NCBI GenBank assembly: GCA_020348305.1
Contig: CP070746.1
Coordinates: 2,413,704-2,461,279, forward strand
Direction: 5' to 3'
Source of the DNA: Desulfobacterales bacterium
GTDB lineage: Bacteria > Desulfobacterota > Desulfobacteria > Desulfobacterales > JAHEIW01
Length of the DNA: 47,576 nt
Shown piece after piece: positions 1 through 47,576 of the stretch. The position numbers and the translations under genes are program-made. The first letter of the stretch is position 1, and the number at the start of each line of letters is the position of its first letter. Below the pieces are notes generated by a model. The model was not told the origin of the DNA, ran no database searches, and saw only the letters and a list, made by a program, of their open reading frames with translations.

Positions 1-185
1 GCCTCTCTAATAGACTGTCGGCTGATTCCAAGCTCTGATGCCATTTCGCGCTCAGAGGGGATTTTGTCACCGGGTTTTAATTGCCCGTTGCTGATCAAAG
101 AAACAATTTGTTTGTAAACCTCATCGGATATTTTCCTCGTTTTGATGGGAAAGAATAATTTTGTAGCTTCTTTATTTTTTGCCAA
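1..185 (-). CDS. GntR/FadR-family transcriptional regulator, N-terminal part
   Basis: The 3' end lies outside the window; 61 codons are visible. The visible part is a winged-helix DNA-binding domain of the GntR family: residues such as VYKQIVSLISNGQLKPGD, then IPSEREMASELGISRQSIRE, the classic GntR recognition-helix region. The start is a TTG at 185, preceded by GGAGG with about 6 bases spacing. The effector domain is not visible, so FadR versus another subfamily is an inference from the helix-turn-helix sequence. It lies downstream of and co-directional with a sugar ABC transporter operon, so it probably responds to the transported sugar or a breakdown product and may also control the divergent oxidoreductase cluster. 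Family call is firm; ligand is unknown. Confidence 0.88.
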   Translation of the reverse strand, partial: MAKNKEATKLFFPIKTRKISDEVYKQIVSLISNGQLKPGDKIPSEREMASELGISRQSIRE

Positions 186-203
186 AATGGATCCTCCTGC
201 TAG

Positions 204-241
204 AACCCAATTGAGTAGAAAAACCCTCAATTGGGTTTTTT
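204..241. terminator. 12-bp perfect hairpin between permease gene and gntR
   Basis: AACCCAATTGAG (204-215) pairs perfectly with CTCAATTGGGTT (226-237), with a 10-base loop, followed on the plus strand by more T. On the plus strand this is an intrinsic-terminator shape. Both flanking genes are read on the minus strand, where no T tail follows and the gntR Shine-Dalgarno starts just after the stem. On that strand it is better read as an mRNA-stability or attenuating hairpin that separates transporter and regulator expression. Confidence 0.6.
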
Positions 242-248
242 AAACTCA

Positions 249-1091
249 TCAGCCTTTCATTGCTCCTGCTCCCCAGCCGGCGATTAAATAGCGCTGGACG
301 AAGACAAAAAACACGAGGACGGGTACGGTGATCAGCATACTGCCGGCCATAATCATTCCCCAGTCGATCACTGTGGCATTATAAAGATCGGCGATTCCGA
401 CCGACAGCGTTTTCAACTCATCGGATGTGATTAAAATTCTGACAAAAATGTAATCGTTCCACGCTAAAATAAACGTGAAGATGCTTGTGGCTATGATTCC
501 GGGGAATGCAAGCGGTAAAATCACATAAATAACTGCCTGGATTCTTTTGGCCCCATCGATCAAGGCGGCTTGCTCCAATGCTATGGGTATGCTCTGGAAA
601 AAAGCTCTCAGCAGCCACAAACTGAAGGGAAGACAGAAGGCGGTGTAGGCCATGATCAACGCAACGTGAGTGTTGGCCAGTCCCAATTTTTTGATCAATA
701 CATAAAATGGAATCACAATCATGATCGGGGCAAACATATACGTGAATAAAATGAGGCTTGCGATCTTTTCACGACCGTAAAATTTGAAACGGGTCAGGCT
801 ATACGCTCCGGCAGATCCAATGGTGATGGTAAGCAAAACCGTGCATGCCGAGACGAACACGCTGTTTCTAAAATAGGTTAAAAACCGGGTTTGCTCAAAA
901 AGTCTATCGAAGTTGGCCAAAGTAAAATCCTTGGGTAAAAAATACGGAGGAGAAACAAATATCTCCTGTAAGGGTTTAAAGGAGGTGGAAATCATCCAGA
1001 AAAAGGGGAAGGCCGTAGAAATTGTCAAAACAGCGGCACACCAATAAATAAACTGCCCCCGAAAAGAAAAAAAATTATTTTTGGGTTTCAA
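249..1091 (-). CDS. CUT1-type sugar ABC transporter permease (MalG-like)
   Basis: Inner-membrane permease of 280 residues, the usual length of MalG-type subunits. A first transmembrane helix lies near residues 13-33, and about five more follow. The EAA loop that docks the ATPase is visible as EQAALIDGAKRIQAVIYVILP around residues 171-191. The start is a TTG overlapping the TGA stop of the upstream permease (TTGA), which implies translational coupling. It is the last transporter gene before gntR. The family imports sugars or polyols with a binding protein, a second permease and an MsmK/UgpC-type ATPase; the substrate cannot be read from sequence. Confidence 0.93.
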   Translation of the reverse strand: MKPKNNFFSFRGQFIYWCAAVLTISTAFPFFWMISTSFKPLQEIFVSPPYFLPKDFTLANFDRLFEQTRFLTYFRNSVFVSACTVLLTITIGSAGAYSLTRFKFYGREKIASLILFTYMFAPIMIVIPFYVLIKKLGLANTHVALIMAYTAFCLPFSLWLLRAFFQSIPIALEQAALIDGAKRIQAVIYVILPLAFPGIIATSIFTFILAWNDYIFVRILITSDELKTLSVGIADLYNATVIDWGMIMAGSMLITVPVLVFFVFVQRYLIAGWGAGAMKG

Positions 1092-1975
1092 ATTTCTTCT
1101 TCCCTTCTGAACATCTTAAAATAAATTGCCGTGGAAATAATTAAAATTAAAAACATGATAACCGCCAGTGTCGATCCCAACCCCGCCTGATAATACATAA
1201 ATGTCCGCATATAGGCGTATACGGGCAGTGTCCGGATATACTTTTCCGCCCCACCTCCCTGGGTGAGGAGCCAGACCGTGTCAAATTTGGTAAACATCCA
1301 TATGCTTCTCAACAGGATCACAACAAAAAGCACATTTCGCAATTGAGGAAGGGTGACATGAAAAAAGCGCCTAATGGGGCCGGCGCCATCCACCTGGGCT
1401 GCTTCATACAGAGTTGGCGGAATTGTCTGCATCCGGGCAAGAACACTCAAGACCACAAATGGGAAAAACTCCCACACGCTGATGATGATCAAAGACGTCA
1501 TAATGTGATCTTTTCCCATCCATGAAATCGGATCGTCAATAATACCGACCGCCATCATAAGGTAATTGACCAATCCGAATTGATTATTGAGGAGCCACTT
1601 CCAAAGAATAATGGCCACCACGGTGGGAATCACATAGGGGAAAAGTAGCACGCCGCGAACAAAATTTCTTCCTCGAAACGCCTCATTGACTATTAATGCG
1701 GCGATGATACCGAGAACAATTTGAAGTACAATTGTACTGACGGAATAAACCGTGCCGTACCAGATGCTCATCCAGAAATCAGAGTTTGTCATCAAGTAAA
1801 TATAATTGGCAAGGCCCACAAATTTTTGTCCCGGAAAAAAAGAGTGCTTCTTAAAAAAACTGAGCCAAACGCCATATAGCACCGGGTAAACCAGCAGAGA
1901 AAAAATTAAAAGAATCGCAGGGGAAATCAAAATGATGCCTGTTTTTTGAGCGCTGAGTTTCAATTTCAAGCCCAT
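1088..1975 (-). CDS. CUT1-type sugar ABC transporter permease (MalF/UgpA-like)
   Basis: Inner-membrane permease of 295 residues. It has an N-terminal membrane helix (residues about 13-35), a periplasmic stretch, and five further helices. The EAA loop appears as YEAAQVDGAGPIRRFFHVTLP around residues 190-210. It pairs with the MalG-like subunit through a 4-bp stop/start overlap. Upstream of the ATG there is no clear Shine-Dalgarno, and 135 bp separate it from the binding-protein gene. That spacing is common in this family, where the binding protein is made in excess. Substrate is unknown. Confidence 0.93.
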   Translation of the reverse strand: MGLKLKLSAQKTGIILISPAILLIFSLLVYPVLYGVWLSFFKKHSFFPGQKFVGLANYIYLMTNSDFWMSIWYGTVYSVSTIVLQIVLGIIAALIVNEAFRGRNFVRGVLLFPYVIPTVVAIILWKWLLNNQFGLVNYLMMAVGIIDDPISWMGKDHIMTSLIIISVWEFFPFVVLSVLARMQTIPPTLYEAAQVDGAGPIRRFFHVTLPQLRNVLFVVILLRSIWMFTKFDTVWLLTQGGGAEKYIRTLPVYAYMRTFMYYQAGLGSTLAVIMFLILIISTAIYFKMFRREEEI

Positions 1976-2110
1976 TTATTTAATATTACGTTCTTGTTTT
2001 TGGAAAACTGTAGATATGAGTGTGATTAGTTCACTTTCAAGGTTAATCCGGGAAGTGAACAAGGACGGGAGCCTGGGAAAATACTCCCGTCCCTTTCACC
2101 AACCATCATT

Positions 2111-3466
2111 TTACCATTTGGCGTAACCTCTATCCTTTACGAGTTCCTCGGCCCTTTTTTGGGCTTTGGCTGTGGCTTTTTCCGGTGCAACATTTTCCTT
2201 GGTTACTTCCATGACCATGTCTTTCAGTATTCCGGAACCCAGAATTTCCATAAGATATGGTTTGCCGGCCATATCCTCCCAGTCGACAACCAGCGTCGGC
2301 TTCACCAGGTCGTTGTCGAGATAATATTCCTGCACATCCAGCCAGCCCTTCCATTTTTTAATCATCGGGGTCGCGTGGTATGCACTGCTCTTTCTCAGGG
2401 ATTTGGTTATCGGGAAGAAATGAATGGGTACCGTTTGAATGTACTCGAGGTAATTTTCATCTTTATAAAAGAACTTCAAAAATTCAATGGCCTCTTTGGG
2501 ATATTTGCAACCTTTAAAAAGCATCCAGGGTTCCTCATCCACCTGAGCGGCCGGTTTGGTGCCACTGGGTCCATGAGGTTTGATCCAGACATCAAAATAA
2601 TCGGTATTGGCCATATTTGCAGGTGCATATTGCTCGATCAAGGAAGCACCTCTCCCGTATCCCTGATACATCATGGCGGCCTTTTTACCATACATATTGG
2701 CAAAGGTCTCACGGTATCCATGCCCTTCCCAACCCGGAGGCATATACTTGGTCAGTTCTTTCAAGAAATTCAAGATTTGGATCATTTTCTTATCCGTAAA
2801 ACGGGGCCGATTCCGATCATCAAAAAGGATGCCTCCGTTGGCCTTGGTGAGTTCTCCCATGAGGATGTTAATGAACAGATTGTCACCGGGTATGGTCAAC
2901 CCATATATATCGACTTTACCGTCACCGTTGGTATCCATGGTCAACTCTTTGGCATTATGCAGGAGATCATCCCATGTCTTGGGATTCTTCAGACCTTTCT
3001 TGTTGGCCAGATCCTTGCGGTAGACCAGCAAAGAGGTGCCGGCGGCGTGAACCAGACCATAGTAATGATCCCCGTATTTGCCGACTTTCTTTATCTGATC
3101 CCAGATGTTGTCCTCTCCAATGGCTTTGACCACATCATCTAAAGGCAGGAGCAACCCTTTCTCGTGAAGTGCTGCACAGGTGATGGGTTGGCCATGGGAG
3201 AGTTCCGGCGGGGAACCCGCTGCCAAAGCAGCCATAATTTTTCCTTCCAGATCACCCCATGCAAGCGCCTCAGCCTCCACTTTGATATCCGCATGCAGCG
3301 CCTCGAACCTTGCCACGATGTTGGCAATCGCTTCCCGTGATTTTGGATTTGTCTCGGTATGCCAGACGTGAATGACCTTTTTTGCTGCCAGGGCCGTACT
3401 GCCTAAGATCAACGAAAAAAGACATACGAAACCAATAATCATGATTAATTTCTTTTGCATCTTCAT
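2111..3466 (-). CDS. Extracellular sugar-binding protein of the ABC importer
   Basis: Periplasmic solute-binding protein (451 residues) of the family-1 type, typical for CUT1 sugar importers. Residues 1-27 are a signal peptide (lysines, hydrophobic core, cleavage near ALA-A). The mature start KVIHVWHTETNPKSREAI is the usual first beta strand and helix of this fold. A GGAGG with good spacing precedes the ATG. It is the first gene of the transporter operon. The nearest relatives by feel are UgpB/MalE-like proteins, but the binding-site residues do not allow a ligand to be named. No ATPase gene is visible nearby. Confidence 0.92.
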   Translation of the reverse strand: MKMQKKLIMIIGFVCLFSLILGSTALAAKKVIHVWHTETNPKSREAIANIVARFEALHADIKVEAEALAWGDLEGKIMAALAAGSPPELSHGQPITCAALHEKGLLLPLDDVVKAIGEDNIWDQIKKVGKYGDHYYGLVHAAGTSLLVYRKDLANKKGLKNPKTWDDLLHNAKELTMDTNGDGKVDIYGLTIPGDNLFINILMGELTKANGGILFDDRNRPRFTDKKMIQILNFLKELTKYMPPGWEGHGYRETFANMYGKKAAMMYQGYGRGASLIEQYAPANMANTDYFDVWIKPHGPSGTKPAAQVDEEPWMLFKGCKYPKEAIEFLKFFYKDENYLEYIQTVPIHFFPITKSLRKSSAYHATPMIKKWKGWLDVQEYYLDNDLVKPTLVVDWEDMAGKPYLMEILGSGILKDMVMEVTKENVAPEKATAKAQKRAEELVKDRGYAKW

Positions 3467-3487
3467 TATTTTCCCTCCTTTCCTTTC

Positions 3488-3509
3488 TCAGGCATAAATT
3501 TTAGCCTGA
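3488..3509. promoter_or_regulatory. Inverted repeat in the leader of the binding-protein gene
   Basis: TCAGGC (3488-3493) and GCCTGA (3504-3509) flank an AT-rich centre, giving a 22-bp near-palindrome about 20 bp upstream of the start codon, just before the Shine-Dalgarno. Position and shape fit an operator or an mRNA hairpin for the ABC operon. A second, weaker palindrome, AAGGTTTTAAACCTT, lies at 3603-3617. Which regulator binds is unknown. Confidence 0.4.
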
Positions 3510-3776
3510 ATGCTGTGCTCCCCTGAGTGAAATCTAAGGTGAGCCGGTAGATTAAACCACTACCTGTTAAAGCAGATAGATTTTTTGTCCGACTGAAAGG
3601 CAAAGGTTTTAAACCTTGCGAATGGAAAAATAAAAAATTGATCTTGCGTTTTGGCCGCTTTGTTATCACCCCCCTTTTTCGTAAGTGTTTACAGGTTCAG
3701 CGTTCAGCGTTCAGCCTGCGACGAAGCTCAGCCGAGTCGGGTTATCTTAACTCTTATATGAAACTACATTCATTTA

Positions 3777-3890
3777 GACAGGATTATCAGGATTTTTTGG
3801 GTTTAGTATCGCTATATCCTGTCCATCCTGCCTGCCAGGGCGAAGCCCCGCCGGGGCGGGGCGAAGACTGGTTGATCCTGTCAGAAAATG
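3777..3890. repeat. Degenerate ATCCTGT-type repeat with GC-rich insert
   Basis: The left flank carries CAGGATTATCAGGATTTTTT and the right flank carries ATCCTGTCCATCCTG and later TTGATCCTGTC. These are inverted and direct words of a low-complexity extragenic repeat. Between the right-hand words sits a GC-rich block at about 3828-3870 containing GCCCCGCCGGGGCGGGGC, which can fold back on itself. Base composition jumps sharply inside the block, which suggests an element nested in an older repeat. Confidence 0.5.
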
Positions 3891-3916
3891 AAAAGTTCAT
3901 GCCGTTAAGTTTTTTG

Positions 3917-3965
3917 TTCGATCAAACTGGCCGCTTGGCGGCCAGCGGCTGAGCTAAACCCTGAA
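3917..3965. repeat. Dispersed hairpin repeat, copy 1
   Basis: Stem CTGGCCGC (3927-3934), loop TTG, stem GCGGCCAG (3938-3945), preceded by TTCGATCAAA and followed by CGGCTGAGCT and AACCCTGAA. The same order of words recurs at 35380-35428. Both copies are intergenic. Confidence 0.6.
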
Positions 3966-4052
3966 GCTCTGAACCCGTGAACGGTGACCTTTCTTCTTGG
4001 TGCGCATATTCCGACACCTTAGAATCAAAATGATCTTCAGGTTGAATCCGAT

Positions 4053-5972
4053 CTATAGTTTAACAGCAACCTCCTCTGCCTCATAAACGGCATCCACAAC
4101 TTCGCGGGGTTCTACGGCATCACCGATCAGGTATATTTCCGCTACTTTTCCCTCAAGTTGCTTGTAAAGTGTGTCATTGGGCGTCGAACCCACAGCCAAA
4201 ACGATGGTGTCGAACCCGTTCAACCTTCTAATCCCTGAAGCATCCTCCACCATGGCATAATCCTTTCCCAGCTCCAGCACCCGCGAAGACGTCACGATTT
4301 TAACCCCCTTTTCCTTTAGCCTCTGCCCAAGATAGTGCTGCAGATGAGTCACCAGGTCCAATGCAATATTCTCCAGCATCTCGACCAACGTAACCTCTTT
4401 TCCCATCTCAGATAAAAAATCGGCTATTTCGGCTCCGGAGCCGCCACCCCCGATTACCAGGATCTTTTGTCCGATTTCGGTTCCATCGGACAACACATCA
4501 TCCACAGAGAGGGCCTTGCTCTCTTTGACTCCCTTCCAATCCGGAAGTTGTGCCCGAGCTCCCGTAGCAACAATCACTGCATCCGGCTTTTCTTCATCCA
4601 GAATGTTCTCGGTGAACGCCTGGCCCATTTGAAGGGTTACCCCCAGAGTTTTTGCTCGTCTCTCTAAGTAATCAAGAAATTCGTTATATACGGCTTTTCT
4701 CGGCGGATTCGCCCCGAGTCTCATTCTTCCACCGGTTCGATTGTCTTTTTCGAAGACTTTCACCTGATGGCCCCGCAACGCTGCTACTTCGGCAGCTTTA
4801 AGTCCCCCGGGCCCGGCTCCCACCACCCATACCTGCTTGGATAGATCGGCTTTTGAAAATCTAAATTGCCCTTCATTTCCCGTTTCCGGATTAACAGTGC
4901 ATCGAACCGAATCTTTCCGCATGGTCTGGACACACTTGTTGCAGGAGATACAGGGAATAATTTCATCGAATCGCCCCTTTTTTGCTTTGTTCGGCAGGTG
5001 AGGATCTGCGATCAAAGCCCGCCCCATAGATATCATATCGGCTTTTCCCTCTCCGATGACTTGATCTGCCATCGCAGGATGTCTGATTCTGCCCACCGCA
5101 ATCACCGGAATATTTACCTCATATTTGATGGCCTGAGCCAGATGGACAAAAACTCCTTCTTCCACATAATAGGGAGGGTGATTGAGGTAGCCTGAAGCTG
5201 CATTACAGGCTGATATATGCAGTGCGTCGGCGCCTGCCTTTTCCAGAAATTTAGCGATCTGTTTGGTTTCTTCTATTCTCAACCCTCCCTCGACATATTC
5301 ATCGCCACTTAATCTACAGATAATGGGGAAATCAGGCCCGAGCTGGTTGCGGACGGCTTTTAAAACCTCCAGAGGAAACCGAGCCCTGCCCTCAATGTCT
5401 CCGCCATATTGATCTTTCCTTTGGTTGGAAAACGAAGACAGAAAAGAGCAAAGCAGGTATCCATGGGCCATATGAAGTTCAACACCGTCAGCGCCGGCGT
5501 TTTTGACCCGTTCAGCGGCCACGGCATATGCTTCGGTGATTTCCTCTATTTCGCTAACGGAGAGCTCACGGGGAGTTTCCATTATCGGGGTAGCGGGTAT
5601 GGCAGAAGGTCCCACGATGGGTGATCCCGTCACTTTTGAAAAGGTCTGTCGGCCGGCATGATTAATCTGGACCACTATTTTTCCTCCTGCTTCATGGACA
5701 GATTCAACCAACTTATGAATATGGACAGCGTGCTCATCGGTGCTGATCAGCAGCATCTTCGGGCTTGCTTTACCCTGCTGAAGTATGCCGGTGTGCTCGA
5801 CATTCATATATCCAACACCCCCTTTGGCACGTTCAACATAATAGTCGATCTGGCGTTGGGTTACAAAACCTTCGGGTGAAGCGTAATTTGTGGCCATAGG
5901 GGGCATCACAAGTCTGTTGTCCACTTTTAACGTTCCGATTGCAAATGGGCTAAAAAGGTTTTCTAAGGCCAT
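4053..5972 (-). CDS. NADH:flavin oxidoreductase / 2,4-dienoyl-CoA reductase-type flavoenzyme
   Basis: Cytosolic 639-residue flavin and iron-sulfur enzyme. Residues 1-330 form an Old Yellow Enzyme TIM barrel (FMN site, VQINHAGRQ near 100, conserved HMAHGYLLCSFLS near 167). Next is a 4Fe-4S motif, CISCNKC near 341-347 plus a Cys about 11 residues later. Then comes a FAD/NAD(P) half with VVGAGPGGLKAAEVAALRG near 380 and a second dinucleotide motif, VIGGGGSGAEIADFL. This layout is known from 2,4-dienoyl-CoA reductase, trimethylamine dehydrogenase and 2-enoate reductases; the true substrate is open. The start is set by GGAGGTG before the ATG; the stop is TAG. It is divergent from the iron alcohol dehydrogenase and likely belongs to the same pathway. 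Confidence 0.92.
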   Translation of the reverse strand: MALENLFSPFAIGTLKVDNRLVMPPMATNYASPEGFVTQRQIDYYVERAKGGVGYMNVEHTGILQQGKASPKMLLISTDEHAVHIHKLVESVHEAGGKIVVQINHAGRQTFSKVTGSPIVGPSAIPATPIMETPRELSVSEIEEITEAYAVAAERVKNAGADGVELHMAHGYLLCSFLSSFSNQRKDQYGGDIEGRARFPLEVLKAVRNQLGPDFPIICRLSGDEYVEGGLRIEETKQIAKFLEKAGADALHISACNAASGYLNHPPYYVEEGVFVHLAQAIKYEVNIPVIAVGRIRHPAMADQVIGEGKADMISMGRALIADPHLPNKAKKGRFDEIIPCISCNKCVQTMRKDSVRCTVNPETGNEGQFRFSKADLSKQVWVVGAGPGGLKAAEVAALRGHQVKVFEKDNRTGGRMRLGANPPRKAVYNEFLDYLERRAKTLGVTLQMGQAFTENILDEEKPDAVIVATGARAQLPDWKGVKESKALSVDDVLSDGTEIGQKILVIGGGGSGAEIADFLSEMGKEVTLVEMLENIALDLVTHLQHYLGQRLKEKGVKIVTSSRVLELGKDYAMVEDASGIRRLNGFDTIVLAVGSTPNDTLYKQLEGKVAEIYLIGDAVEPREVVDAVYEAEEVAVKL

Positions 5973-6036
5973 TTTTCACCTCCGAAAATACAGTGTTTGG
6001 GGGGTTAAAACATTTGGTAACGAAATCGGGTTGGAC

Positions 6037-6061
6037 GAGTGGTCTGACCATTGGACCACTC
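6037..6061. promoter_or_regulatory. Candidate GntR/FadR-type operator
   Basis: TGGTCTGACCA (6040-6050) is a perfect palindrome around one base and matches the TGGTNNNACCA pattern known for FadR-type GntR regulators. It sits inside a wider inverted repeat, GAGTGGTC (6037-6044) with GACCACTC (6054-6061). A FadR/GntR-type gene lies at the left window edge. Caution: GGACCACTGACCAC-type words also occur as plain repeats near 7550, so this may be repeat DNA instead. Confidence 0.4.
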
Positions 6062-6278
6062 GGTAACATTTTGGTTGTGCATAGTCAAGCAATAATTGAT
6101 CATTTGGTTGTCGAAAACTTAATCATAATGAACGATTAGATTTGGTGTTTGAAATTTGGGATTTTTAAGTCAGTTCTTCAGCCATTGGCTGTTATTCTGC
6201 GAATTCTTCTTGCAAGTAACCCATTATTCCAAACACCAAACACCCAAATACCAAATACTCCTCCAGTTTAAAAAAGCC

Positions 6279-6315
6279 TTGACATGTCAATCAAAAAGCT
6301 TGATTAAATTGTCAA
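6279..6315. promoter_or_regulatory. Overlapping divergent promoter pair
   Basis: Plus strand: TTGACA at 6279-6284, 17 bp, GATTAA at 6302-6307, aimed at the iron alcohol dehydrogenase. Minus strand: TTGACA at 6315-6310, 17 bp, GATTGA at 6292-6287, aimed at the flavoenzyme. The two share the same DNA, which is near-palindromic, so they should exclude each other. The -10 boxes are only partial matches to TATAAT. Sigma-70 type is inferred. Confidence 0.5.
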
Positions 6316-6371
6316 TAAGAGATTTCATAATTTCAGAAAAGGTTTCCATGACATAAGGAGGGGAGGACAAC

Positions 6372-7526
6372 ATGCCAGCTCGATATGAATTTAATATTTC
6401 CACCCGAATTGTTTATGGCCGGAATGCCGCCGCGCAGATGGGTGAAATTGCCGGCGGATTCAACTTGAAAAAAATACAGCTGATTACTGATAAGGGAGTC
6501 GCCAATTCAGGTACGCTAGAATTTCTGCTGAGGCCCCTGAAAGACGCAGGCATCGCTGCGATCATCTATGATGATGTGGAATACAATCCTACGGTTCAAA
6601 CTGTCGATAAAGCCGCCCAGCAATTTAGGGATGAGGCCTGTGAGGGGGTAATCTCAGTGGGTGGCGGCAGCCCAATTGATGCCGGCAAATGTGTAGGCGT
6701 GCTGGCCACCAATGCCGGATCGGCTTCTGATTATTTAGGCATAGACAAGGTTAAAAACCCTGCTGTACCGGTCATATGCGTGCCAACCACCGCTGGTACA
6801 GCGGCCGAAATTACGGATGTCGCCGTGTTAAACGATCCCACCAAAAAACAGAAAATGGGCATGCGCAGCCCGCATGTGGCCGCTGCTGTGGCAATGCTGG
6901 ACCCGGTGCTCACCCTCACCCTGCCCCCGGAGCCGACCCGGGATTCCGGTCTGGATGCGCTGACCCATGCCATTGAATCCTATATCAGCGTCAATGCCTG
7001 GAGAGTAACCGATACTTTAAATCTAAAAGCCATTGAATTGATTGGCCGCTATCTTCGCACCGCCGTTCACAACGGCAATGATATCGAAGCGCGCGATGGA
7101 ATGCTGACGGCCAGTTTGTTGGCCGGAATGGGATTTCATCACACAAAACTTTGCCTGGTGCATGCCATTACCCTTCCGTTTGGAGGTATTTACAACGTGC
7201 CCCATGGGGTCAGCAATGCGATCGTCTTACCCCATGCAATGAAATTCATGCTGCCCGGGGCAGTGTCCAAATATGTGGATATTGCCATGACGTTGGGCGA
7301 AGATGTTTCGGGCATGTCGGAACGGGCAGCGGCGGAAAAAGCGGTAGAAGCTGTAGAACAATTATCAAATGACGTGAACTTACCCACAGGCTTGGCTCCG
7401 TACGGAGTCAAGGAAGAAGATCTGCCGAAATTATCAGAATCCATTGCAGACAATTTCATGGTACCGCTCTCTCCGAGGATCGCCAAAGCCGAAGATATTC
7501 TGGAAATTTGTAAAGCAGCCATGTAA
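6372..7526 (+). CDS. Iron-containing (group III) alcohol dehydrogenase
   Basis: NAD(P)-dependent alcohol/aldehyde interconversion in the cytosol; 384 residues, the normal length. The nucleotide motif SVGGGSPIDAGK is at about residues 96-107. The metal site is visible as SGLDALTHAIESYIS (Asp and His about residues 198-202) and the two later histidines in LVHAITLPFGGIYNVPHGVS. The start follows GGAGGGGAGG. It heads the plus-strand cluster that continues with an AOR 64 bp downstream. The likely role is to make or remove the aldehyde handled by the AOR; the alcohol is unknown. Related families include 1,3-propanediol and lactaldehyde dehydrogenases. Confidence 0.94.
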   Translation: MPARYEFNISTRIVYGRNAAAQMGEIAGGFNLKKIQLITDKGVANSGTLEFLLRPLKDAGIAAIIYDDVEYNPTVQTVDKAAQQFRDEACEGVISVGGGSPIDAGKCVGVLATNAGSASDYLGIDKVKNPAVPVICVPTTAGTAAEITDVAVLNDPTKKQKMGMRSPHVAAAVAMLDPVLTLTLPPEPTRDSGLDALTHAIESYISVNAWRVTDTLNLKAIELIGRYLRTAVHNGNDIEARDGMLTASLLAGMGFHHTKLCLVHAITLPFGGIYNVPHGVSNAIVLPHAMKFMLPGAVSKYVDIAMTLGEDVSGMSERAAAEKAVEAVEQLSNDVNLPTGLAPYGVKEEDLPKLSESIADNFMVPLSPRIAKAEDILEICKAAM

Positions 7527-7590
7527 AAATCTTCTTCCGACAGACAACGGACCACTGACCACGGACTACTTACATGATAGGAGGTGACCC

Positions 7591-9489
7591 ATGGCCTACG
7601 GGAATTGGGGACGGATACTGAGAATCAATTTAAGCACGCAAGAAATCAGTGTCGACGCACACGATGATAAATTTTACCGTACCTATTTAGGCGGTAAAGG
7701 CATTGTGTCGCATTATCTGTTGAAAGAAATACCGCCGGGTTGCGATCCATTGGGTCCCGATAACGTTCTGGTTTTTGCTGCCAGTGTATTAACCGGAACG
7801 GCGATTCCAGGCTCGGCCCGCAACAGCGCAGGCGCGAAATCGCCGCTCACCGGCGGATATGGCGAAGGCGAAGGCGGCGGCCATTGGGGAGTCAGATTGC
7901 GCTGGGCGGGATACGATGGCGTAATAGTCAGCGGTCAATCGGAAAAACCCGTCTATCTCTGGATCAACAATGATACGGCTGAACTTCGAGATGCCTCCAA
8001 ATTGTGGGGATTGGAGGCCGATGAAACCCAGGAAGCCATCCGCAATGAGGTCGGGGACGAGAAGGCAACCGCGGCCATGATCGGACCCGGTGGAGAACGC
8101 CTCATTCGATATGCCTGCATTGCTCTGGGGTTACACGATTTTATCGGCCGGTCCGGATTGGGAGCCGTCATGGGTGCCAAAAAATTAAAAGCCATCGCCG
8201 TGAACGGAAATACACGACCGGAGGTGGCACATAAGGAAGGAATCGCCGAAATTGCCCGCTGGTTGCGTGATAATTATGAAGCATCTTTGGGGACTATGAC
8301 AGAAATGGGCACCGCGCGTGCAGTGCCGCTTTTTAATTCCGCCGGTGCGTTTCCAACCCGCAATTTTCGCGAAGGCAGTTTTGAAGAATATGAAACGTTA
8401 GCCGGTCGTTACATGACGGATAACATTCTGGTAGATCGATCAAGCTGCTATGCCTGCCCGGTGCATTGCAAGCGGGTGGTAGAGGTCAACGAAGAGGATA
8501 TGATGGTTAGCCGCAGATATAGCGGCCCCGAGTATGAAAGTATCGGCGCTTTCGGATCAAACTGCGGCGTGGGCGATCTCAAGGCTGTGGCAAAAGCCAA
8601 TGAGATCTGTGATGCCAACACCCTGGATGTCATCTCTGCCGGAGTTATGATATCCGGGGCTATCGAATGTGCCGAACGGGGATTATTACCGACAGATCTT
8701 ATCCAGAATCTCGATTTGAAGTTCGGCTCCGCTCAGGGGATGTTGGATCTTTTGAACCAAATCGTCAACCGTAAAGGGTTGGGAGATATTCTGGCAGAAG
8801 GCCCACAAGGAATAGCGGATAAGTTAGGCAAAGAGGCGGCCTCCTATTTTTTTCATGTGAAGGGTCAACCGTTACCGCTGCATGAACCTCGCTGGAAAAC
8901 CGGAATGGGAATCGGCTTTGCGCTTGCCGCAACCGGTGCCGAGCACATGACCAATATCCATGACAATATGTATGCCAGTGAAGAAGCTCCCACATTTACC
9001 GCGGCGCAACATCTGGGAATTCTGGATCCGGTGGAGACCTCCGAGCTCAGTCCGAACAAAGCCAGAGTGTGGGTCTATATGATGCTCAACCGGTCGATTA
9101 ATAATAGCGCCTGTATCTGCTCGTTTATGCCCTACAGTTTTGATCACATTATAGAGCAGGTGAAATGCGTCACCGGTTGGAATGTGTCCGGCTGGGAGTT
9201 AATGAAAGTATCGGAGCGATCGATTAATCTGGCCCAGGCCTTTAATACCCGCGAAGGTTTCACTTCGGAAGATGATATTTTACCGGATCGCTTTTTCCAA
9301 CCTATAGAGGGCGGCGCCCTTAAAGGACAAACCATGGATCGTCAGCAGTTCTATGAGACGCGCAACATGATCTATGATATGCTTGGCTGGGACCGTCAAT
9401 CAGCGGCTCCAAAGCGCTGGAAACTATATGAGCTCGGATTGGACTGGGTGGTTGAGGATTTAGAAAAACAAGGAATCTTAATAGATTGA
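7591..9489 (+). CDS. Aldehyde:ferredoxin oxidoreductase family protein (AOR1)
   Basis: Tungsten- or molybdenum-pterin enzyme that oxidises an aldehyde to a carboxylate with ferredoxin; 632 residues, full length. The N domain starts GRILRINLSTQ. The Fe-S cysteines are C286, C289 and C293 (CYACPVHC), and the first pterin motif is DANTLD at 341-346. The second pterin/cluster motif, normally DxxGxC, reads NSACIC at 505-510, with Asp replaced by Asn and Gly by Cys. C510 keeps the fourth cluster ligand position. The C-terminal family signature FNTREGFTSEDDILPDRFF is intact. A strong AGGAGGTG precedes the ATG. The stop overlaps the start of a MoaD-like gene. Substrate specificity is not readable. 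Confidence 0.94.
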   Translation: MAYGNWGRILRINLSTQEISVDAHDDKFYRTYLGGKGIVSHYLLKEIPPGCDPLGPDNVLVFAASVLTGTAIPGSARNSAGAKSPLTGGYGEGEGGGHWGVRLRWAGYDGVIVSGQSEKPVYLWINNDTAELRDASKLWGLEADETQEAIRNEVGDEKATAAMIGPGGERLIRYACIALGLHDFIGRSGLGAVMGAKKLKAIAVNGNTRPEVAHKEGIAEIARWLRDNYEASLGTMTEMGTARAVPLFNSAGAFPTRNFREGSFEEYETLAGRYMTDNILVDRSSCYACPVHCKRVVEVNEEDMMVSRRYSGPEYESIGAFGSNCGVGDLKAVAKANEICDANTLDVISAGVMISGAIECAERGLLPTDLIQNLDLKFGSAQGMLDLLNQIVNRKGLGDILAEGPQGIADKLGKEAASYFFHVKGQPLPLHEPRWKTGMGIGFALAATGAEHMTNIHDNMYASEEAPTFTAAQHLGILDPVETSELSPNKARVWVYMMLNRSINNSACICSFMPYSFDHIIEQVKCVTGWNVSGWELMKVSERSINLAQAFNTREGFTSEDDILPDRFFQPIEGGALKGQTMDRQQFYETRNMIYDMLGWDRQSAAPKRWKLYELGLDWVVEDLEKQGILID

Positions 9490-9815
9490 CTAACCCGCAA
9501 GGAACAAGTAATAAAAAAGATCGGCAGCAGATAATGGTGCACGTCAAACTCTCTGATTTCCTTTCCAGGATAGTATCGGAGGCGGAATTTGATGTAGAAA
9601 TAAATGCAGGCTCCACAATTTCGGATTTTATCAGTGTTCTAATAGAGGGTCTTGGAGCAGAATTTCGCAAGGCAATCGTGGACCGCAACGGCAAGCTTCA
9701 CGGTGGTATTGCCGTAATTCTGAATAAACGATTTATACCACCCCAGCAAATCGAAGAACACACTATTTCTCAAAAAAGCAACCTGAGTATTATTCCAATC
9801 GCTGGGGGAGGATAA
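9486..9815 (+). CDS. MoaD/ThiS-like ubiquitin-fold protein
   Basis: Small beta-grasp protein of 109 residues ending in IAGGG. The C-terminal Gly-Gly is the hallmark of MoaD and ThiS sulfur carriers, which are adenylated and thiocarboxylated to feed molybdopterin or thiamine synthesis. Such genes often sit beside AOR genes and are thought to serve the tungsten cofactor. The frame opens at a TTG overlapping the AOR stop (TTGA). An ATG at 9534 (MVHVKLSDFL) fits the domain start better, but neither has a strong Shine-Dalgarno. Function as a dedicated sulfur carrier for the AOR cofactor is inferred. Confidence 0.8.
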   Translation: MTNPQGTSNKKDRQQIMVHVKLSDFLSRIVSEAEFDVEINAGSTISDFISVLIEGLGAEFRKAIVDRNGKLHGGIAVILNKRFIPPQQIEEHTISQKSNLSIIPIAGGG

Positions 9816-9924
9816 GACTCCGGGCACAATCCGAAGTGATCGTCCCGCAAAAAAAAACTTTCTTTACTTCCAAAATAAACTGATTCAAATCTGAAGCTAA
9901 TTTTTTGAAGAGGAATAGATCGTC

Positions 9925-10896
9925 ATGGCTAAATACAAAGTCGTAGTTGTCAGCCTAGGTTATGAAACCTATGACTATGAACGCGAAATTTTAAAACCGA
10001 TAGATGCAGAAGTTACCCTGACGCCTAAAGATTGCACCACCGAAGATGAGGTGATTGAGGTTGCCAGAGCTGCAGATGCCATTTTGGTGCGGGAGACACC
10101 GATCGGAGCCAAGGTTATTGAGTCTTTTGACCGCTGCAAGATTATTGCCCGTTACGGTGTCGGGATTGATAACATCGACCTTGAATGTGCCCGCCAAAAA
10201 AAAATCTATGTGAGTAACGTACCGGATTACGGAACGGAAGATGTGTCCGATCACGCGGTGGCATTGCTTCTTGCCTGCATCCGAACCCTTCTGGTGCGAG
10301 ACCAGAATCTGCGTAAGGGAATCTTCGAAACCGACATCAAAGACGAAATCTATCGCACCACCGGAAAGAATCTTGGAATTATCGGATACGGCAAGATTGC
10401 CAGAGCGGTTCATCGCAAATGGAAAGGCTTTTTACCCGGAAGCGTATTGGTCTATGATCCATTTGTGGATGCTGATGAAATAGCAAAAAATGGCGGTGAA
10501 AAAGTGGATCTGGATACTCTGCTAGCTGCATCGGACTATATTACGCTGCATACGCCGTTGACTTCGGAGACACAGCATATCATTGGTGAGACCGCATTGA
10601 AGAAAATGAAAAAAACAGCCATCCTTGTCAACACTTCCCGCGGTGCTGTGATCCACGAAGACGCTTTGGTTAAAGCACTTGATGAGGGAGAGATTCTAGC
10701 CGTCGGTTTAGATGTCTTCGAAAATGAACCTATCGGTAAAGATCATCCGCTGGTCAGCATGTCCAATGTGATATTGACCAGCCATGTGGCCTGGTTTTCC
10801 AAGGATTCTGCTAGAGATTTACAAACTGGAGCTGCCGGAGAGATCCTGCGGGTTCTATCGGGGAAACCACCTGTAAATTGGGTGAATCCCTGGTAA
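9925..10896 (+). CDS. D-isomer-specific 2-hydroxyacid dehydrogenase (CtBP/SerA-like)
   Basis: NAD-dependent reduction of a 2-keto acid or oxidation of a D-2-hydroxyacid; 323 residues. The Rossmann motif is LGIIGYGKIARAVHRKW near 147-163. The catalytic set is present: Arg in VNTSRGAVIHEDAL, Glu in DVFENEP and His in LTSHVAWFS. It lacks an ACT domain, so it is not a full regulatory SerA. GAGG lies upstream of the ATG. Placed between the AOR/MoaD pair and a zinc dehydrogenase, it probably handles a sugar-acid or hydroxyacid intermediate. A short decayed copy of its 5' end is seen at 12678-12710. Confidence 0.92.
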   Translation: MAKYKVVVVSLGYETYDYEREILKPIDAEVTLTPKDCTTEDEVIEVARAADAILVRETPIGAKVIESFDRCKIIARYGVGIDNIDLECARQKKIYVSNVPDYGTEDVSDHAVALLLACIRTLLVRDQNLRKGIFETDIKDEIYRTTGKNLGIIGYGKIARAVHRKWKGFLPGSVLVYDPFVDADEIAKNGGEKVDLDTLLAASDYITLHTPLTSETQHIIGETALKKMKKTAILVNTSRGAVIHEDALVKALDEGEILAVGLDVFENEPIGKDHPLVSMSNVILTSHVAWFSKDSARDLQTGAAGEILRVLSGKPPVNWVNPW

Positions 10897-11030
10897 ATTT
10901 TTATAGCATAAATCTTAACCCAGACAAGCCGGAAATTCGAAGCACGAAATACAAAATTGGAATTTTTATTGCCACAAAAGGACAAGAATGATTCTTAAGC
11001 GCCTAAGAAGATTATGGAGTATTGCAAAAA

Positions 11031-12047
11031 TTGAAAGCCCTAAGATATTTAGCGCCCGGTGTGTTGAAGACCGAAGAAATTAAAGAACCGCTTTGCGGAA
11101 AAGATGAGGCCCTAATTCGGGTGCATTCGGCGGGAATATGCGGCACCGATATGGCGATTTTCGCCGGCAAACATCCCAGGGCCAAAGCGCCTTTGGTGCT
11201 GGGTCACGAATTTGCCGGCGAGATTATCGAAATAAAATCGTCAGATATTCATACAAAACTGGCTGTAGGCGACAAAGTTACGGTTTACCCGCTTCTGGTA
11301 TGCGGAAAATGTTGGGCCTGTAAAAACGGTTTCAGTCATGTTTGCCGCGATCTGAAACTTATCGGCATCGATCGTGACGGTGGATTCGCGGAATATGTAA
11401 ATGTACCCCTGGATCTAATCGTTAAATATCCCGAAGACTTGACATATAACCAGGGAGCATTGATTGAACCCCTGGCTGTAGCCGTCCACGCCCTGGAAAT
11501 GGCCGGAGTGCCCGATTGGCAGACGGCGGTGGTAGTCGGTTGCGGCCCTATCGGATTATTGGTCGGCTTGTGCCTTAAACACTCAGGCACTGAAGCGATC
11601 ATATTAAGCGATATTAATGCCCACCGGCTAGAGCGAGCTGAAAATCTGGGTTTCCGGACCTTCAATAGTTCTGAGGGTGAGCTGGTGCAATTGGTTAACG
11701 AGATTACGCAGCAAGAAGGTGCGGATATCGTCTTTGAATGTGCCGGATCAAGCTCCGCCGCGCTTCAGATGTGTGAACTGATCCGGCCCCGGGGTAAAGT
11801 GATCATGGTCAGCGTTCACAAAGAACCGCATCCGGTGGATCTGCGTGCGGTTAGTTTCAAAGAAATCACGATGATTGGTACCCGTGTTTATGCCCGTAAC
11901 AGTTATCAGAAGGCCTTGCAGATGGTCAAAGATCTCCCCTCTGATAAACTTATATCCCATAAACTCGCTATTGATAATGCTGCGGAAGGGTTTGAATTAA
12001 TGCAGAAACCGGAAGATGTCTGCAAAGTTATCATCAACACATCCTAA
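11031..12047 (+). CDS. Zinc-dependent medium-chain alcohol dehydrogenase
   Basis: Cytosolic NAD(P)-dependent oxidation of a sugar alcohol or other secondary alcohol (sorbitol/threonine dehydrogenase-like). The catalytic zinc residues are the Cys in GICGTD, the His-Glu pair in GHEFAGE and the later conserved Glu in IEPLAVAVH. The structural zinc site is CGKCWACKNGFSHVC. The cofactor motif is VVGCGPIGLLVGLC. I chose the TTG at 11031 (MKALRYLAPG), the usual start of this family, with GGAG about 11 bases upstream; a TTG at 11022 is in frame but too close to the GGAG. Last plus-strand gene of the cluster. Substrate unknown. Confidence 0.9.
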   Translation: MKALRYLAPGVLKTEEIKEPLCGKDEALIRVHSAGICGTDMAIFAGKHPRAKAPLVLGHEFAGEIIEIKSSDIHTKLAVGDKVTVYPLLVCGKCWACKNGFSHVCRDLKLIGIDRDGGFAEYVNVPLDLIVKYPEDLTYNQGALIEPLAVAVHALEMAGVPDWQTAVVVGCGPIGLLVGLCLKHSGTEAIILSDINAHRLERAENLGFRTFNSSEGELVQLVNEITQQEGADIVFECAGSSSAALQMCELIRPRGKVIMVSVHKEPHPVDLRAVSFKEITMIGTRVYARNSYQKALQMVKDLPSDKLISHKLAIDNAAEGFELMQKPEDVCKVIINTS

Positions 12048-12131
12048 TTCATTGAGTTAATAAACTGCTTAGTAACTGCAATTATTGTCACCCGACAACC
12101 AGCCGCTATATTTGATGGTTTTTTAAGTATC

Positions 12132-12593
12132 TCATCTACTATCCCATTCAACAGCGACCTTTATGACCACCTTATGTATAAAATCATCTGTCCCTAAGGG
12201 CGCATGAACATCTTCAGGAAAAAATATGGCAAAACTTCCTGCCGGAACAGGCAGCCACGTGGTCGGTGAATTAGAGTAAAATTCAATATCCGATTCAGAA
12301 TCATACCCATTCTCATCAGGAATACAGTTAGACTTGATTTCATAGCCAATGAAATCGGAACCCGCTACGGTATACTGAATATCAATATATCGCCGATGGG
12401 ATTCAAGCCTTGCATCTCGCCTACCTTTTCCTTTGGTTGTCATTGCTAATGCGAATAGTCGCTCTCCATCTAGTCGATCTTTGCCTTCTTTAAATTCGTT
12501 AAGTGAACTTTTTTCAAAAAAATTAAAAGCAGTTTCGAATCCAGGATGAAGCGGTGCATAGCGCAAAGAGTTTTCAAGACGATCTAATATCAT
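12132..12593 (-). CDS. YhcH/YjgK/YiaL family protein
   Basis: A 153-residue single-domain cupin-like protein. The conserved family stretches ESHRRYIDIQYTVAG and FAIFFPEDVHAPLG (histidine, glutamate and aspartate ligands of a probable metal site) are present. Known members lie in sialic acid, 2,3-diketo-L-gulonate and other sugar operons and are thought to act on sugar anomers or isomers. GGGAG precedes the ATG. It converges with the dehydrogenase cluster and supports a sugar or sugar-acid substrate for the whole region. Exact reaction is unknown. Confidence 0.9.
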   Translation of the reverse strand: MILDRLENSLRYAPLHPGFETAFNFFEKSSLNEFKEGKDRLDGERLFALAMTTKGKGRRDARLESHRRYIDIQYTVAGSDFIGYEIKSNCIPDENGYDSESDIEFYSNSPTTWLPVPAGSFAIFFPEDVHAPLGTDDFIHKVVIKVAVEWDSR

Positions 12594-12677
12594 ATTATTC
12601 TCCCAGCTAAAAAAGTGATACTTTAATTGAACAAAAAATGCTCATTAAAAAGAACGAGTCAAGGTCTCACGTCTTCA

Positions 12678-12710
12678 TACAAAGTCGTGGTTATCAATCC
12701 GGGTTATGAA
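12678..12710 (+). pseudogene. Remnant of a second 2-hydroxyacid dehydrogenase 5' end
   Basis: Read on the plus strand this gives YKVVVINPGYE and then a stop three codons on. The live dehydrogenase 2.7 kb upstream begins with YKVVVVSLGYE. By eye 27 of 33 bases agree with 9937-9969, and most differences are silent or conservative. No start codon or continuation is present. It looks like the decayed end of a lost paralogue or a failed duplication. Confidence 0.5.
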
Positions 12711-12751
12711 TTTAACTGATATGCGATCTGTAATTCACCTGTTTCAAGATA

Positions 12752-12779
12752 TTGACAACTTTTAAAAATACTTCATAAT
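12752..12779 (+). promoter_or_regulatory. Sigma-70-type promoter of the DUF4136 gene
   Basis: TTGACA at 12752-12757, 16 bp, CATAAT at 12774-12779, about 55 bp upstream of the ATG. The -35 box is a perfect match and the -10 box matches in five of six positions. Confidence 0.6.
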
Positions 12780-12833
12780 ATTTAAGTTGGGGGATGGGTC
12801 TAAAAATCACCTCAAAAAAAGTAGGACTTTTTC

Positions 12834-13367
12834 ATGAAACAATTAAGTTTGTTTTTCATTCTAATTTATCTGGGCTTTATAGTCGGCTGTTCCGCTGTTT
12901 ATGATATTTCCTATGACTACGATAGGAGCGCCAATTTTACCGTCTTAAAAACTTATAACTGGTTGCCGGTACCTGAAAACGCAAGCATGACTGAACTTGA
13001 CATAATACGTATTAAGAAAGCGGTGAATGCTGAGCTAGAAGCCCAAGATTTACGATTAACATCGCATAGTCCCGACTTTTTAATCGATGCATACATCGTA
13101 ACGAAGGATAAAGTCATTGCCAGAAGTTGGGGATATGGGAATTATCCATACCTTATATACAGGGGATATGGGGAAGGTTATTTTTATCAATATGAAGAGG
13201 GAATGTTTATATTGGATTTTGTAAATCCGAAGTCAAAAAAATTAATTTGGCGTGGCGCCGCAAAAAGTGATCTTGATTATGCGGTGACGCCGGAAAAACG
13301 TGATAAGTTAATCAATGAAGCTATACATAAAATTTTACAAAATTTTCCACCACCTTCCTTAAATTAA
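12834..13367 (+). CDS. DUF4136-type lipoprotein
   Basis: Predicted lipoprotein of 177 residues. The N-terminus has a hydrophobic signal (residues about 4-18) and a lipobox ending IVGC, with lipidation expected at Cys19. The body starts YDYDRSANFTVLKTYNWLP and later has LDFVNPKSKKLIWRGAA, the two conserved patches of DUF4136 proteins. It has its own promoter and stands alone, converging on hisD. The residue after the Cys is Ser, not Asp, which would favour the outer membrane by the E. coli rule. Function of the family is not known. Confidence 0.88.
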   Translation: MKQLSLFFILIYLGFIVGCSAVYDISYDYDRSANFTVLKTYNWLPVPENASMTELDIIRIKKAVNAELEAQDLRLTSHSPDFLIDAYIVTKDKVIARSWGYGNYPYLIYRGYGEGYFYQYEEGMFILDFVNPKSKKLIWRGAAKSDLDYAVTPEKRDKLINEAIHKILQNFPPPSLN

Positions 13368-13444
13368 ATTTTCGCGTACAAAGATGAAAAGGGTTTGTTT
13401 ATTATCTGTGGCATGATAAGCCCGCTCTCTCGAAAGAATGCCTT

Positions 13445-13561
13445 ATGAAAATCATGATCCCGCGTTATCTAAAATATGCCAGAACATCCCCAAAGTTTAA
13501 AAAACTCTTTTCTGATCCGGAATTTTTAGAGCTTACAAAAAAACAAATAAAACCTAATTGA
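13445..13561 (+). CDS. Small ORF or gene remnant, 38 residues
   Basis: ATG at 13445 opens a 38-codon frame (MKIMIPRYLKYARTSPKFK...) whose TGA lies inside the stem of the terminator. The frame is open for about 18 codons before the ATG, so it may be the tail of a decayed longer gene. The charged C-terminal part (FKKLFSDPEFLELTKKQ) looks protein-like. Only a weak GAAAGAA precedes the ATG. No family recognised. Confidence 0.3.
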   Translation: MKIMIPRYLKYARTSPKFKKLFSDPEFLELTKKQIKPN

Positions 13562-13582
13562 GTTTTGACTCAATTAGGTTTT
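13549..13582. terminator. Bidirectional intrinsic terminator
   Basis: A perfect 15-bp stem, AAAACCTAATTGAGT with ACTCAATTAGGTTTT, and a TTTG loop. It has an A run on the left and a T run on the right, so it works for both converging genes. Its right arm overlaps the hisD stop codon. The stem core resembles the hairpin at 204-241. Confidence 0.85.
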
Positions 13583-14885
13583 ATAACCTTACCTTAATCG
13601 ATCGGGCGTGGGCATCCAAGCCTTCAATTTCAGCCAGACGGATGATATCCTTTGCCTCCCGCCTGAATGCCCCCGGAGAATACTGAATAATGCTGGTTTT
13701 TTTTATGAAATGATCCACTGAAAGCGCGGACGAAAATCTTGCGGTGCCGGCTGTGGGAAGCACGTGGCTGGGGCCGGCGATATAATCTCCCACAGGCTCC
13801 GGTGTGTAATGGCCTAAAAACACTGCTCCTGCATTGCGGATCCGCCCTATATATTCAAATGGATCATTTATTTGAAGTTCGAGATGCTCCGGGGCAATGC
13901 GATTGGTCAGTTCTACGGCGGCATCCAGATCTTCGACGACCAAAATGGCCCCGAACCTGGCCAACGCTTCTTGGGCAATCTCTTTCCTGGCCAATACTAC
14001 AAGTTGTCTTTGCAGCTCACCGGCAACTGCCTGAGCTGTTTTTTTCGAATTTGTCACCAGGATGGCAGATGACAGATCGTCATGTTCAGCCTGGGATAGA
14101 AGATCAGCCGCAGCATATTCAGGAATTGCCGTGTCATCTGCGATCACCAGAATTTCGCTGGGTCCGGCAATCATATCTATCCCAACCGTACCGGACACCA
14201 TCTTCTTGGCCAAGGTCACGTAAATATTTCCCGGCCCTGCGATGACATCAACTCGTGGAATCGTTTTAGTGCCATATGCCAGTGCCGCAATGGCCCAGGC
14301 GCTGCCCACCTTGTAAATTTCTTGGATTCCGACTTTTTTAGCTGCCACCGATAGATAAGGATTGATCCCACCTGCTTTGGTCGACGGGGTGACCATCACG
14401 ATTTTTTGAACGCCGGCGATTTTAGCAGGGATAGCGGTCATCAGAACGGTGGATACCAAAGGGGTTTCGCCGCCCTTTGCACCCGGTACATAAACCCCGA
14501 CCGCATCGACAGGGTGAATCAGCTGCCCTATGACAGTGCCTTGTCTTTCCGCACTAAACCATGACTTGCGCAGCTGTTGTCTATGAAAAGCTGCTATCTG
14601 TGAAGCTGCACGATTTAACGCCCTCACAAAGGCCCGATCTACCTTTTTTGAAGCAGCATCCATCTCCTTTGGCGTTACCTTCAGCGAGGCAATCTTCAAT
14701 TTTGGTGAATCAAAGCGGTTGGCATACTTGATAACCGCCGTATCGCCGTTGCGCCTGACATCTTCAAGGATGCCTGAAACCCTCTGATAGTCTTTTTTCT
14801 TAAAAAAACGCCCACGGTTCACAATACTCACGACTCTTTTCTCAGCCGCTTTGGAGGGATAATGATAAATTTTCATCACAGACAC
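13581..14885 (-). CDS. hisD: Histidinol dehydrogenase
   Basis: Oxidises L-histidinol to L-histidine in two NAD-dependent steps; zinc enzyme, 434 residues, full length. Family stretches visible are [65 protein letters not shown] and [16 protein letters not shown], which carry the substrate and zinc ligands (Gln/His in SQAEHD, His in PEHLEL, and the late Asp-His in VDHFIKK). It stands alone without other his genes. hisD away from a his operon is normal in this group, but hisD homologues can also act on other amino alcohols. No strong Shine-Dalgarno is evident. Confidence 0.96.
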
Positions 14886-14949
14886 ATTCCTAAGTTTGGA
14901 TTCACAATCGTGTTTTGTATTTTGTGTTTAGCGTTTAGAAAGCAAATTC

Positions 14950-15858
14950 TTATTCTACTGGCGCTTGAAGAACCTGAATGGGTCCCCATTCATAGGTACC
15001 GCCGCTGTTTACCAGTGCCAGTCCGGCAAATTCTTCTTTATAAAATAATTCTACCGTATTCAATACTTCCTTCCCATCAATTAAAACTCTCATATTTCCA
15101 TGCACGTCCCGAAGCCATTGAAGCCGGTGGGTAACACCATCGTCAAGATCCGGGTACTGCGTGGCTGTCTCAATCATAAATTGCCTTGGACCCCTCTGCC
15201 GAATTATTTTAATCGGACGATCTTGAGAAGGTGATGCCTGATAGATCAGCCGGTAATGCGCCTTGGCGGGGCTGCCACCCAGCAATACGACCTGCATGGC
15301 CCCCCATTTGGACTCGGAGACAAAGGTGAGCTCGACTTCAAAGGCCGGTCCGATAGATACCAATGTCTGAATAGTAGCCATATCGTCCGTGGTGGCCTCC
15401 TGTTTCTTAGAACGTTTCTTCTCCTGTAGCCGAGCAATTTCATCAAAAATCACCTGAAGCGGATTCTCTTCCTGGGAGGATGAGGCAGCACCCTGGGATG
15501 ACGCGTCTACGTAAACTTGACTCCACAATCGGGAAGCAGGTGTGATGCGGAATTTTCCGGATATGACCGACCATTTCGGATTTTGGTCATAATTGCCGTC
15601 TGCAAAATCTTCAAAAAGGTAGTACTTTCGAAGCTTCGCTCTGTAACGCTCGACCATATCCTGCAGCTCTTCTAGAAACCTGGGGTGGGCAATCATGCGC
15701 TTGTCGGCTTCATCAATAGTTTGCTGAAGCTCATCCAGAAGCGATTCCAGCGTCTCTTTGTTAGGATCCTCCGGATTTTGTCCGAATGCCTCCGAAGCAA
15801 AGGATAAGGGACAGATTACAAGAAAAAATAAACACACTATGGCGGTTAAGTCTTTCAT
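14950..15858 (-). CDS. Exported protein with coiled coil and LamG/concanavalin-like domain
   Basis: 302 residues; family not recognised by name. Residues 1-26 form a signal peptide (cleavage near AFG-Q). Residues about 30-75 are charged and helical, probably a coiled coil. From residue 81 a beta-rich domain begins with LFEDFADGNYDQNPKWSVISG, a typical opening of concanavalin-like jelly rolls, and ends with VDGKE-type strands and NSGGTYEWGPIQVL. A Ser/Gln-rich and then Lys-rich insert (about 120-157) interrupts the domain. GGAG lies upstream. Likely periplasmic or surface binding, possibly of polysaccharide; this is an inference. It lies between hisD and serC. Confidence 0.75.
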   Translation of the reverse strand: MKDLTAIVCLFFLVICPLSFASEAFGQNPEDPNKETLESLLDELQQTIDEADKRMIAHPRFLEELQDMVERYRAKLRKYYLFEDFADGNYDQNPKWSVISGKFRITPASRLWSQVYVDASSQGAASSSQEENPLQVIFDEIARLQEKKRSKKQEATTDDMATIQTLVSIGPAFEVELTFVSESKWGAMQVVLLGGSPAKAHYRLIYQASPSQDRPIKIIRQRGPRQFMIETATQYPDLDDGVTHRLQWLRDVHGNMRVLIDGKEVLNTVELFYKEEFAGLALVNSGGTYEWGPIQVLQAPVE

Positions 15859-16037
15859 GATGAAGGTCTCCTTTTATTGGGTCTAAAAAAGATACGAATA
15901 AAGCAATCTGTGTTTTTCAACTCCTCAATGCATTTTGGATAAAAGCATTTTACAGATCTGGCAAATACATTTCAAGTAATGTGAAATAGAGTGTTTTGTC
16001 AATAGATTAAGGGGGCATCATAATCTCAATTAACTGA

Positions 16038-16067
16038 TTGACATGGGTAAAGGTATCTGCACATATA
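16038..16067 (+). promoter_or_regulatory. Probable serC promoter
   Basis: TTGACA at 16038-16043 is followed after 18 bp by CATATA at 16062-16067, about 65 bp upstream of the serC start. The -35 box is perfect; the -10 box is weak. Confidence 0.45.
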
Positions 16068-16133
16068 AAAGCGGCCAAACGAAAAAAATGATAACAGGGA
16101 AAAAACATTATCCAGTTATGTGCGGAGGGGAAA

Positions 16134-17222
16134 ATGAAAACCAAAAGAATCTTCAACTTCAATCCTGGTCCGGCTGCCCTACCCATCAGCGTGCTCGAAG
16201 AAATCCGGGAATCCTTTTTGAATTTTATGGGAACGGGCATGTCGATAATGGAGATCAGTCATCGATCAAAAGAATTTGATGACGTCATCAATGACGCGGT
16301 TGCCAGAACAAAACGACTGTTGAATTTGAAAGACAATTATCATGTGCTCTTTTGCCAGGGCGGAGCCAGTTTGCAGTTTCATATGATTGCCTTAAATTTT
16401 CTTGCGGATGGAAAATCCGCAGACTACATCAACACCGGAACATGGTCGACGAAAGCCATTAAAGAGGCTCAAATTCTCGGCCGATCAATTCAGGTGGCGG
16501 CTTCCTCCGAGGATAAAAATTTTTCGTACATTCCGAAGCATATTCAGTTCAGCAAAGATGCTGTGTTTGTACATATCACCTCCAATAACACGATTAAAGG
16601 CACCCAGTGGGCCGCATTTCCCGCTACTGGTAACATTCCTATTTTTTCAGATATGTCCTCGGATATTATGAGCCGGCCGTTGGATATTGGGAAGTTTGGT
16701 CTGATCTATGCCGGAGCGCAAAAAAATATCGGGCCTGCCGGCGTGTGCCTGGTGATTATTCGCAACGATATGCTGGAAATGATACCCGATAACTTGCCAT
16801 CCATGCTCAATTATAAGACCTATGCGTCCAAAAACTCGTTGTTCAATACCCCACCGTGTTTTGCTATATATACGGTGCAACTTGTTTTAAAGTGGCTGGA
16901 AGAAACAATCGGCGGTCTTGAAAAGATGGAGGCACTGAACCAGAAAAAAGCGCACCACCTCTACAATTTTATTGATGCCAGCAACTTTTACCGGGGAACA
17001 GCAGAACCTGCCAGCCGCTCATTAATGAACATTACCTTTCGCCTTCCCAATGAGGAGCTCGAAAAAAAAATTGTCCAGGAAGCACTGGAAAACGGACTCG
17101 GCGGTCTCAAAGGACATCGTTCCGTTGGTGGATGCAGGGCCTCTATCTACAATGCAACTTCTATCGAAGCTGTCGAATCATTGGTGGATTTTATGGCAAA
17201 CTTTGAAAAGAAAAACGGATAG
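16134..17222 (+). CDS. serC: Phosphoserine aminotransferase
   Basis: PLP enzyme converting 3-phosphohydroxypyruvate and glutamate to phosphoserine and 2-oxoglutarate; also acts in vitamin B6 synthesis in some bacteria. 362 residues, the normal length. It starts FNFNPGPAALPISVLEEI; the family motif LFCQGGASLQF is near 72-82, and the PLP lysine is K197 in YAGAQKNIGPAG. The end RASIYNATSIEAVESLVDFM is intact. GGAGGGG precedes the ATG. The stop is TAG. A normal-length end at TAG shows that TAG is a real stop in this genome. Confidence 0.97.
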   Translation: MKTKRIFNFNPGPAALPISVLEEIRESFLNFMGTGMSIMEISHRSKEFDDVINDAVARTKRLLNLKDNYHVLFCQGGASLQFHMIALNFLADGKSADYINTGTWSTKAIKEAQILGRSIQVAASSEDKNFSYIPKHIQFSKDAVFVHITSNNTIKGTQWAAFPATGNIPIFSDMSSDIMSRPLDIGKFGLIYAGAQKNIGPAGVCLVIIRNDMLEMIPDNLPSMLNYKTYASKNSLFNTPPCFAIYTVQLVLKWLEETIGGLEKMEALNQKKAHHLYNFIDASNFYRGTAEPASRSLMNITFRLPNEELEKKIVQEALENGLGGLKGHRSVGGCRASIYNATSIEAVESLVDFMANFEKKNG

Positions 17223-17574
17223 AACCGGTTTCATAACCCCATTTTGTGTCCGATGTTCCACCTTGGCGGGACAGCCCAACGCAATCCCGCCAGAGCAGGA
17301 TTTACGAGGCCGTCATTTTTAGTTTTACTTGACATTACGGATCAATACGAATAATGATATTCTATACAGAACGACATAAATCATTGCGCATACATACCCA
17401 GCGTTTTGCATGTTTGACCCAATACGGTAGTTTTAGAATCAACGATTCAAAGGGCGAATACGCAATTTATTAAGGCGCTGTGTATAATAACATCTCATCA
17501 GTATCAGATGGCGATTAACGGTTTTCAGATTTAGTTACCTTTCTTGCAACATTCACGACAAAAGGAGGTTTTTT
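17223..17574. other. Intergenic region between serC and AOR2
   Basis: No gene is seen. It holds a GC-rich inverted repeat, TGGCGGGA (17264-17271) with TCCCGCCA (17285-17292), without a clear T tail. Downstream is a possible promoter, TTGACA at 17329-17334 with TAATGA at 17352-17357 (17-bp spacer), about 220 bp before the AOR2 start, giving a long leader. Confidence 0.5.
17329..17357 (+). promoter_or_regulatory. Possible AOR2 promoter
   Basis: Perfect TTGACA, 17-bp spacer and a weak -10 box TAATGA. It is the only good -35 in the gap before the AOR2 gene, but the implied leader of about 210 bases is long. Confidence 0.35.
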
Positions 17575-19317
17575 ATGGACAAGATTTTACGAATAAACAT
17601 GGGGGCTGACGGCGGACCGGAGGCTAAAGTAGATTCACTGGGTGACTATGCCGGTTTTGGGGGTCGCGGGCTAACATCGGCAATTGTAGCCAAAGAAGTT
17701 CCACCGACATGCCACCCACTCAGTGAGGATAATAAATTGGTTATCGCCCCGGGGTTACTCAGCGGATCCACGGCAGCCATGTCCGGCCGCATTTCGGTCG
17801 GCTGCAAAAGCCCGCTGACCGGCGGTATCAAAGAAGCCAACGCCGGCGGACAGCCATCCCAAATGCTTGGCAGGTTGGGCTATGCCGCCATCGTTTTGGA
17901 AGGAAAACCTAAAGAAAACAACCTCTATAAAGTATTCATCAACAAAGATGGGGTCGACATCAAGGAAGACAACAACCTGTGCATGCTTGGAAATTACGAC
18001 CTGGTCGATAAAATGAAAGCCGAATACGGTGAAAAAATCGCTTGTATTTCAATCGGACAGGCCGGCGAAATGAAACTTGCAGGCGCTTCAATAGCTTTCA
18101 CGGATATGGAATTACGACCGACCCGGCATGCAGGTCGCGGGGGCGTGGGTGCCGTAATGGGATCAAAAGGCGTCAAAGTCATCGTAGTGGACGATGCCGG
18201 TATGAAAGCCAGAAGCCCGGCAGACCCCGATAAATTCAGAGAGGCCAATAAGGAATTTGTGGCCGGTCTGAAAAAACATCCGGTCTCCGGGGAAGGGCTG
18301 CCCACCTACGGGACCAATGTGTTGACCAACGTCATCAACGAGGCCGGCGCGTATCCGACTAAAAATTTCCAGCTTGGCCAGTTTGACGGATGCGAGAAGA
18401 TCAGCGGGGAAACCCAAGCCGAAACAGAAAATACCCGGGGCGGTGAAGGCTCTGCCACCCATGGTTGCCACCGCGGCTGCATCATTCGATGCTCGGGAAC
18501 CTTTTATGACAAAGACGGCAATTATGTGACCAAGCAGGTTGAATATGAAACCGTCTGGGCTCATGGTGGCAACTGCGGCATTGATGACCTGGATGCCATT
18601 GCTCAGATCGACCGCCTGGACGATGATTACGGGCTGGATACCATTGAAATGGGCGCCACGATTGCTGTGGCCATGGAAGCGGGCTTAGCGGAGTTTGGCG
18701 ATGCGCAAGCGGCGATTAACATGGTCAAAGAAGTGGGCAAAGGCTCTCATCTTGGTCGTATCCTCGGAAGCGGAGCGGCGGTCACCGGAAAGGTATTGGG
18801 TGTTGCGCGGGTTCCGGTGGTCAAGGGTCAGGCCATGCCGGCCTATGATCCTCGTGGAATCCAGGGAATTGGTGTAACCTATGCCACCAGTACCATGGGC
18901 GCCGATCACACCGCCGGCTATGCGGTGAGTTCGAACATCATGGGAGTCGGCGGGAAAACGGATCCACTTTCACCTGAGGGCCAGGTGGAGCTCTCCAGAA
19001 ATCTTCAAATTGCTACAGCAGCGGTTGACGCCACCGGCATGTGTCTTTTCATCGCCTTTCCGCTGCTGGATCAACCGGAAACATTTCAGGCGCTTATCGA
19101 TTTGATCAACGCCTTTTCCGGCGCGAACTTAACAGCTGATGATGTGACCGAATTAGGCAAATCAATTCTCAAGAAAGAAAGAGAATTCAACCTGCAAGCC
19201 GGTTTGACTGCCCAGCACGATCGGTTGCCGGATTACTTTCAGAAAGAGCAACTACCGCCGCATAACATTACATTTAAGGTAACCAATGAAGAGCTGGATC
19301 AGGTTCATAACTTTTAG
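17575..19317 (+). CDS. Aldehyde:ferredoxin oxidoreductase family protein (AOR2)
   Basis: Second tungsten/molybdenum-pterin oxidoreductase, 580 residues, only distantly like AOR1. Pterin motif one is DDYGLD at 350-355. The second is DATGMC at 485-490 and is canonical, unlike that of AOR1. The Fe-S cysteines C298, C302 and C306 are spaced CHRGCIIRC (x3, x3) rather than the usual CxxCxxxC. The C-terminus lacks the REGFT signature and ends NEELDQVHNF. This marks a separate AOR subfamily whose substrate is not known to me. AGGAGG lies before the ATG; the stop is TAG. A terminator follows, then a two-domain ubiquitin-like protein. Confidence 0.92.
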   Translation: MDKILRINMGADGGPEAKVDSLGDYAGFGGRGLTSAIVAKEVPPTCHPLSEDNKLVIAPGLLSGSTAAMSGRISVGCKSPLTGGIKEANAGGQPSQMLGRLGYAAIVLEGKPKENNLYKVFINKDGVDIKEDNNLCMLGNYDLVDKMKAEYGEKIACISIGQAGEMKLAGASIAFTDMELRPTRHAGRGGVGAVMGSKGVKVIVVDDAGMKARSPADPDKFREANKEFVAGLKKHPVSGEGLPTYGTNVLTNVINEAGAYPTKNFQLGQFDGCEKISGETQAETENTRGGEGSATHGCHRGCIIRCSGTFYDKDGNYVTKQVEYETVWAHGGNCGIDDLDAIAQIDRLDDDYGLDTIEMGATIAVAMEAGLAEFGDAQAAINMVKEVGKGSHLGRILGSGAAVTGKVLGVARVPVVKGQAMPAYDPRGIQGIGVTYATSTMGADHTAGYAVSSNIMGVGGKTDPLSPEGQVELSRNLQIATAAVDATGMCLFIAFPLLDQPETFQALIDLINAFSGANLTADDVTELGKSILKKEREFNLQAGLTAQHDRLPDYFQKEQLPPHNITFKVTNEELDQVHNF

Positions 19318-19346
19318 TTGAACTAATAGATGGTTAGGGACAGATT

Positions 19347-19374
19347 GGGAGACCTGCAAAGGTCTCCCCATTTT
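19347..19374 (+). terminator. Intrinsic terminator after AOR2
   Basis: GGGAGACC, a TGCAAA loop, GGTCTCCC, then CATTTTATT. An 8-bp perfect GC-rich stem with a short T tail, about 30 bp after the AOR2 stop. Some read-through could reach the next gene 23 bp on. Confidence 0.85.
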
Positions 19375-19396
19375 ATTGCGCAAAAGATAATTTATT

Positions 19397-20062
19397 ATGG
19401 AAAAGCAGATTTCCATGGAAAATCTTAATCAATCAAAAAGTCTCAATTCAACAACTCATCCTCTCGGCATGCAACTTTGCATGATTGTCCAGGCTGATGT
19501 TTTAGCGCTTTTCTTTAGACTGCTATCACAAGGTTTTGCGGTTACTGTTCAACCAGGCTGCAGCATCAGGGACTTGCTTTGCCTCCAACTTGGCATTCGA
19601 GAGGAATATCTAGATGAGAGAATCCAGACCATTTTTTTAAACGGCAACGCTGTAGATGATGTCGATTCAACCATCGTGGAAAACGATGCAATACTGGCAC
19701 TTTCCGGCGCCATGCCCGGCCTTGCTGGGGCTACCCTGCGCAAAGGGGGTATATTAGCGACGATGCGCAATAGCATTTCTCATAAAAATGATATGGCGTC
19801 TACTCCGCACACTGGAAAAACAGTCATCATTAAATTTTTTAACCTGGTTACCAAAGATCTGGGGCCATCCTTTATTCAACAAGGTGTGTGGTTGAGAGCA
19901 AAACAGCTTCATGATTTTGTCGCTTCCAACTTAGAAATATTAGAGAGAGGATGTAAGTCAGCAAAATTAGATGGTCAGGATATAAAAGTAAATCAGATCT
20001 TGGGTATCGATTTTGGTGATAATTTGGTGAATCTAAAACTTAAGACCGAATCGAAATCTTGA
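19397..20062 (+). CDS. Two-domain ubiquitin-like (MoaD/ThiS-type) protein next to AOR2
   Basis: 221 residues, no firm family. Residues about 45-118 look like a beta-grasp sulfur-carrier domain: VTVQPGCSIRDLL, a FLNGNAVDDVDSTIVENDAILALSG hairpin region, and an end AMPGLAGATLRKGG with Gly-Gly at 117-118. In MoaD/ThiS the Gly-Gly is the C-terminus; here about 103 residues follow. Residues about 140-216 (VIIKFFNLV ... LGIDFGDNLVNLKLK) may be a second beta-grasp unit. Start is ATG 19397; ATG 19415 is possible, and neither has a Shine-Dalgarno. It probably serves the AOR2 cofactor or binds AOR2, but the terminator in between argues for separate or attenuated expression. Confidence 0.7.
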   Translation: MEKQISMENLNQSKSLNSTTHPLGMQLCMIVQADVLALFFRLLSQGFAVTVQPGCSIRDLLCLQLGIREEYLDERIQTIFLNGNAVDDVDSTIVENDAILALSGAMPGLAGATLRKGGILATMRNSISHKNDMASTPHTGKTVIIKFFNLVTKDLGPSFIQQGVWLRAKQLHDFVASNLEILERGCKSAKLDGQDIKVNQILGIDFGDNLVNLKLKTESKS

Positions 20063-20093
20063 AAGGATGATTTGTAACCAGGCAGGCGTGCCC

Positions 20094-21437
20094 TCATACC
20101 TGCACGGCATGGGCGGGTTGTGCGATAAGTTCTATCTCTTCTTTCAGTCTTTCATCATGGATTCGCTTGAATTCATTTTCAAGAATTAAAAAGGCGTCTA
20201 CAACTTCCGGGTCGAAATGATGGCCCTTCAAACTCACAATAATTTGCTTGGATTTTTCGTGGGTATAGGCCTCTTTGTAAAACCGCTTTGTGGTGAGGGC
20301 ATCATATACATCCGCTAAGGCAACGATCCGGGCCGACAATGGAATCTCCTCACCCCTGATGCCTCTCGGATAGCCGCTTCCATCCCACTTTTCATGGTGG
20401 TTATAAGCGATTTCTTTTCCCATAAGCAGAAATGACCTTCCCTTAATACGGGATTCAATAGCTTGAATGGCATCCCCTCCTAGGATGGTGTGGCGCTTAA
20501 TAACCTCAAACTCCTCGGCTGCGAGCTTTCCTGGTTTTAATAAAATGGCATCGGGAACACCGACTTTTCCAATATCATGCAGAATAGAGGACTGGAAAAT
20601 ATCATCGATATATTCCTGGGTAATATAATGTGAATACTTTGGAAGTTTTGCCATTTCTTCAGCTAATCGTTTGGCATATTCGCGAATTCTTTCCAAATGG
20701 CTGCCGGTGCCTTCATCTCTGTATTCTGCAAGTTTTGCAAGACCCAGGATAGTCGCTGACCTGGCTTCCTGAAGTTCCCTGTAAGATTCCATTAAATTCA
20801 TTTCTAATTTTTTCTTCTCTGTTCTATCTCGGATAATACCACGGTAACCAATGGGCTTATCCGTTGAATCCTTTAAAAGCGAAACAGAGGCTTCAATAAA
20901 CAATGCCAAACCATCTCTACTGAATTCACAATCAAAGGCTTTTACGGGTTGACCGCTGCGGCGACACGCATTGAAATTCTCGGCAACAATATGGGCATTT
21001 TTTTCATCCATAAATTGCTGGTAATTCACCTTTAAAATTTCATTTTTGGGATAATCGAGGATGTGACTCAAGGAATCATTAACAAATTTGAAGTTGCTTT
21101 CAAAATCCACCTCATAATAGCCTTCCTCAATGCTTTCCAAAATCGTGCGATATTTCTCTTCACTCTCCTTTAACGCCTGCTCGGCTTTCTTGCGCTCGTT
21201 GATCGTAAACTGAACATGTGAACCAAAAATCAGAAACAAACATAAAACGATTATTCGACCCCAAATTTCATTGACGTGCGGTCCGAAGATCTGGCGATAG
21301 AAATTGATTTCCCCAGGAGAGAAAACATTTAAAAGGGATTCAAGGCCCCAGTATAAAAAAGCCAGAACTATACTAACCACCACCATTGAATCTGCTAAGT
21401 CTACAGGATTATTGAAGATCTTTCTTAAATTTTTCAT
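20094..21437 (-). CDS. Membrane PAS / HD-GYP domain protein (c-di-GMP phosphodiesterase)
   Basis: 447 residues. Two membrane helices (about 17-37 and 61-79) with a short outer loop, a coiled linker, a PAS domain (about 92-205), a second linker and an HD-GYP domain (about 225-420). The metal and catalytic motifs are complete: HDIGKVGVPD with HD at 287-288 and HHEKWDGSGYP at 347-357. The family hydrolyses cyclic di-GMP to pGpG or GMP. It is a single-component sensor with no receiver domain. It converges with the AOR2-linked gene. The signal sensed by the PAS domain is unknown. Confidence 0.93.
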   Translation of the reverse strand: MKNLRKIFNNPVDLADSMVVVSIVLAFLYWGLESLLNVFSPGEINFYRQIFGPHVNEIWGRIIVLCLFLIFGSHVQFTINERKKAEQALKESEEKYRTILESIEEGYYEVDFESNFKFVNDSLSHILDYPKNEILKVNYQQFMDEKNAHIVAENFNACRRSGQPVKAFDCEFSRDGLALFIEASVSLLKDSTDKPIGYRGIIRDRTEKKKLEMNLMESYRELQEARSATILGLAKLAEYRDEGTGSHLERIREYAKRLAEEMAKLPKYSHYITQEYIDDIFQSSILHDIGKVGVPDAILLKPGKLAAEEFEVIKRHTILGGDAIQAIESRIKGRSFLLMGKEIAYNHHEKWDGSGYPRGIRGEEIPLSARIVALADVYDALTTKRFYKEAYTHEKSKQIIVSLKGHHFDPEVVDAFLILENEFKRIHDERLKEEIELIAQPAHAVQV

Positions 21438-21615
21438 GAAGTGTCTCCACGGCCTCCGGAATGAAAGACAACCATCGAACCGTGCCTTGAGTGAAACTAT
21501 CGAATGTATTCAATTCGTAACAGATACTAGTATAAACGATTTCAGCTAGTTGTAAAGACTTTTTGTAAGTTTTGCGAATACCCATTCTTGATCAGCTAGG
21601 AATTCAGCAATTATT

Positions 21616-22557
21616 TCAGCGTTTAATTTTTCCCGGCAGAATAAATTCATATCGTTTGTGCAACAGTTTCGTTATCAACCAGCGATCTATCCGACGAAAA
21701 GCGAGAAATAGTGTCCAGATGAGCTTATCTTCTCGATAATATGTTTCAATTTCTTTCAATTTCAGCGGAATATGATCATCTGACAGATGACGGTTAATGA
21801 TATCAACGGCGGCTGGAATCAAATCCGGGAGCTGCTCCTTGTAAAGATTGGCCGCCAAATCCATAAAGACCTGTCGCTGGTCATAGTATCGATTCATGAC
21901 ATTTTCCAGAAAAAGGCGTCGAATAATCCAGCGCAAAAATCCAGGCGCACTTTTTAGAAACAACTCCGGATCTAGCTGCTCCACACCGCCTTTGCGAAAC
22001 AAGGGTGTACTGGTGTCGATGTAATACATGGTCATATCCGTTCCGGTTTCAAGCCAAACCCAGTTAGATAGTTGGCCATCCAAGGCCAACTCACGGTCAG
22101 GTAAAGCGCTATGGTTAAACCGCCAGATCTTTGCAATTTCGGCAACGATTTTTTCAAACAGCAGTCGGATTTCGCCAAGTGCTAGGCTATGAATAAGATT
22201 ATGACCGAACCGTTTTGCAGGAAGCTTTTTTTGGGCGATATAAACGACTACCGGACGATTGGGCACTGCGATAATAAAGGTTTCATCCTCGGGTAAGTTC
22301 AATCCGGCTTCGGCGAGGTATTGGCAGTATTCGTTGTAATGCCGGATATACTTTTGTGCGGAAAAATGATCGGGAAAAAGGGGCAATCGTTTGAATGCAA
22401 TGTCGGAATTATCACCGATTTGAAAGATAGCCGATATTTCGCCATATCCGATAATGGACGCTGGAATGGAAGATTTTTCGAGATGTTGAGGATTTAATCC
22501 GGATTCAAATTGGATTAATAATTTTTCATCGGCAAGCATGCATTTCCGTGCTGACAA
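21616..22557 (-). CDS. APH-like protein kinase-fold enzyme, uncharacterised
   Basis: 313 residues; I do not recognise a named family. The motifs of an aminoglycoside phosphotransferase-type kinase are visible: a glycine-rich loop IIGYGEISAIFQIG (35-48), Lys56 in IAFKRL, a catalytic loop DGQLSN with D160 and N165 (as in the HGDLHPGN pattern of APH), and metal Asp181 in YYIDTSTP. All four key residues are kept, so it is likely active on a small molecule. It starts 9 bp after the class III PLP enzyme, so the two form an operon. APH-type kinases partner with class III PLP phospho-lyases in hydroxylysine and phosphoethanolamine breakdown, which suggests a similar two-step reaction here (inference). 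Confidence 0.7.
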   Translation of the reverse strand: MSARKCMLADEKLLIQFESGLNPQHLEKSSIPASIIGYGEISAIFQIGDNSDIAFKRLPLFPDHFSAQKYIRHYNEYCQYLAEAGLNLPEDETFIIAVPNRPVVVYIAQKKLPAKRFGHNLIHSLALGEIRLLFEKIVAEIAKIWRFNHSALPDRELALDGQLSNWVWLETGTDMTMYYIDTSTPLFRKGGVEQLDPELFLKSAPGFLRWIIRRLFLENVMNRYYDQRQVFMDLAANLYKEQLPDLIPAAVDIINRHLSDDHIPLKLKEIETYYREDKLIWTLFLAFRRIDRWLITKLLHKRYEFILPGKIKR

Positions 22558-22566
22558 GAAGCAGCA

Positions 22567-23883
22567 TTAAATAAATTTTTTCACAATTTGTTCTACTTGA
22601 CGTTTTACCTTCACGATGGTTTTCAAGCGCCGTGCTGACGTCAGGGCTTTATCAAGCTGCTGAGCAACCCAATCGACCTCATCGAACTCCATCGTTAAAG
22701 GCGGCAGAAATTGACATACCCGCGGGTCGTTGTTGGCGTAAATCATCAGCAAATCATGATCATAAGCGGTTTTGGTGAGAAGCGGACCGCACAGCTCATT
22801 CTTTAATTTTAATCCCATCATTAAGCCCACTTGTCGCAACCCCATCAAAAATTTAGAATGTTTTTGCATGAGTACCTCAATATTATCTGCAAAACGACGT
22901 GCCAAGCGGTTGACATGGTTTAAAAAGTCTGGCGCCGACGATATCTCCAGCACCCGTCGAGCGACGCGGCAACCGATTTCAGCTCCGCCGAAAGTGGAGA
23001 CATGTATGAACGGATCTTCATGAAACACAACTTCCAAAGGTTTTCGCAAAACAGTCGCCGTAATGGGATACAGTCCCCCGGACAACCCTTTGCCCAAAAC
23101 GACCATATCCGGGACAATATCAAAATGTTCAAACGCCCACAGCTTTCCGGTTCTTCCGAGTCCGGTCTGAACTTCATCTAAAATGAGTAAAATACCTTTA
23201 TCATCACACACCTTCCGGACAGATTGAAGATATCCGTCTGGCGGTATGGCAACACCTAAGGTTGCCGGTATCGTTTCGAGTATGACAGCGGCAGTGTCTG
23301 AATCGGTGATTTCTGCTAACCTATCCAGATTCCCAAAAGGTACTTGACAAAACCCAGGGGCAGAGGGGCCGAACGGCCGACGATATTTCTCATCGCCGGC
23401 AGCTAAAGCTAAACCGGTATGCCCATGGTAACCACCCCGTGCGGAGACAATTTTGGCTCGTCCTGTGTAGGCCCGCGCCACCTTAAACGCTAAATCCACG
23501 GCTTCGCCCCCACTTACTCCAAAGACAGTATATTCAAGATCCTCAGGCATCAACTCAGCTAACCGAGAAGCCAGCTCGGCTCTGCATATGCTGATCAAAT
23601 GGTGATTGCCAATATCTAACGCATCGAGGCTGGATTTTAACAGATCGATAAGTTCCTGGTTGCGATGGCCGAGATTGAACACCCCTCCATTGCAGTGTAA
23701 ATTGAACAATCGTTTCTTACCATCCAGATCCCAAAGATATGCGCCTTCCCGACGTCCCAAGACAAGATCGATACCATATTGCTGAAAAACAGCCACTTTG
23801 CCGGATGACACATGATTTCTGAAATCTTCAATCGCCTTTTGCTTTAAGGAAGATGACTTATTTTTTTTGTGAACCAAATTCAT
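22567..23883 (-). CDS. Class III PLP-dependent aminotransferase or phospho-lyase
   Basis: 438 residues, full length. Visible motifs: FGVSGGEAVDLAFKVARAYT (phosphate cup), ARGGYHGHTG, LILDEVQTGLGRTG with D236-E237, and the PLP lysine K265 in VVLGKGLSGG. The family covers ornithine, 4-aminobutyrate and putrescine aminotransferases, glutamate-1-semialdehyde mutase and ammoniophospholyases. Nothing seen here picks one of them. Because the next gene is an APH-like kinase, a phospho-lyase that removes phosphate and ammonia from a phosphorylated amino alcohol is a serious option. It has no close Shine-Dalgarno. First gene of a two-gene minus-strand operon. Confidence 0.88.
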   Translation of the reverse strand: MNLVHKKNKSSSLKQKAIEDFRNHVSSGKVAVFQQYGIDLVLGRREGAYLWDLDGKKRLFNLHCNGGVFNLGHRNQELIDLLKSSLDALDIGNHHLISICRAELASRLAELMPEDLEYTVFGVSGGEAVDLAFKVARAYTGRAKIVSARGGYHGHTGLALAAGDEKYRRPFGPSAPGFCQVPFGNLDRLAEITDSDTAAVILETIPATLGVAIPPDGYLQSVRKVCDDKGILLILDEVQTGLGRTGKLWAFEHFDIVPDMVVLGKGLSGGLYPITATVLRKPLEVVFHEDPFIHVSTFGGAEIGCRVARRVLEISSAPDFLNHVNRLARRFADNIEVLMQKHSKFLMGLRQVGLMMGLKLKNELCGPLLTKTAYDHDLLMIYANNDPRVCQFLPPLTMEFDEVDWVAQQLDKALTSARRLKTIVKVKRQVEQIVKKFI

Positions 23884-23999
23884 CGTTCGTATGGTTAAAC
23901 AGTTTCGGCTACTCTGCTTGGATCCAAACCGGGAATTTACATATCAGATTAATTATTTATGATTATAAATAGTTATCTAATAGGACCCATGCAGTAACA

Positions 24000-24028
24000 T
24001 TGACGAATAGATGCGAAGCTGGTAAAAT
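24000..24028 (+). promoter_or_regulatory. Sigma-70-type promoter
   Basis: TTGACG at 24000-24005, 17 bp, TAAAAT at 24023-24028. Two hexamers, each with five of six consensus bases, at ideal spacing, about 65 bp upstream of the small membrane protein. Confidence 0.6.
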
Positions 24029-24093
24029 AATATTATTGAATCGCTGTGTATATCAAAAATCAATTACGAAAAAACGTACGAAAGGTCCACGTG

Positions 24094-24381
24094 ATGAAAG
24101 CCAGACTCAAACAGTACCTTCTATTTGCAATTGTTATAGCTGCCGGCTATTTTCTCCTGAGCAATCACTTTATATTCGAAGGAATGCAGGTGCATCTGCT
24201 GAAAAAAACCGGGCTACATCTGCATTATACATTTTACAGCATTAAACAGAAAAAGCCGCAGACGATCATAATGATAGATAAATTGCGGGAGGCCGGCATC
24301 GGAGATCTTCTGGTTGAATTGGGGAAAATAACCGAGGAAGAAAAATCCCAATTAGAGAGTAAGTTCGGCTTTGAATATTGA
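24094..24381 (+). CDS. Small single-span membrane protein, unknown function
   Basis: 95 residues from the ATG at 24094, which has GAAAGG 8 bases upstream; a GTG at 24046 would add 16 residues but has no Shine-Dalgarno. One membrane helix at about residues 8-24 (YLLFAIVIAAGYFLLS), with a basic N-terminus suggesting N-in. A charged tail follows, ending EEEKSQLESKFGFEY. A good promoter lies upstream. No family recognised; it stands alone between the class III PLP operon and the phosphofructokinase. Confidence 0.65.
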   Translation: MKARLKQYLLFAIVIAAGYFLLSNHFIFEGMQVHLLKKTGLHLHYTFYSIKQKKPQTIIMIDKLREAGIGDLLVELGKITEEEKSQLESKFGFEY

Positions 24382-24539
24382 AAATTTTGTTTTCCGCAAA
24401 ACGAATTATTGCCAAACCATACCCCTTTTGACGTCACCCTGCATCTCCGGCAACCTTCTCTCTATCCATACTATCGCCTCCATTACGCTGGCGATCAAAG
24501 ATCCGCAATTCAAATGTCACCGTTAAGCTGTTCGATGAT

Positions 24540-26642
24540 TTATTCCTCAACCCTCGCGAGCGCATTTAATTCAAGGGTAATGGGTCTTTCCTCCTCACTT
24601 TTTCCGGTAAACCGAATGGGTCCCGGTCGCCTAAAGTTGTCTCCGCTAGGCGTCGCTGCAAGCCATTTGTCCCTGTTGGCCTCCACAACTTTAAAGGCAA
24701 TGGAATTCACATCCACAATACTTTTTTCCAGTACCAACGCCAGCTTGCCTTTTCGTTCTTCAAGATGCATCAGCGGTGCAATCGGTATACCGATCGGCTC
24801 CCACTCGGAAAAATCCTTTTCCAAATTCCGTATGGCCGCCATCTGACCGGTAGCTCCGTTGGCAATCAGGCTAAAAACGGTTAAACCAAGATTATAGGTG
24901 TAAATACAATCAAACCGGGTGGGGTCATTTCCCCGACCGTCATATCCGTAAAAATGAATCTGAGTTTTGAAACTCGGCACCGATTTTTTAAAAATCTTCT
25001 CAACGGCCGCCGGTATTTCTTCGTTTGGTGTTATGACTTCCGCCTTTTCCAAAGCTTGCCTGAGCGTTTTAACAGAAATAATCGAAGGCTTAACCAATAG
25101 GTATTGTGCTTTGCCATAGTTTTCGAATAAGACAGAACCGTAACGATCCGGATCATATCCGGCATCTTCCAACGTCTTGCGGTAATAATCTTTAAGGATT
25201 CCGATCTTATAAACGCCTTCTTCCTTCAATATGTTCAAATAATCTTTTACCAGCCCCATTAAAACCTTTTCGGTTTCAACTTGAGAAAACGGAAAATTAC
25301 CGTGGCTGTCACGTTCCATCAAAAGCCCTTCCTGGAAGAAAGCGGCAACATCGTTAAAGAGGTCATCATCTCTGGTATTCCAAAGCTTAAAGGATGCATC
25401 TTCTCTAGAACGTTGGGCTAATCGTCTTAAATGGTCCAGCTTGTCCTCCAAGTGCGGAAAAGCGGAATGGAAGTCTTTGTCATGAGTTTGGTTGTACTCG
25501 GCAATAATCGTATTGAGCTTGATGATGAAAACCTGGATCTCATTGATAAATTCCAGTATGCCCTCGGGAATAACAATTACCCCGTAGTTTTTACCGACCG
25601 CAGCGCGTCGAACTATTCCGTCACAGATAACCCGCGATAAGTGACGCAGCGTCATGCCATAGGCATGATAATCGGCTTTGCCTTGCTGTTTGGCCTTCTC
25701 AAGTCTGTTCATATCGACATAGTTGGCAAGATCCTCTCCGATCAGAGTCATATTCGCATGGGTCTGCAAGGCCACTTCAAGTGCCAGATGACTGGCAACC
25801 CTTCCCATGACCTTGCAGATATGCCAATATTTAACGTCTGAACTGCTGTCGGTGCAAAGGTTGCTGATGGAGCCGGCAAACGCTCTGGCAGCCGTATGAA
25901 AACCAAACGACATGGCACACAAAACATGACCCTCATCGTCTCTGACCTGGATGTCTCCGTCAATCGTTTTAGGTACACCGATCACCTGAACATTATCTGC
26001 AATCATTGCTTGCGCCAAAAAGGCTGCATTGGTGTTGGAATCATCCCCTCCAACGATAACCAATGCATCCAAATTAAGCTTTCTGCAGGTCTCCTTTGAC
26101 AGTTTCATCTTTTCTTGCGTATCTATTTTCGTTCGGCCGGTTTTAATCATCGTGAAACCACCGAGGTTGCGATAGGCGTCAACCAAACCGTCGCTCAGCT
26201 CAATGGCTTCATTTTCAATGATACCGTCAGGCCCCACCAAAAACCCAAATATTTTGGATTCTGCATTGGCTCTTTTGGCCGCGTCATAAAGACCTGCAAT
26301 CACATTATGACCGCCCGGCGCAGGTCCCCCGGAAAAAACAATGCCGATATTACGTTTTTTAACATACTGTTCAACGAACGATTGATCTGCTTTATCCAAT
26401 CCTTCGATCATTTGCACCTTGTTGTCAATGAGTTCGGGCAGTTGCCTTCTGGCCTCTTGATCCAAGGTAAATTTATAACGACCCGTTTCTTTTAATACCG
26501 TATATTTCCTGCCAAAGGCATCAGAGGCCGGCGGGGAGTAATTTCTTCTTTCCATCAATTCGGCGTTGATATTGTCGGTGACTCTCTGTACCGTTGGGTG
26601 ATTTAAAATATCTTCTATATTTATGGTTTTTTTACCTGACAT
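24540..26642 (-). CDS. Pyrophosphate-type 6-phosphofructokinase (long form)
   Basis: Phosphorylates fructose 6-phosphate, probably with pyrophosphate, in a reversible step of glycolysis/gluconeogenesis. Counted from the ATG, the motif GGDDSN (198-203) has a second Asp where ATP-dependent enzymes have Gly (GGDGS), the known mark of PPi use. PKTIDGD (224-230) and MGR (279-281) are also kept. About 700 residues, as in plant-type and spirochaete long forms; only the first half carries the catalytic motifs I can see. The start is the ATG at 26642 with GGAGG; a TTG four codons upstream lies on the Shine-Dalgarno itself. Monocistronic with its own promoter. Confidence 0.92.
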   Translation of the reverse strand: MSGKKTINIEDILNHPTVQRVTDNINAELMERRNYSPPASDAFGRKYTVLKETGRYKFTLDQEARRQLPELIDNKVQMIEGLDKADQSFVEQYVKKRNIGIVFSGGPAPGGHNVIAGLYDAAKRANAESKIFGFLVGPDGIIENEAIELSDGLVDAYRNLGGFTMIKTGRTKIDTQEKMKLSKETCRKLNLDALVIVGGDDSNTNAAFLAQAMIADNVQVIGVPKTIDGDIQVRDDEGHVLCAMSFGFHTAARAFAGSISNLCTDSSSDVKYWHICKVMGRVASHLALEVALQTHANMTLIGEDLANYVDMNRLEKAKQQGKADYHAYGMTLRHLSRVICDGIVRRAAVGKNYGVIVIPEGILEFINEIQVFIIKLNTIIAEYNQTHDKDFHSAFPHLEDKLDHLRRLAQRSREDASFKLWNTRDDDLFNDVAAFFQEGLLMERDSHGNFPFSQVETEKVLMGLVKDYLNILKEEGVYKIGILKDYYRKTLEDAGYDPDRYGSVLFENYGKAQYLLVKPSIISVKTLRQALEKAEVITPNEEIPAAVEKIFKKSVPSFKTQIHFYGYDGRGNDPTRFDCIYTYNLGLTVFSLIANGATGQMAAIRNLEKDFSEWEPIGIPIAPLMHLEERKGKLALVLEKSIVDVNSIAFKVVEANRDKWLAATPSGDNFRRPGPIRFTGKSEEERPITLELNALARVEE

Positions 26643-27074
26643 CGTATCCTCCAAATTAATTTATCCGGTTATCCACAATAAGCAAGTGAAGTCTGTAGTG
26701 ACATAAGATAGAGAAAGAATCTCGTTTCTAGCAAATTCAAAACGCAACACCCGAAATGCCGAAATAATCTGGTACCGGCTTAGCGGTTGAACACTCTCAA
26801 TTTCTGATTTTACCATAAGTAATATAAGTACCTAGCCATTAACATCAATGTCAAGTTTATTCAAAAATCTCTAAAGTTGTTCATCTATACAAGCTGTTCA
26901 AAAAGGGCGCTACCTGCTCAAAAAAGCCGGTCCCCCACATCTTGTATCCTAGAAACTAAAATAATACCTTACCTTGTGTTTTTCCCTTTACAACTTGGTT
27001 TCTTCTTGATATTATTTTCAAATTAATCACAAGCCGTTTTTTACTTTACCAAAGAAAAGCATGCCTCACATATA
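26643..27074. other. Divergent gap between phosphofructokinase and smc
   Basis: AT-rich, no gene seen. It contains the probable phosphofructokinase promoter at 26825-26854. No clear promoter or Shine-Dalgarno for smc could be fixed; the smc ATG follows an AT-rich stretch. Confidence 0.5.
26825..26854 (-). promoter_or_regulatory. Probable promoter of the phosphofructokinase gene
   Basis: On the minus strand: TTGACA (26854-26849), 18 bp, TACTTA (26830-26825), giving a leader of about 175 bases. The -35 box is perfect; the -10 box is partial. Confidence 0.45.
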
Positions 27075-30000
27075 ATGAAATTAAAAAAACTTGAAATAAT
27101 CGGATTTAAATCATTCTGTGATAAATCCATCATAGAGTTTCCCCCGGGAATCTCAGCCGTGGTCGGTCCCAATGGCTGTGGCAAAAGCAACATTATTGAT
27201 GCGCTCAGATGGGTGATGGGAGAACAAAGCGTAAAGCAGTTGCGGGGCAAGTCTATGGAGGATGTTATTTTTTCAGGAGCAAATGGGAAGCAACCTTTGA
27301 ATATGGCCGAAGTTTCCCTAATCCTTTCAAATGAAAACGGCGATGCTCCGGAAGAACTCAAAGACTTCACAGAAATTATGCTCACCCGGCGTCTTTATCG
27401 TTCCGGTGAGAGCGCCTATTTTCTGAACAAACAGCCCTGCCGCTTAAAGGATATTCATAGCATTTTTTTGGGCAGCGGACTGGGATCAAGATCCTATGCG
27501 GTGATTCAACAGGGTAACATTGGCGCCATTACCGAAGCGGGTCCCGAAGAAAGACGCCTTTTCATTGAAGAAGCTGCCGGCGTGACACGATATAAGAGTC
27601 GTAAATATGAGGCGTTGCGCAAAATTGAAACAACAAACCAGAATCTATTGCGGGTTTCAGATATCTTGCTTGAGATAAAACGGCAAATGAACAGCCTCAA
27701 ACGACAGGCCCGCAAGGCCGAAATTTACAATAATTTTCAGAAACGAATTCGGGTTCTCGATATACGACTGGGTCTGCACTACTATGACGACTACACGCGC
27801 CAAATCGAAAAAACCGATGCCTTGTTGAACGAACTCAAAGACGCTGACATTGGACATACATCGGAGCTCAAAAAACTTGATGCCGCCGTAGAAAAAATAA
27901 AGCTTAACCGGCAGCAAAAAATCCAAGAAATATCGGAACAAAAAGCGCAAAAATTTGAGACCCAGCGCAATATCGACCGGATAGAAAATGACCTCGCCCA
28001 CCAGGGCAATGATATCGAGAGACTGTCTCAAGAATCTTCCGATCTCCAAGCCACCTTTGAAAACCTCGAACAAAAGAACGTCGAAATGGTTTCCGAAATT
28101 TCCAACGTTGAAAATGACAATGCTCGCATCATTGAAGAGATCAGTCTGGTAAGAGATCATCTTGAAAACGAGCGATTAGCCGACCAAAAAATTAGTGGCC
28201 AATTCACCCAATTAAACCAGGAACTCGATTCGCATAAAACGCAATTGATGGATTTGGTAGCTCAGGAGGCCCAGTACAAAAATATTTATCAAAATGCGGC
28301 CAATAATAAAGAAAGTCTTCAAAGACGCCTAAAAAATGCTGAAGAAGAGGAAGCACTGGCCCAAAAGCGTATCGCCGAGATTCAAAAAAAAGAGGCTGAA
28401 ATAAAGAGCCACTTAAGTTCAACAAAACAAGAAATTGCTGATCTAGACCATCGCATCACCACTATACGTGAACAGCTGAAAGAAAAGACCAAAGTGTTAT
28501 CGCGTCAAGTAGAGCTGGCTCAAACACTGGAATTGGAACGAAATACGATACGATCGAATTTAAATACGTTGCAGAAGATGGAGGATAACTTCGAGTGGTA
28601 CAAAGACGGTGTTCGGGCCATCATGCAAGCACGACACGCAATGCTGGAAACCCAAACAACTGAAGAAAAGGGAGAAAATGGGGCGTCTCCAGCTATCAAC
28701 CAGGCATTATCGGATAATATCCTGGGACTGATGGCCGATATTATCGAAGCCAAGCCATCCTTTGAAACCGCTGTTGAAGCCGCATTAGGCGAATCATTAC
28801 AGTACATTGTCGTAAAAGACCAGGAAACAGGCCGCAAGGCAATTGACTATCTTCAATCCCAAAAAGCAGGCCGCAGCGGGTTTATTCCGATCTCATCGAT
28901 TAAACAATTTGATGAAGATCCACCGCAAATACCCGATCCCTCTCAGCAACTTTTACATCATGTGAAGGTAAAACCTGGCTTTGAAAAAATGGCCCAAACC
29001 TTTTTGGGACATGTTGTTTTTGCAAGGGATCTTAAAGAAGCCATTAAATTATTTAACCGAAACGGTGTCTTGCAGACCATTGTTACACAAAATGGCGACC
29101 TTATTTCCCCTCAAGGGATCATGATCGGAGGTAGCAAAGACCGATTAAATGGCATATTGGCAAAAAAACAGGAACTAAAAGACCTGCACCATCAAAGTAA
29201 AGAATGTGATCAAAAGCTCGAAAAAGCCAGAGGCGAGCAAACCAAACTGGATTCCGACGTCCGAGAGCTTGAGAATCAGCTCCAGAAGCTCATCGAACAA
29301 AAAAATAAGGTGACCCAAAATGAAATTGAAACTGAAAAAACCCTTTATATGGTCACTGAAGATTTAAAGAATGCTCGCCGACACCTTGAAATCGTTAGCC
29401 TTGAACAGGAACAGCTGCTCGGTGAATCCAGTGATATCGATGCAGAAATTTCAAAGTATAACCGGGCACTGACCAACCTATCCGCTGAGATCAGCACATT
29501 ACAACAGAAGGTTAAACAAATAACTGAAAATATCAGCACCGTTTCAGGCGAAATGGAAGACTTGAACCAAAAGGTGGTTGACCTGAAGCTTAAATTGACT
29601 GCCTTAAATGCCAAGCTGGAAAACAATAATACCAGTTTACGGCGTCTGAGAGACTTTTATGCAGACGGTCAAAAAAGACTCGAGCAGCTTACCCGAGAGA
29701 TCCATCTAAAGCATGAAAAAGAAAAAATCGCAAAACAAAAGATCGAGGACTACGAACAAATGCTTTCAGAGATGTACCGAAAGATGGAGCATCTCGACCA
29801 AGCTCTCCAAGACAATGAGACAGATTATCTTGTCATCGATTCCAAGCTTAAAGATAGCGATGGCTTAATATCCAACATCCAAAGCAAGCGCGAAAAGAAA
29901 TCGGAGAAATTCCGTTTGTTGGAGCTTGAGCTATCCCAGCATCAAATCAAACGGGACAATGTGGCCAACCGGCTGGAGGAACGCTACCAAAGTCCATTTT

Positions 30001-30725
30001 CTATCCTCAAGACGGAGTTTCATGAAAATATCCAAGACGACGAGATATCACCGGAGATGGCAATTGATGAAATGGAAGCCGAATTGTCCCGCTGTAAAGA
30101 AAAAATCGCAAAAATCCTAGACGTCAATCTGGGGGCTATTCGGGAATACGAAGAATTAAAAGACCGTTATGAGTTTCTTAAAGCGCAACGTGATGATCTG
30201 GTTCAGGCCATCGAAGATCTGCACAAAGTTATCCATAAAATCAATAAGATCACTCAAGAACGTTTCATGGAAACGTTCAATTTAATTAATACAAAATTAA
30301 GGGAAGTATTTCCGCGTCTTTTTGAAGGTGGTTCGGCAAAACTAATCTTAACAGAACCTACCAAACCTTTAGAAACAGGCGTAGAATTGATGATTCATCT
30401 CCCTGGCAAAAAGCTTACTCGATTGAGTCTGCTTTCAGGAGGAGAAAAGGCCCTGTCCGCCATAGCCTTTATATTTTCGATTTTTTTAATTAAACCGGCC
30501 TCCTTCTGTCTGCTGGATGAGATCGACGCCCCCCTGGATGATGCCAATATTTTTCGCTTTAATGATTTGCTAAAAATCATAGGGGATAAATCTCAGATCA
30601 TTATGATCACCCACAACAAGCGAACCATGGAATTTGCCGATACCCTATTCGGCATCACGATGGCAGAAAAAGGCATTTCCAAAATGATCTCCGTAAGATT
30701 TGATCGTTCTGCACAAGCCAATTAA
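27075..30725 (+). CDS. smc: Chromosome segregation ATPase SMC
   Basis: Core of bacterial condensin; organises and segregates the chromosome as a dimer with ScpA/ScpB. 1216 residues, full length. Head half one has Walker A GPNGCGKS at 31-38. Long coiled coils flank a hinge at about 520-680 (NILGLMADIIEAKPSFETAVEAALGE and following). Head half two has the signature LSGGEKALSAIAFIFS and Walker B FCLLDEIDAPLDD near the C-terminus, then the D-loop and MITHNKRTME switch. No Shine-Dalgarno is evident. ftsY follows after 18 bp, so the two are probably one operon, an arrangement also common in Bacillus and many others. Confidence 0.97.
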   Translation: MKLKKLEIIGFKSFCDKSIIEFPPGISAVVGPNGCGKSNIIDALRWVMGEQSVKQLRGKSMEDVIFSGANGKQPLNMAEVSLILSNENGDAPEELKDFTEIMLTRRLYRSGESAYFLNKQPCRLKDIHSIFLGSGLGSRSYAVIQQGNIGAITEAGPEERRLFIEEAAGVTRYKSRKYEALRKIETTNQNLLRVSDILLEIKRQMNSLKRQARKAEIYNNFQKRIRVLDIRLGLHYYDDYTRQIEKTDALLNELKDADIGHTSELKKLDAAVEKIKLNRQQKIQEISEQKAQKFETQRNIDRIENDLAHQGNDIERLSQESSDLQATFENLEQKNVEMVSEISNVENDNARIIEEISLVRDHLENERLADQKISGQFTQLNQELDSHKTQLMDLVAQEAQYKNIYQNAANNKESLQRRLKNAEEEEALAQKRIAEIQKKEAEIKSHLSSTKQEIADLDHRITTIREQLKEKTKVLSRQVELAQTLELERNTIRSNLNTLQKMEDNFEWYKDGVRAIMQARHAMLETQTTEEKGENGASPAINQALSDNILGLMADIIEAKPSFETAVEAALGESLQYIVVKDQETGRKAIDYLQSQKAGRSGFIPISSIKQFDEDPPQIPDPSQQLLHHVKVKPGFEKMAQTFLGHVVFARDLKEAIKLFNRNGVLQTIVTQNGDLISPQGIMIGGSKDRLNGILAKKQELKDLHHQSKECDQKLEKARGEQTKLDSDVRELENQLQKLIEQKNKVTQNEIETEKTLYMVTEDLKNARRHLEIVSLEQEQLLGESSDIDAEISKYNRALTNLSAEISTLQQKVKQITENISTVSGEMEDLNQKVVDLKLKLTALNAKLENNNTSLRRLRDFYADGQKRLEQLTREIHLKHEKEKIAKQKIEDYEQMLSEMYRKMEHLDQALQDNETDYLVIDSKLKDSDGLISNIQSKREKKSEKFRLLELELSQHQIKRDNVANRLEERYQSPFSILKTEFHENIQDDEISPEMAIDEMEAELSRCKEKIAKILDVNLGAIREYEELKDRYEFLKAQRDDLVQAIEDLHKVIHKINKITQERFMETFNLINTKLREVFPRLFEGGSAKLILTEPTKPLETGVELMIHLPGKKLTRLSLLSGGEKALSAIAFIFSIFLIKPASFCLLDEIDAPLDDANIFRFNDLLKIIGDKSQIIMITHNKRTMEFADTLFGITMAEKGISKMISVRFDRSAQAN

Positions 30726-30743
30726 ATTCAAAAAAGGTGTGCC

Positions 30744-31643
30744 ATGGCGTTTGATCTGAAACGGTTGAAAAACCGTCTATCCAAGACGCGCAGAAACCTC
30801 GCAGAGGGTTTCGACAAAATATTTATCGGCAAAAAAAGCATCGATGATGAGGTGCTGGAGGATCTTGAAGAGCTTCTCATAACTGCAGACATCGGCGTGC
30901 AAACGGCAATGGAGCTAATTGGGCGAATTTCGTCCTCGAAGGTATCAGATCCTGACCAGATCATGAAACTGTTACGTGAAGAGATTCTATCGCTTCTAAG
31001 TGACCACGCAACAATAGACGATATAACCCCTTCCTCTCCGCATGTTATTATGGTCGTAGGGGTAAATGGTGTAGGCAAAACCACCACTATTGGAAAACTC
31101 GCGGCCAAATCATCGGCTTCGGGGAAAAACGTTTTAATTGCTGCCAGCGACACCTTTCGGGCGGCCGCCATCGAACAGCTGATGATTTGGGCCGAAAGGG
31201 CCGGTGCCGATATTGTAAAACACAAAGAACATGCAGATCCAGCGGCAGTGGCTTTTGATGCCGTTGCCGCAGCTTCTGCCCGGGGGACGGATATCGTTTT
31301 TATCGACACAGCCGGCAGGCTGCATACAAAAGTAAATTTAATGCAAGAGCTTAAAAAAATTAAGCGCTCTATTGCCAAACAAATTCCGGATGCCCCACAT
31401 GAGATTTTATTGGTGCTAGACGCGACAACGGGTCAAAACGCCATATCACAGGCTAAATTATTCAATGATGCATTAGGCGTCACCGGATTAGCACTGACAA
31501 AACTGGACGGTACCGCCAAAGGAGGGATTGTGGTCGGCATTTGCAGTACGCTAAAGATTCCTTTGCAATATATCGGCATCGGGGAGCAAATCGAAGATCT
31601 GCGAAAGTTTGATCCTGAGCAATTTGTAAATGCTCTTTTTTAA
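30744..31643 (+). CDS. ftsY: Signal recognition particle receptor FtsY
   Basis: GTPase that docks the SRP-ribosome complex at the membrane. 299 residues: a bare NG unit without the long acidic A domain of E. coli FtsY. N domain about 1-95; P-loop GVNGVGKT at 106-113; DTFRAAA at 136-142; DTAGR at 188-192; TKLDG at 252-256; end IGIGEQIEDLRKFDPEQFVNALF typical. AAGG before the ATG. Downstream of smc in the same operon. FtsY rather than Ffh because there is no methionine-rich M domain. Confidence 0.96.
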   Translation: MAFDLKRLKNRLSKTRRNLAEGFDKIFIGKKSIDDEVLEDLEELLITADIGVQTAMELIGRISSSKVSDPDQIMKLLREEILSLLSDHATIDDITPSSPHVIMVVGVNGVGKTTTIGKLAAKSSASGKNVLIAASDTFRAAAIEQLMIWAERAGADIVKHKEHADPAAVAFDAVAAASARGTDIVFIDTAGRLHTKVNLMQELKKIKRSIAKQIPDAPHEILLVLDATTGQNAISQAKLFNDALGVTGLALTKLDGTAKGGIVVGICSTLKIPLQYIGIGEQIEDLRKFDPEQFVNALF

Positions 31644-31669
31644 AAAGTGCTGAAAAATGTAGATTTCTG

Positions 31670-31698
31670 TTGACATAGATAAATAGTTACTATATGGA
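31670..31698 (+). promoter_or_regulatory. Promoter of the HU gene
   Basis: TTGACA at 31670-31675, 17 bp, TATGGA at 31693-31698. About 70 bp before the HU start. Confidence 0.5.
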
Positions 31699-31766
31699 CA
31701 CTGGAAAATAAGCAATCGGCAAATGCGAACCAACATAAACTAATAAAAAAAAGGGGGTAAAGTACT

Positions 31767-32040
31767 ATGACAAAAGCAGAATTGGTAGAAAAAGCGGCCA
31801 AAGACGCGAAAATATCAAAAGTAGCGGCTGCCGCGGCACTCAACTCTTTTATGGACGGGATCACCAAAGCATTGAAAAAAAAAGGCAGGTAAAGTCACCC
31901 TGGTCGGCTTTGGTACGTTTTCCAAAGTCCGTCGCAAAGCCCGCAAAGGCCGCAATCCGCAGACCGGTGCACCCATCAAAATCAAGGCCACCAATGTTGT
32001 CAAATTCCGTCCTGGCAAAAAACTAAAAGACGCCGTATAA
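31767..32040 (+). pseudogene. HU-type DNA-binding protein gene with +1 frameshift in an A9 tract
   Basis: The frame starting at 31767 (ATG, GGGGG upstream) encodes MTKAELVEKAAKDAKISKVA..., the dimerisation helices of HU, but stops at TAA 31890-31892 after 41 residues. The next frame continues exactly where HU should: [20 protein letters not shown], then [12 protein letters not shown] and [14 protein letters not shown], ending at 32040. The frames join at a run of nine A (31875-31883). Removing one A restores a normal 90-residue HU ([17 protein letters not shown]). This is either a base-calling or assembly error, a real mutation, or slippage-dependent expression. Both halves are well conserved, so recent decay or an error is most likely. 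Confidence 0.88.
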
Positions 32041-32054
32041 AAACAAAAAATGTG

Positions 32055-32088
32055 AAGGCGGTCTAGTTCCGGATAGATCGCCTTTTTT
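32055..32088 (+). terminator. Intrinsic terminator after the HU gene
   Basis: AAGGCGGTCTA (32055-32065), 8-base loop, TAGATCGCCTT (32074-32084) with one G-T pair, then TTTT. A strong stem with a T tail. On the minus strand the A-rich left flank may also end acylphosphatase transcripts coming from the right. Confidence 0.88.
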
Positions 32089-32109
32089 ATATTAAAGTTT
32101 CATAAATTT

Positions 32110-32391
32110 CTAATACGTTACATCAAATCTGTTGAACTCACCGGTATAGTCTTCCCATCTCAGCTTGATATCATCGACTCGGGATAGATCTGGGCCGTTC
32201 CAGCACCAATCAATGATTGCATCGACCTGCTGCTTGTCTCCTTCGAATACAGCCTCCACAGTGCCATCGCGCCGATTTCGCACCCATCCGCAAACACCAA
32301 TTCTTTCCGCGGCTCGCAGGGTTTCCATTCGATAAAAAACTCCCTGCACCCGACCGCTAATTGTTACATGGGCTCGTACGTTATTTTGCAT
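32110..32391 (-). CDS. acyP: Acylphosphatase
   Basis: Hydrolyses acyl phosphates such as carbamoyl phosphate. 93 residues from the ATG at 32391, which has GGGAGG five bases upstream; a longer in-frame start is not needed. The catalytic loop GRVQGVFYR (phosphate-binding Arg) and the Asn in GWVRNRRDGTVEA are both present. Last gene of the right-hand minus-strand block, after ligA. The stop is TAG. Confidence 0.94.
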   Translation of the reverse strand: MQNNVRAHVTISGRVQGVFYRMETLRAAERIGVCGWVRNRRDGTVEAVFEGDKQQVDAIIDWCWNGPDLSRVDDIKLRWEDYTGEFNRFDVTY

Positions 32392-32456
32392 AGAAACCTC
32401 CCGGGCTGCGCTGCGGCGCAAAGGGCATAGAACAAATTTTACTTCATGCTGTTGCC

Positions 32457-35194
<2,738 letters not shown>

Positions 35195-35465
35195 AGTTAC
35201 CACCCATTTTTATGAATAAAGTATTACATTCGTGGTTTCAGGGCTTTACGATTTCGGAATGCGGAATATGGAATGCGGAAAATCAAAGAACAAAGACGAA
35301 ACACCAAATACTAAATACCAAACATGAAACACTAAAAACCAACCCTCTTATGAAACTAGCTAAAGGCGAAGTTTCTTTTTCGATCAAACTGGCCGTTTTT
35401 CAGGCCAGCGGCTGGGCTGAACCCTGAACTTTAAACCCTGAACCTTTGAATGCTGAAACCTGATT
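35195..35465. repeat. Intergenic region with word-like repeats and dispersed hairpin copy 2
   Basis: About 35240-35340 consists of recurring short words (GGAATGCGGAATATGGAATG, ACACCAAATACTAAATACC). Copy 2 of the dispersed hairpin repeat lies at 35380-35428: CTGGCC (35389-35394), GGCCAG (35403-35408), with the same flanking words as copy 1 (3917-3965). AACCCTGAAC words follow up to 35460. No gene seen. Confidence 0.6.
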
Positions 35466-35720
35466 TTATTCAGGCTTGGCCAATTTTGTGAGTTCATCTT
35501 TAACGTCATCAATAATATTGTAAAACCACATTACGTCTTCGATGGTCAGCCGACCGGCTTTTAGGGGGGCTCTTTCGGTCCCGTCCGCTTTTAGCAGGAT
35601 CCGTGGCCCAATTTGCACTTTCGGTTCTCCATTACCATATCGATTGATCGATACCACCAAACCGGTTTCTTCGCATTTCCATTTTTTTAAAACGTTATCT
35701 TTTTCAGGATCATAAGCCAT
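35466..35720 (-). CDS. Small conserved-looking protein of unknown function
   Basis: 84 residues from the ATG at 35720, which has GGAGG five bases upstream (MAYDPEKDNVLKKW); a GTG two codons earlier is less likely. Acidic and soluble. A beta-rich middle (GLVVSINRYGNGEPKVQIGPR) is followed by a helix (RLTIEDVMWFYNIIDDVKDEL). The shape is a little like PC4-type ssDNA-binding proteins, but the match is too weak to name it. It sits between glyS and the phosphorylase gene in the minus-strand block. Confidence 0.75.
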   Translation of the reverse strand: MAYDPEKDNVLKKWKCEETGLVVSINRYGNGEPKVQIGPRILLKADGTERAPLKAGRLTIEDVMWFYNIIDDVKDELTKLAKPE

Positions 35721-35833
35721 ATTCACCTCCGGTATAATAAAGACGGTCGAATAGATTCATAAATTAAAAATGCTCACATAATGCTTCCACTGCGTGAAAC
35801 AGACACCCACCAAAGAATTAAATTCAACACATA

Positions 35834-37945
35834 TTACGGAGAAATCTTTGAAAAATCCGCAATTTTTTCAAAAAGCGCTGCGATGTGACCCAATAACGCA
35901 AGTCGGTTTTGGCGAACCTCTGTATTATCCGTCATGACCATGACGGCTTCAAAGAAGGCGTCGACAGGGTCACGCAATGAAGCGATATCACGCAGTGCCT
36001 GATCAAAAAATTCGCGCCGAATAGCTTCGGATACCTCCTCTTCGACTTTTTTGAAAGCAGCAAACAAAGCGGATTCACTGTCATCCTCAAAGCGTGTTTC
36101 ATTAACATCCCTTAAGCCGCGAGTTTTTTCCAATTCACCCGACTTTTTGATAATATTCACCACCCGTTTAAAGGCAATGGCCAATGGTTTAAAATCAGGC
36201 TCTGTCCGGAGGGTTTGCAGGGCACCTGCTCTGTGCCAGACATTGGGAACATTATCAATCGAAACACTGACAATAGCGGCGATAACATCTTTTGAAAATC
36301 CTTCTTCAGTTAAAAGATGAGAGATGCGGTTTTGTAAAAACACGTATACCTTTTCGGTCAACTCTTCTAATTTCCCTGTATCTTTGCCTGTAAACAGGCT
36401 GATGCTTTTCTTAATTAACTCTCTTAGCGAAAATGAAAAACCTTTGTCATTCATAATCTGAACAATACCGATACCCTGGCGCCGAAGCGCATATGGATCT
36501 GAAGCACCCGTTGGCGTTAGCCCTACATTAAAACAGCCGCAAATCGAATCCATTTTGTCAGCAATACTGATAATCGCTCCCACAAGGGTATCGGGCAGCG
36601 GTGCGCCGGAGTATATCGGGCGGTAATGTTCTTCTATGGCAGCAGCAACCGTAGGAAGTTCACCGGAAATGGTCGCATACACTCTTCCCATAATGCCTTG
36701 CAGTTTGGGAAATTCTACAACCACTTGGCTGACAAGATCAGATTTACACAGCCGGGCCGCCCGGGCCACCTGCGTTTTCAGCTCCTTTCCCTGTGCATTG
36801 CCATCCAAACCTGCCTCTACCTTTCCCACCATATATGCGGCAATTTTGCCTATCCGCTCAGCTTTTGCGTACATCGTTCCCAAATCGGCTTGAAATAAAA
36901 CGCCTTTGAGTTTTTCTACCCGGTCTTCATTGGAGATTTCCAAATCGCTTCGATAGAAAAATTGCGCATCGGCAAGACGGGCCCGCAGGACGCGCTCATG
37001 GCCTTTGGCCACCAAAGCCATATCTTTGGCGACGGTATTATTTACCGCAATGAAATAGGGCATCAGTTTCATTTTCTTATTCACCACCGCAAAATACTTT
37101 TGATGTTCACGCATCGCGTTGATTAATACTTCATCGGGAATCTCAAGGAATTCTTTATCAAATTTCCCGGCCACTGCAATCGGATATTCAACAAGGTTAT
37201 TGACGATATCCACAAGTTCATCATCGGCTAAAATGCTGCCGCCTGCTTTCTTGGCCGCTTTCGTAATTTCGTTTTGAACAAGTTTCTTGCGCGCCTGCAT
37301 ATCGACAAGCACAGCCACATTGCCTAAGTCGGTTATGTAATCATCGGTAGAGGATATCTTAATCTTGTCAGGATGCATAAAGCTGTGACCGTAAGTGTAT
37401 CTTCCGCTTTTGAGATTGCCCAATGCAAACGGAATAACATCCCTGCCTAATAGCGCCAGAATGGAATGAATCGGTCTCGCAAAAGCAATTTCTAAATCCG
37501 CCCACCGCATTGTTTTAGGAAAGGGTGTTGAAAGAATAACATCGGGAAGCATCTCTTTAAGCAGCGTACGGGCAGCTGTTCCACGTTCAATTTTTTGGGC
37601 ACATATATACGCACCTTTCTCAGTATCTTTGACAGTGAGTCTGCTGACAGGGATGTCCGCCTTCTCGGCAAACTTCTTGGCCGCCACGGAGAAATTTCCA
37701 TGCTCATCAAACCCCACCTTGGCGGGAGGTCCGATTAACTCAGTTTTCAATGGCTTCTGCTTGGCGGCGACATCTTTGACAATTACGGCAAGTCGTCTGG
37801 GAGTGCCGAATATTCGTGCGGTGCCGTAGTCAATTCGGGCGCCGGTCATCTTATTCAGCAGGGTTGCTGAAAGCGCATTTAATGCGGGTTGAATATATCC
37901 AGCGGGAATCTCTTCGGTCCGAATCTCGAGCAATAAACTGTTCAT
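35834..37945 (-). CDS. glyS: Glycine-tRNA ligase beta subunit
   Basis: Tetrameric alpha2beta2 glycyl-tRNA synthetase subunit needed for tRNA binding. 703 residues, full length. It starts LLLEIRTEEIPAGYIQPAL, the usual N-terminus; the core has TPFPKTMRWADLEIAFARPIHSILALLG and NAMREHQKYFAV. The HD-like part carries DKMDSICGCFNVGLTPTGASDPYALRRQ. The C-terminal part is the anticodon-binding helical domain ending SLRDPVDAFFEAVMVM. It follows glyQ after about 98 bp of repeat-like spacer. Confidence 0.97.
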   Translation of the reverse strand: MNSLLLEIRTEEIPAGYIQPALNALSATLLNKMTGARIDYGTARIFGTPRRLAVIVKDVAAKQKPLKTELIGPPAKVGFDEHGNFSVAAKKFAEKADIPVSRLTVKDTEKGAYICAQKIERGTAARTLLKEMLPDVILSTPFPKTMRWADLEIAFARPIHSILALLGRDVIPFALGNLKSGRYTYGHSFMHPDKIKISSTDDYITDLGNVAVLVDMQARKKLVQNEITKAAKKAGGSILADDELVDIVNNLVEYPIAVAGKFDKEFLEIPDEVLINAMREHQKYFAVVNKKMKLMPYFIAVNNTVAKDMALVAKGHERVLRARLADAQFFYRSDLEISNEDRVEKLKGVLFQADLGTMYAKAERIGKIAAYMVGKVEAGLDGNAQGKELKTQVARAARLCKSDLVSQVVVEFPKLQGIMGRVYATISGELPTVAAAIEEHYRPIYSGAPLPDTLVGAIISIADKMDSICGCFNVGLTPTGASDPYALRRQGIGIVQIMNDKGFSFSLRELIKKSISLFTGKDTGKLEELTEKVYVFLQNRISHLLTEEGFSKDVIAAIVSVSIDNVPNVWHRAGALQTLRTEPDFKPLAIAFKRVVNIIKKSGELEKTRGLRDVNETRFEDDSESALFAAFKKVEEEVSEAIRREFFDQALRDIASLRDPVDAFFEAVMVMTDNTEVRQNRLALLGHIAALFEKIADFSKISP

Positions 37946-38043
37946 AATTACCTCTAAATCGAGTTGCGGGTTTCGTGTTCCGGGTTCCGCGGCTGCTTTT
38001 TATTCTTGTCGTTTTACTGTTTCTTAACACGTAACGCGTAACT

Positions 38044-38916
38044 TTATTTTTTTTTCATCAGCGGGAACCCCATTTTTTCACGCTGCTTTACGTATGCCTC
38101 GGCACAATCGCGTGCACGTTTCCGAATCCGTGCGATATAACCAGTACGCTCAGTAACGCTGAGAGCCCCTCGCGCATCGAGAAGATTAAAGGTATGTGAG
38201 CATTTGAGGCAATATTCGTAGGCCGGAAGAACAAGACCATATTGTATTTGTTGTTGAGACTCTGCTTCGTACTTATTAAACAGGTCAAACAAAACGGGAA
38301 CGTCCGCTTTTTCAAAATTATACCTTGACTGCTCGACCTCCTGCTGGTGATGGACATCACCGTAAGTGATATCGTCGTTCCATTTCAGATCATAGACATT
38401 ATCCACACCCTGCAAATACATGGCAATCCGCTCCAAGCCATACGTAAGCTCGACCGATATCGGATGAAGTTCAATGCTGCCAGCCAGTTGAAAGTAGGTA
38501 AATTGGGTAATTTCCATACCATCCAGCCATACTTCCCATCCCAGACCGGATGCACCCAACGTGGGGGATTCCCAGTCATCTTCAACAAAACGGATGTCGT
38601 GATCAAGTGGATCAACACCTAATGCCTTCAGACTATCCAAATACTGTTTTTGAACATCAATCGGGGAAGGCTTCAGGATAACCTGATACTGATAGTAATG
38701 CTGGAGGCGGTTTGGATTATCACCGTAACGGCCATCGGTCGGTCGCCGGGAAGGTTGAACATAGGCGACATTCCATGGCTCAGGACCAAGCGCCTTCAAA
38801 AGCGTGGTGGGATGAAATGTTCCCGCCCCAACTTCCATATCATAGGGTTGAACCATCACACAGCCCTTGCGTGCCCAAAACTTGTGCAACGCCAATATAA
38901 CATCTTGAAAGTTCAT
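38044..38916 (-). CDS. glyQ: Glycine-tRNA ligase alpha subunit
   Basis: Catalytic subunit of the bacterial alpha2beta2 glycyl-tRNA synthetase; forms glycyl-AMP and charges tRNA-Gly. 290 residues, normal length. Class II motifs: [40 protein letters not shown] (motif 2 Arg), [24 protein letters not shown], and motif 3-like [19 protein letters not shown] lies upstream of the ATG. Pairs with glyS directly downstream. Confidence 0.98.
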
Positions 38917-38976
38917 TTCATGTTCCTTTTTCTATTATAAATTTCGTGTTTCCGCATTCCGCAATCAACATTCCAC

Positions 38977-39741
38977 TCATTTCCTTATCTGCCGCAAAAA
39001 TTTCAGGCTCCGCGGTTGCTTCCCCAAATGATAGGGCACAAATGCCTCCAGAAACGTTAATCCCTCTTCTATCGCTTGTGAAGTGAATCTGATTCTACCA
39101 GCTTTGGCATAATCACCACTTCCAACCCAAATAAGCTGTTTAACCGTCCCCTTTGAGAGACTTACTCCACCAGCGGGATCTCGTGCACACTTTTCACAGG
39201 TGATTCCACCTTTTACGATGTCAAAAATAAGTTTTCCGTGACGAATCAATTCTAAAGATGTTCGGCAGCGACAACAGTGAATTAAATTTGGGCGATGACC
39301 CGAGAGGACGAGCAATCGGATCTGAAATAAAATACTTAGGACCTCTTCGGGTGTTTCACTGCCGTCCAGCTCGCTGAGAACATGTTTGAAGAGATAATAA
39401 AGCTCGGTATGTCTTTCATTTTCTTCCATCCAATCATATATCAGCTCAGCCCAATAACTGGCATAGGCCGTCTTGCGTATATCAGCCCTAATCTTACCGA
39501 AAGGATGCTTTAAGGCTGCTTCCTGTAAAATAGGTAAGCCCTTGCCCCGGCCTGTGCTACCGACCACGTCCAGCACAGAAAAAAGTTCCAAAATTCCAGC
39601 AAATCTCTTGGTGCTTTTTTTGGCGGCTTTAGCAATCATCGATATTTTACCGCGCTGCAAACTAAAAAAGGTAACGATAAGATCATAATCTCCAAAATCA
39701 AGGCGTCGGAGCATAATGGCAGGCGTTGAAAAAACCGGCAT
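38977..39741 (-). CDS. recO: DNA repair protein RecO
   Basis: Recombination mediator that helps load RecA with RecF/RecR. About 254 residues from the ATG at 39741, four bases after the mgtE stop. N-terminal OB fold (STPAIMLRRLDFGDYDLIVTF and GKISMIAKAAKKSTKRFAG), then a helical bundle and a zinc finger, CCRCRTSLE...CEKC. A TTG at 39756 would overlap mgtE and has no better Shine-Dalgarno. Confidence 0.93.
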   Translation of the reverse strand: MPVFSTPAIMLRRLDFGDYDLIVTFFSLQRGKISMIAKAAKKSTKRFAGILELFSVLDVVGSTGRGKGLPILQEAALKHPFGKIRADIRKTAYASYWAELIYDWMEENERHTELYYLFKHVLSELDGSETPEEVLSILFQIRLLVLSGHRPNLIHCCRCRTSLELIRHGKLIFDIVKGGITCEKCARDPAGGVSLSKGTVKQLIWVGSGDYAKAGRIRFTSQAIEEGLTFLEAFVPYHLGKQPRSLKFLRQIRK

Positions 39742-39745
39742 GCGC

Positions 39746-41131
39746 TTAAATACCAAGGAGAGTGGTGGCGATCAGAAAATAAAAAAATACACTAATGATG
39801 TCGATGGCGGTAGTTACAAATGGCCCAGTGGCGACAGCAGGATCGATATTGATTTTGGCAAAACTCATGGGGACCAAAGAACCGACTAGAGCAGCAATAG
39901 ACATAGAAGATAAAATCGCAAGTGCCACAGATATGGCAAGTGCCTCAATGCTGTAGCGAAACTGAGCCACACTGCCGCTCAAAAGGCCATATAACTGAGC
40001 CACACTACCGATCAAAAGGCCATATATCAGACCCAGAATAAATCCGATGGCCAACTCCTTAATCACAACCGCCCAAAAATCTCTTAAATTTATCCGTCCC
40101 GTAGCCAATCCACGAACAACAATGGTTGAAGATTGGGTACCGATATTGCCGCCCATGCCCATGATCACTGGAATAAATGCCGCAAGATATGCCATTTTGT
40201 ATAGACTGCTCTCGTAAGCGCCAATGATAAAAAATGCAATGATCCCACCGATGCAGCTGGCAAATAGCCAAGGTAACCGGATCCTTGTGCTCTTCAGAAC
40301 AGATTTGGTTTCGACAAATTCTTCGCCGGCGCCGGCCATCTTTAAAATATCTTCCGTGGCTTCTCGCCTAAAAATATCAATTACGTCATCGACCGTTACG
40401 ATACCGACTAAACTATGGGATTCGTCGACGACCGGCACCGCCAAAATATCATAACGGGCAACAATCTTGGCCACCTCTTCCTGATCCATATCCGTTTGAA
40501 CGGAAAACACGTCTGTTGTCATAAAATCTTTGAGAGGGGTTTCGGGTGGTACAACCACCAACTGTCTTAAAGAACTGACCCCTACCAGCTTACCATAATC
40601 ATCGATCACATAAAGGTAAAACGCCATCTCCACTTCAAGATGCTCTTTTTGCAAGGAATCAATGGCTTCTTTGGCGGTAACATATTCTTTAAGTGCAATA
40701 AAATCAGGAACCATGATACCGCCTGCCGTATCATCCTCATAACGGAGCAAGTCTTCAACTTCTTGAGACTCATCTCTTTTCATCTTCTCAAGAATCGCCT
40801 GCGACATATCCTCGGGTAGTCTGCCGAGTAAATCTGCCACGTCATCATTGGGCATGCTTTCGAGGATCTCGACAATATCCTCGATTTTCATATCCTCAAT
40901 GAGATCTACAGCGGTATCTTCGTCGAGCTCGCCCAACAGCATACCCTTTTGCTCGGTATCCTGGATCATATTAAACAGCGCCTGCTGTTGAGAGTGGGAC
41001 AATGAGCGGAATACAATCGACAAATCCGCCGCATGGGTTTTGTTGACAATCTTGCTCAGATGACTTGTTGCGCCTCGCCGCAAAAGCCGCCGAATACTAT
41101 CAATGAGTACTCTGGTACGATCAGATTGCAT
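39746..41131 (-). CDS. mgtE: Magnesium transporter MgtE
   Basis: Mg2+-gated Mg2+ channel of the inner membrane; about 461 residues. Cytosolic N domain of superhelical repeats (residues about 20-130: LGELDEDTAVDLIEDM, LESMPNDDVADLLGRLPED), two CBS domains (about 130-255: TTDVFSVQTDMDQEEVAKIV, VDESHSLVGIVTVDDVIDIF), a plug helix and five membrane helices from about residue 283. The third-to-fourth helix region carries an 11-residue direct duplication (GLLIGSVAQLY then GLLSGSVAQFR). AAGG lies before the ATG at 41131. Operon with recO downstream. Confidence 0.95.
   Translation of the reverse strand: MQSDRTRVLIDSIRRLLRRGATSHLSKIVNKTHAADLSIVFRSLSHSQQQALFNMIQDTEQKGMLLGELDEDTAVDLIEDMKIEDIVEILESMPNDDVADLLGRLPEDMSQAILEKMKRDESQEVEDLLRYEDDTAGGIMVPDFIALKEYVTAKEAIDSLQKEHLEVEMAFYLYVIDDYGKLVGVSSLRQLVVVPPETPLKDFMTTDVFSVQTDMDQEEVAKIVARYDILAVPVVDESHSLVGIVTVDDVIDIFRREATEDILKMAGAGEEFVETKSVLKSTRIRLPWLFASCIGGIIAFFIIGAYESSLYKMAYLAAFIPVIMGMGGNIGTQSSTIVVRGLATGRINLRDFWAVVIKELAIGFILGLIYGLLIGSVAQLYGLLSGSVAQFRYSIEALAISVALAILSSMSIAALVGSLVPMSFAKINIDPAVATGPFVTTAIDIISVFFYFLIATTLLGI
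39960..40025. repeat. 33-bp in-frame tandem duplication inside mgtE
   Basis: Copies at 39960-39992 and 39993-40025 differ at two of 33 bases by eye. The unit begins AACTGAGCCACACT and ends CAAAAGGCCATAT on the plus strand. It adds 11 residues to the membrane domain. Confidence 0.92.
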
Positions 41132-41191
41132 CAACTTACCTTATTGAATTGTAAAAAGCGCTATGAAGGGAATTACTAGCTTGCGCCGGTA

Positions 41192-41929
41192 TTATGGGAG
41201 ATTGAGATTTACCATCTCGCCGCTTTTTGCTAAAATCGGTATCGATTTATCGTTCAACCTAATTCTTACACCCCCGGCGTTGCCAATAAGAAGGTTAAAA
41301 TTAGTAGAAGCTTCAAGCTCCAAGTGATCACCGGATCCTAAATCATACTCTCTTGCATCCCCATTATCGATAATAATTTTCATCCATGTATCTTCATGGA
41401 CGGTTATTCGTAAAACGAATTTGTCGGAATAATTCTTCTCAGACGCCTTATCAGATTCTCGTTCTTGTGCAGATTGGGAAGCGGAGATGGGCGGCCGTTC
41501 TCTAGATGCTTGTTTTTCAGGCGACTCTTGACCGGTTAAATGCCCTTTAAGGTAATCCATCCCAAATATTGATAAATAAATAAGCGCAAAATAGAGCACC
41601 CCAACCAACAACAGCTTCCGCCACAACTTGGATGCGGATTTGCTTGGATCTGTTTCTGAACCATCTAGTTTGTGTACAACGTTGAGCCTTAATTCATAAC
41701 GCCGAACAGCCTCTTCCCCATCGGCACCGATGGCGCGGGCATAGGCCCGTAAGAAGCCCTTTACGAAGACCTCAGCGGGAAGATTATCATGATCTTCCTT
41801 ATCAATTAGCTTCAATATGTCCAGTCCAATTCGGGTTTCTTCTGAGACCTTCTCAAGGCTGATTTTCTTTTCCAGCCTGGTAGCTTGAAGATAATGCCCA
41901 AATGAAAGAGATTCCTTATCGGGTTTCAT
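41192..41929 (-). CDS. RodZ-like helix-turn-helix membrane protein
   Basis: 245 residues. N-terminal Xre-like helix-turn-helix of the RodZ type (FGHYLQATRLEKKISLEKVSEETRI, residues about 9-33, and the following helices to 70), a basic linker, one membrane helix (about 107-125), a Ser/Glu-rich stretch, and a C-terminal beta domain of the DUF4115 type (VHEDTWMKIIIDNGDAREYDL). RodZ links MreB to the cell wall machinery. The cytosolic HTH domain normally binds MreB, not DNA. Between surA and mgtE. Named as RodZ-like because only domain order was used. Confidence 0.88.
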   Translation of the reverse strand: MKPDKESLSFGHYLQATRLEKKISLEKVSEETRIGLDILKLIDKEDHDNLPAEVFVKGFLRAYARAIGADGEEAVRRYELRLNVVHKLDGSETDPSKSASKLWRKLLLVGVLYFALIYLSIFGMDYLKGHLTGQESPEKQASRERPPISASQSAQERESDKASEKNYSDKFVLRITVHEDTWMKIIIDNGDAREYDLGSGDHLELEASTNFNLLIGNAGGVRIRLNDKSIPILAKSGEMVNLNLP

Positions 41930-41939
41930 TGTAAATAAC

Positions 41940-41985
41940 GTTACGCGTTGCGTGTTCCGAGTTACGGGTTACGGGTTACGAATGT
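41940..41985. repeat. Word-like repeat between surA and rodZ-like gene
   Basis: Tandem degenerate words of the type GAGTTACGGGTTACGGGTTA. GTTACGCGTTGCGTG (41940-41954) is matched in reverse complement at 38028-38042 with one mismatch of 15. Confidence 0.55.
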
Positions 41986-41996
41986 CGATCTATTCA

Positions 41997-43016
41997 TCAA
42001 TTGATTATTTTAATGTGGGACCGTTTGCGCAAGTCCTCCAGCCATTTTTGATATTTATTGTCAACTAACTCTCTGTAAAGGATTTCATGTATTTCATTCT
42101 TAACCTCCGCAACGGTTTTCGCCGGGGCCTCAATTATCTTCTGAACGTATATGATCTGGTATCCAACGTCGGCCTCGAGAATCGAAGAAAAATCACCGGC
42201 TGTCATTGTCTTGACAACTTCCTGCAGTTGTGGAGAAAGCTCCTTTAGAAGAAACAATCCTAAATCGCCTCCCTTGGCTTTCAATGAAGAAATAAAAACG
42301 TCACTAGTCAACGATTCAAACGACTGTCCCTGCTGTAATTTTACTAGAATGGCTTCCATTTTTTTGTAAGCTGAACGTTTTTCAGAATCAGCTGCATAAG
42401 GAGAGATAGTCATAAATATATTCCAGAGGTGATATTTTTTTTCGCCGGCGAACTTTTCACGGTGATTCTCATAATACGCTTGGATATTTTCTTCGGTTAT
42501 TACTATTTTGGATTGTACCTCGAGGTTAACCAACCTCCTTCTCAGCAGCTGCTCCTTTAATTCCTTGCGATAATCCTCCATGGTTAATCCTTGTTGAGCT
42601 AGGCCGGCTCTTAAATCTTCGTCCGTATACTGACGAGCAGTTTTAACTCGTTCAATGGCACTATCGATTTCCGCATCCGTCACCGTAAGTTTATACTTTT
42701 TTATTTCTTGATCGGCAAGCATGCGGTCAATGAGTTCATTGATCAAATCCGATCGAATCTTAAAAAGAGTTTTACGCTCTTTGTCCGCTGAATATCCAAG
42801 TGCTTTAATATTCTTCGCATAGGGGTCAAGCGCCCGGTTCAAATCATAGAGGGTAATGAGTTCATCATTAACCACCGCCACGATTCGATCCACAACAATT
42901 GTATCCTCTGCCCGCCCTAATCCAGACACAATTATTGAGTTGAAAAAGGTTAAATTTAAACACATAAGGCTCAAAAATAAGGATTTACCTTTTTCACAAA
43001 AGAATTTTTCTATCAT
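41997..43016 (-). CDS. surA: SurA-type periplasmic chaperone / peptidyl-prolyl isomerase
   Basis: 339 residues. Signal peptide 1-36 (cleavage near GRA-E), SurA N-terminal chaperone domain (IVAVVNDELITLYDLNRAL and following to about 170), and one parvulin domain (about 190-290: YHLWNIFMTISP, LGLFLLKELSPQLQEVVKTM, VGYQIIYVQKI), then the C-terminal helix that completes the chaperone core. It assists outer membrane protein folding. One parvulin domain rather than two as in E. coli, which is usual for Desulfobacterota. The ATG overlaps the stop of the next upstream gene (ATGA), so the two are coupled. Confidence 0.92.
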   Translation of the reverse strand: MIEKFFCEKGKSLFLSLMCLNLTFFNSIIVSGLGRAEDTIVVDRIVAVVNDELITLYDLNRALDPYAKNIKALGYSADKERKTLFKIRSDLINELIDRMLADQEIKKYKLTVTDAEIDSAIERVKTARQYTDEDLRAGLAQQGLTMEDYRKELKEQLLRRRLVNLEVQSKIVITEENIQAYYENHREKFAGEKKYHLWNIFMTISPYAADSEKRSAYKKMEAILVKLQQGQSFESLTSDVFISSLKAKGGDLGLFLLKELSPQLQEVVKTMTAGDFSSILEADVGYQIIYVQKIIEAPAKTVAEVKNEIHEILYRELVDNKYQKWLEDLRKRSHIKIIN

Positions 43017-43735
43017 TTTCCCGAATCTTTGCCCGCTATACTATTAGACCCTATGATCTTTTCCCATTGAGCACTATTTACTTCAATTTCATATCTTGTT
43101 TTTAATTCGTTTATCCACGAGTTATAGCCTTGCTCTGTCTTTTTGCGGCGCAAATTTTTTATGATATCCTCGTTAATATCTTTGGCATTTTCATCGACAT
43201 TAGAATCAAATTTTTGCCCTTTATAATTTTCTTCATAATAGCGAGCAATATCCTCAGGGGTTATTTTGATTTGATCTTTTAGTTCTTTATCGACGACTTT
43301 TTCGATGATCAAACGAATCCTTAGACGATCTTTCCAGGTTTTGTAAGATACAGCAAATTCAAGAAGCGTTTCCTCAAAAACACCCTCAGGATAGTCGTTT
43401 TTTATCTCGGCAACAGCCTTTTCAACTTCTGCTTCAGAAATCTCTATTCCCAGTTCTTCAGCCCTTTCGAGCAATATCATCTCTACGGTCATCTGGTTTA
43501 AGAGACGCAATTGAGCTTGTTGCAGATCCTCACGATTATGGCGAATATGATGGGGAAAAGCTGTTTTGGCAATTTCAAAAGCTTCATTGAATTCAAGCAC
43601 GGTCACAATCCTATCCCCGATGCGAATTAAAACTTCATTCTCATCGTTAGATCCAGAGTCTGCACAACCTGCCAATACAATAATCATTAGCAGACATCCG
43701 GCCAATTGATATAACTTATACCACCATCTAGTCAT
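43013..43735 (-). CDS. SurA N-domain lipoprotein without parvulin domain
   Basis: About 240 residues. Lipobox LAGC near residue 24, then ADSGSN, so a lipoprotein. The body is a SurA/PpiC-like chaperone fold: VLIRIGDRIVTVLEFNEAFE, long helices with LNQMTVEMILLERAEELGI, and SPEDIARYYEENYKG-like text (here ITPEDIARYYEENYKG) followed directly by a helix (IKNLRRKKTEQGYNSWINEL) that in relatives comes after the parvulin domain. The isomerase domain is therefore absent. ATG 43735 is preferred over a TTG at 43762. Coupled to surA by a 4-bp overlap. Likely an outer-membrane-protein or lipoprotein holdase. Confidence 0.85.
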   Translation of the reverse strand: MTRWWYKLYQLAGCLLMIIVLAGCADSGSNDENEVLIRIGDRIVTVLEFNEAFEIAKTAFPHHIRHNREDLQQAQLRLLNQMTVEMILLERAEELGIEISEAEVEKAVAEIKNDYPEGVFEETLLEFAVSYKTWKDRLRIRLIIEKVVDKELKDQIKITPEDIARYYEENYKGQKFDSNVDENAKDINEDIIKNLRRKKTEQGYNSWINELKTRYEIEVNSAQWEKIIGSNSIAGKDSGK

Positions 43736-43815
43736 AAACAAATAACTCAAATTGATTGTCAAACATTCTATTAAGGTGTCTCATATTGTTATCAGGCCGA
43801 CATATGTATAAACCT

Positions 43816-46800
43816 TTAATTACTAACACGTTGTGCAATTTCTTTCAATAGATTTTTGATCTGGCCCATTTGTCCGCTTTTGTGCAACTTGGTTTTAAGT
43901 ATATTGTTCGGTTTCAGCTCAAAACGTTTAGGCGCAGACATGACCATTTCAACCAGCGCGTCCGGGTTATGTTGGTGAGATTCTGCAAATTTGAGAATAA
44001 GTTGCTGATCTTTGATATCAAGCCTGGCTATGCCGGCCTCTCTTGCGAGTATCTTCAGCGCAATTTTTAAAAATAGGTTATGCGCCTCTTCCGGCAGTTT
44101 TCCATAACGATCAACCAACTCTGCTTTAAACTCGCCAATTTCTGTCAATTCGGTCATCTTTGCCAAACGGCGATAGGCGAATAATCGCTGGTTTAAATCG
44201 GGGATATAGGATTCAGGAAAAAAGGCAGAGATGCTTAAGATGATATCCGGTTCAAAATTTTCAGAAATCGGCTCACCTTTAAGCTCCGCAATAGCATGCT
44301 CCATCAGTTTAAGAAACATGTCGTAACCCACCGCTGCAATATGGCCAGATTGAGAAGCGCCCAGAATAATGCCGCCACCTCGTATTTTTAAATCATTCAT
44401 GGCGATTTGAAAGCCAGAGCCCAAGTCACTGTGCTCCATCAAAACCTTTAAGCGTTTCTTAGCATCCTTCGTCAAAGAACTCTCATGCGGAATGATAAGA
44501 TATGCGTAAGCCTGTTCATCTGCCCGTCCGACACGTCCTCTCAATTGATAAATTTGAGCCAGACCGAATCTGTCGGCGCGATTGACGATAATGGTGTTGG
44601 CCGCAGGGATGTCCAAACCGGATTCAATAATGGACGTGCTTACCAACATGTCAATTTCTTTGTTCTTGAACAGATACATTGTCCGCTCTAATTCTTCCTA
44701 GCCCAATCGCGCATGCGCAATATCAAGTTTGACCTCGGGAACTAATTGCTTCAATTTTGCCGCCATATTCCCTATGCTATAAATATTGTTATAAACAAAA
44801 AAGATCTGTCCGTTTCGATTAAGCTCTTTTCTGATAGCTTCGGCAATCACGGCATCATCAAATTCAGTAATATAGGTAATAATCGATTGACGATATTCAG
44901 GTGGTGTTGCGATCATGCTGATATCGCGAATACCCATCAACGACATATGCAACGTCCGGGGAATAGGGGTTGCTGTTAGGGTTAAAACATCCACCGAACT
45001 TCTCAGTTTTTTCAACTTTTCCTTGTGTCGCACGCCGAAGCGCTGCTCTTCGTCCAAAATGAGGAGTCCAAGATTTTTAAGCACGACATCTTTCTGCAAT
45101 AATCGGTGAGTTCCGATAACAATATCGATCTTTCCGGCTTTAAGATCCTCTACGATATTGCGTTGCTCTGTCGACGATCGAAACCGGCTTAAACAGGCAA
45201 TATTGACCGGATAGCGCTCAAAGCGCCGGCGAAATGTCGCATAGTGTTGTTCGGCAAGGATGGTTGTCGGAACAAGCATAGCTGTCTGTTTGCCGTTGTA
45301 TACGCATAAAAACGATGCTCTGAGTGCAACTTCAGTTTTGCCGTATCCCACATCGCCGCAAACAAGCCGATCCATCGGGGTGGGCTGCTGCATATCATTG
45401 AGGGCATCTTCGATCGCTTTTATTTGATCGACTGTTTCTTCATATTCAAAACCTGCTTCAAAATCCCGAAAATCTGCATCACCCGTATGAAAGGCAAATC
45501 CTATTTCGACTTTTCGGCGCGCATAAAGCTTGAGGAGTTCTCCGGCAATTTTTTCCGCCGAGCGTTTTATCCGCGCCTTTACCCGCTCCCAAGATTTGCT
45601 GCCCATTTTATCAAGCGAGGGTTCGATACCCTCCACGCCCATGTATTTTTGCACCATACTCATCCGGTCAACAGGAAGGTAAAGCTTGTCTCCCCCTCTA
45701 TAAGAAAGGGCTAAAAAATCACTGGTTAGACGGTTTATCGTCAATTTGACCAGACCATCATATCGTCCGATTCCATGATCGTCATGAACGATAAGATCAT
45801 CTTTTTTTAGATCCTGGAGATCAAGTAACTGAGAGCGGGTCTGCTGAGGTCTGGATTTTCTGCGCTGGCGTTTAATACCAAATATTTCTTCTTCCGTGAT
45901 AATTGCAAGAGACTCGGCCTTCCAAACAAAGCCGGATGAAATGTGACCAATGGATATGTAGAATGTGTCAAGATCAGGTGTCATCGAAGGAAAGCCATCA
46001 CTTATTGTAAAGCGAATACCATAAGTCGAAAGCAGGGATTTTATTCGTTCTGCCTGGGCATGTGTATGACAAACGATAAAACTGGCACATCCAGCATCCA
46101 TTTTTTCAGCCAGCCACTCAGCAAGCGGTCTGAAAAGATGTTGCGTGTTAATTGCACGCTTAAGGGTTGTGCTAATGTCGGTATTATTATTAACAGAAAA
46201 TCTTATCTGAAAGGGATATGCGCTTTTAGATTCTTCGGCTGTTAACACCTCCAGGGTTTTTAAGGTCATGGGCTTTTTGACTAAAATCAACTCTTTTGCC
46301 CGCTGCCATTTCAGATACAGATTGCTGGGTTCAACACAAAGTCTTTCTGCCTCACATGCTGCCTTGTAATTCTTGGTAATTTGTGCTTCAAATTGTTGGG
46401 CGGTCTTTTCGAGCTCGTCAGGGTCGGAAACAATAAAAAGGACATCTTCTGGCATATAGTCGAATAAGGTATCAAGCTGCGGATATATGAGCGAAATGAG
46501 GCTTTCGATTCCCGGAAATCCTTCACCGCTTTTAATATGATCGACAATTGCTCGGACGTTAGTTGCCGAAAGGCCTATTTCGTTCGCCCGGATTCGAATT
46601 CGGCTGATGATCTGGGGTAAGATATTTTTATTCAATACAACTTCCTTGGCCGGAAGTATAACCGCTTCATTTACATCCTTAACCTTTCGTTGACTTGCAG
46701 CCGAAAAAAACCGGATAGAATCAACAATATCTCCAAAAAACTCGATTCGTAGTGGATTCGGGTAAAGGGGTGCAAAAATATCCACGATGCCGCCCCTGAC

Positions 46801-47322
46801 AGAAAAATCACCCGGTTCTTCAACAATCGGAGAACGAATATAACCGCCGCAGATCAGTTTTTCGATCAAACCGTCTCGCTCAATTTCTTCATCTTTGAGA
46901 ATGAGGTCTGCATATTGACTGATGACCTGTCGGGGTATGATTTTTTGCATAAGGGCATCCATTGCGGTAACCACTATCGGATGCTCGTTGTTTTCCATCA
47001 GCTGGTAAAGTACATGTATCCGTTTGGCAGCTGTTTCATTATGGTAGGAAAGAAATTTGTACGGCAAAATATTATACGGTGGAAAATAAAGGATAGCAGA
47101 ATTCGCTTTTGAGGCAAAGAAACGCAGATCCTCGAAAAAACGTTCTGCTTCTTTCACCGACGGAAGAATGATCAAAATGGGCATTCGGTGCTTATCATAC
47201 ACCTTAGATATTAAATAGGCTCTTTCAGACCCTGATAGCCCGATGCATTCAATACCACGGTCACGCTGAGGAAGTTGTTCAATTAGCAGTTTACGATAAT
47301 TTATTTCTTGATTTTGGCCCAT
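43816..47322 (-). pseudogene. mfd: Transcription-repair coupling factor Mfd, interrupted by an in-frame TAG
   Basis: Mfd removes stalled RNA polymerase and recruits UvrA. The reading frame of 1168 codons has normal Mfd length but contains one TAG at 44700-44698. Upstream part (874 residues): UvrB-like damage-recognition region, RNA polymerase-interacting region (DLIVHDDHGIGRYDGL), first RecA-like lobe with Walker A GDVGYGKTEVALRA and DEEQRFGV box. After the stop the frame continues without shift as EELERTMYLFKNKEIDMLVSTSIIESGLDIP, the second helicase lobe with QLRGRVGR, then the TRCF C-terminal domain. The TAG replaces one residue in the motif IAHARLG-x-EELE. Read-through, nonsense mutation or sequence error are all possible; unsuppressed, the helicase would be non-functional. 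Confidence 0.93.
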
Positions 47323-47500
47323 AAAAAACGTAATAATTCGCCGTTAAAAGGTTCAAAGTTCCCCGTTCAGAGTTGCATTTCTTCACCAAGGAGATACAGG
47401 TTCGGCGTTGAGCTTTAAAGACTTCATCTAAAGCGTAGGCGTTTACAGCTTCTGAATCGCCTTGAACCTCTAAACCCAGAACCTTTGAACGGTTATAATT
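47323..47500. repeat. Word-like repeat spacer between mfd and tRNA-Thr
   Basis: Contains words also seen at 3690-3720 and 35410-35460, such as ACAGGTTCGGCGTTGAGC and AACCTTTGAACGG. A TATAAT lies at 47494-47499, but it is too close to the tRNA start to be its promoter. No gene seen. Confidence 0.5.
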
Positions 47501-47576
47501 GCCGACGTAGCTCAGTTGGTAGAGCAGCTGATTCGTAATCAGCAGGTCAGCGGTTCGAGTCCGCTCGTCGGCTCCA
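47501..47576 (+). tRNA. tRNA-Thr (anticodon CGU)
   Basis: 76 nt with encoded CCA. Acceptor stem GCCGACG pairs with CGTCGGC, followed by T and CCA. D arm has AGCTCAGTTGGTAGAGC. Anticodon stem GCTGA/TCAGC with loop TTCGTAA gives anticodon CGT, reading ACG threonine codons. T arm has GGTTCGAGTCC. The gene ends on the last base of the window. Confidence 0.97.

Follow-up and report, generated by a model that had tools for sequence, protein, structure and literature searches.

According to the accessible part of PMC13328260, a physiological role has been defined for a member of only five of the 92 clades of tungsten oxidoreductases (WOR). Class I enzymes are described there as a large subunit (WorL) accompanied by a ThiS-like protein (WorX), with no gene for a small FeS subunit, and residues Thr243, Glu313, Tyr427 and His448 of PfAOR are listed for most aldehyde-oxidising members. 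A sugar-type ABC importer is combined with sugar dehydrogenases in the E. coli ycj cluster (accessible text of PMC11543891), and the non-phosphorylative Entner-Doudoroff branch of hyperthermophilic archaea oxidises an aldolase product to a 2-hydroxyacid with ferredoxin (PMC2063504, same restriction). Switches of the LldR/PdhR type, which belong to the FadR subfamily, consist of a GntR + FCD regulator and a box TGGTCNGACCA; the LldR box is given as AAnTGGTCnGACCAnTT in the accessible part of PMC10272880. In the open-access literature, we found no paper on the gene set described below.

The window analysed here is a stretch of 47,576 nt from a Desulfobacterales bacterium, which starts directly 3' of a 100-N run (genome positions 2413604-2413703). 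A preliminary description had proposed that seven genes at 4053-12593, together with an adjacent sugar importer and GntR regulator, form a catabolic module centred on an AOR-family oxidoreductase. The gene list and neighbourhood are real. Each of the seven genes has an open reading frame and fits its named family. The minus strand carries an N-terminal GntR fragment (3..230), two CUT1-type permeases (249..1091 and 1088..1975; both PF00528), a sugar-type solute-binding protein (SBP; 2111..3466) and an OYE/FeS flavoenzyme resembling FadH/BaiCD/NCR (4053..5972; PF00724 and Pyr_redox_2). Divergently, on the plus strand, lie an iron alcohol dehydrogenase (FeADH; 6372..7526; motifs DALTHAIE, LVHA and PHG) resembling lactaldehyde reductase and methanol dehydrogenase, the large subunit of the AOR (7591..9489), a MoaD/ThiS-like protein (9534..9815; PF02597), a D-isomer 2-hydroxyacid dehydrogenase (HADH; 9925..10896; GYGKIA, SRG, FENEP and SHVA) and a zinc alcohol dehydrogenase (ZnADH; 11022..12047; CGTD, GHE and CxxCxxCx7C) similar to threonine 3-dehydrogenase and IolM. 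A YhcH/YiaL gene (12132..12593, minus strand; PF04074) is convergent with ZnADH. FeADH, HADH and ZnADH remained below the NCBIfam equivalog cut-offs (lactaldehyde reductase, 338.7 versus 523.15; PGDH, 240.3 versus 454; threonine 3-dehydrogenase, 228.8 versus 380; IolM, 194.2 versus 450). No terminator-like site was found on the plus strand from FeADH to ZnADH, which carries little weight as the scan returned five sites in total versus 11.5 in shuffled sequences.

The AOR contains both AFOR domains (PF02730, 248 bits; PF01314, 364 bits). Its cysteines C286, C289, C293 and C510 align to the [4Fe-4S] cysteines of PfAOR, which we take to be numbered 288, 291, 295 and 494. T241, E316 and H452 are kept as well. 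The domains, the four cluster cysteines, the catalytic Glu and His and the ThiS-like neighbour are all shared with Class I WORs as described in the accessible part of PMC13328260. In contrast to those enzymes, His431 replaces Tyr427, the enzyme lacks the Fe-bridging residues of PfAOR, and an importer-linked dehydrogenase block surrounds the gene. The AOR is separated by gaps of 64, 44 and 109 nt in the series FeADH, AOR, MoaD-like gene, HADH; these gaps leave no room for a small ferredoxin-like WorS subunit, and no gene for one was found. The WorX-like protein has a GGG end and an ATG at 9534 in an ORF open from 9486, and is probably the partner in cofactor assembly. Recent foreign origin of the AOR was considered and dropped, since composition gives no sign of it: its G+C content (0.512) equals that of FeADH (0.512). 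The own genome holds 27 AOR matches spanning at least 550 of 632 residues. A wider protein search scored 8000 candidates, and the best 120 of 3350 matches were considered.

The two BPD_transp_1 permeases and one SBP of sugar-binding fold bear out the CUT1 sugar importer of the preliminary description. A Pfam scan of 33 ORFs of the window (249 to 47322) detected no ABC ATPase, and no MalK-type ATPase was seen in the corresponding operons of genomes G072 and G060 as far as N-runs allow; the G310 operon contains one ATPase with a MalK OB domain. Among solved folds, 7v09 and YcjN come nearest to the SBP, with many other sugar-binding folds close behind, and therefore we dropped a substrate assignment by fold and call the protein only carbohydrate-type. 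The corresponding protein search covered the best 120 of 413 matches. SBP relatives of at least 85% identity occur in six of 389 class genomes, the own genome included, and OYE adjoins the SBP in five of these six; in the sixth (G001), the region is interrupted by an N-run.

The GntR protein is represented in the window by roughly its first 76 residues only, because the window begins directly after the 100-N run. Full copies are present in G072 (L119) and G060 (L126). The G072 copy has GntR and FCD domains (PF00392 and PF07729) and scores 145 bits for LldR (cut-off 311) and 143 bits for PdhR, both below cut-off. In the divergent promoter region between OYE and FeADH, we found the palindrome TGGTCTGACCA (6040..6050), a predicted GntR/LldR-type operator. 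The pattern TGGTCWGACCA recurs in all three readable divergent regions, 65-69 nt before OYE, and matches the LldR box given in the accessible part of PMC10272880. The window contains one such site versus a mean of 0.05 in shuffled sequences, and a site with one mismatch lies 65 nt upstream of OYE in G310. No such operator was found at the OYE-SBP-permeases-SDR locus of G069. Genome-wide, the palindrome is not enriched over a reversed control, which is as frequent or commoner (control counts of nine in G000, the own genome, six in G001, six in G060, four in G075 and five in G072), so that only its conserved position counts. All five other TGGTCNGACCA sites of the own genome lie inside ORFs (one near the ORF start), and no further regulon member was found among them. 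Of the other sites elsewhere, we inspected two of four in G072, where one falls within an ORF and the second outside any long ORF, one of two in G001, which falls within an ORF, and none of two in G075. The presence of an LldR box in the shared promoter, beside an LldR/PdhR-like GntR gene, makes it likely that the importer/OYE block and the FeADH block share one switch. In contrast to the described LldR/PdhR-type switches, the switch here would control an importer and dehydrogenases.

The assemblies used here are of the MAG type and several contain joins of 100 N, so some linkages may be artefacts; completeness is 92% for G072 and 79% for G060. The wider reach of the comparison is limited, since the scan of genome contigs used short exact peptides and protein searches give no gene context. 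Where no family call is available, the labels TRAP (apart from the DctM gene of L121), DJ-1 for G310, DUF362, mycofactocin and HdrA-like come from inspection by eye or from similarity to our reference set. One gene in L117 had been read as LarA-like, which we abandoned as it had no Pfam match. A search for conserved gene order, the absence of which the preliminary description had named as refuting, did not refute the proposal: it found the order FeADH-AOR-MoaD-HADH-ZnADH kept in G001 of the same genus (L042; identities of 84, 85, 55, 79 and 84%), in a region free of N-runs from 8746 to 17951. ZnADH is followed there on the same strand by HADH2, a GarL/HpaI-like aldolase and HADH3. Two further families of the order show the same divergent arrangement of the importer/OYE block and FeADH. 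In G072 (L048/L119), GntR-permeases-SBP-OYE is divergent from FeADH-AOR, with SDR and DJ-1 genes after GntR, and the AOR breaks off at an N-run after residue 193. The second block of G072 may be FeADH-AOR only, because no ZnADH above 34% was found and G072 is not among the eight class genomes with HADH at E<=1e-95. G060 (L126) possesses SDR, GntR, permeases, SBP, OYE, FeADH, HADH, an extra SDR and ZnADH but neither AOR nor MoaD; N-runs lie outside this locus only, and its best AOR elsewhere in the genome is 46% identical. In G069, OYE-SBP-permeases-SDR occurs without GntR or adjacent FeADH. The YhcH gene was rejected as a part of the set, to which it had been assigned: it had no match in L042, L048, L126, L169 or L170, of which L042 and L126 leave the ZnADH side readable.

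The gene order is conserved beyond chance. Common families, and a genome rich in AOR and ADH genes, would suit chance neighbours with unrelated roles, but this is strongly disfavoured by the recurrence of the order across genera and families, the conserved palindrome and the conserved divergent layout. In two of three families, HADH and ZnADH come after FeADH, and in two the AOR does. On the sequences compared, the widest conserved unit is the importer with OYE, then FeADH, HADH and ZnADH, and not the AOR. What stands of the proposed catabolic module is a conserved, probably co-regulated locus with a sugar-type importer; a central place for the AOR is not supported. Our preferred reading, to which we give a little short of an even chance, is that the importer/OYE and divergent FeADH blocks constitute one regulated sugar or sugar-acid pathway with AOR-MoaD as an optional part. 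Against it count the His in place of Tyr427 in the AOR, the G069 locus, the palindrome's lack of genome-wide enrichment, the missing close HADH and ZnADH of G072, and the absence of an aldolase, dehydratase, sugar kinase and importer ATPase from the block.

In such a pathway, the GntR protein would bind the palindrome and respond to a small hydroxy- or oxo-acid, and the importer would take up a sugar or sugar acid. ZnADH, SDR(s) and HADH would interconvert hydroxyl and keto forms of the substrate, and an aldolase (after ZnADH in G001, elsewhere in the own genome) would cleave it to pyruvate and a 2-hydroxyaldehyde. FeADH would reduce this aldehyde with NADH, or catalyse the opposite reaction with a diol as substrate. 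The importer has OYE as a constant neighbour, to which we give no step. The preliminary description had inferred import, oxidation to an aldehyde and oxidation of the aldehyde to an acid by AOR with ferredoxin. In lineages with AOR, we would place this last step as an alternative to FeADH: oxidation of the 2-hydroxyaldehyde to a 2-hydroxyacid with reduced ferredoxin, with HADH, where present, converting the acid to a 2-oxoacid. AOR-MoaD might be a plug-in redox valve behind FeADH in an otherwise conserved sugar-acid locus, a possibility that we hold with considerable doubt. The 2-hydroxyaldehyde made by the aldolase would then no longer consume NADH by reduction to a diol but yield reduced ferredoxin and a 2-hydroxyacid for oxidation by HADH, the next gene product, with gene order equal to reaction order.

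It seems unlikely that AOR (with FeADH) is the essential step of a dedicated pathway and the G060 locus a degenerate copy. This reading draws on the adjacency of FeADH and AOR in each of the three genomes that have this AOR after FeADH (G000, G001 and G072), including G072, for which searches gave no close HADH or ZnADH, and on the position of AOR amid the dehydrogenases of the G000 and G001 blocks. Moreover, a second G072 cluster again combines FeADH (68%) with an AOR fragment (72%), 8 kb apart on one strand, with a TRAP importer. However, G060 maintains importer, GntR, SDR, OYE, FeADH, HADH and ZnADH at 66-87% identity without AOR, which makes the AOR probably an optional add-on, and close AOR relatives occur in three of the 389 class genomes versus six for SBP and eight for HADH, the own genome included, in scans with strict and unequal cut-offs. 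The FeADH tree, with five rows and one starred branch, does not settle the direction of AOR gain versus loss. The same recurrence of FeADH with AOR, in G000, G001, G072 and the second G072 cluster, argues against AOR-MoaD as a general pair for aldehyde detoxification that came to lie, or was retained, in the operon while taking no part in the pathway; AOR genes are common in the own genome, and characterised Class I WORs include detoxification enzymes (accessible part of PMC13328260), but we consider this decidedly improbable. Use of glycosides or cyclitols via 3-keto chemistry, as in the ycj cluster or IolM-type systems, with AOR acting on a side product, is quite unlikely too. The ycj cluster shares the importer type and sugar dehydrogenases, and its YcjN is one of the two nearest SBP folds; in contrast, no Gfo/Idh, epimerase or phosphorylase gene is present here and SBP identity is 18-19% (comparison with the accessible text of PMC11543891).

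The locus gives one AOR group a concrete context, with a candidate operator, partner enzymes and a natural comparison with and without AOR. If AOR-MoaD does act as a redox valve, relatives with and without the pair would differ in the energy gained from the same imported substrate, and the dozens of AOR genes in some uncultured genomes of the order would be explained in part as optional ferredoxin-yielding steps in carbohydrate loci. If not, a correction remains: the conserved unit is importer and OYE, FeADH, HADH and ZnADH rather than AOR.

The window's block (249-12593) contains no aldolase, dehydratase, sugar (KDG) kinase or importer ATPase. The resemblance to the archaeal Entner-Doudoroff branch, as presented in the accessible part of PMC2063504, is therefore one of idea, as KDG aldolase and glycerate kinase are absent from the block. 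KDG/KDPG operons for uronates and sugar acids are likewise matched by none of their pathway genes here, although HADH relatives lie inside such operons and the GarL/HpaI-like aldolase follows ZnADH in G001. A link to sugar acids comes from these relatives (63 and 59% identity), which in L173 and L175 lie with RraA, a KDG-kinase-like PfkB and KDPG aldolase, and in L173 also with KduI. Their context may not transfer to this locus, because the HADHs are only 59-63% identical and the KDG-operon stretches fetched held no close ZnADH or FeADH match. In L171, HADH and ZnADH adjoin an MR_MLE gene, and in L127 they occur with PfkB; a relative (87%) of the L042 aldolase is encoded 1.1 Mb away in the own genome.

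In the window, genes for an iron alcohol dehydrogenase (FeADH; 6372-7526), an AOR-family oxidoreductase (AOR; 7591-9489), a MoaD-like protein (ATG at 9534, in an ORF open from 9486), a D-isomer 2-hydroxyacid dehydrogenase (HADH; 9925-10896) and a zinc alcohol dehydrogenase (ZnADH; 11022-12047) follow one another on the plus strand, separated by 64, 44, 109 and 125 nt. The OYE/FeS flavoenzyme gene (OYE; 4053-5972) lies on the minus strand, as do the genes for the solute-binding protein (SBP) and two CUT1-type permeases, along with the first part of a GntR gene. The YhcH gene (12132-12593) lies on the opposite strand to ZnADH and faces it. The preliminary description had assigned families to the seven genes at 4053-12593 and to the importer genes at 249-3466; all of them are open, and the memberships agree with these assignments. 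A scan of 33 ORFs in the window revealed no ABC ATPase. The window contains no Ns, and its GntR gene is cut after about 76 residues by a 100-N run directly before the window start, the genome being scaffolded.

The window's own genome (G000) was compared with one genome of the same genus (G001) and four of the same order but with other family labels (G072, G060, G069 and G310). The relatives' genomes are MAG-type assemblies where the title is known, and several are joined by 100-N runs. Gene order and strand are kept in G001 (L042), with identities of 84% for FeADH, 85% for AOR, 55% for MoaD, 79% for HADH and 84% for ZnADH. There, ZnADH is followed on its 3' side by a further hydroxyacid dehydrogenase (HADH2), an aldolase, which scores 206-212 bits to the GarL/HpaI models, under their cut-offs, and a third such dehydrogenase (HADH3). 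The stretch 8746-17951 of L042 is free of N-runs and is flanked by two of them, one ending 58 nt upstream of FeADH and the other at the HADH3 end. Because the latter begins where HADH3 ends, the linkage to a branched-chain-type importer on its far side may be spurious. The SBP (90%) and permease 1 of G001 are on a separate piece, between N-runs.

The AOR is probably an optional member of the locus. In G072 (L048/L119) the layout is DJ-1, SDR, GntR, permeases, SBP and OYE, divergent from FeADH and AOR, with identities of 92-93% for the permeases, 92% for SBP, 79% for OYE, 85% for FeADH and 89% for AOR (over 193 residues, after which an N-run begins). Permease 2 (L048 2835-3674) has a single in-frame stop at codon 172, which is either real or an assembly error. 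HADH and ZnADH are probably absent 3' of this AOR, since in the rest of the G072 genome the best ZnADH match is only 34% identical and no HADH was found at E<=1e-95. In G060 (L126), SDR, GntR, permeases, SBP and OYE are divergent from FeADH, HADH, an extra SDR, ZnADH and another SDR. Identities are 87% for the permeases and SBP, 73% for OYE, 80% for FeADH, 73% for HADH and 66% for ZnADH, and GntR is 71% identical to the G072 copy. AOR and MoaD are missing at this locus, where N-runs occur only outside it (1675-1774 and 17190-17289), and the best AOR match elsewhere in G060 is 46% identical. An FGGY kinase follows the locus on the opposite strand. The order OYE-SBP-permease-permease-SDR recurs in G069 (L169), without an adjacent FeADH and with a HADH relative (62%) on a separate contig (L172), and in G310 (L170), where ATPase and DJ-1 follow and the contig ends 710 nt before OYE.

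Among 389 genomes of the class, relatives were found in six for SBP (E<=1e-120), eight for HADH (E<=1e-95) and three for AOR (E<=1e-190), own genome included; with unequal cut-offs, these counts are not strictly comparable. ZnADH had relatives at E<=1e-60 in 4 of 116 related genomes, again including its own. Exact peptides, used as patterns against the GTDB species collection, returned 34 AOR loci; in three of them (L042, L043 and L048) the best segment exceeded 45% identity. L043 (JAHJTB010000421.1) combines an AOR (59%) with a MoaD-like gene, and the stretch examined gave no FeADH, HADH or ZnADH match; by eye, two very large flavin/FeS proteins near this AOR look HdrA-like. Among predicted proteins, considered without gene neighbourhood, SBP had 413 relatives at E<=1e-60 and AOR at least 3350 at E<=1e-150, the latter with 8000 candidates scored.

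That FeADH and AOR work together is supported by a second G072 cluster (L121; G072:C1:1515000-1533000), which also has both: FeADH (68%) and an AOR fragment (72%) lie 8 kb apart on one strand, with a TRAP importer (DctM confirmed), an LDH2-type dehydrogenase and a KduD-like SDR. An epimerase-like gene and, by eye, a DUF362-like gene are also present there, and the AOR fragment stops at an N-run. Two G072 AOR copies are preceded by a 104-aa protein of unknown kind (L120 8087-8398 and L121 9477-9788; 95/104 identical); no counterpart of this protein turned up in the window, L042, L048 or L126. In L093 (G055:C118), two OYE-like genes and a radical-SAM gene lie close to an AOR and by eye resemble a mycofactocin-type group. 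G000 itself is AOR-rich, with 44 AOR-query matches, of which 27 span 550 or more of the 632 residues; three of the 27 contain internal stops. A second AOR in the window, of 580 aa and distantly related, precedes a 221-aa protein (17575-20062); the first half of the latter is MoaD-like by eye, and it has neither a Pfam or NCBIfam match nor a C-terminal GG.

The divergent OYE/FeADH regions of G000, G072 and G060 are mostly dissimilar, and their common block holds the palindrome TGGTCWGACCA, whose distance to the start of OYE is 68, 69 and 65 nt, respectively. About 3e-4, 3e-4 and 8e-5 sites would be expected per region of equal length, the three regions not being independent. Genome-wide, the palindrome occurs six, five and one times, and the reversed control pattern nine, five and six times. 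Because it is not enriched over this control in any of the three genomes, the argument for an operator rests on its conserved position. All five other sites in G000 lie within ORFs. In G310 a copy with one mismatch lies 65 nt before OYE, and the stretch of G069 examined has neither palindrome nor GntR. In G072, the full-length GntR combines a GntR domain with an FCD domain; its nearest models are LldR and PdhR, with scores under the cut-offs. In the literature, the LldR box is given as AAnTGGTCnGACCAnTT (PMC10272880), and a FadR consensus is quoted as AACTGGTCNGACCAGTT (PMC3626644). We infer that the GntR of the locus binds the palindrome.

In the proposed pathway, the importer would bring in a sugar or sugar acid, and ZnADH, SDR and HADH would carry out hydroxyl/keto steps. 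An aldolase encoded outside the window's block would then perform a retro-aldol cleavage; the aldolase adjacent to the block in G001 has an 87% relative in G000 at 1.31 Mb, beside a HADH3 relative. FeADH would reduce the resulting aldehyde, and in genomes with AOR this enzyme may instead oxidise it to a 2-hydroxyacid with ferredoxin, followed by HADH where present. In the non-phosphorylative Entner-Doudoroff branch, glyceraldehyde is known to be converted to glycerate in a ferredoxin-linked step (PMC2063504). For another WOR, Eubacterium limosum has served as a host able to handle tungsten (PMC13328260).

Several further clusters were observed. HADH relatives occur within RraA/PfkB/KDPG-aldolase operons in L173 (G258:C9) and L175 (G115:C198), and L174 is alike by eye; a 2-hydroxyacid dehydrogenase appears to be a repeated member of a KDG-type pathway. 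A second importer cluster in G000 (L118; G000:C1:2348500-2368400) contains SBP (34%), permeases (50-53%), GntR (31%), ZnADH (34%), two SDRs and, by eye, ATPase and CoA-type genes. In L117 (G000:C1:1301500-1320500), the aldolase (87%) and HADH3 relatives lie together near what by eye is a second HpcH-like gene. At 21616-23883 of the window, a DUF6206 protein adjoins a class-III aminotransferase.
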